The translations under genes and the position numbers were made by a program. Shown here piece after piece: positions 1 to 64,000 of a DNA stretch of 64,000 nucleotides; position 1 is the first letter of the stretch, and each line of letters opens with the position of its first letter. The notes below the pieces were generated by a model. That model did not search any database, had not been told where the DNA came from, and saw nothing but the letters and a program-made list of their open reading frames with translations. Source of the DNA: Cladocopium goreaui (Eukaryota; Sar; Dinophyceae; Suessiales; Symbiodiniaceae); the NCBI GenBank assembly GCA_947184155.2, contig CAMXCT020001131.1, forward strand, positions 47,501-111,500, in the 5' to 3' direction.

Positions 1-155
1 CACTTGTCAATACGGCTCTCTACAATTCGTGCTCAAAAGGGTGCTTCATAGTAGACACTGAGGTCTAGCATTGAGCCTGTAAATTCCTGACTTTAATCAG
101 GTGTCTTTACACCAGTGCAGCTCTCTGTACATTGGGGCTGCTTGCTTGGCTCGGC

Positions 156-662
156 TCAGAAGATATCTTCCATGGCTTCCTCCGCGAAGTGCGCGATGTC
201 ATCCGCATGGTCTATTGCCAGGGCAGCTCCAGCTCCCAGGGCCAAGCCACCAGCTGCCGCCATGGCCATCTTGCCACCGTTGCTCATGCCCTGTCGGCCC
301 TGTTCCATCTCATAGCCGTCATAGCTGTTGGGACCATTGGGAGCCTGGTAGGGATTCGGAGGATATCCATAGCCACCATAGCCTGGAGGACCTGGAGGAC
401 CTGGAGGACCTGAAGGACCTGGAGGTCCCTGGCCATAGCCCATCGGAGCATCACCATATGCCATGGATCCCTGGTAGCCATAGGGTTGCTGCATGTATCC
501 GGGCTCGTTGCTTTGGCACAACGGACGCCCCTGGGCGTACTGCTCATAGGGTTGCTGGTTTCCATAGCCACCATAGCCACCATACTGTTGCTGCATGTAG
601 GGCCGGGGACCGGGTTGGCCTGCGGCACCCATCATGTCTTCCTTGCCCATGAGACAGCCCAT
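156..662 (-). CDS. Gly/Pro/Tyr/Gln-rich protein with N-terminal acylation motif
   Basis: A 168-residue single-exon ORF. It begins MGCLMGK, a glycine at position 2 followed by cysteine, which is the pattern for N-myristoylation plus palmitoylation, so attachment to a membrane is a reasonable inference. Residues about 15-75 are rich in GGYGGYG, QQPY and YMQQ repeats. Residues about 77-95 form a short collagen-like GPPGPxGPPG run. The C-terminal third has a Gly/Ala stretch (KMAMAAAGGLALGAGAALAI) that could be one short hydrophobic segment, then an acidic tail ending EEAMEDIF. The composition resembles Gly-rich XYPPX-type proteins, but I recognise no specific family. It lies downstream of the RCC1 gene on the same strand and could also be a 3' part of a larger spliced gene. 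Confidence 0.6.
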   Translation of the reverse strand: MGCLMGKEDMMGAAGQPGPRPYMQQQYGGYGGYGNQQPYEQYAQGRPLCQSNEPGYMQQPYGYQGSMAYGDAPMGYGQGPPGPSGPPGPPGPPGYGGYGYPPNPYQAPNGPNSYDGYEMEQGRQGMSNGGKMAMAAAGGLALGAGAALAIDHADDIAHFAEEAMEDIF

Positions 663-1003
663 GACGCCAAGAAATGGAAATGGATGAAATCTCCTGGGAC
701 TTCCTAAAATCTTTGATCTGTTGGGCCAAAAGGCAGCATCGATCTACCCCAATCTACGAATCTACTGACTCCCTGGGATGCAATCGTGCGAGAACCACGT
801 GGGTTCAGTATGCAAGACCATGGATTTAGCGATTTGGTGAATGTCCAATGCAGCAGGAAAAGCAATGTGGAGTGCAAGCGTCAAGGCATGCAAAGAGAAT
901 ATCTCTTCATATTGTTGTGTGAGAGAATCTAGCAAACTGCTGATAAATATATGGTTGTCCAGTCATAGAAAAACCAGCTCTTTGACCGCAGAATTCGGAA
1001 AGA
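663..1003. other. Spacer without recognised gene
   Basis: Between the acylated Gly-rich ORF and the leftmost RCC1 exon. I see no coding segment that continues the RCC1 reading frame beyond the GTAAGT donor at 1009-1004, and no repeat. Confidence 0.4.
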
Positions 1004-1009
1004 ACTTAC

Positions 1010-1108
1010 CTTTGTAGCAACCAGCAACTGCCCAGCAACTGCCTTCTCCATCTTCTTCTCCTGCAAACCAAGACGTCCACAACTCTGGTTGCCCCATGCA
1101 AACATCGC
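1010..1108 (-). CDS. RCC1 gene, leftmost recognised exon (33 codons)
   Basis: Encodes AMFAWGNQSCGRLGLQEKKM then EKAVAGQLLVATK. The acceptor is GCTACAG|GCGATG and the donor is the canonical AAAG|GTAAGT. Further exons to the left were not found. Confidence 0.7.
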
Positions 1109-1314
1109 CTGTAGCCGGGGCCGTGGTAATAGGGATCCGATAAAGTTTGGAAGATTTCATCAGTTTTTGGTGGCTAAAATCGAATGGTTTTGTTTTAAGA
1201 CCTCAATTTTCTCCATTCAAAAGTTGTTTTTTTTCTGGGTATCCCCTGTTTTCAGACACACCCATTTGATCCAACAGGAATCTGGGACAGCCAAGCCATC
1301 CGAACTTGCCCTGC

Positions 1315-1410
1315 CTTGTTCCTGGCATAGACCACCATATGCGCTGGCCCAGCACCCATCAGGATGGGTGGTTGGGGGAGATTTCGAATGATCTCTGGCT
1401 GTGGTGACTC
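1315..1410 (-). CDS. RCC1 gene exon (32 codons)
   Basis: Encodes ESPQPEIIRNLPQPPILMGA then GPAHMVVYARNK. The acceptor is CCTCAG|GAGTC and the donor AACAAG|GCAGGG (GC type), phase 0 on both ends. Confidence 0.65.
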
Positions 1411-1580
1411 CTGAGGGATGTTTAGTTTGTCCGAAAACTTGGGACCCAACAATCCCAAACTACCGGAAAAGGAGAAAAAAATGTTTAGTATAGTGGTATA
1501 GTGATCTTGGACATGACCCACATCTGCAAAATATCTGATAACCCCTTTGGTACAATTGTGTTTTCACTTGCAACTCCGTC

Positions 1581-1642
1581 CTTCTTCCCACCTTCCAGGC
1601 CAATTTGCCCATTGCGGTTGTCACCCCATGCATAGACGAGAC
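1581..1642 (-). CDS. RCC1 gene exon
   Basis: Encodes LVYAWGDNRNGQIGLEGGKK. The acceptor is GTGTCAG|GTCTC. The donor AAGAAG|GACGGA (GA type) is required for the in-phase join to ESPQPEIIRNL; no GT site gives that frame. Confidence 0.65.
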
Positions 1643-1995
1643 CTGACACCGGAAAAATGGACGCCAAAATCTCTAAAAAATCCTGGAATCCTCCCATGAA
1701 TTTCAGTTGAATTTGTTTGGAAACAGGGGAACCCCAAAGTTTTCATGAACATTTACTTGGGAAAATGATGATCAACTGATCAACCATCAAGAGATCAACT
1801 GATCAACCATCAAGAAATGGTTATTTCAATGGTGGATGATCACCACCAAAGCCCCACTAAAAGTGCCAGATCACAAAATCCAAAGCCCACCTGCCGAGGT
1901 TACGAGCATCGTCGTCATTTCCGACGTGACCTTGGGAGTCGTTTGAGGATGGTTTTAGCCATGGACCATGGATGGGTACCTCCACTCTCGGGCTC
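1643..1995. other. Intron with short direct duplication
   Basis: Intronic sequence of the RCC1 gene. The 22-bp string GATCAACTGATCAACCATCA plus AG is present twice in tandem near 1770-1815. No coding segment seen. Confidence 0.4.
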
Positions 1996-2101
1996 CAACC
2001 ACGCAGGTCACTTTTGGTTGTCCATCAATCTGCATGAACTTCATCGGCACCTGGAGCATCCCCACATGGTCACTGGGAATCCTTTGGAGCATTGGTTGTG
2101 C
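1996..2101 (-). CDS. Probable RCC1 gene exon after the 37.7-kb intron
   Basis: Encodes AQPMLQRIPSDHVGMLQVPM then KFMQIDGQPKVTCVVG. The acceptor is TTTCAG|GCAC in phase 0, matching the exon that ends at 39811. A GA-type donor GTTG|GAGCCC gives the phase needed by the following LVYAWG exon. The RCC1 match is weaker than for its neighbours. Confidence 0.45.
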
Positions 2102-2230
2102 CTGAAATCAAAAGTTGGCCCACTGGCCCACATGTCAGTTTCTTCCAGCAATGTCAAACAAGTGTGGAAGTGGGATGGGCGAGGCTGGAAACACAAAGGG
2201 GATGGTGGAGGACCGGTTGTGCGCCGCAAG

Positions 2231-2613
2231 TGTCGTATGTGAAAGAGTTGTATGTGGAAGAGTTGTCTGTGTGACAGAGAGAGAGAGAGTGTGTGTGTGT
2301 GTGTGCGCGTGTGTCGGTGAAAAGCGTTGCATGTGACAATGTTTTGTGTGTGTGTATGGAAGAGTTGTGTGTGTGTGAAAGAGGCGTGTGTGTGTGTGTG
2401 AAAGATGTTTTGTGTGTGTGTATGGAAGAGTTGTGTGTGTGTGAAAGAGGCGTGTGTGTGTGTGTGAAAGAGGCGTGTGTGTGTGTGTTGTGTTGTGTGT
2501 TGTGTTGTGTTGTGTGTGTGTTGTGTGTGTGTGTGTGTTGTGTGTGTGTGTGTTGTGTGTGTGTGTTGTGTGTGTGTGTTGTGTGTGTGTTGTGTGTGTG
2601 TTGTGTGTGTGTG
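2231..2613. repeat. TG-rich minisatellite, left block
   Basis: Irregular GTGTGTGTG runs separated by GAAAGAG, GGAAGAGTT and TTGTG spacers, ending in pure TTGTGTGTG units. It directly abuts the (A)n(CA)n 3' end of LINE A. It resembles the block at 38459-39625, so the two are probably halves of one insertion target. Long His/Thr or Cys/Val ORFs through it are low-complexity artefacts. Confidence 0.85.
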
Positions 2614-3334
2614 TTTTTTTACAACCCCTACAACCCTGTTGATAGGTCGGCAGGCGAGCTCGCTGGTGGACATGGTATCCACGGCCCGAGGTGACAGCAG
2701 ATTTGGACGTCCGCTGCTGCCACCCCGGGTCTTTTCCCAAACCTGGCCCCTTAGGGCTACGAAAAGAAAAACTGTAAATGTGTCCCATGTACATGCATCA
2801 CAGGTAGTTGTTAGTAATGTCATGCCATGGAACATCCAAGAAAGGTGAAAAAAGTGGTGGAGAAACGCAAAAACTCTCAGAAGCCATCGTCAGCTGCCGC
2901 TTGCAAAATCAGCGCATGCCGCTGGAGTTCAGCTGCCGCCAAGCCGCTGAGCCAGCAGCTCATACCACAGCACAGCCGCAGCGTCGCAGCACAGCAGCTG
3001 CCGTGGAGAGCAAAATGCCCAGGCATGCAGAGAAGCCGCATAAATGCAGTCGAGTTGCAAAAACTGAAGAAAACACAATCTCACCAGCTATCGCAAAAAG
3101 CCACCGTAGCGGCATCATTAAAATTGCAAAAAGTGCCAAGCCATATCGCTGAAGTTGCAAAAGAAGGAGCAAAGTGCCCAAAACGCAGCTCAGCAACAAA
3201 ATGCAGTCTTGTTGCAAAGGTCAAAACGTTGTCCAAGCCAAGCCAATGAAGATAGCATAGCAAAGTCAGCCGTGCTGCCCCCAGCGAAAGAAATTGAAAA
3301 ACACCAATGCAAACATTGAGATGCAAAAAGTGGG
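2614..3334 (-). other. 3' region of LINE A
   Basis: No supported ORF. It contains several degenerate GTTGCAAAA-like units roughly 60 bp apart, then ends GGGGTTGTAAAAAAACACAC in element sense. It may include a secondary insertion, since the 3' UTRs of B and C are about 170-240 bp. Confidence 0.4.
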
Positions 3335-4393
3335 TCATGGCGCTGATGAAGTGTCCTCCTCACGCACGATGGTGCTGAAGCTTCTGAAGCGCTCCGGCGC
3401 CTCCGTTTCCATTGTCCTGTCAGATTGCAAGTTGGGTCGGACTAGCCAGAACATCACACTGTTGCGCAAGACAAAATCAGGAAGCTGTGTCACTCTATCG
3501 GGAGGGCGTGCATCCTCATACAACATCCATTGTTTCTGATAACGCAAAGCTGATCTGTAATGGCCGGACAGTGGCGAAGATCCCAAATGGAAAACAATGG
3601 CACATACAGCAAACGCGTCAAAAGTCACATCACCTTCCTTGTTGCTGAAGCATGGAAAGCGGACAGTGTTTTGACCGATGTCGATTTTCTGAAGGCACTT
3701 GGCATTGGTTTCAGGATCGAAACGGCTCAACATCAGTATCAAATGATAGCCCACCTCCGCAGATGCTCGGCAAAGACCTAATGGGTCATGCCAACAATCG
3801 ATCAATGTTTGAAGCTGACATGAATCTGCTGTGTGATCATGATACTGCATCTGGATCGGTGTGAAGCGCGTTCCTTTTTCGGAAGGCAAAGGGTCATCCC
3901 CAATCGCCAAACGCCCCGGCTTTGTAGTCCAGCCGCAGTGGAGAAATTGAGGTTGCATGATATGTAAAAGATACGTTGCAAACTCACATGCATCATGTTG
4001 AATCCTGAATGACTCCACTGACCAATCCCCTAAGAGCAGCCACACAAAAGGACCGAATTTCGGCAGGTCCATGGGTATGTGATAGGCAAGGAAAATGCTT
4101 CGAAGCAGCTCAAAACCATGAATCCATTGTGAGGGATCGTTCCCATTTGCAAGCAAAGTCAGCCAAGCAAGGCTGATGACCACCGCATTGGCGAAGCAGG
4201 CCGTGCCAGTGCTGTTCATGAAGATCGGCACGCATGTCACATGTGCTTCTGAAGTTGCTTGGCCAGCGGGGTGCGTTCCAAGCTCTGTGGTCGAAGACGC
4301 ACTTGCACAAGCTGCCAAGAACTGTGATAGGCCAACCTGGCCACTTCGTGCCACAGCTCCGGTGTGTTGCGGAGCGCCACTGTCCAAATCCAA
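3335..4393 (-). pseudogene. LINE A USP-like deubiquitinase domain (out of frame)
   Basis: Resembles ubiquitin-specific proteases (family C19). The Cys box is STGTACFANAVVISLAWL with the candidate nucleophile at 4196-4198. There is an HDACEFATYLL box in the position of QQDAHEF, then a His box PLSGHYRSAL and an aromatic/acidic QWMLYEDA. The family cleaves ubiquitin from substrates; activity here is not shown. In B the same domain follows in the main frame. In A it is shifted, which one indel between about 4400 and 4440 explains, because the end of the overlapping ORF is shifted by the same amount. Confidence 0.65.
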
Positions 4394-7300
4394 GGTAGGG
4401 CCTGTTGAGGCTCTTTTCCCTCCACCGGCTTCTTCAGGCTGTGGAAGCTTCCATCAACCTCATGATGTTTTGGAGACTCCGATGGACCTCCTCGATGGGC
4501 ATGCCAGACTGATCCGTTGGCTCCAAGCACTTGCGCTGTTGGCTCCATCGCAGGAACGGCATCGTCCGATTGTGGTCGTCCTTCACCAAATGGTAGGACT
4601 TGCAGTCCCGGAACAGCGCCTCTGTCGGCGTGGCCTCCATCAGCTTCTGAAGCCTGCTGTCCAGCTCCTTGATCATGGACAGCGCCAGGAGGTGGCGGAG
4701 TGGGACAGATTTTTCCGTTTGCTGGTGCCATTGGCGGCTCTGTTCCATCATCATTGGAAGTATGCTCCCTTGGCCAGGGGCCAGATGAAGCAAAAACTGA
4801 CTCTCCTGAAGGAGACTGTTGATGGTGTCCTCGTGTTTCATCACCAGGCGGCATAGGGTTCCCAGCACTGCTGTTGGCATTGTTGTGGATGCTTTGGAAC
4901 TGGAGCGTTCCCTCCGATCTGTTCTGGGCCTTTTGGAGTCTCGATCGGCTGGTGCTGCAATGCCCAATGCTGCCATCTGGTCCGCCGTCAGCAAGTTGCC
5001 CCAAATCTTGGAAGCCGCATCGATGCCTTCCGAGGCCTCTGATACCGTATCCATTGAGGAGAAAAACGGCAAGGTTGAGGAGGGCCGGGCACTGCTCTGT
5101 GTGCTTTTTGAGGCCGCAAAATTGGCATGGATCCACACATCGCAGGGCCAATCTTGTATAGCACATATAGGTTTGAAATTGCAAGAAGTTGTGGTCACGA
5201 TGGAGGTGCTGAATCATATGTTGTGAAATGAAAAACACTTTGCCACAAAGGAGACATTTGTGTGTCACACAATCGGCAATCAAGGTGTCTTCGAGCAGTT
5301 GTAAACCACATTGTGCCGTCAGTTCAAGTGACAATCCAAAGGTATCTGAGGAGCTGACGTTGAACTGCCACATCTTCAAGGCATGCTGTTGGCGGGTCTC
5401 TGCGATCTTTTCCTGGGAAGCCCATGTCAATGGTTGCAAAGCCGGACTGGACCATTTCGGATGCATGAGCAGCAAAGCCATCTGTGTGACCATCGGACAC
5501 TTCTCAAGATGTGCATGGGGATCCACACGTAGCTCGTCCTCAGAATCCAGATATGTTGGAAGCAGATCATTGCACCAGTCACAACGTTCATCTTCCAAAC
5601 TCAATGACGAATACACTGCACTGAGTTGATGTGTGACATACTGCAACTTGTCTGCAGTGATCTGGTGTCGGACCACCAAGTGAGCCTGGATGTGATGTAG
5701 CGCAACTTGCTCCTGACAGATCAAGCAGCGATTGGCCAGCATACCAAGCAAATCTGAATCCTCCCACAGCAAATGAAAACTGCGTGTGATCAAAGCCATT
5801 GAGATCTTCTGGAGGGCTGCACAGGGGAGCAGGTCGGCCAGGAGCACCATCAGCTCATGCGATGTGTAAGGCCATGGAATCACCACCTGCCAGTTGAAAG
5901 ACGCTGCAATGATGGCCAACTGTGTCAAACCAACACATTCGTGATGCTGAATGCCCCATCCTGGAGAGGGGTTACAGAAACAGCCCATCTCCATGAACAT
6001 GCTCCATTGAAACAGCTCCTTGAGAAAGAGGCTTTCCTGCAGATGCACCGGATGTGCTGCATGGAGATGGTGTCGTAGATCTTCCGCATCAGCTCCTGAG
6101 TATCCACAGACCTGGCAGTGCATCGTCAGGTTCAGCTTCAATCCACTCCTGCAATAAAGATTGTGCACAAAGCCCAACCAGAGCAATGGCTCTATCTGTT
6201 CCACCACACTGAGGATCACGTCAGGAGGTTCAGCCAGCAGCTGCGGCATCATCTGGCATTCTTGATCAAGCCTGAGCAGGGCGAACTGCAGGTAGATGGA
6301 GCAGATGTGCTTGGTGTAGGTGGGTGGATGACACACACAGCCATGGATGGGTTTCCATTGACGGTCCAGTTCAAGAGCACGATATTCGCAAGCATGCCAT
6401 GCAGAAGCATGGTTTTGTTTGAAATGCCGATGTAATTCACGTTTGCCCACATACTGTTGTTGACATTTGATGCACCTGGTGGAAAGGAAGTGCTGAATGT
6501 CCTCCTGGAGCAAGAGGTCCTCGCACTTGTTGGCCAGGACCGCCTGATGGATCAGGCACTGCATAACCAGATCATTATCAGCAACTGCATCAACGGCCTC
6601 CTCGGCTTGATGATACCTTCTTTCATGCTGCAGTAGACCATGACGCGTCGTGTACGCCTTACCGCAGTGTTTGCACACTAAGGAGGACTTGTCACTGGCT
6701 GCTGCATGTCCATCTCTGGTCAGCAAAAGGGCCATCTGTCGTACAATGTGGCATTTGTGATACCTCTTGTAGGATGTGCCACAAAGAGTACATGGACTGT
6801 CATGTTCAAAGTGTGGCAAAAGAAGTTCATTCACAGCTTCATGGCGTTGAAATTCCGCTGGATGCTCACGCTGCCAATGCATGTGAAGTCCCTTGATGGT
6901 CGTGCTGAAAAATGAGCAAAGGGCACATCTATGATGAAAATAGGCCAAGAGTTCAGCATCAGCCGCAAGTGCCTGGAGTTGTTGTCCACGTGCATACTGC
7001 AGCATCTCTTGAACTCTGACTCGATGTTCCACTTCTTCAATGTCCTGTTGTGGTTCCATGCAAACGAACTGGACATGGTACTGCAAACTGTGATGTGTTG
7101 TGAATTTCATTTGACATCGACTGCATGTAGGTACCCCTCCAGCACGATCAGAGCTGGTGACCACACGAATCGCACCTGATCTGTCGCCATGTGCTTCTGT
7201 CAGATGTTTCCTCAATTGGGCCATGGACGCCAGTGGTATGAAGCATTCCGGACAGACCACCTGGGTATCTGGCAGGGCACTTTGCGTGCAGAGATGGCGG

Positions 7301-10300
7301 TGCCGCCGTCGGTACCACGTCGTGGTCAGCACCTGCATTTGGTATTCATAGTTCACTGGTACATCCCTCAGAAGAATGTCGGTGCAATGCAACGTCTGTC
7401 TTCTTTGAGTGTCTCGCACCTGAGTGTCGTGGCAAAGTGCCACCAATTGGAGCAGCGGGTCCGTGAGGTGATGCTTGTCCAAAAATTCTTGATGTGTCTG
7501 CAATTGCAAGTGCGTAGGTTCCCGAAAGATTCTACGCAATTGTTTGAAGCATGCTGTGTCAATCAAGGAAATGGATTGTGCAGTGTACCCCACAGTAAGT
7601 AGGCTGTACCTCAATGTGGTGAAGACACATTGTTTCCAGATTATATACTTTTGGAACCCCCTAAGACCTCTGGTGGTGTGAAGCCAACGATGGAGCTGCT
7701 GGCCAGTCTTTTCGCTGGCTTTGATTCGAGCCATGGTAGTGGCGCGTTCAAAATTGAAGTAGCTCACCGTGGCACCCAGATACTGAAAATGCTTGACCAG
7801 TCTGATGAGTGTCGTTTTGCCCGATCTTCTGGGGATTTTCAAAAAGGTACCATGTGTAGTTTTCATGATGTGCTGTTTGAAGGTTTTGTCCACGGCAGAA
7901 CCAACCAGACGCAGCAAGGCATATGTTTTCTCCAAATTGATAGTCAGCTGTGCTGCTTCGAAGATATCCAATGTAAGGCCAACCTTGTTGACAATCCGTT
8001 TGAAGTGCTCAGGGGTGGTCACGACCTCATGCATGCAGCCATCATCAGCGTACATCGTGATGCAGTCATACAACCACTGTTCATCAATTGTCTGTCCACA
8101 ATCCAGTAAGATACCAGTGACATACGCTGCCCATAAGGTCGGAGCCGCTTTGCAGCCCTGTCTGATGCCACGTGATGTTCTCAGGCATCTGGTCTGGCCA
8201 CGATGTTGGAAAGTGTAACTGGTATCATGATAGATTGCATTCAGGAAATCCAATAAATGATCTGGTACTCCAAGATTGGACAAACATCTGAACAATCTGC
8301 CTCTGGGAACCATATCAAAAGCCTTCGACAGGTCCATGGTGACCATCAATCCACCTTGCAAAGGGCCAGGGTGGAGCCCCGATGCAGATTGGTGTAATGG
8401 AAAACGATGTGAAATACAAATGTCTCGAACAAGACTGCAATGTCTGAACACACGAGATAGTGCTTCTTCGGTGCCACGGCCTGGAAGGTAGGCGTACTGT
8501 GGGACCGAGCAAAGAGTAGCTCCTATCGTGTCAAACAAATGCAAAGCCAATGTACCAAGCAATGCCTTACCGCAAGGTTCCAACAACGTAATGGGTCTGA
8601 GGTCCTGCGGAGCATGTGTCCTCTTGGTGTGCGTGGGTAATAGACAAAGGGATCCCATCGTCCATTGCCTGGGCAAAGTCATCTGTTCACTGCCAATGCA
8701 AAAATGTTCATGTAAATATGGGGCCAACACCTCTGCCGCTTCATGCCAGAAGATCGCAGGAGCATAGCCAGGGGCTAAAGCCTTCAAAACAGGAAGAGCA
8801 AGGAGACCATGCTGAAATTCTTCTACAGTAAAGGGCCATTTGAATGATCTGCACACTGAATCAGCCTCAGGGTCATGATAGAGGTCTGTGAGCCAGTCTT
8901 GGATCCTGTCAGCCGCTGCAGTCGGACTCAAAATTGTACCGTCCGTGTCACGGATTTGAATACGTCTGTATGGTTGTTTGGGTGCAAGTTCCCGTATCGC
9001 CTGATACATCCGAAAATGGTCTTTGGCCGCTTCAGCTTTGCCTGCAATTGCGTAAATTCTGTTGAGACGCTGTTTGCGGGCTTGTGAAGAAGTCAATCTC
9101 ATCTGTTTTCGAGCAAGCTGTCTGTGATGTACATGAAACCAGGCCTGGAAAATGTTCCCCAAGGTGGGCTGTCGTAGATCTCGAAGATGATGGCTGTGTG
9201 CCTGAAAAAGTTGAAAGGGTGTGATGTCATACTTGCAAACCTCTTCCCGTTTTTGATGTGTCTGTGGTGCTTGGAAAGAGTTCAATGCATCGTGAACGTG
9301 ATCAAAACGATTGCCGTCTCGTGGAAGTGCATCAATGGTTTCTCTGATGTCTGCATGAAGTTTGTCCGCAGCCCCTGGATTGCGTGTCCATTGCCGATGA
9401 AGCTCAAGCCTCTGTGCCCTTGTCCATCCCGTGGGTGACTCCGTAAAATTCTGATGCCAAACCTTCAGAAGTGAAGCAATCTGTGGAAGGTGATGCGCAC
9501 CGGTTGGACAATTCAACGGAAAGTCATCCAGATATTGGACATGTTTTGAGGTTTCATCTGAGTATTGACGTCGACAAATGACAAAATCAATCCTGGATGT
9601 CTGATCGCCAAAAATGTATGTTGGTCCCAATGTGGAGTCCCATGTATTAATCGCAAACAAGTCAAACTGTGTCAGGATGTGTTGAAAAACGTGTGCATCA
9701 GTGTGTTTGGGTCCCCTGCTTCGGCTCATCTGCCAACGATAGGTCTCGACTCCAACTGCCGTCGAAGAAGTTCCCAAGGAGGTGTTCCAGTCTCCCATGA
9801 TCGTGAGATGATTTCTTTTGGGAAGTTTTGTCAACAGTGTTTGCAGTTCAGTCCATAGTGTCTGTCTATCATCCATCCGATCACGCACATGTATGTGTTG
9901 ATAGATATTGATAAAGTCCAGGTCCCTGTCACGGCCATGAATGCGAAGGTGCACGAGTCGGCCTGGTGAAATGTCATGCCACGACAGATCATGCATCTGA
10001 CATAGAGCTTTGGAGACCAGGCACAGCAATCCCGCACGGCCAGTACCAGCCCCGCTGTGCAAGGCGTAGTAGTTCTCCATGATCCATTCGCTCGTGTAGC
10101 TCCAATGGGTTTCCTGGATCATGACCACGTCCAGTCTCTGACATGCAATCCACTGTTGAAAAAAGTCCCATCCAGAAGGGGTTAAACCGCCGCTATTCCA
10201 ACTGAAGCAAGTGATTCGCTTCCTTTTCAGTTTGTGATTTTGTGTGATATTGGGTTTGTCAACAACATCATGAGTGGTACCTTTGTGGGTGGTTCCCAAT

Positions 10301-10494
10301 TGTTGAGCAGTACAAAGTCGACCTCTATAGAGAGTGAACCCATGGATCTCAGCCCGTCTGACTGCACGTTTGTAACTGCGTTTCTTAACAGAATGATGAA
10401 AATTGGTTTGGGAAGGCTCGAAAGCTATTTGGAGCTCCTCAACATGTTCTTTCGCGCCAGGCTGAAAAGACACTGACGCTCTCGCGCTGTCCAT
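4237..10494 (-). CDS. LINE A main ORF: endonuclease, reverse transcriptase, zinc fingers
   Basis: The ATG at 10494 is chosen by homology to B and C: in all three the upstream sequence is GTGAGGGTTGC and the protein starts MDSA/MGSA/MGDA. Parts in order: basic KKRSYKRAVRRA..YRGR motif; AP endonuclease (FSWNSGG, QETHW, YQH, GDWNTSLG, SRIDFVI, HHLP) near residues 95-345; RT with SKAFDMV, RQGCKAAP and YADD at residue about 815; then about 11 C2H2- or C2HC-like fingers such as CKHCGKAYTTRHGLLQH. After about 5060 the frame becomes a Gly/Pro linker. Its last ~50 codons match the C-terminus of the overlapping ORF of B, which shows a frame slip. The element-encoded protein would nick DNA and prime reverse transcription in the nucleus. 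Confidence 0.8.
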   Translation of the reverse strand: MDSARASVSFQPGAKEHVEELQIAFEPSQTNFHHSVKKRSYKRAVRRAEIHGFTLYRGRLCTAQQLGTTHKGTTHDVVDKPNITQNHKLKRKRITCFSWNSGGLTPSGWDFFQQWIACQRLDVVMIQETHWSYTSEWIMENYYALHSGAGTGRAGLLCLVSKALCQMHDLSWHDISPGRLVHLRIHGRDRDLDFINIYQHIHVRDRMDDRQTLWTELQTLLTKLPKRNHLTIMGDWNTSLGTSSTAVGVETYRWQMSRSRGPKHTDAHVFQHILTQFDLFAINTWDSTLGPTYIFGDQTSRIDFVICRRQYSDETSKHVQYLDDFPLNCPTGAHHLPQIASLLKVWHQNFTESPTGWTRAQRLELHRQWTRNPGAADKLHADIRETIDALPRDGNRFDHVHDALNSFQAPQTHQKREEVCKYDITPFQLFQAHSHHLRDLRQPTLGNIFQAWFHVHHRQLARKQMRLTSSQARKQRLNRIYAIAGKAEAAKDHFRMYQAIRELAPKQPYRRIQIRDTDGTILSPTAAADRIQDWLTDLYHDPEADSVCRSFKWPFTVEEFQHGLLALPVLKALAPGYAPAIFWHEAAEVLAPYLHEHFCIGSEQMTLPRQWTMGSLCLLPTHTKRTHAPQDLRPITLLEPCGKALLGTLALHLFDTIGATLCSVPQYAYLPGRGTEEALSRVFRHCSLVRDICISHRFPLHQSASGLHPGPLQGGLMVTMDLSKAFDMVPRGRLFRCLSNLGVPDHLLDFLNAIYHDTSYTFQHRGQTRCLRTSRGIRQGCKAAPTLWAAYVTGILLDCGQTIDEQWLYDCITMYADDGCMHEVVTTPEHFKRIVNKVGLTLDIFEAAQLTINLEKTYALLRLVGSAVDKTFKQHIMKTTHGTFLKIPRRSGKTTLIRLVKHFQYLGATVSYFNFERATTMARIKASEKTGQQLHRWLHTTRGLRGFQKYIIWKQCVFTTLRYSLLTVGYTAQSISLIDTACFKQLRRIFREPTHLQLQTHQEFLDKHHLTDPLLQLVALCHDTQVRDTQRRQTLHCTDILLRDVPVNYEYQMQVLTTTWYRRRHRHLCTQSALPDTQVVCPECFIPLASMAQLRKHLTEAHGDRSGAIRVVTSSDRAGGVPTCSRCQMKFTTHHSLQYHVQFVCMEPQQDIEEVEHRVRVQEMLQYARGQQLQALAADAELLAYFHHRCALCSFFSTTIKGLHMHWQREHPAEFQRHEAVNELLLPHFEHDSPCTLCGTSYKRYHKCHIVRQMALLLTRDGHAAASDKSSLVCKHCGKAYTTRHGLLQHERRYHQAEEAVDAVADNDLVMQCLIHQAVLANKCEDLLLQEDIQHFLSTRCIKCQQQYVGKRELHRHFKQNHASAWHACEYRALELDRQWKPIHGCVCHPPTYTKHICSIYLQFALLRLDQECQMMPQLLAEPPDVILSVVEQIEPLLWLGFVHNLYCRSGLKLNLTMHCQVCGYSGADAEDLRHHLHAAHPVHLQESLFLKELFQWSMFMEMGCFCNPSPGWGIQHHECVGLTQLAIIAASFNWQVVIPWPYTSHELMVLLADLLPCAALQKISMALITRSFHLLWEDSDLLGMLANRCLICQEQVALHHIQAHLVVRHQITADKLQYVTHQLSAVYSSLSLEDERCDWCNDLLPTYLDSEDELRVDPHAHLEKCPMVTQMALLLMHPKWSSPALQPLTWASQEKIAETRQQHALKMWQFNVSSSDTFGLSLELTAQCGLQLLEDTLIADCVTHKCLLCGKVFFISQHMIQHLHRDHNFLQFQTYMCYTRLALRCVDPCQFCGLKKHTEQCPALLNLAVFLLNGYGIRGLGRHRCGFQDLGQLADGGPDGSIGHCSTSRSRLQKAQNRSEGTLQFQSIHNNANSSAGNPMPPGDETRGHHQQSPSGESVFASSGPWPREHTSNDDGTEPPMAPANGKICPTPPPPGAVHDQGAGQQASEADGGHADRGAVPGLQVLPFGEGRPQSDDAVPAMEPTAQVLGANGSVWHAHRGGPSESPKHHEVDGSFHSLKKPVEGKEPQQALPWIWTVALRNTPELWHEVARLAYHSSWQLVQVRLRPQSLERTPLAKQLQKHM
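4434..5054 (-). CDS. LINE A overlapping ORF (+1 frame), truncated by frameshift
   Basis: Starts at an ATG inside the main-frame string NGYG, one base out of register, as in B and C. It encodes an alpha-helical protein with KDDHNRTMPFLRW aligning to KTCPYLEW of B and C, and PLRHLLALSMIKELDSRLQK aligning to PLRQHLLQVLLNTLLTRVEQ. The ORF stops at 4434, but the missing C-terminus (PWIWTVALRN..PLAKQLQKH) continues in the main frame to 4237, so a single indel is inferred. Function unknown. Confidence 0.55.
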   Translation of the reverse strand: MDTVSEASEGIDAASKIWGNLLTADQMAALGIAAPADRDSKRPRTDRRERSSSKASTTMPTAVLGTLCRLVMKHEDTINSLLQESQFLLHLAPGQGSILPMMMEQSRQWHQQTEKSVPLRHLLALSMIKELDSRLQKLMEATPTEALFRDCKSYHLVKDDHNRTMPFLRWSQQRKCLEPTDQSGMPIEEVHRSLQNIMRLMEASTA

Positions 10495-11138
10495 GTTTCC
10501 AGCGCAACCCTCACTCCACTGCACGCTTGTTGTGATGGCAAGCAGAAGCACAATCAGGCTCCAAAAAGTCCACCAACCACTGCTGGTGCGCGTAGCTCGG
10601 ACTTGGGACCGAGTTGTGGTTCGAGCAACTCTTCCAAACTGGCCAAAAATAGACAAAATCCCAGTATGAAATTGATGGTTGAAAGGGGTCAAACAAATGG
10701 AGCCAACCAGCAGGAGCCGCACAAAGTTCAAGGGCACGTTGTCCAGCAGGAACGATGTGCACGAAAGAATTGTAGGCTCTGCACTGTACGCCAATAGGCA
10801 ACCCAGTCCAATCAACGGGCCAGACAGATCAAAACAGGGAGCCCACCCCATCCACACCTCTCAAAATAAATCAGGAAATTGCAAGGGGAGCCACCCCCAC
10901 GACAAAATGGCCAGAAAATGAGGTTATAGTCAATCTGGTAGAGCAAGTTCACCAAGCTCAATGCTGCAGCGCAAGCACGTCAGCGCACAAGGAGCAGCAG
11001 CCAGCCGAACTTCAGGTGCAAGTTCACCGCTCCGTGCCAGCGAACAAGTAACAATGAGCAGGCGGGGGCAACGGCAGCGGCTGACCAGAAGGTGTCAGAT
11101 TGACCCTTGAGTGTGGTACTCGAGACCACAAAGGAGCT
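10495..11138 (-). promoter_or_regulatory. LINE A 5' UTR with two GGGGTGGGCTCC-type units
   Basis: Contains a GGCCAGAC-N11-GGGAGCCCACCCC unit (10817-10849, plus-strand reading) and a second, shorter GGGGAGCCACCCCC near 10885. It also has a GGTCCCAAGTCC string shared with B and C. Such 5' UTRs usually carry the internal promoter of a LINE; this role is inferred. Confidence 0.5.
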
Positions 11139-11387
11139 TGTGTGTGTGTGTGTTTTTTGACAACACGCCTTTTCAAACTGTTTGCAAGGTCTGTGCCAAC
11201 CAGCATGGCGTATTGCCATGGTTCCTTGGTGGAATCTTTCTGGTTCCTCTGCTATGCCGCTCAGTGTTGGAGAAATGAAAATTCATTCGATATGGCCTGT
11301 CAAAAGGCCTGATTTGGAGAAAGCACTCAAAGTCAAAGTGGGGCAAAAAGATCAGCCGCTTGAGTTTCTTTCGCACTCATAGGCAGG

Positions 11388-14300
11388 TCAGCCTGCTTCT
11401 GGGTCTGCAAGGCTCACATGGTCAGCTCTGGAATTGGCAGGGGCAAATGGACGAAACCGCCACAGGTGCAAACAATCGGCTCTGGTCAGCCAATACATGG
11501 TCGCATGTCTTTTCATCCAGCAAGGGACATCCCAAATTGGTTCTGGCTTTTTCCAGTCCTCTGTGAGCAGCCAATTGGCCGGATGTACAGTGCATACAAT
11601 TGATGGTGCCAATCGAAGTGCAGTTCTGATATGGCCAGCTCTGTCCATTCCAAGGTGGGCTGTCAGTGCCACCACATGATACTCAGCAGTTTCATACTGC
11701 AGAGTGTTGGTCTGAAAGAATGGGACCAAGCAAGGTTCATCCGTCTGAATCATGCACTCACTTCTGAAAATGTTGTTCATGGCATCACTAACACATCTGT
11801 CAATCTGAATGCAAAGGCACGGCGGGGCGCCAAGCAGTGCTGTTCTCATGCCATCTACCTGACACCAGAGGTTGAAAAGCTGGGTCAAATCACATGTGGT
11901 GGAGTAAGCCAGCATTGCATCAAATTTCAAGCAAATTGGCTGATGTGTGCTGTTGACATCAAAAACGCGCACATTGCCGTTTTCCTCAAATCGCCTTTCC
12001 CAGGCCATGTCGAAAGCCATGGGACGCATGAGTGAAAACCATGTAGCAACAAACTCAGCAGCATCTTGCTGAGTAATCTGATCAGGATCGAATGTGGGAT
12101 CCCGGTCACCCCAACAACGCACAATCTGCTGAAACCAGTCAGTGCAGCTCAGATTGATGCCAGAAGCATGGTCTGAGGCAAGGAAGTTTTGCAGCTCCTG
12201 GCATTGTTCTCCCCAATATGGCGTTTGCCATGTACTGGTGGACAGTGTAGTCCATAGCATCGCCTGCGCAGCAGCATTGGCAAAACAGAAATTGCCTGGA
12301 TTATCCCAGGTGAGGTGTGCAAGGCGCTGAAGCATCATGTGTGGAGTGAGCGGCAGCGCAGGAGCTACTCCTGTTTCAGTTCCAGATCCATCTTGCCCTT
12401 CCCCTTTCCCTTGCCCTTGCGGTGGCTTGAGTGCAGGTTCATGGCCTTCTGCAAGTTGTGGGCCAGAGGGCTTTGTTCCAAGCTGTGCACCTTGAGGGAT
12501 GCTCCCATCAGCAGCCAGATTGCTGAGCCGCATAGCTCCAGAAGCAGTTGCCAAGGGTGATCCAGCCGCAGACTCACTTGGAGTTTCCAGGGGGAGGTTT
12601 CCTGCTTGGCTCCAGAAGGGAGTGAATGAAACTTCACCACCATTTGAGGGTTGGTCAAGGCCTCCAGGAGATCGGTGCAAATCTGATGCAGTCGCTTCAG
12701 TCCCAGGGGCTTCTTCTTGCTGACAATCAGCTCCTTCTTGGAGTGGCACCATTCCAAGTAGGGACAAGTCTTGTCCTGCAGGAGCACCTTGGTATGCATC
12801 GCCGCCTTCAGAATCTCGGAGCCCTCTGGTGCATTCCCCAGCTGTTCCACTCTGGTCAGTAGGGTGTTCAGGAGCACCTGCAAGAGATGTTGGCGGAGTG
12901 GCTGCATTCTCACCGTGGTCCCCTCCTCCTGCTTCTCCTTCAACTTGGCCACCCAGACCTCCGTTGCCTGGACCAGGGTTTGCAAGCAGCTCTCTTTCCC
13001 TTTGTTGGCGAAAAAGAAGACGAAGGTGTCCTCCCTCTTCAGTGTCTGCAGCTCCCTGTCCAGTTTGAGGGTGAGCTTGGTGAGGAGGACCAGAGCCTGC
13101 GCCAGTTGAACCTTTTCTTGGCTTCCCTGTGGTTCCCGTTGCTTGGTGGTGTGTTCTCCTCTTCTTTGTCGCTTGGGCGGTGCATTCTGACTCAGCTTCA
13201 GGGTCTGGTCCAGGATGGGTGAGAGTTCCTGGAATGCCTGCCAAATCTGGGTCGTTGCATCCTCTGCGTCTTCCATGTGCGGTGCGTCCATAGGCTGCAC
13301 GGCTCAAAATCACTGCTGCTTGAAGGAGGCACGGACACTGGGAGCGCAGATGAACTTGGACCACTTGCTGTCTGTGCAAATCAGGCAGTTCAGCAGCATC
13401 TGTTGTCGGATGATTGATCACTTGGTGACAAGCAAAGCACTGATGATCATGTTCAAAATGGTGCAGAAAACGTTCAATCATCTGTGACATCAGAAATTTG
13501 ACCAAAAAATTGCGGCACCGGTGCGCCTCCTGCAGATGAAGGGCAAGCTCTCCAACATGAAAGGGTTCCGCACATAGGACACAGGTTGACCTCGTCATGG
13601 CCAGGATGTGATCATCGCTCCACAGTGCAGCAAAGTTCTGGGTGGTGATGAGCCTTTCAAGTTGAAATCGCATGGCCCTATCCAGTCGGCTGGAAAACAA
13701 TCCTGTCAGTTCCTCTTCAGTTGGCATTCTGGGAAAGAAAATTGCATCAGGGATTCTCATGTGCTGCATTGCTAACTGGCGCAGTGTCACGCATACATGA
13801 TGTGCTCTGGGGGCATGTACACTAGGGTTGCAGGTACAGCCATACTCACTGTAAGCCAGCTCAATGAGCAAATGGGTCAGTGGCTGAGACGCCGACCACA
13901 AGGCTGAGTGGGCTGTCTGGAGGTGCCCCATCATGTCCGCAGAGCGGGAATACTTGGCACTGCAGCTTTGGCATCTCAGCGTCAGTTGGAGTCTGGTATG
14001 GGCATCCCCAAGGTGCTTGGCCAGTTGTCCATGGCAGGTGGCATCAGTCCAGCGTTGTTGCACATCCACTACCTCCGTTGGCAGATCGGGGTTAAATGTA
14101 GGACATCGTCCCTGGTTCACATGACTGCGAAGGGACTCAATGCCATCAAACAACCCCCCGCAATGGTTGCATGCGGGTTGGCCCGCCACACTGTCCCTGG
14201 CCAGGTTGAAGGATGAACTCACCAGACGGTGGGCACGTGCCAGGTGGGAGTGCAAAGCCTCTGCATTGTCAAATTGCTGGCCACATATTTCACAAGCAAG

Positions 14301-16559
14301 GCCAGATGATGATTCAGTAGAGGCAGCATGGGTCTGGCCGCCACCATAAATGACCAACATTGCCAACTGCGTCCACACTGTGCATTGATGCATGTTCTTG
14401 AACACTGCATGGCAATAAGGACATGGAGTGTCCTCTCCGTACATGTTTGTCAGCTGCTTTCCTTTTGCAGCCGTGTGCGGCCAATACTCAGGATGCATGG
14501 TCTTCAGGTGGTGGTTCAGATCCTGAGTCCTGCCAAGAAATTGATCGCAAAGGCAGCACCTGGTTGCCAAGTATTCACATGCAGTCTGCTCGCGACGCAT
14601 ATGGTGCCAGTGTCGATGGCCAACAATCTCTAAAACACGGCTGCCCCATTCTTGGCTGGTCAGATTCCTGAGATCAGCATCGGTGATCATGCGTTGGCCT
14701 CGAACAGGTCCATCCAACTTTGAATCTGCCATCTGTGCAGGGAAAACAGTGTTGTTGTTGACTATCTGGGCAGTGTTCTGCCAGCAGGGTTCAGGTCCCG
14801 CGCAGATTGCCTGGCATCCACGTTGAATGTGCACATGGAAGGATCGCCAAGTCGTAAAAGTCTGAAAACAATACCTACATTGTGGCAATCCATTAAGCAT
14901 GAACATGGCAGGATTTACATGTTTACTGCGGTTCATTCTGAGTCCATGGACAATGGTGCAATGGCGTCTGAAATCTGCAACTTGATCAGTGTAAAAACCA
15001 CATACTTGGCAAAAATAAACAGGCTCAGATGGCAAGGCAGTGGACGGCGGTGAAGCTGTCTGCTCTTCCAGGCCTCTGTGCAACTGGTCAGCTAAGAAAT
15101 CTTTGAGCTGATGCAAGTGACTCCAATCTAATTGATGGACTATGTCATGGGAGGTTACGATGTGCAAACGTTGAGTGGCTGACTGAAGCAGGGAGTCAGC
15201 AGTGCGCCACAACCATGCAAACGGCAAATCTACCCCGTGTCTGGACAATGCCTGTCGGTGGCTATGTCGTGTCAAAAAAGCGTGATCTCCCAGAACCTGT
15301 CGAAGCATGCTGTACATGTGTTGTTGGAATTTCAGGAGTCCTGTTTGGGTGATGCCTACTGTACAAATGCCGTAACTGAGGACTGGGTAAACGCATGTTG
15401 ACCAAAGTCTCAAACGTTGCCACTGAGGCAGTCCACGTTTGTTCTGGAGCCATCGTGCCAACCGTCCAAAGGCAATTTTTGAGAGCTGAATGCGATGCTG
15501 GATGGTTTTGTCTTCCATGGTATGATATGACAGCACAACACCGAGATACTTGACATGTGTGGCAATTGGAATCCAAAATGTTTGTGATCCTGCACCAGGG
15601 ATCTTCAACCATTCTTTTCCATCTCTCACAGCAATGAGTTTGGAGCGTAGCTTCCGAGAGGCAGTGCCTCTAACCGCAACCAAGGCGGTGCATTTGGCTG
15701 AGTTGATGGTCATGCCAAACTCTTGCAGCAGTGCAAGTGTGGTGCTCAAATTAGACAGCAAGGTATCCAAGGCTGCTTCAGATCTGAAGGCATTGCCAAG
15801 TTGGCCATCGTCTGCATAAAAGTTGAGGCAGGTCAGGATCCACTGTCTGTCAACATGTTTACTCAACTCAGCCAAAAAAAGCAGGACATAAATGTTCCAC
15901 AGGAGAGGCGCAGCCTTACATCCCTGTCTCAGTCCGCGGCCTACTGGGATATGAGTTTCCTCCCCATGTGAAAAAAGATAATATCCTGTTTCCTGGTGCC
16001 ACAATGTCAGGATGTGTGCAATGGGCGCTGGCACTCCGACGGCAGTGAGTTTGGTAAATAATTGGGGCCTACTAACCATGTCAAAGGCGCGTTCAATGTC
16101 CAAGAAAACTCCAATCCCTCCAGCTATGCGCAAACGTGGTGTTTGCTTTGCTCTGCAAAACGGTGTGGGTCGCTGGGCAGCCAGCAATGTGCGCACTTCC
16201 TTGCAGTGCAAAACAACCCTGAGGATGGCATCTTGTGTCGAACGTTTGGGTAAATAAGACCAAATGGGCCAAATTGTGATGGTAGGCATGATCGCATTTT
16301 GGGCCTTAGCCGCAAGAAGTCCCATCACTGTCTTACCTAATGGTTCCTGGAGCGCCAACGGGCGCAATGCCCGCGGGTGCACTGGGGGTTTATTAGGTTT
16401 TGGGATGAGAAGCATCCATCCAGCTTTAAACCAATGGGGGATATATGGCTTGGGACTGATCCACCATGATTCAAGGACGGAATGCAATGAATTGGAGCCA
16501 ATTGCAATGCCAGGCCCTGATCCACACCGTGCCAGGCCAGCACCCCGTGCCAGGAGCAC
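11388..16559 (-). pseudogene. LINE B1 RT - zinc fingers - linker - USP part
   Basis: Downstream portion of the broken main ORF. It has RT motifs IPKPNKPP, FLDIERAFDMV, RQGCKAAPLLW and FYADDGQLG. About nine zinc-finger-like units follow (for example CQVCGFYTDQVADFRRH and CEICGQQFDNAEALHSH). A Gly/Pro/Gln-rich linker over the overlapping ORF leads to a USP-like domain: Cys box NPGNFCFANA, QQDAAEFV, DRAGHIRTAL and WLLTEDW. The first codons of this reading come from the inserted sequence. The protein would be intact apart from the 22-bp lesion. Confidence 0.8.
12365..13291 (-). CDS. LINE B1 overlapping ORF (308 aa, +1 frame)
   Basis: Begins MDAPHMEDAEDATTQIW, with the ATG formed from main-frame TAT GGA codons. 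It contains PPKRQRRGE, a KLTLKLDRELQTLKRED helix, DTFVFFFANKG, PLRQHLLQVLLNTLLTRVEQ, KTCPYLEW and PWKLQVSLR, and a Lys/Gly tail HRKGKGKGKGK. The product is probably helical with basic ends. By analogy with LINE ORF1 proteins, nucleic-acid binding is possible but unproven. The stop (TAG) is followed about 40 bp later by the USP domain in the main frame. Confidence 0.7.
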   Translation of the reverse strand: MDAPHMEDAEDATTQIWQAFQELSPILDQTLKLSQNAPPKRQRRGEHTTKQREPQGSQEKVQLAQALVLLTKLTLKLDRELQTLKREDTFVFFFANKGKESCLQTLVQATEVWVAKLKEKQEEGTTVRMQPLRQHLLQVLLNTLLTRVEQLGNAPEGSEILKAAMHTKVLLQDKTCPYLEWCHSKKELIVSKKKPLGLKRLHQICTDLLEALTNPQMVVKFHSLPSGAKQETSPWKLQVSLRLDHPWQLLLELCGSAIWLLMGASLKVHSLEQSPLAHNLQKAMNLHSSHRKGKGKGKGKMDLELKQE

Positions 16560-18363
16560 AGGGTCGTGCTACCGCCTTCACCGCCGGTATGGCTTTCAGT
16601 GCTTGTGCAAGTTCCTCCACAGTGAAAGGCAAACCTGTCAGAGGGGCTGTACTCACTGGAAATGTGCTGGGTCCATGCCATGTGTCTTGGATAAATTGTG
16701 TCAACATGGCAGTCTCCTCAGTTGGTGTGGCAATTTGACCAGCCAAGTTTCTAAGCTGCATGCGGCGTTTCGGTTGTTTTGGGGTGAACTGATTGATTAT
16801 TCTGAAAAGGGAATGCGTGTCATGTCGTGATGCTGCAATTGCAGCTCTAGTTGTCACTTCTTCAAATCTGAGTTGTCGGACATGAATGGCATGTTTCCGA
16901 GCTTGGCGTTTCAGGCGTTGGAACCTTGCACTGTGGTACCATGCATGAAAAAGATTGGAAAAGGTGATATTACTAATGTTCCGCAATTCCCGTCTGTGAA
17001 ACCATTTGGTCATGATAGTGGTCTTGGCCTGTGTATCTGTTTGTTTGGGTTTGCCATGGCGTGGAAAGTGTTCATTGAAATGCTGGCAAGCTATATGATG
17101 CAAGTCTGAAATGACAGTTGAATCTGAGGGCGTTGCTTCCATCAAACGGTTCTGTAGTGGCTCACATAGCGCATTCAGAAAACATTGCCATTGCTCTGAC
17201 TCAGCATGAAACGCAAGAAGTCCCTGTTGCCTTTGGCCAGGGCTGATGTTCGGAACCTGCGATTCATGTGCTGGAGGGATCCAGTGTTTCCGTAAAAGTC
17301 CAATCATGGGAGCATGTCCAAAAGAAGTGCAAAATGGTGCATCCCACGTATAACGGATGTTTTTGGCACATCCATCTGCAATGGTTTTACGTGTGATGAT
17401 ATAATCTATTCTAGAACATGCAGTGGGACTCTGGAAAGTTGGGCCAGCCTCCGGGTGCCATGTATTCAGCGCTACAAGGCCATGCATGCGCAAGGTGGAC
17501 ATGAATTGCCCTTGATCCTCATGTTGAGCCCCCTGGGTCATTGTCCCTCTCCACCGGAAGTGGGAGGGACCTGCATGGGAGCTACACTGTGGCAAGCAAG
17601 TATTGAAGTCTCCAGCAAGGAACAGGGTGTTCCTGGTGGCCAAATTTCTGAGCAGGGTATCTAGTTGTTTCCACCAGTGGAGCCTTTCATTTCGGCGTTT
17701 GGCCGTGTGTCCCTGTGTGTGCTGGTAGCAGCCCACGAAATCAATACTGCGATGTCTGCCCTGAATTTGCAAATGCATAAGCCGTCCAGGAAGGACCGAT
17801 CTCCATCTGATTTGTTGTTGGGTGCAGAGCCTTGTAGAGATAAGGCATATAACTCCTGCTCCTCGATCATTACCCTGTCCAGTGTGCACATGGTGCCAGT
17901 TGGCATCACTCCATTCAGCTTCAAAAGTCATTCTCGTCTCGGTCAGAAAGGCAGCGTCAATACGTTGGGCATCAAGCCAAATCTTGATCTCATCCAATTT
18001 TGAAAAATTGAGTCCGCCAGTATTCCAATGAAATAGACGAAGCCGCTGGGAGTCTTGGTGTCTGCGGTTGCATTCAATGTGATCACGTGCAGCACCAGAT
18101 TTCTGAGGGTCCTGTATCTTTGGTGGAGCAATGTGCATTCCATTAGGAAAGTCACTAGGAGTATAGCACCTACCTCGGTACCACGCAAGCCCATGTTGGC
18201 ATGCTCTGGCAAAGGCACGTCTGATGCTTCTCTTTTTGACTTTGGTGTGAGCAGAGGACCAGGTGAGTTTCTGAGATGTATCAGGTTGCATGTCATGTTG
18301 CTTTGCATCCATCTTATCTATAAGGCCTTGTTGCCACATGGTGGATGCTCCAGCGCTCCCCAT
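16471..18363 (-). pseudogene. LINE B1 endonuclease and start of RT
   Basis: Upstream portion of the broken main ORF from ATG 18363 (MGSAGAST). It has the basic KKRSIRRAFARACQHG..WYRGR motif, then an AP endonuclease with FHWNTGG, LTETRM, CYQHTQG, GDFNTCLP, CSRIDYIITR and FGHAPM. The reading leaves homology after VARPCAPGT, where the 22-bp net insertion begins, and ends at 16471. Open reading continues in frame upstream of the ATG to 19941, but over the 5' UTR repeats. Confidence 0.8.
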
Positions 18364-20250
18364 GACTGGAGCGCAACCCTCACCCCCAGTAGACTCCATG
18401 AGTTGTAAAATCCAGTGCAGCAAGAACACACCTACAATAAGGTGAAAAATTCGCAATCTGCAAAAAGGAATACACTTGAGTCTACCCCTGGACTTGGGAC
18501 CAGGTTGACCACCTCTAGTTTTGAGTGATCTCGAAGGCTGGACACTCAAGCTCGGTTTCTGGCGCTGAAAAGGTCTCGGGCAAAATGACACTTTGATCCA
18601 GACAGAAATGTGTGCTACTAATCTGGGCAATAGTCGCAGGCTTGCAACCAATGTTTTCCAAAGCCTCAAATAAATCAAGAGGAAGGTGCAAACGCTAAGA
18701 AATATGGCCCAGGGAAGAGGTGACTCTCTGATGTCAGGGTCGTGCAGCTTGAAAATGTTGAAATTAAATGTCACGTCACCAACGGTTTCAGTCCAAAGAG
18801 TCACAGTTCCACTCCAAGTCCAGGTCAGAGCACAGTGCAACCACTGTGATCTCAGCAAAAGAATTCTGCCGCCAGAGAGGAGAAAGAATTGGGGCTCTGT
18901 CCAAAACTTCAATCCAATGTATTGTCGTCGCAGCCAAAATATGTGCAAACAATGGCACCACTCACCAAGGCCAGAATTCAGCAAAAGGGAGCCTACCCCA
19001 CAGTGCGGTGAAAGTGGTTGCCAGGAAATGGATTGTTGGTCAAAATCAATAAATCTTTTAATCCAAGACCGCAAAAAGGTCCAGCAGTTCTGCCAAATGG
19101 ATTCAAAGCCAAAATTAACTGTTATCGTCGCTGTCAGTCCCACACGCAAATCAGTGAGCCAGAAGGAGATGCCACCGTCGCAATGAAGAAACTGTGTACA
19201 GAGAGCAAAAATCCGATTTCTGTTGATGAAATTAATGCACAAGGGTACAATGCAATGTCGCTGAATGAAATCAAGGCCAGTGAGAAAATCGTGGGAGCCT
19301 ACCCCAATCTCAACGCGCCCTCCGTTCACCGTGAGCGCACCAATGTATTGCTGATAAGTGTCAGACCTGATAAATCTCTCTGTCCAGCTTTTTGTCACCC
19401 AGCAAATAATGGTCAGTGTGATATGAAATGGTGTGGGTGTTACTTGCAAAAAGTCCACCACTAGGCCAGTGAGAAAATCTTGGGAGCCTACCCCAGTGAA
19501 AATCTCCGCACAATGTACAGTAGAAATGCAAGAACCCCTCAAATATGGGTCAGAGCAAGAAATGTTCTGCTGCAATCGTCCCCCCACGTCTCCTGGACCA
19601 GTGAAAAGCGCACGGAAGCCCACTCCGCAGTTTTGGAGTACGTGGGAGGTCACCGTCGAAAAATTATGAAGTTCCGAGTCAAAAAATTGGGGTATCAACC
19701 CAGCTACCCCAGTCCAATCGGCAAACTGTTCCAAGTTGTGAGCGTTGGTCACGAGTTGTGATGTATGCCAATTGAACAACGTTGAATCGCGTTGCTTGTG
19801 TCCAAAATGATTGGTGAGAGGACCCTGGCCAAGGCCAGTAAAATCAGTCCAGGAGCCTACCCCGCAGTGTTGGTCCAGGGCCCTCTCAGCAGTCCAATAA
19901 TGATGCAAAATAAGCAAGCCAACCAAAAACAAAGTACACAAGCTGGTGGGGAAGTACTTTCTGAAAGGCAGAGTCGTGGTTCCAATTGTAAATGCAGCAC
20001 AGCAATTGCAAGGTGCGGCACCAAGCCAAAATGAATGTCACAAATCAATCAATAAGAAAATCGGAGAGGCCCTCACAATCAAATGAAATCAAGAAGATGC
20101 GGCGCAAGCAAGGATCCCAGTCCAAATGAAATGACACAGCAGCTGCACGACACAGAATGACCAAATGGCACGTCTCTACCTAGATTCGCCCGATCTCTAC
20201 TCCCGCTTCAGGTTGCTTGAGTGCCACCAGGCAGGTGGCAAAGGGGCTTG
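18364..20250 (-). promoter_or_regulatory. LINE B1 5' UTR with iterated motif
   Basis: About 1.9 kb upstream of the ATG. On the plus strand it holds GGCCAGTGA-N-GGGAGCCTACCCC units near 18969, 19277, 19464, 19596 and 19828. The motif falls in differing reading frames, so it is a nucleic-acid motif, possibly promoter monomers as in rodent L1. This role is inferred. Confidence 0.55.
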
Positions 20251-20435
20251 TGTGTGTGTGTGTTTTTCCCACACTCCTTTTTTGCAACAGCTTCAAGGTT
20301 CGTGCCAGCCAGCGATATCAGTTGATATCGGTTCCTCAGGGAATCCATCTGGCATCCAAGCAGCTAGGCCTCTCAGAAGAAATGGTGCCATTGTGGCAGG
20401 AAAAAAATTCAAAACAAGAGATGGTCTCTTCCGCT

Positions 20436-21350
20436 TCATGTCTCCACTGTGGCTGCATTGGCATCTGTGATGTCTCGCAAGGGCATTCGCAGAACATATT
20501 GGAGGAGATTTTTGCAGTCACCTCGAATCAGCCAAAACAGGTTGGCGCTGCGCGTCATCCATTGGGGTGCATGCCATGCTGTCGATGGAGGCACCCAATC
20601 ATCTGTAAGAAGCCATTCAGCAGGGGTCGTGGTGTTGACCAGGGATGGCTTGATACGCATGGCTGCTCTGTAGTGACCTGATTGATCAGCTCCAAGATGT
20701 GTCATAATGGCAACGATGTCATATTCGGTGTGCTCAAAGGAAAGCCCTTGTCCAGTGAAAACAGGCACCAAGCATGAATTGGTCAGGTTGATTTTGCATT
20801 CACTCTTGTAAATCTGGCCTTTCCCATCGGAGGTGCATCGATCAAGCTGGACGCAGAGGCATGGTGAAGCCTCAACCAGGGCTGAGCGCATTCCATCTGC
20901 CTGGCACCAGCGTGCAAACAGTTGGGAAAGGTCGCATTGGGATGCATGTGCAAGGGTTTGGTCAAACTTCAAACAAATAGGCATGGAATGTTGGCCGCAG
21001 TCAAAAACGGTGGTTCTGCCATTTTCGTCCAGGCGCTGTTCCCATCCCATTCGGAATGCTGTGCCCTGCATCATGTCTAGCCAAACATGAACAAACTCAG
21101 CCGCATCTTGCTGTGCAAGTCTGGTTGAGTCCAAAGTTGGATCAATGGCCCCCCAGCAACGCAGAATGTCTTGAAACCAGGATTCATCTTCCAAATTGGC
21201 AGCAGCATCTGTATGTGTCAAAATGAAATCTGTCAATTTCTGGCGTTGCAAGCCCCATACAGTCAGGTCGCATGGCTCAGTGGACAAGGTGGTCCATAGA
21301 AAACAATAGGTGGCAGCATTGGCAAAACAAAAGTTCCCTGGATTTTGCAT
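20436..21350 (-). CDS. LINE C USP-like domain (after in-frame stop)
   Basis: A 304-codon ORF whose frame is the same as the main ORF, separated from it by one TAA at 21369-21371. The Cys box is MQNPGNFCFANA with the nucleophile codon at 21327-21329. It also has LAQQDAAEFVHVWLDMM, a DQSGHYRAAM His box and WLLTDDW. The residue order C...QDA-EF...H...D matches USPs. An ATG at 21350 lies just before the Cys box and could serve as a start, though a readthrough or a recent mutation is as likely. Confidence 0.7.
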   Translation of the reverse strand: MQNPGNFCFANAATYCFLWTTLSTEPCDLTVWGLQRQKLTDFILTHTDAAANLEDESWFQDILRCWGAIDPTLDSTRLAQQDAAEFVHVWLDMMQGTAFRMGWEQRLDENGRTTVFDCGQHSMPICLKFDQTLAHASQCDLSQLFARWCQADGMRSALVEASPCLCVQLDRCTSDGKGQIYKSECKINLTNSCLVPVFTGQGLSFEHTEYDIVAIMTHLGADQSGHYRAAMRIKPSLVNTTTPAEWLLTDDWVPPSTAWHAPQWMTRSANLFWLIRGDCKNLLQYVLRMPLRDITDANAATVET

Positions 21351-21368
21351 GGTGAGATTTGCTAGAGT

Positions 21369-24300
21369 TTAAAGCATCTCACGTGGATCTGATTGCCAAC
21401 CTATCTGATCTACTGGCATGGGTGCTGTCACTCCTGCTTGGTCATCACGGTCTTGGTTTTCCCCTTCCCCCGGCCTTTGGGCGTTCTGGTCAGGCCCATG
21501 GCTTGTTGTAAGCTCTGCGCCAGGGGGCTTTGTTTCTGCCCATGCGGTTTCAGCGAGGTGGCCATCAACAGCCAGATGGCTGAGTGGGACAGAACCTGCA
21601 TGTTCTGCCACGGAGCATCGGCTCTCAGGCTCAGGGTGAGCTTCCATGGGGCAACTTCCTGATTGCTGGTTGGCAAGGCATGAAAGGCGGTCACCAGGTT
21701 CACATCCGTCAAGGCCTCCAGCATGTCCTGACACAGTTGATGGAGTCTGGTGAGGCTCAAGGGTGGTCTTTGGCTGACCTTCAGTTGCTTCTGACTCATA
21801 TCCCATTCGAGGTAAGGACATGTCTTGTCCGGGAGGAGAATCAGATTGCTGATGGCTGCTTGTTGCACTTCCGATCCATCCTTGGTCTCCCCCAGCTTGG
21901 TGAGGCGCGTCAGGAGGGTGTTGAAGACCACTTGCATCAGGTGCTGTCTCAGAGGCATGGTCATTTGGGACTTGGATTGGCGATTGTTCACCCAGTCGTC
22001 TGCGGCCTTCACCAGGTGACTCAGACTGCTGTTTGGCCCCTTGTGCCCGAAGAAGAAGATGAATGTGTCTTCCCTTTTCAGCTGCTGGAGTTCTCGATCC
22101 AGGCGAAGGGTCAGTTTGGCCATCAGTGAGAGAGCATGTGCCACGTCGATCTTCTCCTTCAGCTGCTTGGTTTGTGGATGGCCCTTGGCCTTTGTCGGTT
22201 CTTCTTTTCTTTGTCGTTTGGGACCCGCTGCATTGGGTTCCAGCTGTAGAGAGTCGTCCAGCAGAGCTCCAATGGCCTGGAAGGCCGTCCAAACCTGTTG
22301 GTTGGTTTCTTCGGGCTCGGGCATATTCATGTCGGCCATGTGCAGCTTTGCTGAGAATCACAGCAGTCTGGAGGACACAAGGGCACTGAGCACGGAAATG
22401 CACTTGAGCAGCAGAGGTCAAGGCATCATCAGTCATGTCATCATCTGCGGCAGCAATGGTATAAACCTGCTTGCATGCAAAACATCTGGGTGGGTCATGG
22501 TTGGCAGCAGCAAATTTCGGAACAAGCTGTTGCTTGAGAAACTTGACAATTGGCAGGCCACATTGATGCGCCTCATACATGTGAAGGACCAGGTCAGCCG
22601 GATGCATGTGGGCGCCACATAGGGTGCAAGTGTCCCTCAGCAAATCCAGGTGCGTGGCATGAGTCCAGAAATCAGTCAATGTGCCAGCCGTCAGGGTGCG
22701 TTCCAACAAAAATCTGGATTCTCTGGGCAGATTCTCAGAAAAAAGTTGAACTAATTCCTCATCAGTCGGTTGATGTGGAAACAGGACAGCTCCTTGCAGG
22801 CGCATATATTGCATTGACAGCTGACGCAGGGGCAAGCATATGTGTCCAGCCCTGGGGGCTGTAATGCTTGGGTTGCATGTGCAACCTGCCTCACTGTAAA
22901 TGAGGGATGTCATGATCCCCGTCAGAACTTGAGCCTCTGACCAGAGACTGGAATGCGCAGATTGGAGGTGGCCTGAGAGGTCGGCAGGGTGCGTGTAGCG
23001 GCTGCTACAGTTTTGGCACCGCAGGGTCAGCTGGAGTCTGACATGTGCGTCACGCAAAACGTCTGCTATCTTTCCATGACACATGGCATCAACCCATTGT
23101 GGCTGAATGTCAATCACTTCTGTTGGCAGTGCCGGGTTGAACTTGGGACACCGGCCTTGGTTCACATGAGACCGCAGGGACTCCATGTTGTCGTACATCG
23201 CCAAGCAATGGGCGCATACTGGCTCCCCCTCCAAGGAGTCTCTGGCAGGGTTGTAGCTCTGGCTTTTCAGGCGGTGTTCTTGAATCAGGTGTTCATGCAG
23301 CAACTCACTGGTGGTGAAGCTGTCGAAGCAAATTTCACAGCGTAAAATTGCAGGCACATGTGTGGTTCCAGCGCTGATGCCTCCCCCGTATATGAGTAGC
23401 ATTGCAAGTTGGCACCATACTGGGCATTGGTGCGCAGCTTTGAACAGCGCCCCGCAATACGGGCATGGCGGGTCCTCTCCATGCAAATTCATGAGCTGAT
23501 GTCCCTTCTCTTGAACGTGATTCCAAAACTCTGGGTGATGCAACTTGAGGTGTCTGTGCAGTTCTTGTGTGCGGCCTAAAAAGTGATCGCATAAACAGCA
23601 TCGCTGTGCTAGGTAACTGCAGGCAGCAGTCTCCTTCTTCATGTGGTGCCAATTTCTGGAGCCAACGATGGTCAAAACTCGGTGTCCCCACTCCTGGCTC
23701 AGCATGTTGCTAAGGTCAGCATCTGTCAAGATGGCTGTGCCACGTACAGCGGGATCCATCTTTGGGGCAAACATCGTGCTGGTCAGAAGCCTGTCGGTGG
23801 CAAAGGCTTGTGTGTTGGGTTTCCAGCACACGTCTGGGCCAGCTTGCAGTACCTGGCAGCCACGTTGGATGTGGCTGGTAAAGGATCTCCAAGTGGTGAA
23901 TTTCCGATGGCAGTGTTTGCATTGTGGCAATCCGTCATGCATGTACTGTGCAGGGTCAACTGGATTGATGCGATGCATGGGTTGTGCATGTTGGGTGGTG
24001 CAATGCCTACGAAAACATGCAACGTCTTGTGTGCAAAAACCACAAATCTGACATGTCATGGAGTCTGCAAGGTTGGGCACGTCAGTCACAGCAGTGGCAA
24101 TGATGGCGTCAGGTCCTGAATGCAGGTGGGTCTGCAGAAGGCTCATGCTATCAGGTAAAACACTCCAATCAAGCGTGTGCAAGATGTCATCAGCGGTGGC
24201 TGCATCCAATCTGGTTTGAATGGACCTCTGCAAAGTTTCAGCAGATGACCATAGCCAGGCGGCAGGTAGGGCAACACGATTGTTGGTCAGTGCTGTCTGA

Positions 24301-27300
24301 TGTGTCTGGCCTGTAATATATGAGTGGTTACAGAGAACTTGGCGTAAAAAACTGTACATATGTTTTTGGATCAGGGTGATGCCCATTGTTGTGAGGCCAG
24401 TGGCAAAAATTCCATATGTCAGTATGGGGTATACGCAAGTGGTGAAAAGTTGAAGTCTCTGCCATTGTTTCAACCCTCGGCTACCCGTCAACCAGCGCTT
24501 CAGGCGGCCAAATGCAATTTTGCTGAGTTGGAGTCTGTGTTTGACAGTTGCATCTTCAAAATTGGTGTAAGAAATCACAGTGCCCAGATATTTGGCAGTC
24601 TTGTTCAGCGGCATCCAAATGGGTTGATCAGTCGTGCCAAAACGGAGCCATTCTTGCCCATCCTTCCACGCCGTGATTGATGCACGCACCTGTCTGTACG
24701 AGGTACCTCCAATTGCTAGCATGGCTGTACATTTGTTGGGATTGATTATCAGGTCAAATTGGCGCAGCAGCATCAATGTCTTGTTGATGTTGTCAAGCAA
24801 GGAGGTGAGCTCAGTGGTGGACTGGAAAACATCACCCATTTGGCAGTCGTCTGCATAGACATTGATGCACTGGGCGGCCCATTGTGGGCTGGTAATACGG
24901 CTGAGTTCCACCAGAAATAACCACATGTAACTATTCCATAAAAATGGGGCAGCACGACACCCCTGGCGGACGCCGCGTCCCACTTGAATTGGGATTTCCG
25001 TTCCATGGCATTTCAAGTGATAATTGGTCTGCTGGTGCCAGAGGGATAAAAGTTGAAGGACATGGGGGCTTATGCCTAGCTTATGGAGTTGACCAAATAG
25101 GCGTTCACGGCTAATTAGGTCAAAAGCTCTTTCAATGTCTAAAAACAACTGTAATCCCCCGGCAACTTTGGGTCTGAGCTGTCCACGCTGTCTGGCATGT
25201 GGGGTGGATCTCAAGGTCTGCATCAGGGTGCGTGTAGCACGGCAATGACTGGCAACTCTCATGAGTGCTTCCTGTGTTCCACGGCCAGGCAGGTAAGCCC
25301 ATAGAGGCAGGATTATCATTTTTGGTAATGCATCTCGTAGGGCTGCCCTGGTCAGCAGCCCTACCAGGCATTTACTGATGGGTTCTTGCAGCGCCAGGGG
25401 CCGCAATGCACTTGGTGATACAGGAGGTTTATGAGGTTTGGGGATAAGTATCATCCAGCTATCTCTGAACCATCCTGGTAGATAGGGGGTTGGTCTCTGC
25501 CACCATGTTGCAAGTTGGGCATGGATTGCATGGGCAATATATGGGGCCAGGGATTTCCATATCATGCCTGGTGCGCATGGCCGTGCCACAGCCTTGCAAG
25601 CAGGTATTCTGCTGAGCTCACGTTCCAGTTCTTCAGCAGTGAAGGGCATGCCTGAAAACGGCGGTGCAGGTGTCGGGAATGTTGGGGGTCCTGACCAGGT
25701 GTCCATTACAAACTGACGCAGCATGGCCGTTTCTTCAACAGGTGTGGCAATGTGCCCCTGGGTGGTGCGCAACTGCATGCGGCGTCTGGGTTGTTTGGGT
25801 GAATATTTGTGTATCAACTTGAACAGAGCATGGCTGTCGTGTCTCATGGCTGCATGTTGGGCCTCAGCAACAACCTCTTGAAATTTGAGTTGGCGTACCT
25901 CACGTGCATGCTTTTTGGATTGGCGATTCAGACATCTGAACCTGGTCAAATGAAACCATGCCTGCAATATTGTTTTGGGATCAGTCTGATCAAGTTGCAA
26001 TAAAATCTGGCGATGCGTCCATTTGTTCATGACCAATGTAGTGGTGGTGGTATCCATGGTGTGACGTGTAGGTTCATGTGGAAAAAAATGTTGAAAACAT
26101 CTGATGGTTCTGGCATGCATGTTTGGAAAAAAGTTGTCATCTGAGGTCTGCACTGGGTCCAATGTAGCAAGGTCATTGGCGGCAGTGGCAACAAAGCGTT
26201 GCCAAACATCCGAGTTCTGTCTGAATGCATGGTATCCAGTGCGCAACTGTTGTGATGTGATGCTATCCCCAAGGTCCCTGACATGATACCAGGTTTTGCG
26301 TAGTTGTGCAATCATGGGAACATGTCCATCATGCTGGTTGCAAAATGGGGCATCCCAGGCATAACATGTGCGCTTGGCAACTCCATCAGCAACTGTCTTC
26401 CGTGTGATGATGAAGTCGATGCGTGAGTGATGATTGGCATGCACATATGTTGGTCCAAGGCCTGGATCCCACGAGTTCAGGGCAGTGAGCCCGTGCATTC
26501 TGAGCAGGGACGTGAAATGTCCCGCATCTTGGTGCATAGCCCCAGCAGTCATGTGGCCACGCCAGCGGTACTGGTCTGGGCCGCTGTGTGTCGGCGAGGG
26601 CACCAGGTTGCAGTTGAAGTCTCCAGTAAGTGCCAACACATTCCGGTGTGCCAGACTGTGCAGCAGGCTGTCCAGTTGGTTCCACCAGTGTGTTCTTTCC
26701 TGCATTCTGCTGGCATGAGATGCTCGGGTGTGTTGGTAACACCCAACCAAATCAAGATTGCGGTTATGCATTTGCACTTGGACGTGTACAAGTCGTCCTG
26801 GAAGAAGCACGCGCCATCGGATGTGCTCTGCTTTGCAGAGTCGTTTGGAAAGAATACATAATATGCCCATGCCACGATGTGAGGGATCTCCTGTGTGGAT
26901 GTAGTGAAATAAACTGTCAGCCCATTCACTTTCATACGTCCATCGAGTCTCAACAATCATGGCAGCATCTATATGGTTTTCAAACATCCAAACTTTGATG
27001 GCATCCAATCTATGCAAGCTTAATCCTCCGGCATTCCACTGGAGCAATCGGAAACGCTTGGCTTCCTGGTGCTGTTGATTGCATCGAAGGAGATTATTCT
27101 GCCGCACTGTTGGGTTTATCTCTGGAAACGTCATTGCAGTGGTCTGCAAGGCTTTGGGGAAGTCACTTGGGGTGAGGCAGCGGCCTCGGTACCATGCTAC
27201 TCCATGCTGCAGAGCTCTATTGTAGGCTCTTTTGATGCTGCGTTTCACAATGGGCCTAGGTGCTGGATGCCAGGTCGTTGCATGAAAGCGTGTTCCTGGC

Positions 27301-27377
27301 CGCGGGTCATGTGGCTTCGTGCCAGTTTCAAGGAGCAATTCTGGCGTCCATGCTGGCGGCACTTCTGCATCCCCCAT
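21369..27377 (-). CDS. LINE C main ORF: endonuclease - RT - zinc fingers - linker
   Basis: A 2002-codon ORF from ATG 27377 (MGDAEVPP). It contains basic KRSIKRAYNRALQHG..WYRGR; an AP endonuclease with LQWNAGG, VETRW, CYQHTR, GDFNCNL, HSRIDFIITR and DGHVPM; and an RT with FLDIERAFDLI, RQGCRAAPFLW and YADD at residue about 841. About nine finger-like units follow, such as CQICGFCTQDVACFRRH and CEICFDSFTTSELLHEH. A Gly/Ser/Pro/Gln linker then overlaps the +1 ORF. It ends at TAA where B has CAA. B's USP cysteine is residue 2019 and C's would be 2017, so spacing is conserved. Confidence 0.85.
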   Translation of the reverse strand: MGDAEVPPAWTPELLLETGTKPHDPRPGTRFHATTWHPAPRPIVKRSIKRAYNRALQHGVAWYRGRCLTPSDFPKALQTTAMTFPEINPTVRQNNLLRCNQQHQEAKRFRLLQWNAGGLSLHRLDAIKVWMFENHIDAAMIVETRWTYESEWADSLFHYIHTGDPSHRGMGILCILSKRLCKAEHIRWRVLLPGRLVHVQVQMHNRNLDLVGCYQHTRASHASRMQERTHWWNQLDSLLHSLAHRNVLALTGDFNCNLVPSPTHSGPDQYRWRGHMTAGAMHQDAGHFTSLLRMHGLTALNSWDPGLGPTYVHANHHSRIDFIITRKTVADGVAKRTCYAWDAPFCNQHDGHVPMIAQLRKTWYHVRDLGDSITSQQLRTGYHAFRQNSDVWQRFVATAANDLATLDPVQTSDDNFFPNMHARTIRCFQHFFPHEPTRHTMDTTTTTLVMNKWTHRQILLQLDQTDPKTILQAWFHLTRFRCLNRQSKKHAREVRQLKFQEVVAEAQHAAMRHDSHALFKLIHKYSPKQPRRRMQLRTTQGHIATPVEETAMLRQFVMDTWSGPPTFPTPAPPFSGMPFTAEELERELSRIPACKAVARPCAPGMIWKSLAPYIAHAIHAQLATWWQRPTPYLPGWFRDSWMILIPKPHKPPVSPSALRPLALQEPISKCLVGLLTRAALRDALPKMIILPLWAYLPGRGTQEALMRVASHCRATRTLMQTLRSTPHARQRGQLRPKVAGGLQLFLDIERAFDLISRERLFGQLHKLGISPHVLQLLSLWHQQTNYHLKCHGTEIPIQVGRGVRQGCRAAPFLWNSYMWLFLVELSRITSPQWAAQCINVYADDCQMGDVFQSTTELTSLLDNINKTLMLLRQFDLIINPNKCTAMLAIGGTSYRQVRASITAWKDGQEWLRFGTTDQPIWMPLNKTAKYLGTVISYTNFEDATVKHRLQLSKIAFGRLKRWLTGSRGLKQWQRLQLFTTCVYPILTYGIFATGLTTMGITLIQKHMYSFLRQVLCNHSYITGQTHQTALTNNRVALPAAWLWSSAETLQRSIQTRLDAATADDILHTLDWSVLPDSMSLLQTHLHSGPDAIIATAVTDVPNLADSMTCQICGFCTQDVACFRRHCTTQHAQPMHRINPVDPAQYMHDGLPQCKHCHRKFTTWRSFTSHIQRGCQVLQAGPDVCWKPNTQAFATDRLLTSTMFAPKMDPAVRGTAILTDADLSNMLSQEWGHRVLTIVGSRNWHHMKKETAACSYLAQRCCLCDHFLGRTQELHRHLKLHHPEFWNHVQEKGHQLMNLHGEDPPCPYCGALFKAAHQCPVWCQLAMLLIYGGGISAGTTHVPAILRCEICFDSFTTSELLHEHLIQEHRLKSQSYNPARDSLEGEPVCAHCLAMYDNMESLRSHVNQGRCPKFNPALPTEVIDIQPQWVDAMCHGKIADVLRDAHVRLQLTLRCQNCSSRYTHPADLSGHLQSAHSSLWSEAQVLTGIMTSLIYSEAGCTCNPSITAPRAGHICLPLRQLSMQYMRLQGAVLFPHQPTDEELVQLFSENLPRESRFLLERTLTAGTLTDFWTHATHLDLLRDTCTLCGAHMHPADLVLHMYEAHQCGLPIVKFLKQQLVPKFAAANHDPPRCFACKQVYTIAAADDDMTDDALTSAAQVHFRAQCPCVLQTAVILSKAAHGRHEYARARRNQPTGLDGLPGHWSSAGRLSTAGTQCSGSQTTKKRRTDKGQGPSTNQAAEGEDRRGTCSLTDGQTDPSPGSRTPAAEKGRHIHLLLRAQGAKQQSESPGEGRRRLGEQSPIQVPNDHASETAPDASGLQHPPDAPHQAGGDQGWIGSATSSHQQSDSPPGQDMSLPRMGYESEATEGQPKTTLEPHQTPSTVSGHAGGLDGCEPGDRLSCLANQQSGSCPMEAHPEPESRCSVAEHAGSVPLSHLAVDGHLAETAWAETKPPGAELTTSHGPDQNAQRPGEGENQDRDDQAGVTAPMPVDQIGWQSDPREML
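21428..22339 (-). CDS. LINE C overlapping ORF (303 aa, +1 frame)
   Basis: Begins MADMNMPEPEETNQQVW, at the same place and in the same relative frame as in A and B (main-frame CAT GGC). Shared with B: GPKRQRKEE, KLTLRLDRELQQLKRED, DTFIFFFGHKG, PLRQHLMQVVFNTLLTRLTK, KTCPYLEW, PWKLTLSLR and a basic tail KGRGKGKTKT. Conservation is much higher in this frame than in the overlapping main frame, which argues that it encodes a real protein. Confidence 0.75.
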   Translation of the reverse strand: MADMNMPEPEETNQQVWTAFQAIGALLDDSLQLEPNAAGPKRQRKEEPTKAKGHPQTKQLKEKIDVAHALSLMAKLTLRLDRELQQLKREDTFIFFFGHKGPNSSLSHLVKAADDWVNNRQSKSQMTMPLRQHLMQVVFNTLLTRLTKLGETKDGSEVQQAAISNLILLPDKTCPYLEWDMSQKQLKVSQRPPLSLTRLHQLCQDMLEALTDVNLVTAFHALPTSNQEVAPWKLTLSLRADAPWQNMQVLSHSAIWLLMATSLKPHGQKQSPLAQSLQQAMGLTRTPKGRGKGKTKTVMTKQE

Positions 27378-29280
27378 GACTGAGATGCAACCCTCACTCC
27401 TAACACATCCAAAGAAGGAAAGAATTTGGTGATATTGGCAATGGAATGTGTTCCTGGACTTGGGACCAGGACTGCACCTAAGTCGTGTTGTGAATGGTAC
27501 TGCACTCGTATCAGCCTCTGTGTGTGCTGAGAGGAAGTTTTGCCTCCAGAAACCACCGTGAGTATGGAGCCAGGGCCTGTCTGCGTGCAGGTGTTGGGTG
27601 TGGTGAATGTCTGCAGCAGGCTGCAGGTCTGTTTGCGTCAAGATCGATCGTGGCCAAATAAGGAAAATGAATTGTTGATTGAATTGTTGAATTATCTGCA
27701 AAAAACCATAAAATTGCACAATATGCTGGGCCAGTAAGTGTTGGGAGGAGCCCACCCTCTGTGATGCAATGTTGGAATGTACTCTGTTCCTGAAAAAATT
27801 CAATCGCAGTTGTGCAGCAGTGAAATTTGAGGCCAGTGAGTCACAATGAAGGGAGCCCACCCCTGCTTTGCACGTCCAAGTGATTCCTGTTCCTGTAGTC
27901 GCAGAGTGAAGCGGATCCACTGAGGTGCAAGTATTGGGGCCAGAAAAATCTGTGCGGGGAGCCCAATCCCAGTTGTAATCACTGTGTCTGTGAGAGGTCC
28001 AGCAATGTGTGTTGATACCAATAAAAACACCTGCAAAAAATGGTGAAGCAGTGCCACGACTGTCGTTCCACACGCTTGCAAATGAGTCAGGTACCTGCTG
28101 GTAAAAATGCTGTCCACTTTGCTGATGACAAATGTATAATGCAGTATTGTGAAATAGGAGAAATCCAAGGGCCAGTGAAAAACGTAGAAGGGAGCCCACC
28201 CCTGTGTTGAATTGTAGCCTCCTGTAGCGGCTGTTGTCCTTGGCAGTGCGCAGGAAAGAGCCGCCTCTCTGTGTGATCAGGTGCAAACTTGCAGCAAGGG
28301 TCAGTATCCAAAAGAAAATATTGCCCGCCCTGTGGTCACTGTGACAAGAAAAAAGTCCGCTTGGGTGATGCAAAGAAAATAAATTGACAGCTGTATTGGA
28401 ACAGTCAGTCAGGGTGTCCAGCCCTGCGATTGTATTGTGTCGTGGGCCAGTCAGCTGTTGATGGGGAGCCCAACCCCTACTGAAGATGCGCTTGTGGTCC
28501 ACCAGGAGGGACCCGTTGTCTTGTCGAAAAACTCCAACGTAGCACGCACAAGTTGCTTGCCAATATCTGTATTCAGGGCCAGTCAGAAAGTCAAGGGAGC
28601 CCACCCCTTTGGTGCAGAGTTCCTCGTGCTCGATTTTGTTTTTGTCTCGCCAACAATTGATTACCTGTCTGCTTTGGACCAGTGAAAAAAATATACGGGA
28701 GTCCACCCCGTTGTATTGAGTCAAAAGCCGGTTGCGGTCGTGCAATGGCTGACAGAAAAAATTGTCAGAGCAATGCGTACCACCGTACGTAGGTCTGAAT
28801 GCGTTCCGTGGGCCAGTCAGCAATTCAAGGGGAGCCCACCCCCTGCAATTAGCAATACAAGTTTGGTCTGGGGTCAGTTGAATCTCCAGTGCAAGGAATC
28901 GCAAAAGAAAAATTCCAAAAAAGTGCCAGACCACCGTGTGAGCACGGGTTGCTCTGTGGATCGTCGTTTTCTGTGCAGGACAAAGGCGTCCAAATGAGTG
29001 TCAAATGGATTGTTTTAAGGAATGGTAGCACAAGCTTGATCCAAATCAAAGAGTTGCAAACGAAATCACGCAAAAGTGGCCAGTGAAAAACAAAATGTGT
29101 AGGGGAGCCACCCCCTCAATCGATCTGCAAAATGCAATGTATCCAATGTGTGAAAACAAGCCAACACCGACACCGAAGATCCCAATGGCTCGAATGACAG
29201 CAGTGCGGGGGGCACTACCTAGCGGCCGTTGCCCAGCTGGTTGGGCGTTCGAGTGCACCCGGATGGTGCAGAGGAGCTTG
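27378..29280 (-). promoter_or_regulatory. LINE C 5' UTR with nine iterated motif copies
   Basis: On the plus strand, GGCCAGTGA-N9-14-GGGAGCCCACCCC units start near 27727, 27834, 27943, 28164, 28444, 28580, 28677, 28812 and 29078, at intervals of about 100-280 bp. In element sense the core is GGGGTGGGCTCCC followed by TCACTGGCC. The same core is read as GVGS in some copies and GWAP in others. A 519-codon open frame covers the UTR but has no conserved protein features. Confidence 0.6.
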
Positions 29281-29527
29281 TGTGTGTGTGTTTTTTTTGA
29301 CAACACGCCTTTTCAAACTGTTTGCAAGGTCTGTGCCAACCAGCATGGCGTATTGCCATGGTTCCTTGGTGGAATCTTTCTGGTTCCTCTGCTATGCCGC
29401 TCAGTGTTGGAGAAATGAAAATTCATTCGATATGGCCTGTCAAAAGGCCTGATTTGGAGAAAGCACTCAAAGTCAAAGTGGGGCAAAAAGATCAGCCGCT
29501 TGAGTTTCTTTCGCACTCATAGGCAGG

Positions 29528-32500
29528 TCAGCCTGCTTCTGGGTCTGCAAGGCTCACATGGTCAGCTCTGGAATTGGCAGGGGCAAATGGACGAAACCGC
29601 CACAGGTGCAAACAATCGGCTCTGGTCAGCCAATACATGGTCGCATGTCTTTTCATCCAGCAAGGGACATCCCAAATTGGTTCTGGCTTTTTCCAGTCCT
29701 CTGTGAGCAGCCAATTGGCCGGATGTACAGTGCATACAATTGATGGTGCCAATCGAAGTGCAGTTCTGATATGGCCAGCTCTGTCCATTCCAAGGTGGGC
29801 TGTCAGTGCCACCACATGATACTCAGCAGTTTCATACTGCAGAGTGTTGGTCTGAAAGAATGGGACCAAGCAAGGTTCATCCGTCTGAATCATGCACTCA
29901 CTTCTGAAAATGTTGTTCATGGCATCACTAACACATCTGTCAATCTGAATGCAAAGGCACGGCGGGGCGCCAAGCAGTGCTGTTCTCATGCCATCTACCT
30001 GACACCAGAGGTTGAAAAGCTGGGTCAAATCACATGTGGTGGAGTAAGCCAGCATTGCATCAAATTTCAAGCAAATTGGCTGATGTGTGCTGTTGACATC
30101 AAAAACGCGCACATTGCCGTTTTCCTCAAATCGCCTTTCCCAGGCCATGTCGAAAGCCATGGGACGCATGAGTGAAAACCATGTAGCAACAAACTCAGCA
30201 GCATCTTGCTGAGTAATCTGATCAGGATCGAATGTGGGATCCCGGTCACCCCAACAACACACAATCTGCTGAAACCAGTCAGTGCAGCTCAGATTGATGC
30301 CAGAAGCATGGTCTGAGGCAAGGAAGTTTTGCAGCTCCTGGCATTGTTCTCCCCAATATGGCGTTTGCCATGTACTGGTGGACAGTGTAGTCCATAGCAT
30401 CGCCTGTGCAGCAGCATTGGCAAAACAGAAATTGCCTGGATTATCCCAGGTGAGGTGTGCAAGGCGCTGAAGCATCATGTGTGGAGTGAGCGGCAGCGCA
30501 GGAGCTACTCCTGTTTCAGTTCCAGATCCATCTTGCCCTTCCCCTTTCCCTTGCCCTTGCGGTGGCTTGAGTGCAGGTTCATGGCCTTCTGCAAGTTGTG
30601 GGCCAGAGGGCTTTGTTCCAAGCTGTGCACCTTGAGGGATGCTCCCATCAGCAGCCAGATTGCTGAGCCGCATAGCTCCAGAAGCAGTTGCCAAGGGTGA
30701 TCCAGCCGCAGACTCACTTGGAGTTTCCAGGGGGAGGTTTCCTGCTTGGCTCCAGAAGGGAGTGAATGAAACTTCACCACCATTTGAGGGTTGGTCAAGG
30801 CCTCCAGGAGATCGGTGCAAATCTGATGCAGTCGCTTCAGTCCCAGGGGCTTCTTCTTGCTGACAATCAGCTCCTTCTTGGAGTGGCACCATTCCAAGTA
30901 GGGACAAGTCTTGTCCTGCAGGAGCACCTTGGTATGCATCGCCGCCTTCAGAATCTCGGAGCCCTCTGGTGCATTCCCCAGCTGTTCCACTCTGGTCAGT
31001 AGGGTGTTCAGGAGCACCTGCAAGAGATGTTGGCGGAGTGGCTGCATTCTCACCGTGGTCCCCTCCTCCTGCTTCTCCTTCAACTTGGCCACCCAGACCT
31101 CCGTTGCCTGGACCAGGGTTTGCAAGCAGCTCTCTTTCCCTTTGTTGGCGAAAAAGAAGACGAAGGTGTCCTCCCTCTTCAGTGTCTGCAGCTCCCTGTC
31201 CAGTTTGAGGGTGAGCTTGGTGAGGAGGACCAGAGCCTGCGCCAGTTGAACCTTTTCTTGGCTTCCCTGTGGTTCCCGCTGCTTGGTGGTGTGTTCTCCT
31301 CTTCTTTGTCGCTTGGGCGGTGCATTCTGACTCAGCTTCAGGGTCTGGTCCAGGATGGGTGAGAGTTCCTGGAATGCCTGCCAAATCTGGGTCGTTGCAT
31401 CCTCTGCGTCTTCCATGTGCGGTGCGTCCATAGGCTGCACGGCTCAAAATCACTGCTGCTTGAAGGAGGCACGGACACTGGGAGCGCAGATGAACTTGGA
31501 CCACTTGCTGTCTGTGCAAATCAGGCAGTTCAGCAGCATCTGTTGTCGGATGATTGATCACTTGGTGACAAGCAAAGCACTGATGATCATGTTCAAAATG
31601 GTGCAGAAAACGTTCAATCATCTGTGACATCAGAAATTTGACCAAAAAATTGCGGCACCGGTGCGCTTCCTGCAGATGAAGGGCAAGCTCTCCAACATGA
31701 AAGGGTTCCGCACATAGGACACAGGTTGACCTCGTCATGGCCAGGATGTGATCATCGCTCCACAGTGCAGCAAAGTTCTGGGTGGTGATGAGCCTTTCAA
31801 GTTGAAATCGCATGGCCCTATCCAGTCGGCTGGAAAACAATCCTGTCAGTTCCTCTTCAGTTGGCATTCTGGGAAAGAAAATTGCATCAGGGATTCTCAT
31901 GTGCTGCATTGCTAACTGGCGCAGTGTCACGCATACATGATGTGCTCTGGGGGCATGTACACTAGGGTTGCAGGTACAGCCATACTCACTGTAAGCCAGC
32001 TCAATGAGCAAATGGGTCAGTGGCTGAGACGCCGACCACAAGGCTGAGTGGGCTGTCTGGAGGTGCCCCATCATGTCCGCAGAGCGGGAATACTTGGCAC
32101 TGCAGCTTTGGCATCTCAGCGTCAGTTGGAGTCTGGTATGGGCATCCCCAAGGTGCTTGGCCAGTTGTCCATGGCAGGTGGCATCAGTCCAGCGTTGTTG
32201 CACATCCACTACCTCCGTTGGCAGATCGGGGTTAAATGTAGGACATCGTCCCTGGTTCACATGACTGCGAAGGGACTCAATGCCATCAAACAACCCCCCG
32301 CAATGGTTGCATGCGGGTTGGCCCGCCACACTGTCCCTGGCCAGGTTGAAGGATGAACTCACCAGACGGTGGGCACGTGCCAGGTGGGAGTGCAAAGCCT
32401 CTGCATTGTCAAATTGCTGGCCACATATTTCACAAGCAAGGCCAGATGATGATTCAGTAGAGGCAGCATGGGTCTGGCCGCCACCATAAATGACCAACAT

Positions 32501-35500
32501 TGCCAACTGCGTCCACACTGTGCATTGATGCATGTTCTTGAACACTGCATGGCAATAAGGACATGGAGTGTCCTCTCCGTACATGTTTGTCAGCTGCTTT
32601 CCTTTTGCAGCCGTGTGCGGCCAATACTCAGGATGCATGGTCTTCAGGTGGTGGTTCAGATCCTGAGTCCTGCCAAGAAATTGATCGCAAAGGCAGCACC
32701 TGGTTGCCAAGTATTCACATGCAGTCTGCTCGCGACGCATATGGTGCCAGTGTCGATGGCCAACAATCTCTAAAACACGGCTGCCCCATTCTTGGCTGGT
32801 CAGATTCCTGAGATCAGCATCGGTGATCATGCGTTGGCCTCGAACAGGTCCATCCAACTTTGAATCTGCCATCTGTGCAGGGAAAACAGTGTTGTTGTTG
32901 ACTATCTGGGCAGTGTTCTGCCAGCAGGGTTCAGGTCCCGCGCAGATTGCCTGGCATCCACGTTGAATGTGCACATGGAAGGATCGCCAAGTCGTAAAAG
33001 TCTGAAAACAATACCTACATTGTGGCAATCCATTAAGCATGAACATGGCAGGATTTACATGTTTACTGCGGTTCATTCTGAGTCCATGGACAATGGTGCA
33101 ATGGCGTCTGAAATCTGCAACTTGATCAGTGTAAAAACCACATACTTGGCAAAAATAAACAGGCTCAGATGGCAAGGCAGTGGACGGCGGTGAAGCTGTC
33201 TGCTCTTCCAGGCCTCTGTGCAACTGGTCAGCTAAGAAATCTTTGAGCTGATGCAAGTGACTCCAATCTAATTGATGGACTATGTCATGGGAGGTTACGA
33301 TGTGCAAACGTTGAGTGGCTGACTGAAGCAGGGGGTCAGCAGTGCGCCACAACCATGCAAACGGCAAATCTACCCCGTGTCTGGACAATGCCTGTCGGTG
33401 GCTATGTCGTGTCAAAAAAGCGTGATCTCCCAGAACCTGTCGAAGCATGCTGTACATGTGTTGTTGGAATTTCAGGAGTCCTGTTTGGGTGATGCCTACT
33501 GTACAAATGCCGTAACTGAGGACTGGGTAAACGCATGTTGACCAAAGTCTCAAACGTTGCCACTGAGGCAGTCCACGTTTGTTCTGGAGCCATCGTGCCA
33601 ACCGTCCAAAGGCAATTTTTGAGAGCTGAATGCGATGCTGGATGGTTTTGTCTTCCATGGTATGATATGACAGCACAACACCGAGATACTTGACATGTGT
33701 GGCAATTGGAATCCAAAATGTTTGTGATCCTGCACCAGGGATCTTCAACCATTCTTTTCCATCTCTCACAGCAATGAGTTTGGAGCGTAGCTTCCGAGAG
33801 GCAGTGCCTCTAACCGCAACCAAGGCAGTGCATTTGGCTGAGTTGATGGTCATGCCAAACTCTTGCAGCAGTGCAAGTGTGGTGCTCAAATTAGACAGCA
33901 AGGTATCCAAGGCTGCTTCAGATCTGAAGGCATTGCCAAGTTGGCCATCGTCTGCATAAAAGTTGAGGCAGGTCAGGATCCACTGTCTGTCAACATGTTT
34001 ACTCAACTCAGCCAAAAAAAGCAGGACATAAATGTTCCACAGGAGAGGCGCAGCCTTACATCCCTGTCTCAGTCCGCGGCCTACTGGGATATGAGTTTCC
34101 TCCCCATGTGAAAAAAGATAATATCCTGTTTCCTGGTGCCACAATGTCAGGATGTGTGCAATGGGCGCTGGCACTCCGACGGCAGTGAGTTTGGTAAATA
34201 ATTGGGGCCTACTAACCATGTCAAAGGCGCGTTCAATGTCCAAGAAAACTCCAATCCCTCCAGCTATGCGCAAACGTGGTGTTTGCTTTGCTCTGCAAAA
34301 CGGTGTGGGTCGCTGGGCAGCCAGCAATGTGCGCACTTCCTTGCAGTGCAAAACAACCCTGAGGATGGCATCTTGTGTCGAACGTTTGGGTAAATAAGAC
34401 CAAATGGGCCAAATTGTGATGGTAGGCATGATCGCATTTTGGGCCTTAGCCGCAAGAAGTCCCATCACTGTCTTACCTAATGGTTCCTGGAGCGCCAACG
34501 GGCGCAATGCCCGCGGGTGCACTGGGGGTTTATTAGGTTTTGGGATGAGAAGCATCCATCCAGCTTTAAACCAATGGGGGATATATGGCTTGGGACTGAT
34601 CCACCATGATTCAAGGACGGAATGCAAAATTGGAGCCAATTGCAATGCCAGGCCCTTCCACACCGTGCCAGGAGCACAGGGTCGTGCTACCGCCTTCACC
34701 GCCGGTATGGCTTTCAGTGCTTGTGCAAGTTCCTCCACAGTGAAAGGCAAACCTGTCAGAGGGGCTGTACTCACTGGAAATGTGCTGGGTCCATGCCATG
34801 TGTCTTGGATAAATTGTGTCAACATGGCAGTCTCCTCAGTTGGTGTGGCAATTTGACCAGCCAAGTTTCCAAGCTGCATGCGGCGTTTCGGTTGTTTTGG
34901 GGTGAACTGATTGATTATTCTGAAAAGGGAATGCGTGTCATGTCGTGATGCTGCAATTGCAGCTCTAGTTGTCACTTCTTCAAATCTGAGTTGTCGGACA
35001 TGAATGGCATGTTTCCGAGCTTGGCGTTTCAGGCGTTGGAACCTTGCACTGTGGTACCATGCATGAAAAAGATTGGAAAAGGTGATATTACTAATGTTCC
35101 GCAATTCCCGTCTGTGAAACCATTTGGTCATGATAGTGGTCTTGGCCTGTGTATCTGTTTGTTTGGGTTTGCCATGGCGTGGAAAGTGTTCATTGAAATG
35201 CTGGCAAGCTATATGATGCAAGTCTGAAATGACAGTTGAATCTGAGGGCGTTGCTTCCATCAAACGGTTCTGTAGTGGCTCACATAGCGCATTCAGAAAA
35301 CATTGCCATTGCTCTGACTCAGCATGAAACGCAAGAAGTCCCTGTTGCCTTTGGCCAGGGCTGATGTTCGGAACCTGCGATTCATGTGCTGGAGGGATCC
35401 AGTGTTTCCGTAAAAGTCCAATCATGGGAGCATGTCCAAAAGAAGTGCAAAATGGTGCATCCCACGTATAACGGATGTTTTTGGCACATCCATCTGCAAT

Positions 35501-36481
35501 GGTTTTACGTGTGATGATATAATCTATTCTAGAACATGCAGTGGGACTCTGGAAAGTTGGGCCAGCCTCCGGGTGCCATGTATTCAGCGCTACAAGGCCA
35601 TGCATGCGCAAGGTGGACATGAATTGCCCTTGATCCTCATGTTGAGCCCCCTGGGTCATTGTCCCTCTCCACCGGAAGTGGGAGGGACCTGCATGGGAGC
35701 TACACTGTGGCAAGCAAGTATTGAAGTCTCCAGCAAGGAACAGGGTGTTCCTGGTGGCCAAATTTCTGAGCAGGGTATCTAGTTGTTTCCACCAGTGGAG
35801 CCTTTCATTTCGGCGTTTGGCCGTGTGTCCCTGTGTGTGCTGGTAGCAGCCCACGAAATCAATACTGCGATGTCTGCCCTGAATTTGCAAATGCATAAGC
35901 CGTCCAGGAAGGACCGATCTCCATCTGATTTGTTGTTGGGTGCAGAGCCTTGTAGAGATAAGGCATATAACTCCTGCTCCTCGATCATTACCCTGTCCAG
36001 TGTGCACATGGTGCCAGTTGGCATCACTCCATTCAGCTTCAAAAGTCATTCTCGTCTCGGTCAGAAAGGCAGCGTCAATACGTTGGGCATCAAGCCAAAT
36101 CTTGATCTCATCCAATTTTGAAAAATTGAGTCCGCCAGTATTCCAATGAAATAGACGAAGCCGCTGGGAGTCTTGGTGTCTGCGGTTGCATTCAATGTGA
36201 TCACGTGCAGCACCAGATTTCTGAGGGTCCTGTATCTTTGGTGGAGCAATGTGCATTCCATTAGGAAAGTCACTAGGAGTATAGCACCTACCTCGGTACC
36301 ACGCAAGCCCATGTTGGCATGCTCTGGCAAAGGCACGTCTGATGCTTCTCTTTTTGACTTTGGTGTGAGCAGAGGACCAGGTGAGTTTCTGAGATGTATC
36401 AGGTTGCATGTCATGTTGCTTTGCATCCATCTTATCTATAAGGCCTTGTTGCCACATGGTGGATGCTCCAGCGCTCCCCAT
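29528..36481 (-). CDS. LINE B2 main ORF, intact: EN - RT - zinc fingers - linker - USP
   Basis: A 2317-codon ORF from ATG 36481. Residues about 42-66 are basic (KKRSIRRAF..WYRGR). Residues 108-355 are the AP endonuclease (FHWNTGG, TETRM, CYQH, GDFN at 251, RIDY at 318, GHAPM at 349). YADD is at about 842. C2H2-like fingers lie at roughly 1150-1680. A low-complexity linker over the +1 ORF spans 1684-1995. The USP domain runs 2010-2300 with C2019 in NPGNFCFANA, QQDAAEF, DRAGHIRTAL and WLLTEDW. It is the only copy here with every part in one frame, so it may be active. Open reading continues upstream to 37465 but lies over the 5' UTR repeats. Confidence 0.85.
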   Translation of the reverse strand: MGSAGASTMWQQGLIDKMDAKQHDMQPDTSQKLTWSSAHTKVKKRSIRRAFARACQHGLAWYRGRCYTPSDFPNGMHIAPPKIQDPQKSGAARDHIECNRRHQDSQRLRLFHWNTGGLNFSKLDEIKIWLDAQRIDAAFLTETRMTFEAEWSDANWHHVHTGQGNDRGAGVICLISTRLCTQQQIRWRSVLPGRLMHLQIQGRHRSIDFVGCYQHTQGHTAKRRNERLHWWKQLDTLLRNLATRNTLFLAGDFNTCLPQCSSHAGPSHFRWRGTMTQGAQHEDQGQFMSTLRMHGLVALNTWHPEAGPTFQSPTACSRIDYIITRKTIADGCAKNIRYTWDAPFCTSFGHAPMIGLLRKHWIPPAHESQVPNISPGQRQQGLLAFHAESEQWQCFLNALCEPLQNRLMEATPSDSTVISDLHHIACQHFNEHFPRHGKPKQTDTQAKTTIMTKWFHRRELRNISNITFSNLFHAWYHSARFQRLKRQARKHAIHVRQLRFEEVTTRAAIAASRHDTHSLFRIINQFTPKQPKRRMQLGNLAGQIATPTEETAMLTQFIQDTWHGPSTFPVSTAPLTGLPFTVEELAQALKAIPAVKAVARPCAPGTVWKGLALQLAPILHSVLESWWISPKPYIPHWFKAGWMLLIPKPNKPPVHPRALRPLALQEPLGKTVMGLLAAKAQNAIMPTITIWPIWSYLPKRSTQDAILRVVLHCKEVRTLLAAQRPTPFCRAKQTPRLRIAGGIGVFLDIERAFDMVSRPQLFTKLTAVGVPAPIAHILTLWHQETGYYLFSHGEETHIPVGRGLRQGCKAAPLLWNIYVLLFLAELSKHVDRQWILTCLNFYADDGQLGNAFRSEAALDTLLSNLSTTLALLQEFGMTINSAKCTALVAVRGTASRKLRSKLIAVRDGKEWLKIPGAGSQTFWIPIATHVKYLGVVLSYHTMEDKTIQHRIQLSKIAFGRLARWLQNKRGLPQWQRLRLWSTCVYPVLSYGICTVGITQTGLLKFQQHMYSMLRQVLGDHAFLTRHSHRQALSRHGVDLPFAWLWRTADPLLQSATQRLHIVTSHDIVHQLDWSHLHQLKDFLADQLHRGLEEQTASPPSTALPSEPVYFCQVCGFYTDQVADFRRHCTIVHGLRMNRSKHVNPAMFMLNGLPQCRYCFQTFTTWRSFHVHIQRGCQAICAGPEPCWQNTAQIVNNNTVFPAQMADSKLDGPVRGQRMITDADLRNLTSQEWGSRVLEIVGHRHWHHMRREQTACEYLATRCCLCDQFLGRTQDLNHHLKTMHPEYWPHTAAKGKQLTNMYGEDTPCPYCHAVFKNMHQCTVWTQLAMLVIYGGGQTHAASTESSSGLACEICGQQFDNAEALHSHLARAHRLVSSSFNLARDSVAGQPACNHCGGLFDGIESLRSHVNQGRCPTFNPDLPTEVVDVQQRWTDATCHGQLAKHLGDAHTRLQLTLRCQSCSAKYSRSADMMGHLQTAHSALWSASQPLTHLLIELAYSEYGCTCNPSVHAPRAHHVCVTLRQLAMQHMRIPDAIFFPRMPTEEELTGLFSSRLDRAMRFQLERLITTQNFAALWSDDHILAMTRSTCVLCAEPFHVGELALHLQEAHRCRNFLVKFLMSQMIERFLHHFEHDHQCFACHQVINHPTTDAAELPDLHRQQVVQVHLRSQCPCLLQAAVILSRAAYGRTAHGRRRGCNDPDLAGIPGTLTHPGPDPEAESECTAQATKKRRTHHQAAGTTGKPRKGSTGAGSGPPHQAHPQTGQGAADTEEGGHLRLLFRQQRERELLANPGPGNGGLGGQVEGEAGGGDHGENAATPPTSLAGAPEHPTDQSGTAGECTRGLRDSEGGDAYQGAPAGQDLSLLGMVPLQEGADCQQEEAPGTEATASDLHRSPGGLDQPSNGGEVSFTPFWSQAGNLPLETPSESAAGSPLATASGAMRLSNLAADGSIPQGAQLGTKPSGPQLAEGHEPALKPPQGQGKGEGQDGSGTETGVAPALPLTPHMMLQRLAHLTWDNPGNFCFANAAAQAMLWTTLSTSTWQTPYWGEQCQELQNFLASDHASGINLSCTDWFQQIVCCWGDRDPTFDPDQITQQDAAEFVATWFSLMRPMAFDMAWERRFEENGNVRVFDVNSTHQPICLKFDAMLAYSTTCDLTQLFNLWCQVDGMRTALLGAPPCLCIQIDRCVSDAMNNIFRSECMIQTDEPCLVPFFQTNTLQYETAEYHVVALTAHLGMDRAGHIRTALRLAPSIVCTVHPANWLLTEDWKKPEPIWDVPCWMKRHATMYWLTRADCLHLWRFRPFAPANSRADHVSLADPEAG
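30505..31431 (-). CDS. LINE B2 overlapping ORF (308 aa, +1 frame)
   Basis: Near-identical to the B1 copy, and open throughout. The ATG lies in main-frame AAYG and the stop about 40 bp before the USP ATG ATG codons. How it would be translated (leaky scanning, internal entry or +1 frameshifting) cannot be seen from sequence; there is no main-frame stop before it, so simple reinitiation is excluded. Confidence 0.7.
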   Translation of the reverse strand: MDAPHMEDAEDATTQIWQAFQELSPILDQTLKLSQNAPPKRQRRGEHTTKQREPQGSQEKVQLAQALVLLTKLTLKLDRELQTLKREDTFVFFFANKGKESCLQTLVQATEVWVAKLKEKQEEGTTVRMQPLRQHLLQVLLNTLLTRVEQLGNAPEGSEILKAAMHTKVLLQDKTCPYLEWCHSKKELIVSKKKPLGLKRLHQICTDLLEALTNPQMVVKFHSLPSGAKQETSPWKLQVSLRLDHPWQLLLELCGSAIWLLMGASLKVHSLEQSPLAHNLQKAMNLHSSHRKGKGKGKGKMDLELKQE

Positions 36482-38460
36482 GACTGGAGCGCAACCCTCA
36501 CCCCCAGTAGACTCCATGAGTTGTAAAATCCAGTGCAGCAAGAACACACCTACAATAAGGTGAAAAATTCGCAATCTGCAAAAAGGAATACACTTGAGTC
36601 TACCCCTGGACTTGGGACCAGGTTGACCACCTCTAGTTTTGAGTGATCTCGAAGGCTGGACACTCAAGCTCGGTTTCTGGCGCTGAAAAGGTCTCGGGCA
36701 AAATGACACTTTGATCCAGACAGAAATGTGTGCTACTAATCTGGGCAATAGTCGCAGGCTTGCAACCAATGTTTTCCAAAGCCTCAAATAAATCAAGAGG
36801 AAGGTGCAAACGCTAAGAAATATGGCCCAGGGAAGAGGTGACTCTCTGATGTCAGGGTCGTGCAGCTTGAAAATGTTGAAATTAAATGTCACGTCACCAA
36901 CGGTTTCAGTCCAAAGAGTCACAGTTCCACTCCAAGTCCAGGTCAGAGCACAGTGCAACCACTGTGATCTCAGCAAAAGAATTCTGCCGCCAGAGAGGAG
37001 AAAGAATTGGGGCTCTGTCCAAAACTTCAATCCAATGTATTGTCGTCGCAGCCAAAATATGTGCAAACAATGGCACCACTCACCAAGGCCAGAATTCAGC
37101 AAAAGGGAGCCTACCCCACAGTGCGGTGAAAGTGGTTGCCAGGAAATGGATTGTTGGTCAAAATCAATAAATCTTTTAATCCAAGACCGCAAAAAGGTCC
37201 AGCAGTTCTGCCAAATGGATTCAAAGCCAAAATTAACTGTTATCGTCGCTGTCAGTCCCACACGCAAATCAGTGAGCCAGAAGGAGATGCCACCGTCGCA
37301 ATGAAGAAACTGTGTACAGAGAGCAAAAATCCGATTTCTGTTGATGAAATTAATGCACAAGGGTACAATGCAATGTCGCTGAATGAAATCAAGGCCAGTG
37401 AGAAAATCGTGGGAGCCTACCCCAATCTCAACGCGATCCAAATTAACCACAAGGGTACAATGCAATGTCGCTGAATGAAATCAAGGCCAGTGAGAAAATC
37501 GTGGGAGCCTACCCCAATCTCAACGCGCCCTCCGTTCACCGTGAGCGCACCAATGTATTGCTGATAAGTGTCAGACCTGATAAATCTCTCTGTCCAGCTT
37601 TTTGTCACCCAGCAAATAATGGTCAGTGTGATATGAAATGGTGTGGGTGTTACTTGCAAAAAGTCCACCACTAGGCCAGTGAGAAAATCTTGGGAGCCTA
37701 CCCCAGTGAAAATCTCCGCACAATGTACAGTAGAAATGCAAGAACCCCTCAAATATGGGTCAGAGCAAGAAATGTTCTGCTGCAATCGTCCCCCCACGTC
37801 TCCTGGACCAGTGAAAAGCGCACGGAAGCCCACTCCGCAGTTTTGGAGTACGTGGGAGGTCACCGTCGAAAAATTATGAAGTTCCGAGTCAAAAAATTGG
37901 GGTATCAACCCAGCTACCCCAGTCCAATCGGCAAACTGTTCCAAGTTGTGAGCGTTGGTCACGAGTTGTGATGTATGCCAATTGAACAACGTTGAATCGC
38001 GTTGCTTGTGTCCAAAATGATTGGTGAGAGGACCCTGGCCAAGGCCAGTAAAATCAGTCCAGGAGCCTACCCCGCAGTGTTGGTCCAGGGCCCTCTCAGC
38101 AGTCCAATAATGATGCAAAATAAGCAAGCCAACCAAAAACAAAGTACACAAGCTGGTGGGGAAGTACTTTCTGAAAGGCAGAGTCGTGGTTCCAATTGTA
38201 AATGCAGCACAGCAATTGCAAGGTGCGGCACCAAGCCAAAATGAATGTCACAAATCAATCAATAAGAAAATCGGAGAGGCCCTCACAATCAAATGAAATC
38301 AAGAAGATGCGGCGCAAGCAAGGATCCCAGTCCAAATGAAATGACACAGCAGCTGCACGACACAGAATGACCAAATGGCACGTCTCTACCTAGATTCGCC
38401 CGATCTCTACTCCCGCTTCAGGTTGCTTGAGTGCCACCAGGCAGGTGGCAAAGGGGCTTG
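36482..38460 (-). promoter_or_regulatory. LINE B2 5' UTR with iterated motif and 92-bp duplication
   Basis: Same iterated GGCCAGTGA..GGGAGCCTACCCC units as B1. One unit, with the flanking GGGTACAATGCAATGTCGCT, is present twice (about 37361-37434 and 37455-37528), with a short filler between. This shows that unit number changes between otherwise nearly identical copies. Confidence 0.6.
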
Positions 38461-38690
38461 TGTGTGTGTGTATGTGAAAGAGTTGTGTGAGACAAAGAGT
38501 TGTGCGGGAAAATAAAATCGTGTGTGGAAGAGTTGTGTGTGACAAAGTTGTGTGAAAAAGTTTGTGTGAAAAAGTTTTGTGTGTGTGTATGACAAAGCTG
38601 TGCAGGAAAGAGTTGCACCAGTGTGTGCGTGCGTGTGCGTGACAAAGAGTTGTGTGCGACAAAGTTGTGTGAAAGAGTTGTGTGTGACCT
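38459..38690. repeat. TG-rich minisatellite, right block part 1
   Basis: GTGTGTG runs separated by GAAAGAGTTG and GACAAAG units. It directly adjoins the 5' end of LINE B2 and is the same repeat type as 2231-2613. Confidence 0.85.
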
Positions 38691-39010
38691 CCTACACGAA
38701 AGCCAAGTTGATGTCACCAAGTGCCACGCCTGCTGCACGAAAGCCAACCTGATGTCACCAAACCCCACGCCTGCCACACAAAGCACCGCGGCAATAGAAG
38801 CGCCCAGGACCAAGCGCACCACCTGACCCAGAAAGCCACGCCTGCCTCGCCAAAGCCACATCGATGTCAACCAAGTGCTGCGCCTGCCACACAAAAGTGC
38901 CGCTGTCACGAAGTGCCACGGCTGCCCACGGCGACCAAGGGCGTCACCAGACCCAGCCCAATGTCGTAAGTGCCACGCTTGCCATGCAAAAGCCACGCCG
39001 ATGTCACCGC
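38691..39010. repeat. Degenerate ~45-bp minisatellite
   Basis: Imperfect units built on GATGTCACCAAGTGCCACGC followed by CTGCCACACAAAAGCC recur about seven times between the two TG blocks. No coding signal seen. Confidence 0.65.
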
Positions 39011-39221
39011 GCGCCCTGTGGCCTTCGACCTTTGGCCGTCGCAGCTATTCTTAAGTATGCACTTCATGCGCTTCCACCTGTCTGATCGTGGCTCCATGTT
39101 CGCCACTCTGGCCTTGAGTTTTCAGAGCGCGGAAGTGACAGCGACCAAGCACATCACCACAACCCAGCGCCGTAAGCGCCACGCCTCCCACTCAAAAAAA
39201 ATGTCGACGTCAAGATGCGCG

Positions 39222-39625
39222 TGTGTGACAACGTTGTGCGTATGTGACGAAGTTGTGTGTGACGAAGTTGTGTGTGAAAGAGTTGTGTGTGTGTGTGTGA
39301 CGAAATTGTGTGTGAAAGAGTTGTGTGTGTGTGTGTGACAAAGTTGTGTGTGAAAGAGTTGTGTGTGTGACGAAGTTGTGTGTGAAAGAGTTGTGTGCGT
39401 GTGTGACGAAATTGTGTGTGAAAGAGTTGTGTGTGTGTGTGACAAAGTTGTGTGTGAAAGAGTTGTGTGTGTGTGTGACGAAGTTGTGTGTGAAAGAGTT
39501 GTGTGTGTGTGTGACGAAGTTGTGTGTGAAAGAGTTGTGTGTGTGAAAGAGTTGTGTGTGACAATGTTGTGTGTGAAATAGCTGTGTGTGGCAAAGTTGT
39601 GTGTGTGTGAAAGAGTTGCGTGTGA
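39222..39625. repeat. TG-rich minisatellite, right block part 2
   Basis: More regular array of GACGAAGTTGTGTGTGAAAG plus AGTTGTGTGTGTGT units of about 36 bp. ORFs of Cys/Val or His/Thr composition through it are repeat artefacts. Confidence 0.9.
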
Positions 39626-39810
39626 AAGCGAGGAGGAGGAGAAGGAGCGGACGGCGCCGGACAGGATACAGAACAAAAAAACAAGAACCCCACACAAAGA
39701 TGTGGGGAGAAATGTTGGTATTCCCCGCGCAAGGGATACCCAGGTTTCACCCGTAGCTATAACCACAATTCCTCGCGAAACTGCCAACAAAGGTGGTAAG
39801 CCACCCCCAC

Positions 39811-39897
39811 CTTTGCATGTTCGTGCTCGCCAATGCAACGATTGCGACCCCAGACCCACAAATCACCGGCCAACTCGCCGTTGTCATTGTAAATACC
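39811..39897 (-). CDS. RCC1 gene exon before the 37.7-kb intron
   Basis: Encodes GIYNDNGELAGDLWVWGRNR then CIGEHEHAK, phase 0 on both ends. The acceptor is GAAG|GGTATT and the donor CAAAG|GTGGGG. The next recognisable in-phase coding segment on this strand starts at 2101, beyond the LINE array. Confidence 0.7.
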
Positions 39898-40110
39898 CTT
39901 CTCATAGCTGAGGCCGCCTTTCACTTTGCAGATCCGAAACCGGCTAGGGCCTAGCCTCTGGTAATCTAATATAGACATGCAAAATGGAAAGGGCAAATAG
40001 GCACATCATGTACAAATGTCTAATCTTCCATGGCTATGTTAAATTGCCGGGAGTAACTGCTTCAGAGACAAGTGGAAATTTCCGCCAGGTTCTCAATTCC
40101 ATCCCACAGC

Positions 40111-40197
40111 CAAAGTACAAGTGTGGTAGGCTCCGCAATGCACAGTGCGGATCTTGGTGATCAGGCTGCTGATGATCTTGGGTTCGTATTGGTTCTC
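40111..40197 (-). CDS. RCC1 gene exon (29 codons)
   Basis: Encodes ENQYEPKIISSLITKIRTVH then CGAYHTCTL. The acceptor is GTTCAG|GAGA and the donor TTTG|GCTGTG (GC type), phase 0 on both ends. Confidence 0.75.
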
Positions 40198-40390
40198 CTG
40201 AACAGATAAAGAAGCAACATCCACCATCTACTGCTGCGGGAAAACCACGGTGTTTGTCCGGATCAAGGTACCACACATAGATGGAAACAGCTTCAGGCGG
40301 CGCATGTAGCAGTCAGGATGGATACATTTCCTTCTTTCCATTTCTTTTTCGATAGTTCGATACTACCAGACCCCCACCGCACCCAGCGTC

Positions 40391-40442
40391 CATGTCGTTG
40401 TGGCCCAGTCGTCCAAACCAGCCGCCACCGAAGGTCAAACTC
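40391..40442 (-). CDS. RCC1 gene micro-exon
   Basis: Encodes SLTFGGGWFGRLGHNDM. The acceptor is CTCAG|GAGT. The donor that keeps frame with ENQYEPKII is ATG|GACGCT (GA type). The nearby GG|GTGCGG GT site would break the frame. Confidence 0.65.
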
Positions 40443-41830
40443 CTGAGCGATTTCAGCGGTCTGACATTGCCCAATTGCCATGGCTTTCACAGCTATGCTC
40501 GTAATTCTATCTCCCAAAAATGTTAAAGACCAATAAAATTCAGTCGCGTACGGCAGGACGCCAGCCAACCACAGACCCTTCATTCCATTGAAACGGAAAA
40601 ATGGGTCAGGTCAAGTCAACCTCCCAATCTTGGGCCCCCAAATGATGGTTCAGGACTAAACCTAACGTCAAAAAACATGGTTAATGAATGTTAATGAACG
40701 AGAATTAGGTACGGGCACATGCATTTCTCTGGGGACTCTATGTCCAAAAGTATAAGGATGCATCCATTGAAGCTCTACACTGGTCCACGACCTTGCGGCG
40801 AGCTTTGGTCACCTTGCATTTTTCTCCCCAGGTTTCTCTTCCAGCAAAGTTATAGTACTTCGACATCGTCTCCATTTACAAGTATCTGTATCTTTCACTA
40901 TCAACTCCAGTTTCGAGACTATGGGGGAAGTCTTGCACATCGTCTCCAACTTCGCTTTCTCCTATATGCAGCTGGAATGTACATGTTTCTTTTGCTGGAC
41001 TTAGGTGCCTGTATAGTTTTCCCAAGCGGCACTACTCCTGTTCATGGCAACTAAAGCTAGCAGGGGCCGCCACAGGCGTGCCGGGAGACCCCGGTCACAC
41101 GAACCCTGCTGTGCGTCACGGGGCCTGGCCTGACTCCTTTTTAGTGGCTTTTCTCCTTTGATTTGTCATTTGCTCTTTTTTATTTCGGTGGGTTGGTTCC
41201 ACCTAGCCAATTCCATCGGGCCCCGTGTACTAGGTGTAAATTAGCAGCATTTACTGGAGCCCACGCTTTCTCCGTTTCGATGCCATTGACTTTAATGAAC
41301 TTGAGGTATTGGATCTCATTTTTGAGCACTTCCATTTTGACTCCAATTCATTTTCATGATTCACAAGTCTCAGACCCGAACTCTGCGTCTAATCTGTTAA
41401 TGTTTCATCCTACAATGCTCAGGTGCTCCTTCTAGCTACAGGTCTCCTCGCACATACACAGAGTCCAGGACTTTGAGTCCCCTTTTCCCAAGATACATCC
41501 TATAAATCTACATCCCACAGTGTCACTCCCTCAGAGTCAAAGACTCAAGGCACTTCAAGTCCCCTGCCCAAGAGGCACTGCTGCATTCTCCCAACTGAAA
41601 CTGTCCTCTCTCCTGTGTCTTTTTTGAAGTCTTGCCTTCATGTCGCTTTCTTTTTTTGCAATTTGTTTTTCAATGCGGTTGACGGAATGCTGCTGCAGAT
41701 GTGTAGTTCAACATGAACTGCATGGCTGAATAAAATGAAGGAGAATTATCCTAATTTCCAGCCCTACTGTTGGTTAATCCATGCCAAGACACTTCCTGAA
41801 ATTCGATCGTCATCGGAGTCCTGGTCCCTC
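40443..41830. other. Intron of RCC1 gene
   Basis: About 1.4 kb between two RCC1 micro-exons. It contains a short duplicated ACATCGTCTCCA string and GC-rich sequence around 41060-41130. I find no coding segment that fits the RCC1 frame. Confidence 0.4.
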
Positions 41831-41880
41831 ACGCAAATCACTGCCGTGTGGTACTGGCCACAACTTACGGCCATAGGAAC
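41831..41880 (-). CDS. RCC1 gene micro-exon
   Basis: Encodes VPMAVSCGQYHTAVICV, the VSCGQYHT strand. The acceptor is TGGCAG|GTTCC. A GT donor (TTTGC|GTGAGG) exists, but the phase of the next exon favours GCGT|GAGGGA (GA type), which gives HTAVICV-SLTFGGGWFGRLG. Confidence 0.65.
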
Positions 41881-42179
41881 CTGCCACTCGGCTGGTGCTG
41901 GGAAGGAAATGCTGAAAAAATGCCTGGGTTTGAGGAAACGACGGAAAAACCATGGGGGTAAAAACCTGCAAATGCATTGATCTCGTGGCAATTCAGGTGA
42001 CGACTCTTCCCATCATCCAATTCTGGGCCAAAAGAGAAATGGAAAAAGAACACCTTTGTCTAGAGGATCTAGCTGAAACCCACCAAATAGCTACAAGGAT
42101 CCTCAAACTCCGAACTTTTTTTTCATTGAATCTCATAATCCCCTTTCATGATTTGTGAACATCTTGGTTCAACCCCCAC

Positions 42180-42291
42180 CTTGTAGGGCTCAGTGCTCTT
42201 GGCAAAGGCCCGGATGGCCACCGGAATGCTGTCGGAACTGGTGGCTTCGCCCAAACCCAGCTTTCCCAGCTCCGAAGAGCCCCACATCCAC
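42180..42291 (-). CDS. RCC1 gene exon
   Basis: Encodes WMWGSSELGKLGLGEATSSD then SIPVAIRAFAKSTEPYK. The acceptor is GACCGAG|GTGG and the donor CAAG|GTGGGG. It is 1 + 37 codons long and joins in phase 0 to VPMAVSCGQYHT. Confidence 0.75.
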
Positions 42292-42477
42292 CTCGGTCAT
42301 GAAGGGCTGATGGGTGATGGGTGAAAACTCTAAAATGGAAAAAAAAGAATTGCCCTAAAATGGGGATATCTATACTCCTTTTTTGGGAAAGGGTTGGGAG
42401 ATATGATTTGCCCCATTTTGTTTGGTATAGTAGATTTCACTTAATATCATTTTGGTGTGGCTCAAAATGTAGGGTGG

Positions 42478-42577
42478 NNNNNNNNNNNNNNNNNNNNNNN
42501 NNNNNNNNNNNNNNNNNNNNNNNNNNNNNNNNNNNNNNNNNNNNNNNNNNNNNNNNNNNNNNNNNNNNNNNNNNNNN
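42478..42577. other. Assembly gap (100 N)
   Basis: Exactly 100 N directly abutting a TAGG-type array, so probably a scaffold gap of unknown true length caused by the repeat. Confidence 0.98.
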
Positions 42578-43432
42578 TGTAGGTATGTAGGTATGTAGGT
42601 ATGTAGGTAGGTAGGTAGGTAGGTAGGCATGTAGGTGTGTAGGTGTGTAGGTATGTAGGTATGTAGGTAGGTAGGTAGGTAGGTAGGCATGTAGGTGTGT
42701 AGGTATGTAGGTATGTAGGTATGTAGGTAGGTAGGTAGGTAGGCATGTAGGTGTGTAGGTGTGTACGTATGTAGGTGTGTAGGTATGTAGGTATGTAGGT
42801 ATGTAGGTATGTAGGTAGGTAGGTAGGCATGTAGGTGTGTAGGTATGTAGGTATGTAGGTAGGTAGGTAGGTAGGCATGTAGGTGTGTAGGTGTGTAGGT
42901 GTGTAGGTGTGTAGGTATGTAGGTATGTAGGTAGGTAGGTAGGTAGGCATGTAGGTGTGTAGGTGTGTAGGTATGTAGGTATGTAGGTATGTAGGTATGT
43001 AGGTATGTAGGTATGTAGGTATGTAGGTAGGTAGGTAGGTAGGTAGGCATGTAGGTGTGTAGGTATGTAGGTATGTAGGTAGGTAGGTAGGTAGGTAGGC
43101 ATGTAGGTGTGTAGGTATGTAGGTAGGTAGGTAGGCATGTAGGCATGTAGGTATGTAGGTATGTAGGTATGTAGGTAGGTAGGTAGGTAGGTAGGCATGT
43201 AGGTATGTAGGTATGTAGGTATGTAGGTAGGTAGGTAGGTAGGTAGGCATGTAGGTGTGTAGGTATGTAGGTATGTAGGTAGGTAGGTAGGTAGGTAGGT
43301 AGGCATGTAGGTGTGTAGGTGTGTAGGTATGTAGGTATGTAGGTAGGTAGGTAGGTAGGCATGTAGGTGTGTAGGTGTGTAGGTATGTAGGTATGTAGGT
43401 AGGTAGGTAGGTAGGTGTATGTAGGTATGTAA
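42578..43432. repeat. Tetranucleotide-based array (TAGG / TATG / TGTG)
   Basis: GTAGGTATGTAGGTGTGTAG-like units with GGTAGGTAGGTAGGCATG blocks arranged in a higher-order period of about 60-110 bp. It lies in an RCC1 intron. The YLHTYIPT-type ORFs are artefacts. Confidence 0.9.
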
Positions 43433-43646
43433 AGTATTGTGGCGTCAAAATGGCTCTGTCTTGAGAAGATGGCCAAAATAATATGCCTGGTGACCCGGAA
43501 CCCTCCTCCCCTGTCCCCACCTTTGGCACCCAGCTGTCCTGCATCGTGCTGGGGGGACCAACATGATTGGTTCACTGAAATTCCTGCAACTCGCGTGGCC
43601 GCCTTTGAAAAAAGTTCTTTTCAAGAAGATCGTTCTGTTTCCAGAC

Positions 43647-43779
43647 TTGGCGACCGGAACAAAGACACTTCGATCCCAGCTCTCCTGCAAGCTGCCGGTC
43701 CCCAACTGCCCACGAGCACCCGAGCCCCAGGTGTATAGAGCACCATGCCACGTGACAGCGCAGGTAAACATTTCTCCAC
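43647..43779 (-). CDS. RCC1 gene exon
   Basis: Encodes GEMFTCAVTWHGALYTWGSG then ARGQLGTGSLQESW and SVFVPVAK. The acceptor is TGCGAG|GTGG and the donor GCCAA|GTCTGG. The exon that should follow is not found and may lie in the nearby TAGG array or gap. Confidence 0.65.
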
Positions 43780-43974
43780 CTCGCAAATTTCCACAGAATC
43801 TCAAGGAATCTCAAGGACATTGGACTAAAACGACGCTGAAGAGTGGAGCATGGATTCGTTGAATTCAGTGACTTTAGTGAGACGCAAACAAAATGGATTT
43901 CAACAATTAGCTAAGTTGGCTACATCACAATCTCTGCCAGTTGGTTGCTTGGTAGACAATTCAAACCTCACGAA

Positions 43975-44053
43975 ACTCCCCTTTGCCAAATCCCGACGGC
44001 ATGGCAAGATCTAAGTCCTTCACAGTCGACTTTGGCAATCTCCCAACTTTGCT
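43975..44053 (-). CDS. Possible degenerate RCC1 exon
   Basis: Encodes IAKVDCEGLRSCHAVGI, which resembles the VxxVxCGxxHxVxI strand. Splice borders are not clear (AGTCAG|CC is one acceptor candidate). Confidence 0.35.
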
Positions 44054-44204
44054 TCCCTCCAGGCTGACTGGAGGCCGCAGCAGATCTCTTCAAGGATTTT
44101 TCAGAAGGATGCTCCAAGCTCCTGCACATGTCGAACCTTGGGGACCTGAAGCCATCTGGCCACAGCATCCGGACAAAGTCAGAAATCTCCCGGTTATCTT
44201 AAAT

Positions 44205-44270
44205 CTAGTTATATATATATATGAAATATATCGAATATATAATATACATATTATGTATATATATATATAT
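44205..44270. repeat. TA-rich microsatellite
   Basis: Imperfect (TA)n with GAAATATA and ACATATTA interruptions, inside an RCC1 intron. Confidence 0.8.
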
Positions 44271-44547
44271 TTGCTATCCCCCCTTCCAAAACCTATATTT
44301 TGAGTGTCTGATGTGACGATTGTGTGACAGATCTGGTGAAAGTCATGGTCATTGCTGTTGAAGATTCCAATGGATTGCCAAAAGAAACATCGGTTCATGA
44401 GCAAGATTGAATATTTATAGTGGGTACGGGTGACTTGGGACCAGTACTATACCCTTTGGACCCTGTGCACAGGCAGATATATAGCATGCATGTACGTATA
44501 TTATACACATATATATATATACACACATACATCTAGGGCAACTACGA

Positions 44548-44715
44548 GCTGGGCAACTTCACCTTCGTAGCACCAGGCACAGTCGGCGGCGCTCCTCTTT
44601 TGGGTGGCCGCCTTCTCCCCGTCGGTGGATTGCTTCAACTTGGTGGCGAAGCCATGCGCCCCGAGACTCACCGGCAACTTGTGGTTCTTGCTGTGGCCTG
44701 ATGGCAGAGTCATGG
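44548..44715 (-). CDS. Possible exon of RCC1 gene or other coding remnant
   Basis: An open segment encodes NHKLPVSLGAHGFATKLKQS and then KRSAADCAWCYEG before a CGAAG|GTGAAG donor-like site. The composition looks coding and the DCAWCYE part sits where VxCGxxH would be expected. However, no acceptor gives the phase 0 required by the previous exon. Confidence 0.3.
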
Positions 44716-44806
44716 GAAATCCTCAAACATGAAGCTTTTCATGTTAATTTCATGGGAAAATCATTGATTTTCCAATGTTTAAATGGTGGAAAAACAGAAA
44801 AAAAAC

Positions 44807-44893
44807 CGAGCTCTGGAGCGCCGCACTGCCTGTGCCCAGTCTTCCACTCGCCCCTTGACCAAAGGTGATCAGCTCGCCATCCTCCATCAACAC
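44807..44893 (-). CDS. RCC1 gene exon
   Basis: Encodes [20 protein letters not shown] then TGSAALQSS. The acceptor is TGCCAG|GTGTTG and the donor CTCG|GTTTTT. It joins in phase to the 36-bp micro-exon across an intron that carries microsatellites and a tandem repeat. Confidence 0.75.
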
Positions 44894-44964
44894 CTGGCAG
44901 TCCACCAATAAAAATGGCAAGATATTACCACCTTCATGGTGAAAAATGTGATTTGTATTGTGGA

Positions 44965-45515
44965 TTTGGGATATGTGTATATGTATGTATGTATGTCTGT
45001 CTGTCTGTCTGTATGTATGCATGTATGCATGTATGTATGCATGTATGTATGTATGCATGTATGTATGCATGTATGTGTGTATGTATGTATGTATGTATGT
45101 CTGTCTGTCTGTCTGTCTGTATGTATGTATGCATGTATGCATGTATGTATGCATGTATGTATGCATGTATGCATGTATGTATGCATGTATGTGTGTATGT
45201 ATGCATGTATGTATATATATATATATATGTATATGTATATGTATATGTATATATATACATGTATATATATATATACATGTATATATATAATATACACAAT
45301 ATCACAATACGTGTATATGTATATACATTTAAATATATGTACACAATATGTATGTATACATATGATATGATATATACGTGTATGTATGTATATATATATA
45401 TACATTATATATATATATATTGTATATATATACACACGTATATATCATATATATATATACGTGTGTATATATATATATATTATACACACGTATATTAATA
45501 TATATATATATATAT
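44965..45515. repeat. TATG/TCTG/TGCA and TA microsatellite
   Basis: GTATGTATG and CTGTCTGTCTG runs up to about 45210, then long (TA)n with TACGTG interruptions, inside the intron between the exon at 44807-44893 and the micro-exon at 46246-46281. Confidence 0.9.
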
Positions 45516-45643
45516 CCGCCAACCCCTGCCGCCAGCAGGGGGAGCGCGCCAGAGGAGGCCTTACTAGCAACAAGGGGCGAAGAGAGAAAATTGGACAAGC
45601 AAGGGTGCAGGAAAAAGCAAGATTTGAAGCTAGTTTCTTGGAG

Positions 45644-46018
45644 GCAACGTTAGGCAGTGGAGCCTGCTTGCTAGGCGCCGCTTCCGTCCTTCAGTGCCAT
45701 GGTGTTTTGCTGTTTCGGACTCGCCTGCTAGAACTTCGCTGTGGAGCTGTTTTGCGGGCATGGGAGCCGCACTTTGGAGCTGGTTTCTTGCTGTCGGTTC
45801 AGAAGGCAACGTTAGGCAGTGGAGCCTGCTTGCTAGGCGCCGCTTCCGTCCTTCAGTGCCATGGTGTTTTGCTGTTTCGGAATCGCCCGCTTGCACTTTT
45901 CTGTGGAGCTGTGGGCATGGGAGCTGCACTTTGGAGCTGGTTTCTTGTCGGTTCAGAAGGCAACGGTAGGCACTGGAGCGTGCTTGCTAGGCGCCGCTTC
46001 CGTCCGTCAGTGCCATGA
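45644..46018. repeat. ~160-bp tandem repeat, 2.4 copies
   Basis: Units begin GCAACGTTAGGCAGTGGAGC at 45644, 45806 and 45960 (162 and 154 bp, third partial). Each contains GCTTGCTAGGCGCCGCTTCC and GTGCCATGGTGTTTTGCTG. The copies differ by small indels. Intronic; no coding function evident. Confidence 0.8.
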
Positions 46019-46245
46019 TATAATTTATGTATATACGATGTTGAGACACACCCAAATGTATATAGATCTATGATGGACTCATCTCAAATTGGGAAATGTG
46101 TGAAATGTCCATGAGGTTTGTTGGGATCCAAATAACAACAAACTGTGTGCAATCGCGACACACATGGCAAATTGTGAGTCCTCTGGCTCCCAGATTTTCA
46201 ACATCAGTGAGACCATCCTTTCCACTCCCAGAGCTCTCAAGGCAC

Positions 46246-46281
46246 CAAGGTGTGATAGGGTCCAGCAGCAATCTGCAGCAC
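46246..46281 (-). CDS. RCC1 gene micro-exon (12 codons)
   Basis: A 36-bp exon encoding VLQIAAGPYHTL, the VxxAAGPYHT strand. The acceptor is CTGACAG|GTGC and the donor CCTTG|GTGCCT. The in-frame TGA just after the donor excludes reading further. Confidence 0.7.
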
Positions 46282-46344
46282 CTGTCAGGTCAACATGCCA
46301 CCAGACTCTGCATAGAAATCTCCCGCACAGCCTTAGGGCCTTGC

Positions 46345-46430
46345 CTGAGCCTTGGTGTCTTCCAACGAAACCACCAAAGGAGACAAGGAGATGCCACCAC
46401 CCACCTTGTTGCCCAAGGCTTCGCCATAAC
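46345..46430 (-). CDS. RCC1 gene exon
   Basis: Encodes YGEALGNKVGGGISLSPLVV then SLEDTKAQ. The acceptor is CCAAG|GTTATG and the donor CTCAG|GCAAGG (GC type). It joins in phase 0 to VLQIAAGPYHTL. Confidence 0.75.
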
Positions 46431-46601
46431 CTTGGCGAGAAAAAGGAAGTTGACCGCTTGACGAAAGCGGGTCCCAACTTGGAGATTTTCTCGAAAAATA
46501 TGCAAAAGCTGAAGAATGAGCATATGTCCAAGTCCCAAAAACAAAAAACACTTGAGAACTAGAGCTTCAAAAAATACAGCTGGGTTTGGTCTCCAAGCAG
46601 C

Positions 46602-46702
46602 CCCAGGTATACACAGATTGGGTGCGGCTGCCGGCCAGTACCACACTGTGGAAGCTACCCAAGGCGACTTGAGACACGCGAGGATCATCCGGAAGAGGTA
46701 CC
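46602..46702 (-). CDS. RCC1 gene exon
   Basis: Encodes VPLPDDPRVSQVALGSFHSV then VLAGSRTQSVYTWG. The acceptor is GCCAG|GGTACC and the donor CTGGG|GCTGCT (GC type). The split glycine codon joins to YGEALGNK in the following exon and restores the WGxGxxxxxG strand. Confidence 0.75.
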
Positions 46703-46855
46703 CTGGCTGATGACGGCTAATGTTTGGTGCCCAAAGTGGCTTTGTTTAAAAATATGGTACCCCGAAATCCAGGGATGAATCTTGATCTTTATCATCCTCT
46801 TCATTCATTTTCCCTGTAAAGAATGGCCATTTGCGGATATAGCATACCTTCACAC

Positions 46856-46958
46856 CCAAGTGATCCATGATGCTCCGTCCTGCGGGCCAAGGGGACATCC
46901 ATCACCTCTCCCAGCCCAAGGCGGCCATAGGAGCCAAGACCCCACATGTAGAGATTTC
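46856..46958 (-). CDS. RCC1 gene exon
   Basis: Encodes NLYMWGLGSYGRLGLGEV then DVPLARRTEHHGSLG. The acceptor is GCTCAG|GAAA and the donor CTTGG|GTGTGA. It ends in phase 2 and joins to VPLPDDPRVSQVALG in the next exon. Confidence 0.75.
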
Positions 46959-47213
46959 CTGAGCGAAGCCACCAGTGGTACTTCCGGCTCCTCCCAAGAA
47001 AGTAATGAAAGTAGTATGTAAATTATGTAATATATTGTCATACTATGTAATCAAGGAGCATGGAAAGCCCTCTGAAACTCCGAATCTGGGAAATCATGGG
47101 AAATCCCTCTGCCAAGCCCGTGGTTGCCACTCTGTTCCCACTTGGCCTGCTACCTTGGCATCCTATCGGCCCTGGGAGTGATCCATGTCCCGCACCCAAC
47201 TCATTCCAGGCTC

Positions 47214-47310
47214 CGTTTGTGTCAACTGCACCACTGTGCGCTTCCCCAGCTGACACAAGGACCATCTTGTGATTCAACAGGGCTTCCACCTTGTCATCGA
47301 GGACCAATCC
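47214..47310 (-). CDS. RCC1 gene exon (right boundary unsure)
   Basis: Encodes VEALLNHKMVLVSAGEAHSG then AVDTNG. The left end only joins in frame to the next exon (NLYMWGLGSYGRLGLG) if the donor is AACG|GAGCCT, a GA-type site. The acceptor is not clear; GACAAG|GTGG is one candidate but its phase does not match the preceding exon. Confidence 0.6.
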
Positions 47311-47674
47311 GAGGGAATGGCAAGGGAAGCAGTGTTACAGTGCGGCTGATAGTTTTTCTGATAATTATATAACATCATAGAACTCAAGACGGGCAACATA
47401 TTTCCCTGATCTTAGCACAAGTACGCACAAGTCACAAGATGCTCGACATTGGTTTATTGTCTTAGGTGCAGGATAGCTGAAGGAAGGTGAACCACGTCAC
47501 TACATAGACCTGAAATCATATAAGCTGTTTGACATGACTGGTCTTCGGCGGCCATCACCACCATACCACAGGGATTCCTTTAGAAAGCCGTGTTCTGCCC
47601 ATCTGGAGGGGCACTGTACTATGGATTTTCGACTATGGACAGGAAATATAAGCTTCACTCAATGACTACCTCAC

Positions 47675-47808
47675 CGAAACCTCCCCGAATGCCAGGGCAC
47701 AGGGACGGGAAGTGGCTCGTTCCGGTCGTGGCCCAAGCCTAACCGCCCATCAGAGTTGGCTCCCCACACGAAGACCTTTCCTCCAGCAGTACTTCCCATG
47801 CTCCCATC
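47675..47808 (-). CDS. RCC1 gene exon
   Basis: Encodes GGKVFVWGANSDGRLGLGHD followed by EPLPVPVPW, the canonical WG..GRLG strand and the proline that follows. The acceptor is TACAG|GATG and the donor TTTCG|GTGAGG. Confidence 0.75.
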
Positions 47809-48109
47809 CTGTACAACTGGATGGACCCTGGAAGCCAAATCAGCTGAGAGATGGCAACTACAAACCCTGTAGGGCTTCCTCTTGTCCATCCCAATGACAT
47901 CTCAAAGACTGAAGGCATGCAAAATCATGAATGTGTTTGCAGCACACTGAACAGCAATTCAGACCCATCTAACTAAATCTTCCTCAGTGCCCAGAGTCTT
48001 TTTTGAAGACAGGGACAACAAACACCATGATCACACCAACAAACCTGCAACCTGATGCAACCTGCATGAATGAACCTGCTGTGACAGCTTTGCAATTTCT
48101 ACGACTTGC

Positions 48110-48172
48110 CCCCTCCTTGGCGATCACCAACATGGAATGTCGGCTCCCAGCCGCCATGTGAGCCACCAGGAC
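48110..48172 (-). CDS. RCC1 gene exon (21 codons)
   Basis: Encodes VLVAHMAAGSRHSMLVIAKEG, the VxxGxxHS strand of a repeat. The acceptor is TTCAG|GTCC and the donor GGG|GCAAGT, a perfect GC-type site. The exon is phase 0 on both sides and joins to the next exon starting DGSMGS. Confidence 0.75.
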
Positions 48173-48430
48173 CTGAACAAATGAGGAGAGCTGAGTTCAT
48201 TGTGGAACAGATATTCCAATAATTTAAATCCCCAAGAGCAGTTGTTTGTTTGGGGACTTACTGTCCGAGAAACGTTGCAGAAAACCATGGTATACCCATT
48301 AAAACATATTAAAACAGGAATTCCCTTCAAGCAATTCTGAGACTTGGAATATTCTGGGATTGTTCCCTCAATAGACCCCTTTCTCATGAGATTACCAAAG
48401 GCATCCAGGGGCATCCCAGTTGGAAATCGC

Positions 48431-49000
48431 CTTCGCGCCCTTCATCTTGGGCATCACAGTGGCTTCCGGAGCCAAGACATCGCGCTGATGCCCAACACCA
48501 CACTGGCCATCAGCATTCATCCCCCAGGCCCATAGAACGCCATTCAGGTCCAAGGCTAAGCTATGATCTGCTCCACAAACAATGCGTGCGATGGGCACAT
48601 TGGAAATGGGGATGGGTTTCGGTCCCTCCACGAACCAAATATCCTCCACCTCCGGGGTATCATCTGCATCGGCATGTGGGTTGGGGTAGCCCTGGCGGCC
48701 ACGATTCCCCAGGCCGGAGCCCAACACTTCACCTCCAGGTCCGTGGCGATTTTTTCGAAGGAAGAGGCTATGGCTGTGGCCGCAGGAAACTTCATAGATG
48801 CCACCTCCCTTCTCAAAATCTGGGCAGTCGATCTTGACAGGAATCAAGCTCACACGATGATCTTCTCCCAAGCCCACTACATTGTAGACGTTGCGACCCC
48901 AGCCCAGAACCACCGTAGATTGATCAGCAACAAAGGACGAAGAGCTATTCAGATTCGAGATACAAACACCTTGGTAATCAGCAGAGCCGATGAACAACAC
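48431..49000 (-). CDS. RCC1 gene, 5'-most visible exon (about two repeats)
   Basis: The longest exon. It reads VVLGWGRN..VVGLGEDHRVSLIP, then IYEVSCGHSHSLFLR, a divergent loop, ARIVCGADHSLALD and VLWAWGMNADGQCGVG. The reading frame leaves the RCC1 pattern after MPKMKGAK, where an AAG|GCGATT GC-type donor joins in phase to the next exon (VLVAHMAAGSRHS). The upstream boundary is uncertain, as no ATG stands out before the first repeat. Confidence 0.75.
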
Positions 49001-49610
49001 TCTGATTCTCTGATTTCAACTTGAGGCCCAAGGTGGGGTGAATTCACTTGAGAGCAGGCGGAGGCGGACGAAAGGTAGTGTAGTGGGAGAGGAGTGGTGT
49101 CAAAATGCTGCGCCCCTAAGATGATACACCAAAAACGTTTTTGCGCAGTCTAAGATGATTTTATCCAGAGCATGACTGCATGACACTGTGTCTTGTGCTG
49201 CGTGAAATGATGCACGAAAAGGGGTTTATTAAAAACCCCTTTTTAAGACCCCTTGCAGCAACTGTTATTGAGACTGAAGCATACCAATTATGCTGGACTA
49301 CAGGGACATCTCCCTCATGGAAAGTGTGCCTCTAATGTGGGGGCCCGTGACCGCGTCACCCGTGGGAATTGAACCCATGACCATTTTCGGGGGGGGGGGG
49401 GCCCCTGTTTTTGTTTCGACCTAATACCTACATAGGTACATGCAGGAGTATTGAGCACATTTATATGCGCCTTCAAGGCTCAAGAAAGAGGTATATAGAG
49501 TAACCCTGTAGACAAGCACTGACCGGCAACAGGCTGAGAGTAAAAGAGTGCTGTCATTGGGGAAGACGCCTTAGCTGATCTTGAAGTAGACGCTAGGGCC
49601 CCTCTTCAAG
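49001..49610. other. Region between RCC1 gene and copia element; probable LTR end
   Basis: No gene. It includes a 13-G homopolymer at 49389-49401 and a TGGGTTCAATTCCCAC string (minus strand) that resembles a tRNA T-arm. The last part, ending CTTCA at 49604-49608 two bases before the primer-binding site, is the likely 3' end of the 5' LTR. The LTR start cannot be set because the second LTR is outside the window. Confidence 0.45.
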
Positions 49611-49625
49611 TGGTAGCGGAGCTGT
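49611..49625 (+). promoter_or_regulatory. Primer-binding site of copia element (initiator tRNA-Met type)
   Basis: TGGTAGCGGAGCTGT begins with TGGTAGCG, the form complementary to the 3' end of initiator tRNA-Met that yeast Ty1 uses. It lies 2 bp after a CA that can end an LTR and 41 bp before the gag ATG. Confidence 0.6.
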
Positions 49626-49665
49626 GATCCCTCATTGAGGGTGAGCTCCAGGTAGAGCCCAAGAA

Positions 49666-52464
49666 ATGGCAAGCCATGGCTATGATGATGATGACTTCGA
49701 CATTGTCGATGCAAATGAATGGAACCAATATGACTCTTATGCAATGAGAAGAGCACCCCAGCATACACAGATTCATATGACGCAACAGATGACTACAAAG
49801 GTTGCTCCAGCCTATGATGGGCGAACCAGCTTCTTTGCTTTTGAGGATGCAATTGATGACTGGTGTGACATTACGGAGTTAGAACCAGAGAAACGTGGTC
49901 CAGCATTGCGCAACAGACTGGAAGGAGATGCTCAACAATACAAGAGGCTATTGGATAGAGAACTACTCAGGGATCCCCATGAAGGAGTGCACTATTTCAA
50001 AAGATTTCTACGACCTCATTTCATCAAAGGTGCCCAGAACGTGTTCTTATACCGTTTCATGCAGTTCATGAAGTTCAACAGAGGAACAATGGATCTTCAG
50101 AAGTGGATGACTAGATTTCAACTCACTGGCAATAGACTTATTGAGTCTTGGATGGATTTACTTCCAGAAGTAACAGTGACTAGTCCTGAAGCAATCCTGT
50201 TTGTTCAACAACGACGTCAAGAACATGAACGAGATCAACAAGAGAGAGCTGAAGTAGCAGCAGCCTCAGGAACACCCCATGTAGCTGTTCCTTGGACAGA
50301 TGAACTGGCACTAGCGGCATTCAGACAATTTCAGGAAAATCGTAGAGAAGCACAGCGACAAGCATTCCCACTGGGTGAAAATTTGCTAGCATTGATTTTT
50401 GTAAGTCTAGCTGACCTGAGTCAAGATCAGAGAAACACACTCACAAGTATCATGACACATCGTGGACGAACCCTCGATCGATACAGTATTCAAGAACTAC
50501 GTGACCTGTTTTTGGAAATGTTTTGCACTACCAAAACAGCAGTTGACAATCCATTGATGCAACCCTCTGGCATGGCACAGAGAAGATCTTTCCTCGTACT
50601 GGATGAAGGTGAATTAGAAGGAACCGACGGCTATTGGGCCGAAGATGAAGAAGACGGCGCAGAAGGATTCCTGGATGCCTTAGAAGATGTTTTCTGGGTT
50701 TATGATGACGCCAACTTCACATGGTATCAGAGAAGGTTCCAAGGCAAATACATCAGACGAGGCAAAGGTAAGGGAAAGAGAAAAGGAAAAGGAAAAGGCA
50801 GAGGAGGACGAAGGTTCTTCAAATCAAGGAAAGGAAAAGGCCGAGGAAAAGGAAGAAGGAAAGGCCGTGCTCACATGGTGAGTGAAGAAGATTATGAAGA
50901 TGAATGGCAAGAAGATGAATGGAATGAAAACTATGACGGCTATTGGGCCGATGATCAAACCTGGAATGAAGGCTATTGGGCCTATGATGATCTGTACTAC
51001 ATGGATGAGTATGGATACTTCCAGAGGAAAGGAAAAGGAAAAGGAAAAGGAAAGAAAGGCAAGAAAGGCAAGGATGATGATGGAAAAGGAGGAAAGCCAG
51101 GAGATGGAAAAGGCAAGTCGAACTATGTTCAACCTCAGACCACATCAGCTCCTGCCATACAGAATCAACCAACTCAACAAGCTCATTATTCTTCTGCAGC
51201 TTCAAGTTCTGGTCATGGTTTCTTTTCATTTGGAACAACTGAACCAGCACGTGTTGATGTTGCAGAGACAGAGCCAGCACGTGTTGATGTTTTGACATCC
51301 ACGTATTCAGCACAAGATGAACAACGACGCACTCGTCGTGGAGGACAGAACCAACGTGATGCAAGAGCACATCAAAACAGGAGAGAAATGAAGAGATTCC
51401 CTGTTCTGGTTGGAGAAGTTGGTGCACTACGACAAGGTGTACAACAACGTCCAGCTGTAGTGCCCAGGCAAGTTGGTCTTCAAGAAGGTGAGGCTTCATG
51501 GAAGCCATTGGCAGAAGGCACATCATTGTTTTCATATGGATGCTCTACAGAGATAGAGGAACCATCACAGCAGAGTGCTTTTTCATTTCATACTGTACAA
51601 ACTGATCTGGCATGTGAGAATGGACTAGCTTTTCACACAGAGAATTCTGCACCACCAACTGTGTGTATTCTGGATCTTGGATGCACAAGAGCTATGGGCT
51701 CTCGACGAGCAGTTGAAGCATTTTGCAGATATGTTGACTCACATCCCAACAGTGGACTCTGGTATGAAATTCAGCCAACAAGTTCAAGATTCTTCTTGGC
51801 AAACTCACAACAATCAAAATGTACTGAGAAGCTCGTGATATTCATGTATGATCATGGATGGAACACTCAGTTTACAGAATTCGACATTGTCGAAGAAGGT
51901 GATGTCCCGTTGTTGATGTCACTTCCACAGATGAGAAACCTTGGATTTCAATTTGAACTTACTCCAGAGAAGGCTTATTTGTCCTGTGCACGTATTGGCA
52001 TGAGAAAAATGGTTTTGAGGACAGCCATTAGTACTCATCTCATTCTCGACCTACAAGATGTAGCATGGTACATGAGCCAAGTTCATTTCAAGACTCCACA
52101 AGTCAAAAGTTTCTATTCACAACACGATCACTTTGAGTACAGCCAGATTGCTGTCAAACAAGATGATCATGAAGGAGAAGCTTTGGTGACTGGTGACTAC
52201 TGGCAGGTTGATCCACTACGTCGTGAACTCATCAGGCACCACAAGGATAAGAGAATGAACTTACATGAGATGACTCGATCAGAGAAAACTCCAATTCCAA
52301 AAGATCAACTTCTTGATGAGAGAGAAACCCACATGGAATTCCAGAAGAGCAAGAAGAAGGTTCTTCACAAGGACAACTGGCGCACTGAGAAGAAGAGGTT
52401 TCTGAACAGAGTGAAGAGTTCTGGAAGGGCAAGACCATCTACAAGATCAAGGAGGACTACGTGA
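49666..52464 (+). CDS. copia gag and protease
   Basis: ATG at 49666 (MASHGYDDDD), 41 bp after the PBS. Residues about 40-200 form a gag-like helical region (AYDGRTSFFAFEDAIDDW, YFKRFLRPHF). Residues about 365-485 are Lys/Gly-rich with acidic, aromatic GYWADD repeats, a likely RNA-binding segment in place of a CCHC knuckle. The protease lies around residue 670: ILDLGCTRAMGS, where DLG replaces the usual D-S/T-G, followed by GDVPLLMSLPQMRNLG. The frame is lost after about 52385, where homology continues in the -1 frame (EEFWKGKTIYKI). Confidence 0.8.
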   Translation: MASHGYDDDDFDIVDANEWNQYDSYAMRRAPQHTQIHMTQQMTTKVAPAYDGRTSFFAFEDAIDDWCDITELEPEKRGPALRNRLEGDAQQYKRLLDRELLRDPHEGVHYFKRFLRPHFIKGAQNVFLYRFMQFMKFNRGTMDLQKWMTRFQLTGNRLIESWMDLLPEVTVTSPEAILFVQQRRQEHERDQQERAEVAAASGTPHVAVPWTDELALAAFRQFQENRREAQRQAFPLGENLLALIFVSLADLSQDQRNTLTSIMTHRGRTLDRYSIQELRDLFLEMFCTTKTAVDNPLMQPSGMAQRRSFLVLDEGELEGTDGYWAEDEEDGAEGFLDALEDVFWVYDDANFTWYQRRFQGKYIRRGKGKGKRKGKGKGRGGRRFFKSRKGKGRGKGRRKGRAHMVSEEDYEDEWQEDEWNENYDGYWADDQTWNEGYWAYDDLYYMDEYGYFQRKGKGKGKGKKGKKGKDDDGKGGKPGDGKGKSNYVQPQTTSAPAIQNQPTQQAHYSSAASSSGHGFFSFGTTEPARVDVAETEPARVDVLTSTYSAQDEQRRTRRGGQNQRDARAHQNRREMKRFPVLVGEVGALRQGVQQRPAVVPRQVGLQEGEASWKPLAEGTSLFSYGCSTEIEEPSQQSAFSFHTVQTDLACENGLAFHTENSAPPTVCILDLGCTRAMGSRRAVEAFCRYVDSHPNSGLWYEIQPTSSRFFLANSQQSKCTEKLVIFMYDHGWNTQFTEFDIVEEGDVPLLMSLPQMRNLGFQFELTPEKAYLSCARIGMRKMVLRTAISTHLILDLQDVAWYMSQVHFKTPQVKSFYSQHDHFEYSQIAVKQDDHEGEALVTGDYWQVDPLRRELIRHHKDKRMNLHEMTRSEKTPIPKDQLLDERETHMEFQKSKKKVLHKDNWRTEKKRFLNRVKSSGRARPSTRSRRTT

Positions 52465-54029
52465 TCCCAGATGACATTGTCAGAAGTGACATTGATCGTG
52501 CAAAGCCCTTTCGTGGAAACATTGATGATCTTTTTCACCCTGAGTCAGCCTCTTCAGTGCCATCAGGTGTACAGAAGAAGAAGCCAAGCTCCTTAAAGAA
52601 GGAGGAAGGCAAAACGATTTCAAATGGACCAGGCTCGAAAAAGATTGAGGTAGGTCCACCTGCAGCCAAAAGACACGTAGGTAAGCAGAAACCTCAAGTT
52701 GTCGATGACTCTCAATCAGGGTCATCAAGAAAGAAGGTTGTTGTCTCCTATCCCAAGCTTGATGAAGAAGATGAGCTTGACAAGGTAGCTAGGGAATTAG
52801 GTTTGGACAAGATTGATTCAGATGAACCTCAAGTCATTGAACCGAAACATTCTGCACCTGCGCGCAACCGTGGTAAGCAAGATTCAGAAAGTCAAGTTGA
52901 GAAACTAGGTAGTGATGCTCTTGAGCCTAGGCGAGTTTCGATTCCACTGCCTGGTAGTGAAGTGCAAGCCATGACACCAGCATACAGAAAGATGCTCAGG
53001 AAACTGGAGGATAGTGTGGAACTTTACAAGCTTCACATTAAACACTATCACATGTCTCCTACTCAATTCAGACGAAGGACTTCCATGTTAGGACTTCCTG
53101 ACTCTGTCTATCAGAAGTATGAGGAGATGTACAACAAGTGTCGTGTGTGTAGTACTTCCATGGCACCACCGCCGCGAGCCAGAATTTCAGGCATACGATC
53201 CACCAACTTTGGAGATGTTATCTTTGTTGATCATGCTGAAATTCAGTTGAGGAAGAACAAGTACATGGTGTTGCTTGTTCTTGATGGTGCAACCAACTTA
53301 CTTTGGGCTACGGCACAAAACTCGCTGAACAACAAGGAGACCATTCAGGCTCTAAGGTTGTGGAGTGATGAACACAATTGTATGCCTAAAGCCATCGTAG
53401 GGGATGAAGCTTTCTTTCAAGAAGACTTTCTGACTTATTACCGAACTCATGGTATCAAGGAATGTCCCTGTGGTTCAAGAACCCCATGGCCTAACAGAGC
53501 TGAATCAGCTGTCAGACTTTTCAAAAGACAATGGCAAATCATGTCCAAGAACCTTGAAGATGATAGGTTCAAAGGAATCACCATCAGAGAAGCTGTGAAG
53601 CGTACTGTTTGGGCCAGAAACCCTCAACTCACTGTTAGTGGTTATTCTCCTTTGGAAATTGCCACTGGTAGAAGACCACCAGATCTTCTGGATATTGAGA
53701 CTTCTGATCCTGCTCAACTTAGTGTTGACCCTTTACCTGAAGACAGAACACAACTCGAGTTGCAAAGGTTAGCACTGAGGGCACATCAGGAAGCCAGACA
53801 AGCTGCTGACCTCAGACATGACATGGCCAAACGAACAATGCCATCAGATGGACCTTACAAACCAGGTGACAAGGTTTTCGTTTGGAGTTCCCCTGTCAAT
53901 GCTAATGCTATTGCTTCAAAGGCATGGAAGAGGAAAGATGGATCAGAGGTACTGTTATCTCTCAAGAAGGTGCTATGGTCAATGTTCATGTTGACAACGC
54001 AGTCATGCGTGTTAATCAATCGAAGGTGA
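52390..54029 (+). CDS. copia integrase
   Basis: Reads on from gag-pro in the -1 frame (IYKIKEDYVIPDDIV). A zinc-binding HHCC module (HIKHYH ... CRVC) is followed by a catalytic core with D in IFVDHAEI, D in IVGDEAFF and E in NRAESAVRLFKRQW; I count 32 residues between the second D and the E, against the usual 35. GYSPLEIATGRRP is the typical copia motif downstream. The frame breaks near 53930, inside GKWIRG-type sequence. Confidence 0.8.
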
Positions 54030-57000
54030 GACGTGACCATGATGAATGGCATGATGTTGCAGTTCCTGGACTTGACACATCAGAACCTGTTCCACTTGCA
54101 GTTGAAGATGAAGATGACTATGAACCAGATATCGCTGAATATGCTGAAGCATACTTAGGTGAACAAGCTCACTGGTTCTGTCAAACTGGCAAGTGTGATG
54201 TTGTGGAACTTTTCAGTAGCAACACTGGTCTTAGTTGGCACATGGCACGATTGAACATGAAGGTTGGTGAACCCATTGACCACAAGCATGGTTGGAGTTT
54301 CAACAGTAAAAAGAAACAAAACCAAGTTTGGAAACAACTTGAGAAGCTTGATCCTGAATACGTGTTGATCACAAATCCTTCACCAAATTCCTGGAAATAC
54401 TCGGTATTCAAGTTTTGCCTTGATGTGATGAAATGGCAAGCTGACCGAGGAAAAGGTTTCTTGGTGATTGCACCACCTGATTCAGGATTTGCTCAGTTTT
54501 TGGCTTGGAAGAAATTTCAGAAGGACAGAATCAAGTATCACATTGGTTGTTTCAACCTTGACATGACCAATTACTGTCGTTGTGATCCTTCAATCAAGAA
54601 CTTTCGTGTGTATTACAATCATGATGAAGATCTTGACATGTTGGAACCACAGCATGCCTTCAATAGAGAAGGGAAGCTTTGGAATGATCCACAATGGAAG
54701 GTCTTACCATCTCACTTGTGTTCATTCATTGCGCAGTTCACACAACTTGTACCTTTGCAGAACATGAGACAATGTTTCTTGTTTGAAGATCTGTTGGAAC
54801 ATTTTGATGATGGAGTATTGTGTGGCACGTCAATGTTTTTGGACCGTGAACCTGAGTGCTCGTGTTTGTTGCAAGATTTGCATCATGTTGAGACCTCGAT
54901 TCCAGTGCCATTGAAGCACATCCTTCCACAGAGGTTTACCACTCAGTTACTTGTTCAAACATTGAGAAAGATTGATCAGTTGCCAAGGAGTACAGAGGCC
55001 AGTGTCAGAGAATCAACTGACCCCAGAATCATTGAACTGATTCCTGGACTTCAAGATGTCAGAAAGAAGACATTGCCTCAAATGTACTTTGAAGATTGCA
55101 GTGTGTTCAGAGGAACTTATGGAAGAGTGAATCCTTTGTTTCAACATCCTGAAGATGCTGTCTTACTCATTTGGAAACCTGGTGACTATGATCATGGTTA
55201 CTTCATGTTTGTGTCACAGTTGTATCCACATCATGAACAGTTCAAAATCCATGAATGGAGTATGATCGTCTTTTCACGAGAAACGACTGGTGCTATCAAA
55301 AGGAGAGTTGAAGATCCTCCTAGTTCAAGTAGCACACCACCAAATGGTGACGATCCCATTCATCCAGATCAGCATGGTGATGTTCCACCAAATAATGATG
55401 AGATGTTGAGTGGTGATGAACCAGATGATCCTCTGGATGATGATAATCAACCTGATTATAATACTGGACCTGATCCAGGTGATGATGATGATCAAGAGTA
55501 CATCATTCCAGATGATTATGGACCACCACCTGATGATGATTTGGATATGCCAGGAATACAGGACTCGGGGGAAACACATCAACCAAGTTCAACATCAACT
55601 CCGTTTTCCAATCCTGACATTCCAATCGAAGAGATTGCTGATCCTGGACAAGATGACGATTCACCACCAGGACCTGATCCGACGTCAGAGCCTATCAGAG
55701 TTCAAAGGAAACAGAGACAGATCTCAACTGATTCTACTGATGCTTTACCAAAGGCAAAGGCAAAGGTGATTATCAAGAGGCCAAAGGTTCAATTACCAGG
55801 TCATGTTCAGCCAATTTCAGTTCCTACTCAGAAACCTCATGAAGATGAAGATGAAGGACCCTCACATGATCCTACTGCCTCAAGTTCACATGATAATACA
55901 ATTCCATTGCCTACTACTACACCAACATCGTTTACGCCAGGTGACTTTGCGCAGCCAGCGCAACAGCAGTCTTCACAAGGAACACCAGAATTGGTATTAT
56001 CACAAAACGATGATGATGAAACAGAACCATATGAAACAGACGACACTCCTGTTTTGACTGAGGATGACATTGCTCAGCTTCAGGAAGAAGATGTGGACAC
56101 TGAACCTTACACATCAGACCACTCTCATTTTGTCAATGTTGATGGTACTGTTTTCGTTCCTTTAGGACCAAAGGTCCAAGCTGCACCTGAGTTTGGTTCA
56201 TACGATGTTACTGGATTCAAACAGTTTGAACAGTATCTTGCCAAGAATGGAAAGAAGCAGCCAAAGGCAGAATCAGTTATCACTCAAGAAGTCTTGAGAA
56301 AGTATGCTAAGGAGATCAAACAAGCCAAGCTTGAAGAATTCAGAAGTTTTCTGGATTTCACTGCCATGACTTTCAGAGACAAGAGACGTCATAAGATTGA
56401 TAACTATGTCACTGGCAGATGGGTGCTTACCATCAAGGTTGATAAGGATGGACAGTTCAAGAAGTTCAAGGCTAGATGGGTATGTAGAGGCTTTCAAGAT
56501 GCTCAAAAGTATGACTTACAGACTGACAGTCCTACTGCTACCAGGTATGGTTTTCGTGTGGCATCTCAGCATGCAGCCTCGATGTACTGGGATTTACTCC
56601 ATTTAGACTTGAAAACTGCCTTCCTTCAGGGGGAAACATACGACTTAGACCGCCGCGTTATCCATGTTCAGTTGCCTACTGACATTGGTTTGCCTCCTTA
56701 CTTGGTTGGTTTGTGCACTCGTTCCGTCTATGGACTTGCGGACGCACCACGTAGATGGTGGAACCGCCTTGACAAATTTCTGATTTCGCTTGGTATTCAA
56801 CCAACAAGAGCTGACAGGTGTACATATGTATGCTATGATGGTGCTTTCAAGGAGCCAAAACAGGTTAGCTTTGCTGACTCTGAGGCAACAGAACCAGCAC
56901 CTGTGACATACTACGTAAGCTCACAAGACAGTGAGGAAACGCGTGATGAATCCTCCGACATTGCTGAGGAAGTTCATAAGTCTCTTTTGGTTGAAGAAAG

Positions 57001-58588
57001 ATTGTTTTCAGCTTGCTATCAACAAACCCAAACATGGAAACAGAGGAAAGAGTTCAAGGAGAAGAAGGTTGAAGATTGTGCTTGGACTCCTGTTGTTGAT
57101 GAAACTTTGTTGAAGTTTTTGGAATCTGTTGAACACAAGGCTGGTTGGTATCCTTTTGAAAATGGTCATGCTCAAGTTGCTTATCGTGCAAAAGCTTTGA
57201 GAACTCCTGATTCACATTATGATCGAAAGAAGTTTCACTTGAGAACTTCTATTGTGAAGAGGAAAGGAGTTTGGTGGTTGCTTGAGATGAATCATGACAT
57301 GAACAAGGACAATGTTTCCACAAGTTTGGAAGAAGAAGCTGAAGTACTTGTTTCAGTCTTCTTACCTTTAGAGCGTACTTATCTTGCCACGACACCACAG
57401 TTGACACCTGAGATTGTTGAACAACTCTTGGAACACTTCATGGACCCTGTGAATGGCAGTAATGCAAAGGGAAGAAAACCTATTGGCATGTGTTGTTTGC
57501 ATGTTGACGACTTGTTCATTACTGGAACTCCAGAGTTTCTGGAGAAGTTCAAGAAGGTTGTCAAGTCACAATTCAAGATTGGTCATGAAGATGTGAATGA
57601 CTTGATGTTCACTGGTCAACGTGTGAAATGGATCATTGATGAGAAGACCAAGAAGAAATCACACATCACTGTTGAACAATCACTTTGTGTCAGTGAACTT
57701 ACTGAGGTTGTCATACCAAAAGGTTTGAAGGATGAAGACAAATGTGACAAGGATCTCCACACTGCCTATAGATCACTCTTAGGTAGTATCAATTGGTTAC
57801 AATCAAGAACTCAATTTCAGTCATGTTATCAGTTTTCACGTTGTGCTTCTGCCGCTGCTTCCCCCACCATAGGTGATTGCAAAACGCTGAACAAACTTTG
57901 CAGGCAAATTGTAGGTGACCCGATGGAACTTATGTTCTGGCCACTTCAAGGTGATCCTAGATTAGTTGCAATGCCAGATGCAGCGTTTAGGAACAACAGC
58001 GACAAATCCTCACAGCGCGCGATGGTTATTTTCATGGCTGAACCAAGAAAGGAAAAGAGCAAAAACACCAGAGGTTCTCTCATTTTCTTTGAATCTACCA
58101 AAATCAAACGAACCACTTTGAGCACAACTGTTGCAGAGTTGTATGCACTCATGAAGTGTTATGGTACATGTCAAATGTTGAGAGGACTGATCAAGGACAT
58201 CACTGGACTTTCAAGTGAGATTCATATGAGGACTGATGCAAACAATCTTGTGACTACTGCCAGCACTACTCATGTTCCTGAACAACAAGAGACCATTCAT
58301 ATGATTCAGATGCTTAGGAAGGAAGCATGTTCAGGTTCCATTGCTGACTTGTCACATATCAGAACTCAATGGTGTTTAGCCGATTGTTTGACCAAGAAGT
58401 CTGCCAATCCTCAGAATCTTATTGATGCTGTTCGACAAGGTGTTCTTAAAGAAGTTGATGCTCATCCACCATTCAGATCATTACTGGAACACAAAGCTTA
58501 CCTCAGGTCATGGTTGCCAACAGTTTGCAGTCATGTTGATTTCAGACATGATGTATTTCTGTTAGGTGACACCTTGAGGGATTCTTGA
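53936..58588 (+). CDS. copia pol: methyltransferase-like insert, RT, RNase H
   Basis: Starts within the integrase C-terminus (ERWIRGTVISQEGAMVNVHV..VNQSKVRR). About 54180-54680 encodes a SAM-methyltransferase-like fold: VVELFSSNTGLSWHMARL, EYVLITNPSPNSW and LVIAPPDSGFAQFLAW. An acidic Pro-rich linker spans 55300-56150. The RT has GRWVLTIKVDKDG, LDLKTAFLQG, VYGLADAPRRWW and CLHVDDLFITG (HVDD for YVDD), with about 200 extra residues between the last two. RNase H: PDAAFR, TVAELYALM, MRTDANNL and ADCLTK. Stop at 58588. Confidence 0.8.
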   Translation, partial: RWIRGTVISQEGAMVNVHVDNAVMRVNQSKVRRDHDEWHDVAVPGLDTSEPVPLAVEDEDDYEPDIAEYAEAYLGEQAHWFCQTGKCDVVELFSSNTGLSWHMARLNMKVGEPIDHKHGWSFNSKKKQNQVWKQLEKLDPEYVLITNPSPNSWKYSVFKFCLDVMKWQADRGKGFLVIAPPDSGFAQFLAWKKFQKDRIKYHIGCFNLDMTNYCRCDPSIKNFRVYYNHDEDLDMLEPQHAFNREGKLWNDPQWKVLPSHLCSFIAQFTQLVPLQNMRQCFLFEDLLEHFDDGVLCGTSMFLDREPECSCLLQDLHHVETSIPVPLKHILPQRFTTQLLVQTLRKIDQLPRSTEASVRESTDPRIIELIPGLQDVRKKTLPQMYFEDCSVFRGTYGRVNPLFQHPEDAVLLIWKPGDYDHGYFMFVSQLYPHHEQFKIHEWSMIVFSRETTGAIKRRVEDPPSSSSTPPNGDDPIHPDQHGDVPPNNDEMLSGDEPDDPLDDDNQPDYNTGPDPGDDDDQEYIIPDDYGPPPDDDLDMPGIQDSGETHQPSSTSTPFSNPDIPIEEIADPGQDDDSPPGPDPTSEPIRVQRKQRQISTDSTDALPKAKAKVIIKRPKVQLPGHVQPISVPTQKPHEDEDEGPSHDPTASSSHDNTIPLPTTTPTSFTPGDFAQPAQQQSSQGTPELVLSQNDDDETEPYETDDTPVLTEDDIAQLQEEDVDTEPYTSDHSHFVNVDGTVFVPLGPKVQAAPEFGSYDVTGFKQFEQYLAKNGKKQPKAESVITQEVLRKYAKEIKQAKLEEFRSFLDFTAMTFRDKRRHKIDNYVTGRWVLTIKVDKDGQFKKFKARWVCRGFQDAQKYDLQTDSPTATRYGFRVASQHAASMYWDLLHLDLKTAFLQGETYDLDRRVIHVQLPTDIGLPPYLVGLCTRSVYGLADAPRRWWNRLDKFLISLGIQPTRADRCTYVCYDGAFKEPKQVSFADSEATEPAPVTYYVSSQDSEETRDESSDIAEEVHKSLLVEERLFSACYQQTQTWKQRKEFKEKKVEDCAWTPVVDETLLKFLESVEHKAGWYPFENGHAQVAYRAKALRTPDSHYDRKKFHLRTSIVKRKGVWWLLEMNHDMNKDNVSTSLEEEAEVLVSVFLPLERTYLATTPQLTPEIVEQLLEHFMDPVNGSNAKGRKPIGMCCLHVDDLFITGTPEFLEKFKKVVKSQFKIGHEDVNDLMFTGQRVKWIIDEKTKKKSHITVEQSLCVSELTEVVIPKGLKDEDKCDKDLHTAYRSLLGSINWLQSRTQFQSCYQFSRCASAAASPTIGDCKTLNKLCRQIVGDPMELMFWPLQGDPRLVAMPDAAFRNNSDKSSQRAMVIFMAEPRKEKSKNTRGSLIFFESTKIKRTTLSTTVAELYALMKCYGTCQMLRGLIKDITGLSSEIHMRTDANNLVTTASTTHVPEQQETIHMIQMLRKEACSGSIADLSHIRTQWCLADCLTKKSANPQNLIDAVRQGVLKEVDAHPPFRSLLEHKAYLRSWLPTVCSHVDFRHDVFLLGDTLRDS

Positions 58589-58654
58589 CTATTTTTTGAA
58601 TTTGTGCCTGCGGCTCAAGAGGCAGAGTCTCGAGGATCGCACTGTTTCTTCAAC

Positions 58655-59938
58655 ATGTCGAGCTCTAGCCGGTGGAACAGGGCCTCAGCCGCATCATCTA
58701 GTGATCAGGCACAATCGAACACTCGAGGTCAAGAACATCAAAGCTATGATTTTAGTCGAAGACATTCAGCTGATGGATATGCTCTGAGAAGATCAGAGGA
58801 AATCCCAGCTGACCAATTTCGAACACCATCGACATTACCCAATGAGGATCATTTATCATTTTGCTATGATTACAGGCGCCAAACAGATTGGTTTCAGGCT
58901 CACGAGCAAGTGAGGAAGAAGAGAGAGCGCAATTTACATACATTGATGGGTCCACACAACATGAGACCAACTGACAGACATGAAATGTTCATGGACGCAA
59001 TAGCTTGGATTTTGCACTGGGGAACTAGTCATGGAGAATTTGATGAATCTTTGAAATGGACTTCAAGTTTTCTGAAGTATCTCTGTGGCTTTACACCTCA
59101 GGCAGAAGAAAACTGGTTTGATGAACGATGCAATGATTTCCACGTGGACATGACTAGCTCATCAAGGAGAAGTTATTATATGTCATGTAGCAAGAGGCTA
59201 TCCAATGTGTTGAGACATTGCAGAGACAAAACGTTATTCACTGCCAGTGGAGCTATGAACATTTCCTTACTGTTTGATCAGATGCAAGGAGACAATCCAA
59301 AGGAATATCACATGTCTGGAGCAGATTTTGCTGCTATGTTACTGTGTAATCCAAAACAACGTTTCTTTGTTGAGATCTCCATGAGATGGCAGTGGTACCC
59401 ATACAGCTCAATGGCAGAGTATCCATTCGACGTTCGTCTTGGTGCTTTTCAAGGACATAGCAACCAAGTTGTCGATCCCACTGTGGCACACCACCAACTG
59501 ACATATGATGAGGCTATGAGTTTGGGCTGGATTTTTCATGTCACTGATTACATGAATTTAGATTCCATTCAACAATCAGGCCTGAAGACCTTTGTGAAAG
59601 GAAGTGGAAAAGGCAGAAGGGATGCAGTTCACTTCATGTATCACAATGACAATGGTCAGGGCTACATAAGGATGGCAGAGGGCACGAAGCCTCCAAGAAA
59701 CTACAGGCGACCAGTGTACCTCGTGTTGGATCCAAGTTTTATTGTGGACAACCAACTCTATCTGACAAAGAATGGTGTCATTTTATTTCATGGTGACATT
59801 CCTTTCCAGTACCTCCACGTCAAGGAACAACTCCCTACCATTGCATGCAACGTTGTTCATCAAGGATGTGGCCACTCTCTACCTCCATCGGTTACAGGTG
59901 GTTCATGGCACACAACACAACATGGAACCATGTCATGA
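58655..59938 (+). CDS. Tpt1/KptA-like RNA 2'-phosphotransferase-fold ORF
   Basis: The start ATG at 58655 (MSSSSRWNRAS) is preferred over a GTG at 58604. A Ser/Arg-rich N-terminal part leads into a Tpt1/KptA-like region: SKRLSNVLRHCRD (LSxxLRH box), LLCNPKQRFFVE, AFQGHSNQVVDP (xxAxQGHS box), WIFHVTDY..SIQQSGLK (LYHGT position), AVHFMY (HVHLS position), RPVYLVLD and NGVILFHGDIPFQYL. The family removes a tRNA splice-junction 2'-phosphate by an NAD+-dependent ADP-ribosyl transfer. The Arg of IRAxQGHS seems replaced by Gly and HVHLS is weak, so catalysis is doubtful. The frame slips by -1 near 59890. Confidence 0.65.
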   Translation: MSSSSRWNRASAASSSDQAQSNTRGQEHQSYDFSRRHSADGYALRRSEEIPADQFRTPSTLPNEDHLSFCYDYRRQTDWFQAHEQVRKKRERNLHTLMGPHNMRPTDRHEMFMDAIAWILHWGTSHGEFDESLKWTSSFLKYLCGFTPQAEENWFDERCNDFHVDMTSSSRRSYYMSCSKRLSNVLRHCRDKTLFTASGAMNISLLFDQMQGDNPKEYHMSGADFAAMLLCNPKQRFFVEISMRWQWYPYSSMAEYPFDVRLGAFQGHSNQVVDPTVAHHQLTYDEAMSLGWIFHVTDYMNLDSIQQSGLKTFVKGSGKGRRDAVHFMYHNDNGQGYIRMAEGTKPPRNYRRPVYLVLDPSFIVDNQLYLTKNGVILFHGDIPFQYLHVKEQLPTIACNVVHQGCGHSLPPSVTGGSWHTTQHGTMS

Positions 59939-61194
59939 AGGAGAAAGGTCCAACATTTATTCCTGGACAAGACATTCCTGAGGAAGTCAGAATCACAGCA
60001 TGGGAGTTCATGGGTCAGCAGGTTCCACAAAACTATGGAAGATTGGTTTTTGGTACACCACTATGCAACGAGAATGACTTTGACCCGGTTGTGGAATCAA
60101 TCTATGGTGCTGCAGCAGAAGGCTCTCGAGAAAGAGAGGTATCTGCGCAGGCTGATGAAACCATGGAAAATCCATATGAACAACCATCAAGAAGAGGACG
60201 CTCTCCAGAAAGAGAGGAACCTCAAGATGTATGGGAGCAACAACGCTCCTCATCAGGAAGTCCAGAATCACCACAACATGATGATCCTCAACAAGATGCT
60301 CAAGACAATCAACAAGAGGAGCCATCAGTGGACGTCCATGACGACCCAATGGGTGAAGAGGTTGTCAATCTCTGGGAAGCAGAAGATCCACCAGATGATA
60401 TTGAAGACCCTGTTGTAGAACAGGTTACCAAAAGTTCAATTTCTGCATCGAATCCCTGGGTCCTGTATGAGGCAGGTATTGTCTGTGCAAGAGAAGAGAG
60501 CGGTGAACTCATCAAGAACTCCTCAGGAGAAAAAGTGATAGTTCTGCGTGAATGGAACCTACTACTCTCTTCACAAAAGATAGCACTTCGTAGACAATCG
60601 ATCACTCGCTCAGATTGGGAGAAGTTACCATGGACAGGACATCTATGCTTACTCTTCACAAGAGCTTGGGAGATTGGACGCATGTTGGCACACTTCCATC
60701 GAGAAAGAAACAGTGAAGCCATGGAAGGTTATTTGGACTCTTGTCGACGACATTGGACAGACTGGATGCGAGGTCAAGTTGCCCCAACAGGTTGGGAAGA
60801 CAGATTCAGTATCAGCAGAGACGAATGGAGAGAGAAGTTCTTGCTATACGAAAGAGACTTAGCAATACAGAAGGACATGGAGTATCTCTCAGAAGCAGTC
60901 TTTGTCTTTTACACCAAGCATCTTGATCAGTTCATTAGAGAGAACAACAAACTCTGGGGAGATTTCTGCAGGAGAAAGAAAGACCGTGATGGTAACATTT
61001 TGGATGCACTGGAGTTGAACACACATGGGTATGACATGACTATTCAAGGAATTACAGTTCCCATGAACAAGAGAACAGTCATCCCTGAACCTGAACGGCA
61101 TTTCTCGTTTTCCACAAAGATGATGATCATGGCAATCGATCTGTATGAAGATGAAGCACCTGCTAGCTTCAGCCATTTCACAGTTTTTGCTTGA
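59890..61194 (+). CDS. Unknown ORF downstream of Tpt1-like domain
   Basis: Continues the preceding protein in the -1 frame (YRWFMAHNTTWNHVMKEKG), then GQDIPEEVRITAWEFMGQQ. An acidic Gln/Glu/Asp/Pro-rich segment follows at about 60120-60420, then a helical region rich in Trp and charged residues (SDWEKLPWTGHLCLLFTRAW, HWTDWMRGQ). No family recognised. It ends at TGA 61192-61194, a frame break next to a TTTTT run; the following frame continues without a start codon, so it was probably one polyprotein. Confidence 0.55.
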   Translation, partial: GYRWFMAHNTTWNHVMKEKGPTFIPGQDIPEEVRITAWEFMGQQVPQNYGRLVFGTPLCNENDFDPVVESIYGAAAEGSREREVSAQADETMENPYEQPSRRGRSPEREEPQDVWEQQRSSSGSPESPQHDDPQQDAQDNQQEEPSVDVHDDPMGEEVVNLWEAEDPPDDIEDPVVEQVTKSSISASNPWVLYEAGIVCAREESGELIKNSSGEKVIVLREWNLLLSSQKIALRRQSITRSDWEKLPWTGHLCLLFTRAWEIGRMLAHFHRERNSEAMEGYLDSCRRHWTDWMRGQVAPTGWEDRFSISRDEWREKFLLYERDLAIQKDMEYLSEAVFVFYTKHLDQFIRENNKLWGDFCRRKKDRDGNILDALELNTHGYDMTIQGITVPMNKRTVIPEPERHFSFSTKMMIMAIDLYEDEAPASFSHFTVFA

Positions 61195-64000
61195 ACAAGC
61201 TTCGACAATTTGTGGATAGCAGAAAGGAATTGACAGCTCAATCCTACAGATTCTTTGTTGAACATGCCTACAATCAATTCTTTCAGCATGAAGCATTCCA
61301 TCAATCTGCAAGAGCAAGGACAAAGGTCAGGGAATGCGGTTCAGGTGACTTCCACACATCTACAAAGCTCGATGGCTACATCTGGGTAGCAGGAAAGGAC
61401 AAGATTGCTCACATCCCAGAATCAGAGCAACAGAATGTGGACATGGAAGATCACGATGATGATGATGCTGAAGATGATTTGGAGTTTTTGCCAAGACTAC
61501 AAGTTTTTGTCAGGAAAGAGGAGGAAAAGGCATCAGGCTCTCAGGAAAGAGAGGAAGAAGGTGTATGCTCTCAAGAAAGAGAGGAAACACAACCACAACA
61601 AGAAGATGAGGTATTACCAGATGCAAATCCTCGAAGAAATCTGGAAGATCGACAGGGACTGTTTTTAGTCAGGCAACTCAAACCAGAGCACAGACAGATC
61701 CTCCATGATATTACACTCGCAGGCCAATCAATCCTCACAGGAGATGATCTTGAAGGAGGTCAACCCCTTGAACGTGGTGACATAAGCTTCTTCTCATTAT
61801 GGTTGATGATGTCGGCATTATCAGATGCTTCTTTTTCAACATTTATGGAGCAGTATGCACCTATGATGGGTTATGAGATCTCTTACGACAAGTATCATGA
61901 GTTCAAACTGGATATTGACCAAGTTCTCAAGGAGAATGAACACCTTGGCGCAGAAAAATTCTTTGGAGCAGAGGATCCTGATTTAGTGGACGATGATCCA
62001 GACACTCCTCTTCCAGATCTTCAAAGACCAGGCGCGGGTGATCCTGAGTACAAGCATACTATTGAAAGTTTGAACATTGAGGACAAGCATATCATTTTGG
62101 AAACTGATGATGACAAATTGGTTGAGTGTACATTGAAGTGGATCAGCATGTGCAACAAGAATGTTCAACAAAAGATCAAGGACAGTTTTGTCAAACAAGA
62201 AGAACGACAAGAGGAAGAAGAGAAAGAAGAGGATGAAGATGAGGAGATTGCTGTCGAAGAAAAAGAAGAAGAAAAAGACACACAGGAGCCACATGTCCCA
62301 GCTGAAAGCTCTTTAGAAAAAGAGGAATCAGCTCCACCTGAACGCTCCTCAGAGAAGGAGGAATCAGGGGAGAAGAAAACAGACATTCAAGATGATGAGA
62401 CAGCTCCTGAAGTGAAACCTGCAATTCGACTTTACTATGGTCAAGATATCACTGGAAACGAAGATGATTCAGTTTTTCGAAAATTGAAGGATTGTTTTTC
62501 AGATGGTTACCATGGTGAATGGGCAGGATTTTACAACAAAGGTTATCCAGCGTCTTCGAAGCATCGACACATGTTCTGGCATGTCAAGTACAGGAAGACT
62601 ATGTCTCCACATCAAGATTATTGGTACCATCTTACAGATGACCAGTTGATGATTGAGTACATTGCCAGACACAAGGATCAAAATCCACAACTAGAATTAC
62701 AAGAACTCAATCAGCGCATTGAATATGGTTGTAGTGATCCTAGGATGCATCCTCTTCATCAAGACAAGGCAGAAAGATCCTCAAAAGAAGCAGAAAAGAG
62801 GATTGATGACGATTTTGGAAATCTCACAAGGGTACTCCAAGATTACGTTGAGGACCACAAGGTCTTGCCTTACTGTATGATCTTGCATAGCTTGGCTTAC
62901 AGATATTTAGGTGGAGGCCTATCAGACCCAACTTACAAGGATGCCGAATTTCCATACAGATCCTCTCCACAGATAACAGCAATGTTTTGGAATTTGGGAA
63001 ACTGGTGCAGAAACAGATTTGAAAAATGCCCGGTTCCAGAAAGATTTCAACAATTCATTCCACACATTGACTACACTATCGATGAGGATCATGAAAAATT
63101 TGATGAAACCAAATCACAGTTCAACAATTACTTCATCAATGTCATCAAGAACTTTGGAGGACATCTTTTCATGAATTGCGAGGCTGGTTCATTGTATCCT
63201 CACAGAGAAAGACTCGACGAGGTTGACTTTAAAACTTGCTTCAACGACTATCATGACTTGATGGTGGCAGCTCGCCTTGGAAAGGATGGCTATATCAAGC
63301 AAATTGCTGGATATCACACAGATGACAACGACACACGAGTTCGACAAGTCTCATGGGCAATCTTTGAAGTATCTTGGGGAAAGACAAAGGATCGAGATAC
63401 AGATGAGATTGTTGACTTGACAAGAGCTAGGATGAGGATGACACGTGTGTGCGTTTATCACGTCGGACAGAAGTATGCATCAGACTCTGCTGGGATTGTT
63501 GGTGAGTGCTTAGCTGTTATGGCTTTTGAGTGTGCCAGATATCAAGTTGACTTTATCGCAGGTGATGGAAACAAGGCATGCTATTACAGCACACCAAAAT
63601 CTCCAGGTGTCCCTACATACCAACACAGCCTTATCCAATTCTGGATCAACAGAATGGTAGGTGTTGCAACACAAGCCATGCGCAAGTATTTTGATTCATC
63701 TTGCCCTCCAATCAGGGTCAAGCATTTCATTTCTTGCAGTTATCGTGACTTGGATTTTCTTGCAACGCACTTGGATGGCATTACAACAGCAACATACACC
63801 GACGAGCTCATGAACAAGACAAATGGTAAAGGTGATTGTTGTATGTTAACAGTTGTTGAGTGGGGTCATTCACGTTTGATGTGTGAGGAACACCCAGAAG
63901 ACTTTGAGGATGAAGATCACATGAACTATGTGGGTGAATTTTACTTCAAGGTAAATGAAACTTGCTTACATGGTGATCACAACATCTTCATGGTTGCCCC
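61185..64000 (+). CDS. EEP-nuclease-like ORF, runs off the window
   Basis: One frame stays open for about 935 codons from 61194 to the last base. It begins NKLRQFVDSRKELTAQSYRF, followed by Glu/Asp/Lys-rich low complexity with REREE and KEEES repeats (61440-62420). The C-terminal region from about 62980 resembles endonuclease/exonuclease/phosphatase enzymes: MFWNLGNW, HLFMNCEAGSL (catalytic Glu position), VSWAIFEVSWGK, DFIAGDGNKACYY (GDxN position) and TVVEWGHSRL (His position). The family cleaves phosphodiester bonds; the substrate is unknown. Neither start nor stop of the intact gene is visible. Confidence 0.55.

What the first reader, a model, noticed from the sequence alone, without database searches (positions are those of the whole stretch)
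30505..31431. Conserved overlapping ORF in the +1 frame of all LINEs
Seen: between zinc fingers and USP, a 200-310 codon ORF lies in the +1 frame of the main ORF in A (5054), B (13291, 31431) and C (22339). The ATG sits at the same place and in the same relative frame each time (main-frame AATGGA, TATGGA, CATGGC). Its protein is conserved (KRQR, LKREDTF-FFF, PLRQHL, CPYLEW, PWKL-SLR, basic tail), while the main frame there is Gly/Pro linker yet remains open. This looks like genuine dual coding, perhaps an ORF1-like protein placed inside ORF2.
Basis: partly seen in the sequence, partly recalled or inferred. Interest (0 to 1): 0.9.

Follow-up and report, generated by a model that had tools for sequence, protein, structure and literature searches.

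The report
Hidden second gene inside dinoflagellate LINEs
A family of jumping genes in a dinoflagellate genome carries a complete extra protein gene of about 300 codons, read one base out of step inside its main gene, and both readings have been kept by natural selection in many very different copies.

Summary
The overlapping ORF (OV; 30505-31431, minus strand) is real and protein-coding. It lies in the +1 frame between the zinc fingers and the ubiquitin-protease domain of a LINE. Three genome searches list relatives at 274 distinct places, down to about 28% identity; in those read, frame and ATG are nearly always the same.

Both frames are selected, unequally. OV evolves as a conserved protein (close-pair N/S about 0.12). 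The main frame across it evolves as free linker (N/S about 1), yet avoids stops absolutely: T before a GA-starting codon occurs 0/2133 times in OV versus about 50% in single-coding flanks. Linker composition is selected too. The main frame is presumably read through to keep the protease attached.

OV most likely starts at its own AUG, not by frameshifting: the AUG is conserved, in-frame stops often lie just upstream, and out-of-frame AUGs are depleted for about 72 nt upstream, where a spliced-leader-like motif also sits in many copies. A short trans-spliced or internally started mRNA is my favoured, untested mechanism. OV has no known relatives; an ORF1-like role is inference. Copy A is a frameshifted copy of the same design.

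The parts
30505..31431 (-). Overlapping ORF (OV) of copy B2, 308 aa, +1 to the main frame; basic Lys/Gly tail
12365..13291 (-). OV of copy B1, same protein as B2
21428..22339 (-). OV of copy C, 303 aa, 54% identical to B
4434..5054 (-). OV of copy A, 206 aa; its C-terminal part lies in the main frame, an indel relative to relative L099
29528..36481 (-). Main ORF of B2 from a likely start ATG (36481; start choice inferred); the frame is open up to 37465
35498..36145 (-). APE-type endonuclease domain (PF03372) of B2
   Evidence: coordinates converted from residues 441-656
33674..34252 (-). Reverse transcriptase domain (PF00078) of B2
   Evidence: residues 1072-1264
32369..32437 (-). C2H2 zinc finger (PF13894) of B2, best stretch
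   Evidence: residues 1677-1699
29771..30442 (-). Ubiquitin-specific-protease-like domain (PF00443 UCH); one Cys kept in 70 of 70 rows, two His in 67 of 70
31432..31503 (-). Stretch upstream of the OV ATG in which third-frame ATGs are depleted across the B-type copies (putative leader)
31495..31506 (-). Spliced-leader-like motif position 75 nt upstream of the OV ATG (7 of 12 matches in this copy; 5 to 10 of 12 in relatives)
29269..38471 (-). Whole element B2 as bounded by identity to B1 and by CA runs

Best explanation
OV is a separate protein gene overprinted in the +1 frame on the linker between the zinc fingers and the deubiquitinase-like domain of a dinoflagellate LINE polyprotein. Shown by sequence: OV is under purifying selection as a protein; the main frame is under strong selection to stay open, and in composition, across it; OV's ATG is conserved. 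Inferred: OV is translated from its own AUG on a shorter mRNA whose 5' end lies roughly 70-100 nt upstream, made by spliced-leader trans-splicing or internal transcription at a spliced-leader-like motif. Inferred more weakly: OV is the element's ORF1-equivalent (nucleic-acid-binding or RNP protein), while the full-length RNA gives the endonuclease-RT-zinc finger-protease polyprotein.
For: Recurrence: 128 OV matches by B's OV, 150 by A's, 133 by a divergent one; 274 distinct places in all. Frame: zinc finger to OV is +1 in 30 of 33 rows and 55 of 59 measurable rows of 60; OV to protease returns to the main frame in 51 of 58 measurable rows of 60, 107 of 118 found through the protease and 12 of 12 fetched A-type copies, though not in window copy A. 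Openness: 0 main-frame stops in 90 of 93 rows; the other 3 carry an indel inside OV. T before GA 0/2133 in OV, 468/932 and 977/1988 in flanks. Composition: stops 0 vs 572 expected, Trp 0.22, Cys 0.22, Tyr 0.33, Gly 2.41. OV selection: nine close pairs, p(NN)/p(SN) 0.008/0.063 and 0.029/0.263; main frame dNN/dNS about 1.0-1.3. Start: +4 G in 66/70 rows, an in-frame stop 3-21 nt upstream in 30/70; third-frame ATGs within 72 nt 2 vs 18.1 expected; Gln before TG CAG:CAA 25:1 near vs 25:42 far. SL-like match at -90..-45 above 300 of 300 synonymous shuffles in both clades, in different codon phase.
Against: No RNA, ribosome or peptide data. In 30 of 70 rows another in-frame ATG lies farther upstream in OV's open frame, and OV-frame ATGs are not depleted in the nearest 24 nt (8 vs 7.2 expected). 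The depletion signal rests largely on two columns (CAR-TG and CCN-TG, 12.6 of 18.1 expected), and some codon columns elsewhere are equally biased for unknown reasons. A-type rows have 6 ATGs outside the main frame at 49-72 nt. The SL-like heptamer TGGYYCA is missing upstream in 25 of 70 rows, and windows at -180..-135 also score somewhat high. Copies in a clade are related, so counts are not independent. No spliced leader with up to 3 mismatches lies in the window; of the 100 listed genomic copies (of 172) one lies within 20 kb of a listed OV, 225 nt past its end, none at an OV start. No AG is fixed upstream of the ATG (at most 41% at any offset). The AF2 model of OV is poor (pLDDT 45). The search by OV favours intact OVs.
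Confidence: 0.75

Rival explanations
1. OV is reached by programmed +1 ribosomal frameshifting from the main ORF, giving an endonuclease-RT-zinc finger-OV fusion; unshifted ribosomes make the protease form.
For: OV is +1 in most measured rows and starts at the end of the zinc-finger region; retroelements often use frameshifting (general knowledge).
Against: ATG at the same place in divergent copies with +4 G in 66/70, in-frame stops 3-21 nt upstream in 30/70, which leaves those copies almost no room for a shift site before the ATG; third-frame ATGs avoided upstream, meaningless for a frameshift; no run of synonymously conserved codons at the start.
Confidence: 0.12
2. Only OV is coding; the main frame over it is open by chance or codon usage, and the protease is a separate ORF.
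For: The main-frame linker sequence evolves freely (dNN/dNS about 1.0-1.3; 4-fold diversity ratio 0.951 as in flanks 0.946 and 0.951).
Against: Stop-making choices 0 where 572 are expected, 0/2133 T before GA against about 50% in flanks; the protease returns to the main frame in 107 of 118.
Confidence: 0.03
3. Only the main frame is coding; OV is an accidental open frame.
For: None found beyond the general possibility that long G/C-rich linkers leave other frames open.
Against: OV protein is as conserved as the flanking domains (mean pairwise identity 0.37 vs 0.35 and 0.36), OV N/S about 0.12 in close pairs, conserved ATG, third frame 10-27 stops.
Confidence: 0.02
4. OV has its own AUG but is reached on the full-length RNA by an internal ribosome entry site or reinitiation, not on a short mRNA.
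For: Same start-codon evidence as the best explanation.
Against: No conserved RNA sequence next to the start (synonymous codon use ordinary in the last 60 nt except the CAG-TGC and ATG columns); no main-frame stop nearby from which to reinitiate.
Confidence: 0.2

Closest known systems
Overprinted (overlapping) genes of viruses
   Same: A second protein gene in another frame of an existing coding sequence (start of abstract of PMC8227390, seen in the listing)
   Different: Here in a LINE of a eukaryotic nucleus, about 300 codons, kept across the depth of a large family; the listings showed no such case
SymbioLINE-Dnmt elements of Symbiodinium (PMC5890265, passages read)
   Same: Dinoflagellate LINE with APE endonuclease and RT and an added protein gene
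   Different: There the extra gene (a methyltransferase) is mostly in an ORF upstream of the RT ORF; here it is nested in the RT ORF and has no known relatives
Non-LTR elements with Ulp1-type cysteine protease, such as NeSL and Utopia (recalled; PMC4640811 seen only as a listing with term counts)
   Same: A cysteine protease of the (de)ubiquitin-like kind added to a LINE protein
   Different: Here the domain is of UCH/USP type (PF00443), C-terminal, with OV overprinted before it
Microsatellite-targeted LINEs of the R1 clade such as Mino and Waldo (recalled, not fetched)
   Same: Insertion at CA-type repeats
   Different: Clade not tested; architecture differs

Membership tests
APE-type LINE (non-LTR retrotransposon) | APE-like endonuclease and RVT_1 reverse transcriptase in one ORF | tested here: met
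   PF03372 E 1e-12 and PF00078 E 9.5e-20 in B2
APE-type LINE (non-LTR retrotransposon) | No long terminal repeats | not tested
   No dedicated search; no LTR noticed
APE-type LINE (non-LTR retrotransposon) | 3' end with A-run or simple repeat at the junction | tested here: met
   All four window copies end in an A-run joined to CA repeats
Overlapping (dual-coding) gene pair | Second frame conserved as protein | tested here: met
Overlapping (dual-coding) gene pair | First frame demonstrably maintained over the overlap | tested here: met
Overlapping (dual-coding) gene pair | Both proteins produced | not testable with these tools
   No expression data
LINE ORF1 protein (L1 ORF1p, zinc-knuckle or esterase types) | Known ORF1 domain | tested here: not met
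   No Pfam family matched by more than 1 of 41 members at E 0.1, none of them an ORF1 family; profile search of PDB best E 1.2
LINE ORF1 protein (L1 ORF1p, zinc-knuckle or esterase types) | Nucleic-acid binding or chaperone activity | not testable with these tools
   Only a basic Lys/Gly tail supports it
USP/UCH deubiquitinase | PF00443 match and catalytic Cys and His | tested here: met
   24.0 bits against cut-off 23.9; Cys 70/70, His 67/70; that these are the catalytic positions is recalled
Spliced-leader trans-spliced gene | Spliced leader joined to the mRNA at an acceptor upstream of the start | not testable with these tools
   SL-like motif only; no RNA data

The most novel reading that the evidence does not exclude
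These LINEs exploit their host's spliced-leader trans-splicing: an acceptor that imitates the spliced leader is hidden in the zinc-finger coding sequence, so one genomic RNA gives two capped mRNAs, one for the replicase-protease polyprotein and one for an overprinted ORF1-equivalent, with the polyprotein's linker reduced to a stop-free carrier for the second gene.
Probability: 0.28. Interest if true: 0.92.

Novelty: new variant of a known kind. Interest (0 to 1): 0.82.

Why it matters
Long, ancient overlapping genes are best known from viruses; one of about 300 codons, kept throughout a large and diverse LINE family, shows that nuclear retrotransposons can hold them too. It also separates two kinds of constraint cleanly: one frame conserved as a protein, the other only as an open hydrophilic tether. 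It gives dinoflagellate genomics a concrete place to look for hidden mRNA start sites and a test case for how spliced-leader organisms decode internal genes.

Tried and rejected
Natural experiment rejected: copies in which OV seemed fused in frame to the main ORF (L035, L058, L084, L094) or rearranged (L098) proved to be single copies with an indel relative to closer relatives, so the main-frame stops counted in L084, L094 and L098 (7, 6 and 25) are no evidence on relaxed selection. L069 was printed too but is partly masked, and I draw nothing from it.

Conserved AG acceptor next to the OV ATG: none at a fixed place. Spliced-leader relic in the window: none. A first version of the frame table failed on a program option and gave empty results, repeated. 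Pfam, PDB by sequence and by profile gave nothing for OV (below-threshold matches only). AF2 from the three window sequences is too poor to interpret; the fold search did not complete. Relatives in viral contigs: the profile was too variable to search. Rfam on the window: 0 families. Elements with the protease but no OV: 10 of 128 protease matches had no listed OV match just upstream; 3 of the 10 are partial protease matches and 7 cover most of the domain, but the OV lists are capped and I could not read those places, so an OV-less ancestor remains untested. The first genome pattern search was a probe of the tool and bears on nothing.

Counting notes: the 70-row set holds 69 distinct loci (L010 and winB2 are the same locus); 21 rows were dropped there for reasons printed in the call (main frame not open over both flanks in 13, ATG far from the expected place in 8), and L009 and winC were left out beforehand as repeats. 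Because that set requires an open main frame in the flanks, it favours intact copies; the 93 rows (91 distinct loci) have no such filter. In one search three rows (L018, L025, L035) were counted from an internal ATG. The 51-row set keeps rows under 75% OV identity.

Full report
What was checked. The finding claims a 200-310 codon ORF in the +1 frame of the main ORF of all LINEs in the window. One search lists it at 30505-31440 (copy B2, ATG at 31431), 12365-13300 (B1), 21428-22339 (C) and 4434-5198 (A, ATG at 5054), all on the minus strand. The main ORF of B2 carries APE endonuclease, reverse transcriptase, C2H2 zinc fingers and, at its end, a UCH/USP-type protease domain. OV lies between the last two.

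Host. The genome (1.17 Gb, 6202 contigs) holds 172 exact copies of the 21-nt dinoflagellate spliced leader and none of its reversed control, so I take it for a dinoflagellate; the species was not identified.

Recurrence. OV of B gave 128 scored matches in the genome, 100 to 30% identity, with a stop inside 4; re-aligned copies go down to 28%. OV of A gave 150 matches, 4 with a stop inside; 101 of these are A-like, the rest B-like at E about 1e-12 or weaker, so the two are one family. A divergent B-type OV gave 133 matches, 6 with a stop. Merged, the three searches list 274 distinct places ('A-like' assigned by me from the hit list). Each search scores only its best candidates, so this is a lower bound.

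Same design. In fetched copies the zinc-finger frame leads to OV at +1 in 30 of 33 rows and 55 of 59 measurable rows of 60. OV leads back to the main frame at the protease in 51 of 58 measurable rows of 60 and in 12 of 12 fetched A-type copies, but not in window copy A. To avoid choosing by OV, I searched with the protease: 128 matches, 118 with a listed OV match immediately upstream, 107 of these 118 in the expected frame, 11 not. The exceptions looked at in detail are copies with an indel (L035, L058, L084, L094, L098; window copy A against its 86% relative L099); the rest were not examined one by one.

The main frame must stay open. Across OV it has no stop in 90 of 93 rows, while the third frame has 10-27. 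The 3 other rows have an indel inside OV. Synonymous shuffles of OV give 2.6-9.7 main-frame stops on average per row. The strongest control is the same copies' single-coding flanks: T as third base before a GA-starting codon is found 0 of 2133 times in OV, 468 of 932 in the zinc-finger flank and 977 of 1988 in the protease flank. A-type copies, window copy A included, give 0 of 371. At four-fold sites, relative to flanks, OV's third-base choice avoids main-frame stops (0 vs 572 expected), Trp and Cys (0.22), Tyr (0.33), Phe (0.49) and Lys (0.57), and favours Gly (2.41), Asp, Glu and Pro (about 1.5). The third-frame control in the same call also shows large shifts (Val and Leu about 0.35, Trp 2.38), from lower T and higher G at OV third positions overall; but stops rise there (1.26), and in the main frame Ser, also T-initial, is not depleted (1.00). 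So the main frame appears to be read as a hydrophilic linker.

But its sequence is free. Four-fold diversity relative to shuffles is 0.951 in OV against 0.946 and 0.951 in the flanks. Main-frame linker identity is 0.204 against 0.186 in stop-free shuffles; I judge this small excess to be shared ancestry, though weak constraint is not excluded. In nine close pairs OV nonsynonymous to synonymous change is 0.008/0.063 and 0.029/0.263, while main-frame nonsynonymous and synonymous change are about equal (0.008/0.008, 0.029/0.027). Over 26 pairs the main frame's dNN/dNS is 1.27 (1.19-1.35) and its dSN/dSS 0.86 (0.51-1.34); OV's dNN/dSN is 0.37 (0.28-0.46) and dNS/dSS 0.25 (0.12-0.42). These pooled values are driven by 17 distant pairs, several of them with few comparable flank sites.

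How OV is started. An ATG lies at the same place in divergent copies, G follows in 66 of 70 rows, and an in-frame stop lies 3-21 nt upstream in 30 of 70; in 30 of 70 another in-frame ATG lies farther upstream. In 51 divergent rows third-frame ATGs within 72 nt upstream number 2 against 18.1 expected, from 73 to 432 nt 124 against about 85.5 (summed by hand). OV-frame ATGs in the nearest 24 nt are not depleted (8 vs 7.2), as expected if in-frame starts are harmless. Gln codons before TG, where CAA would make an ATG, are CAG 25: CAA 1 within 72 nt, 25: 42 farther upstream and 27: 40 in the protease region (Fisher p 8e-8 near against far). Two columns give 12.6 of the 18.1 expected, but the other sites of expectation near 1 (29, 38, 56, 65 nt) are also 0. 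Thirteen A-type rows have no ATG in the last 48 nt and 6 at 49-72 nt, 3 of these in OV's frame. This is what a scanned leader of roughly 50-75 nt would show.

A possible 5' end. In the window -90 to -45 the best match to the last 12 nt of the spliced leader averages 7.63 in B-type and 8.00 in A-type copies, above 200 of 200 permuted 12-mers in both and above 300 of 300 synonymous shuffles in both. Of the four other windows tested, -180 to -135 is also raised (A-type 2 of 200 permutations and 15 of 300 shuffles reach it; B-type 5 of 300 shuffles but 91 of 200 permutations). In B-type the motif reads as Leu-Ala/Val-Gln codons, in A-type as Cys-Gly-Ser/Leu, that is in another codon phase, at about the same distance. 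It is not universal: TGGYYCA is found upstream in 45 of 70 rows, 33 of them at the same spot, and missing in 25; single rows match at 5 to 10 of 12. PMC6050394 (passages read) reports that spliced-leader relicts 50-100 nt before start codons are more conserved and that this is the usual 5' UTR length; PMC12014239 (passages) and PMC2488372 (passages) describe loose acceptor requirements. Of 100 listed exact spliced leaders, one lies within 20 kb of a listed OV, 225 nt past its end, and none at an OV start. So trans-splicing or transcription start at this motif is my favoured but unproven step.

What OV is. An orphan family: no shared Pfam match in 41 members, no significant PDB match. Invariant Trp, Leu, Arg and Lys positions and a Lys/Gly tail. 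A role like ORF1 is suggested by the tail and by the lack of any other candidate noticed; the 5' region was not searched for one systematically.

Literature. Ten searches over open PMC papers; by titles and abstract openings the rows listed (2 to 20 per search, of up to 232 papers) show no LINE with a nested overlapping gene and no LINE with a USP-type domain. The library lacks most subscription papers and I read only passages of six papers, so this is not proof of absence.

Verdict.

Noticed in passing
2290-39609: The four LINEs A, B1, C, B2 stand head to tail, each ending in an A-run joined to a CA repeat and beginning with CA repeat then AAGCYCC; CA-rich repeats flank the whole array. Suggests CA-microsatellite targeting.
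   Followed up: partly
genome-wide OV matches: 27 of 28 neighbouring OV matches under 25 kb apart are on the same strand; 17 of the 28 lie 7.5-10.3 kb apart and 7 more 17-19 kb: head-to-tail arrays are a habit of the family.
   Followed up: partly
10599-10610, 18490-18501, 27456-27467, 36608-36619 (minus strand): GGTCCCAAGTCC occurs upstream of the main start in all four copies; in A and C it sits in what looks like a small hairpin whose stem differs in a pair-preserving way (by eye). Rfam has no match.
   Followed up: partly
37086-38074 and 27722-29122: 5' regions of B2 and C hold about 6 spaced copies of a 22-33 nt motif that looks alike in both (by eye). Function unknown.
   Followed up: no
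zinc-finger and protease flanks, 3 or more codon columns: Some single codon columns outside OV are almost invariant in codon (TTC at about -127, GAG at about -238, CAG in protease column 185) for no reason found.
   Followed up: no
11388-19941: B1 is nearly identical to B2 (99.6-99.8%) but its main frame is split into two ORFs that overlap near 16.5 kb.
   Followed up: no
genome place C1037, about 74879: An exact spliced-leader sequence lies 225 nt past the end of an OV match on the same strand, where the protease should be; not read.
   Followed up: no
49666-58588: Plus-strand ORFs that look by eye like a Copia-type element with a Lys/Gly-rich first ORF; not searched.
   Followed up: no
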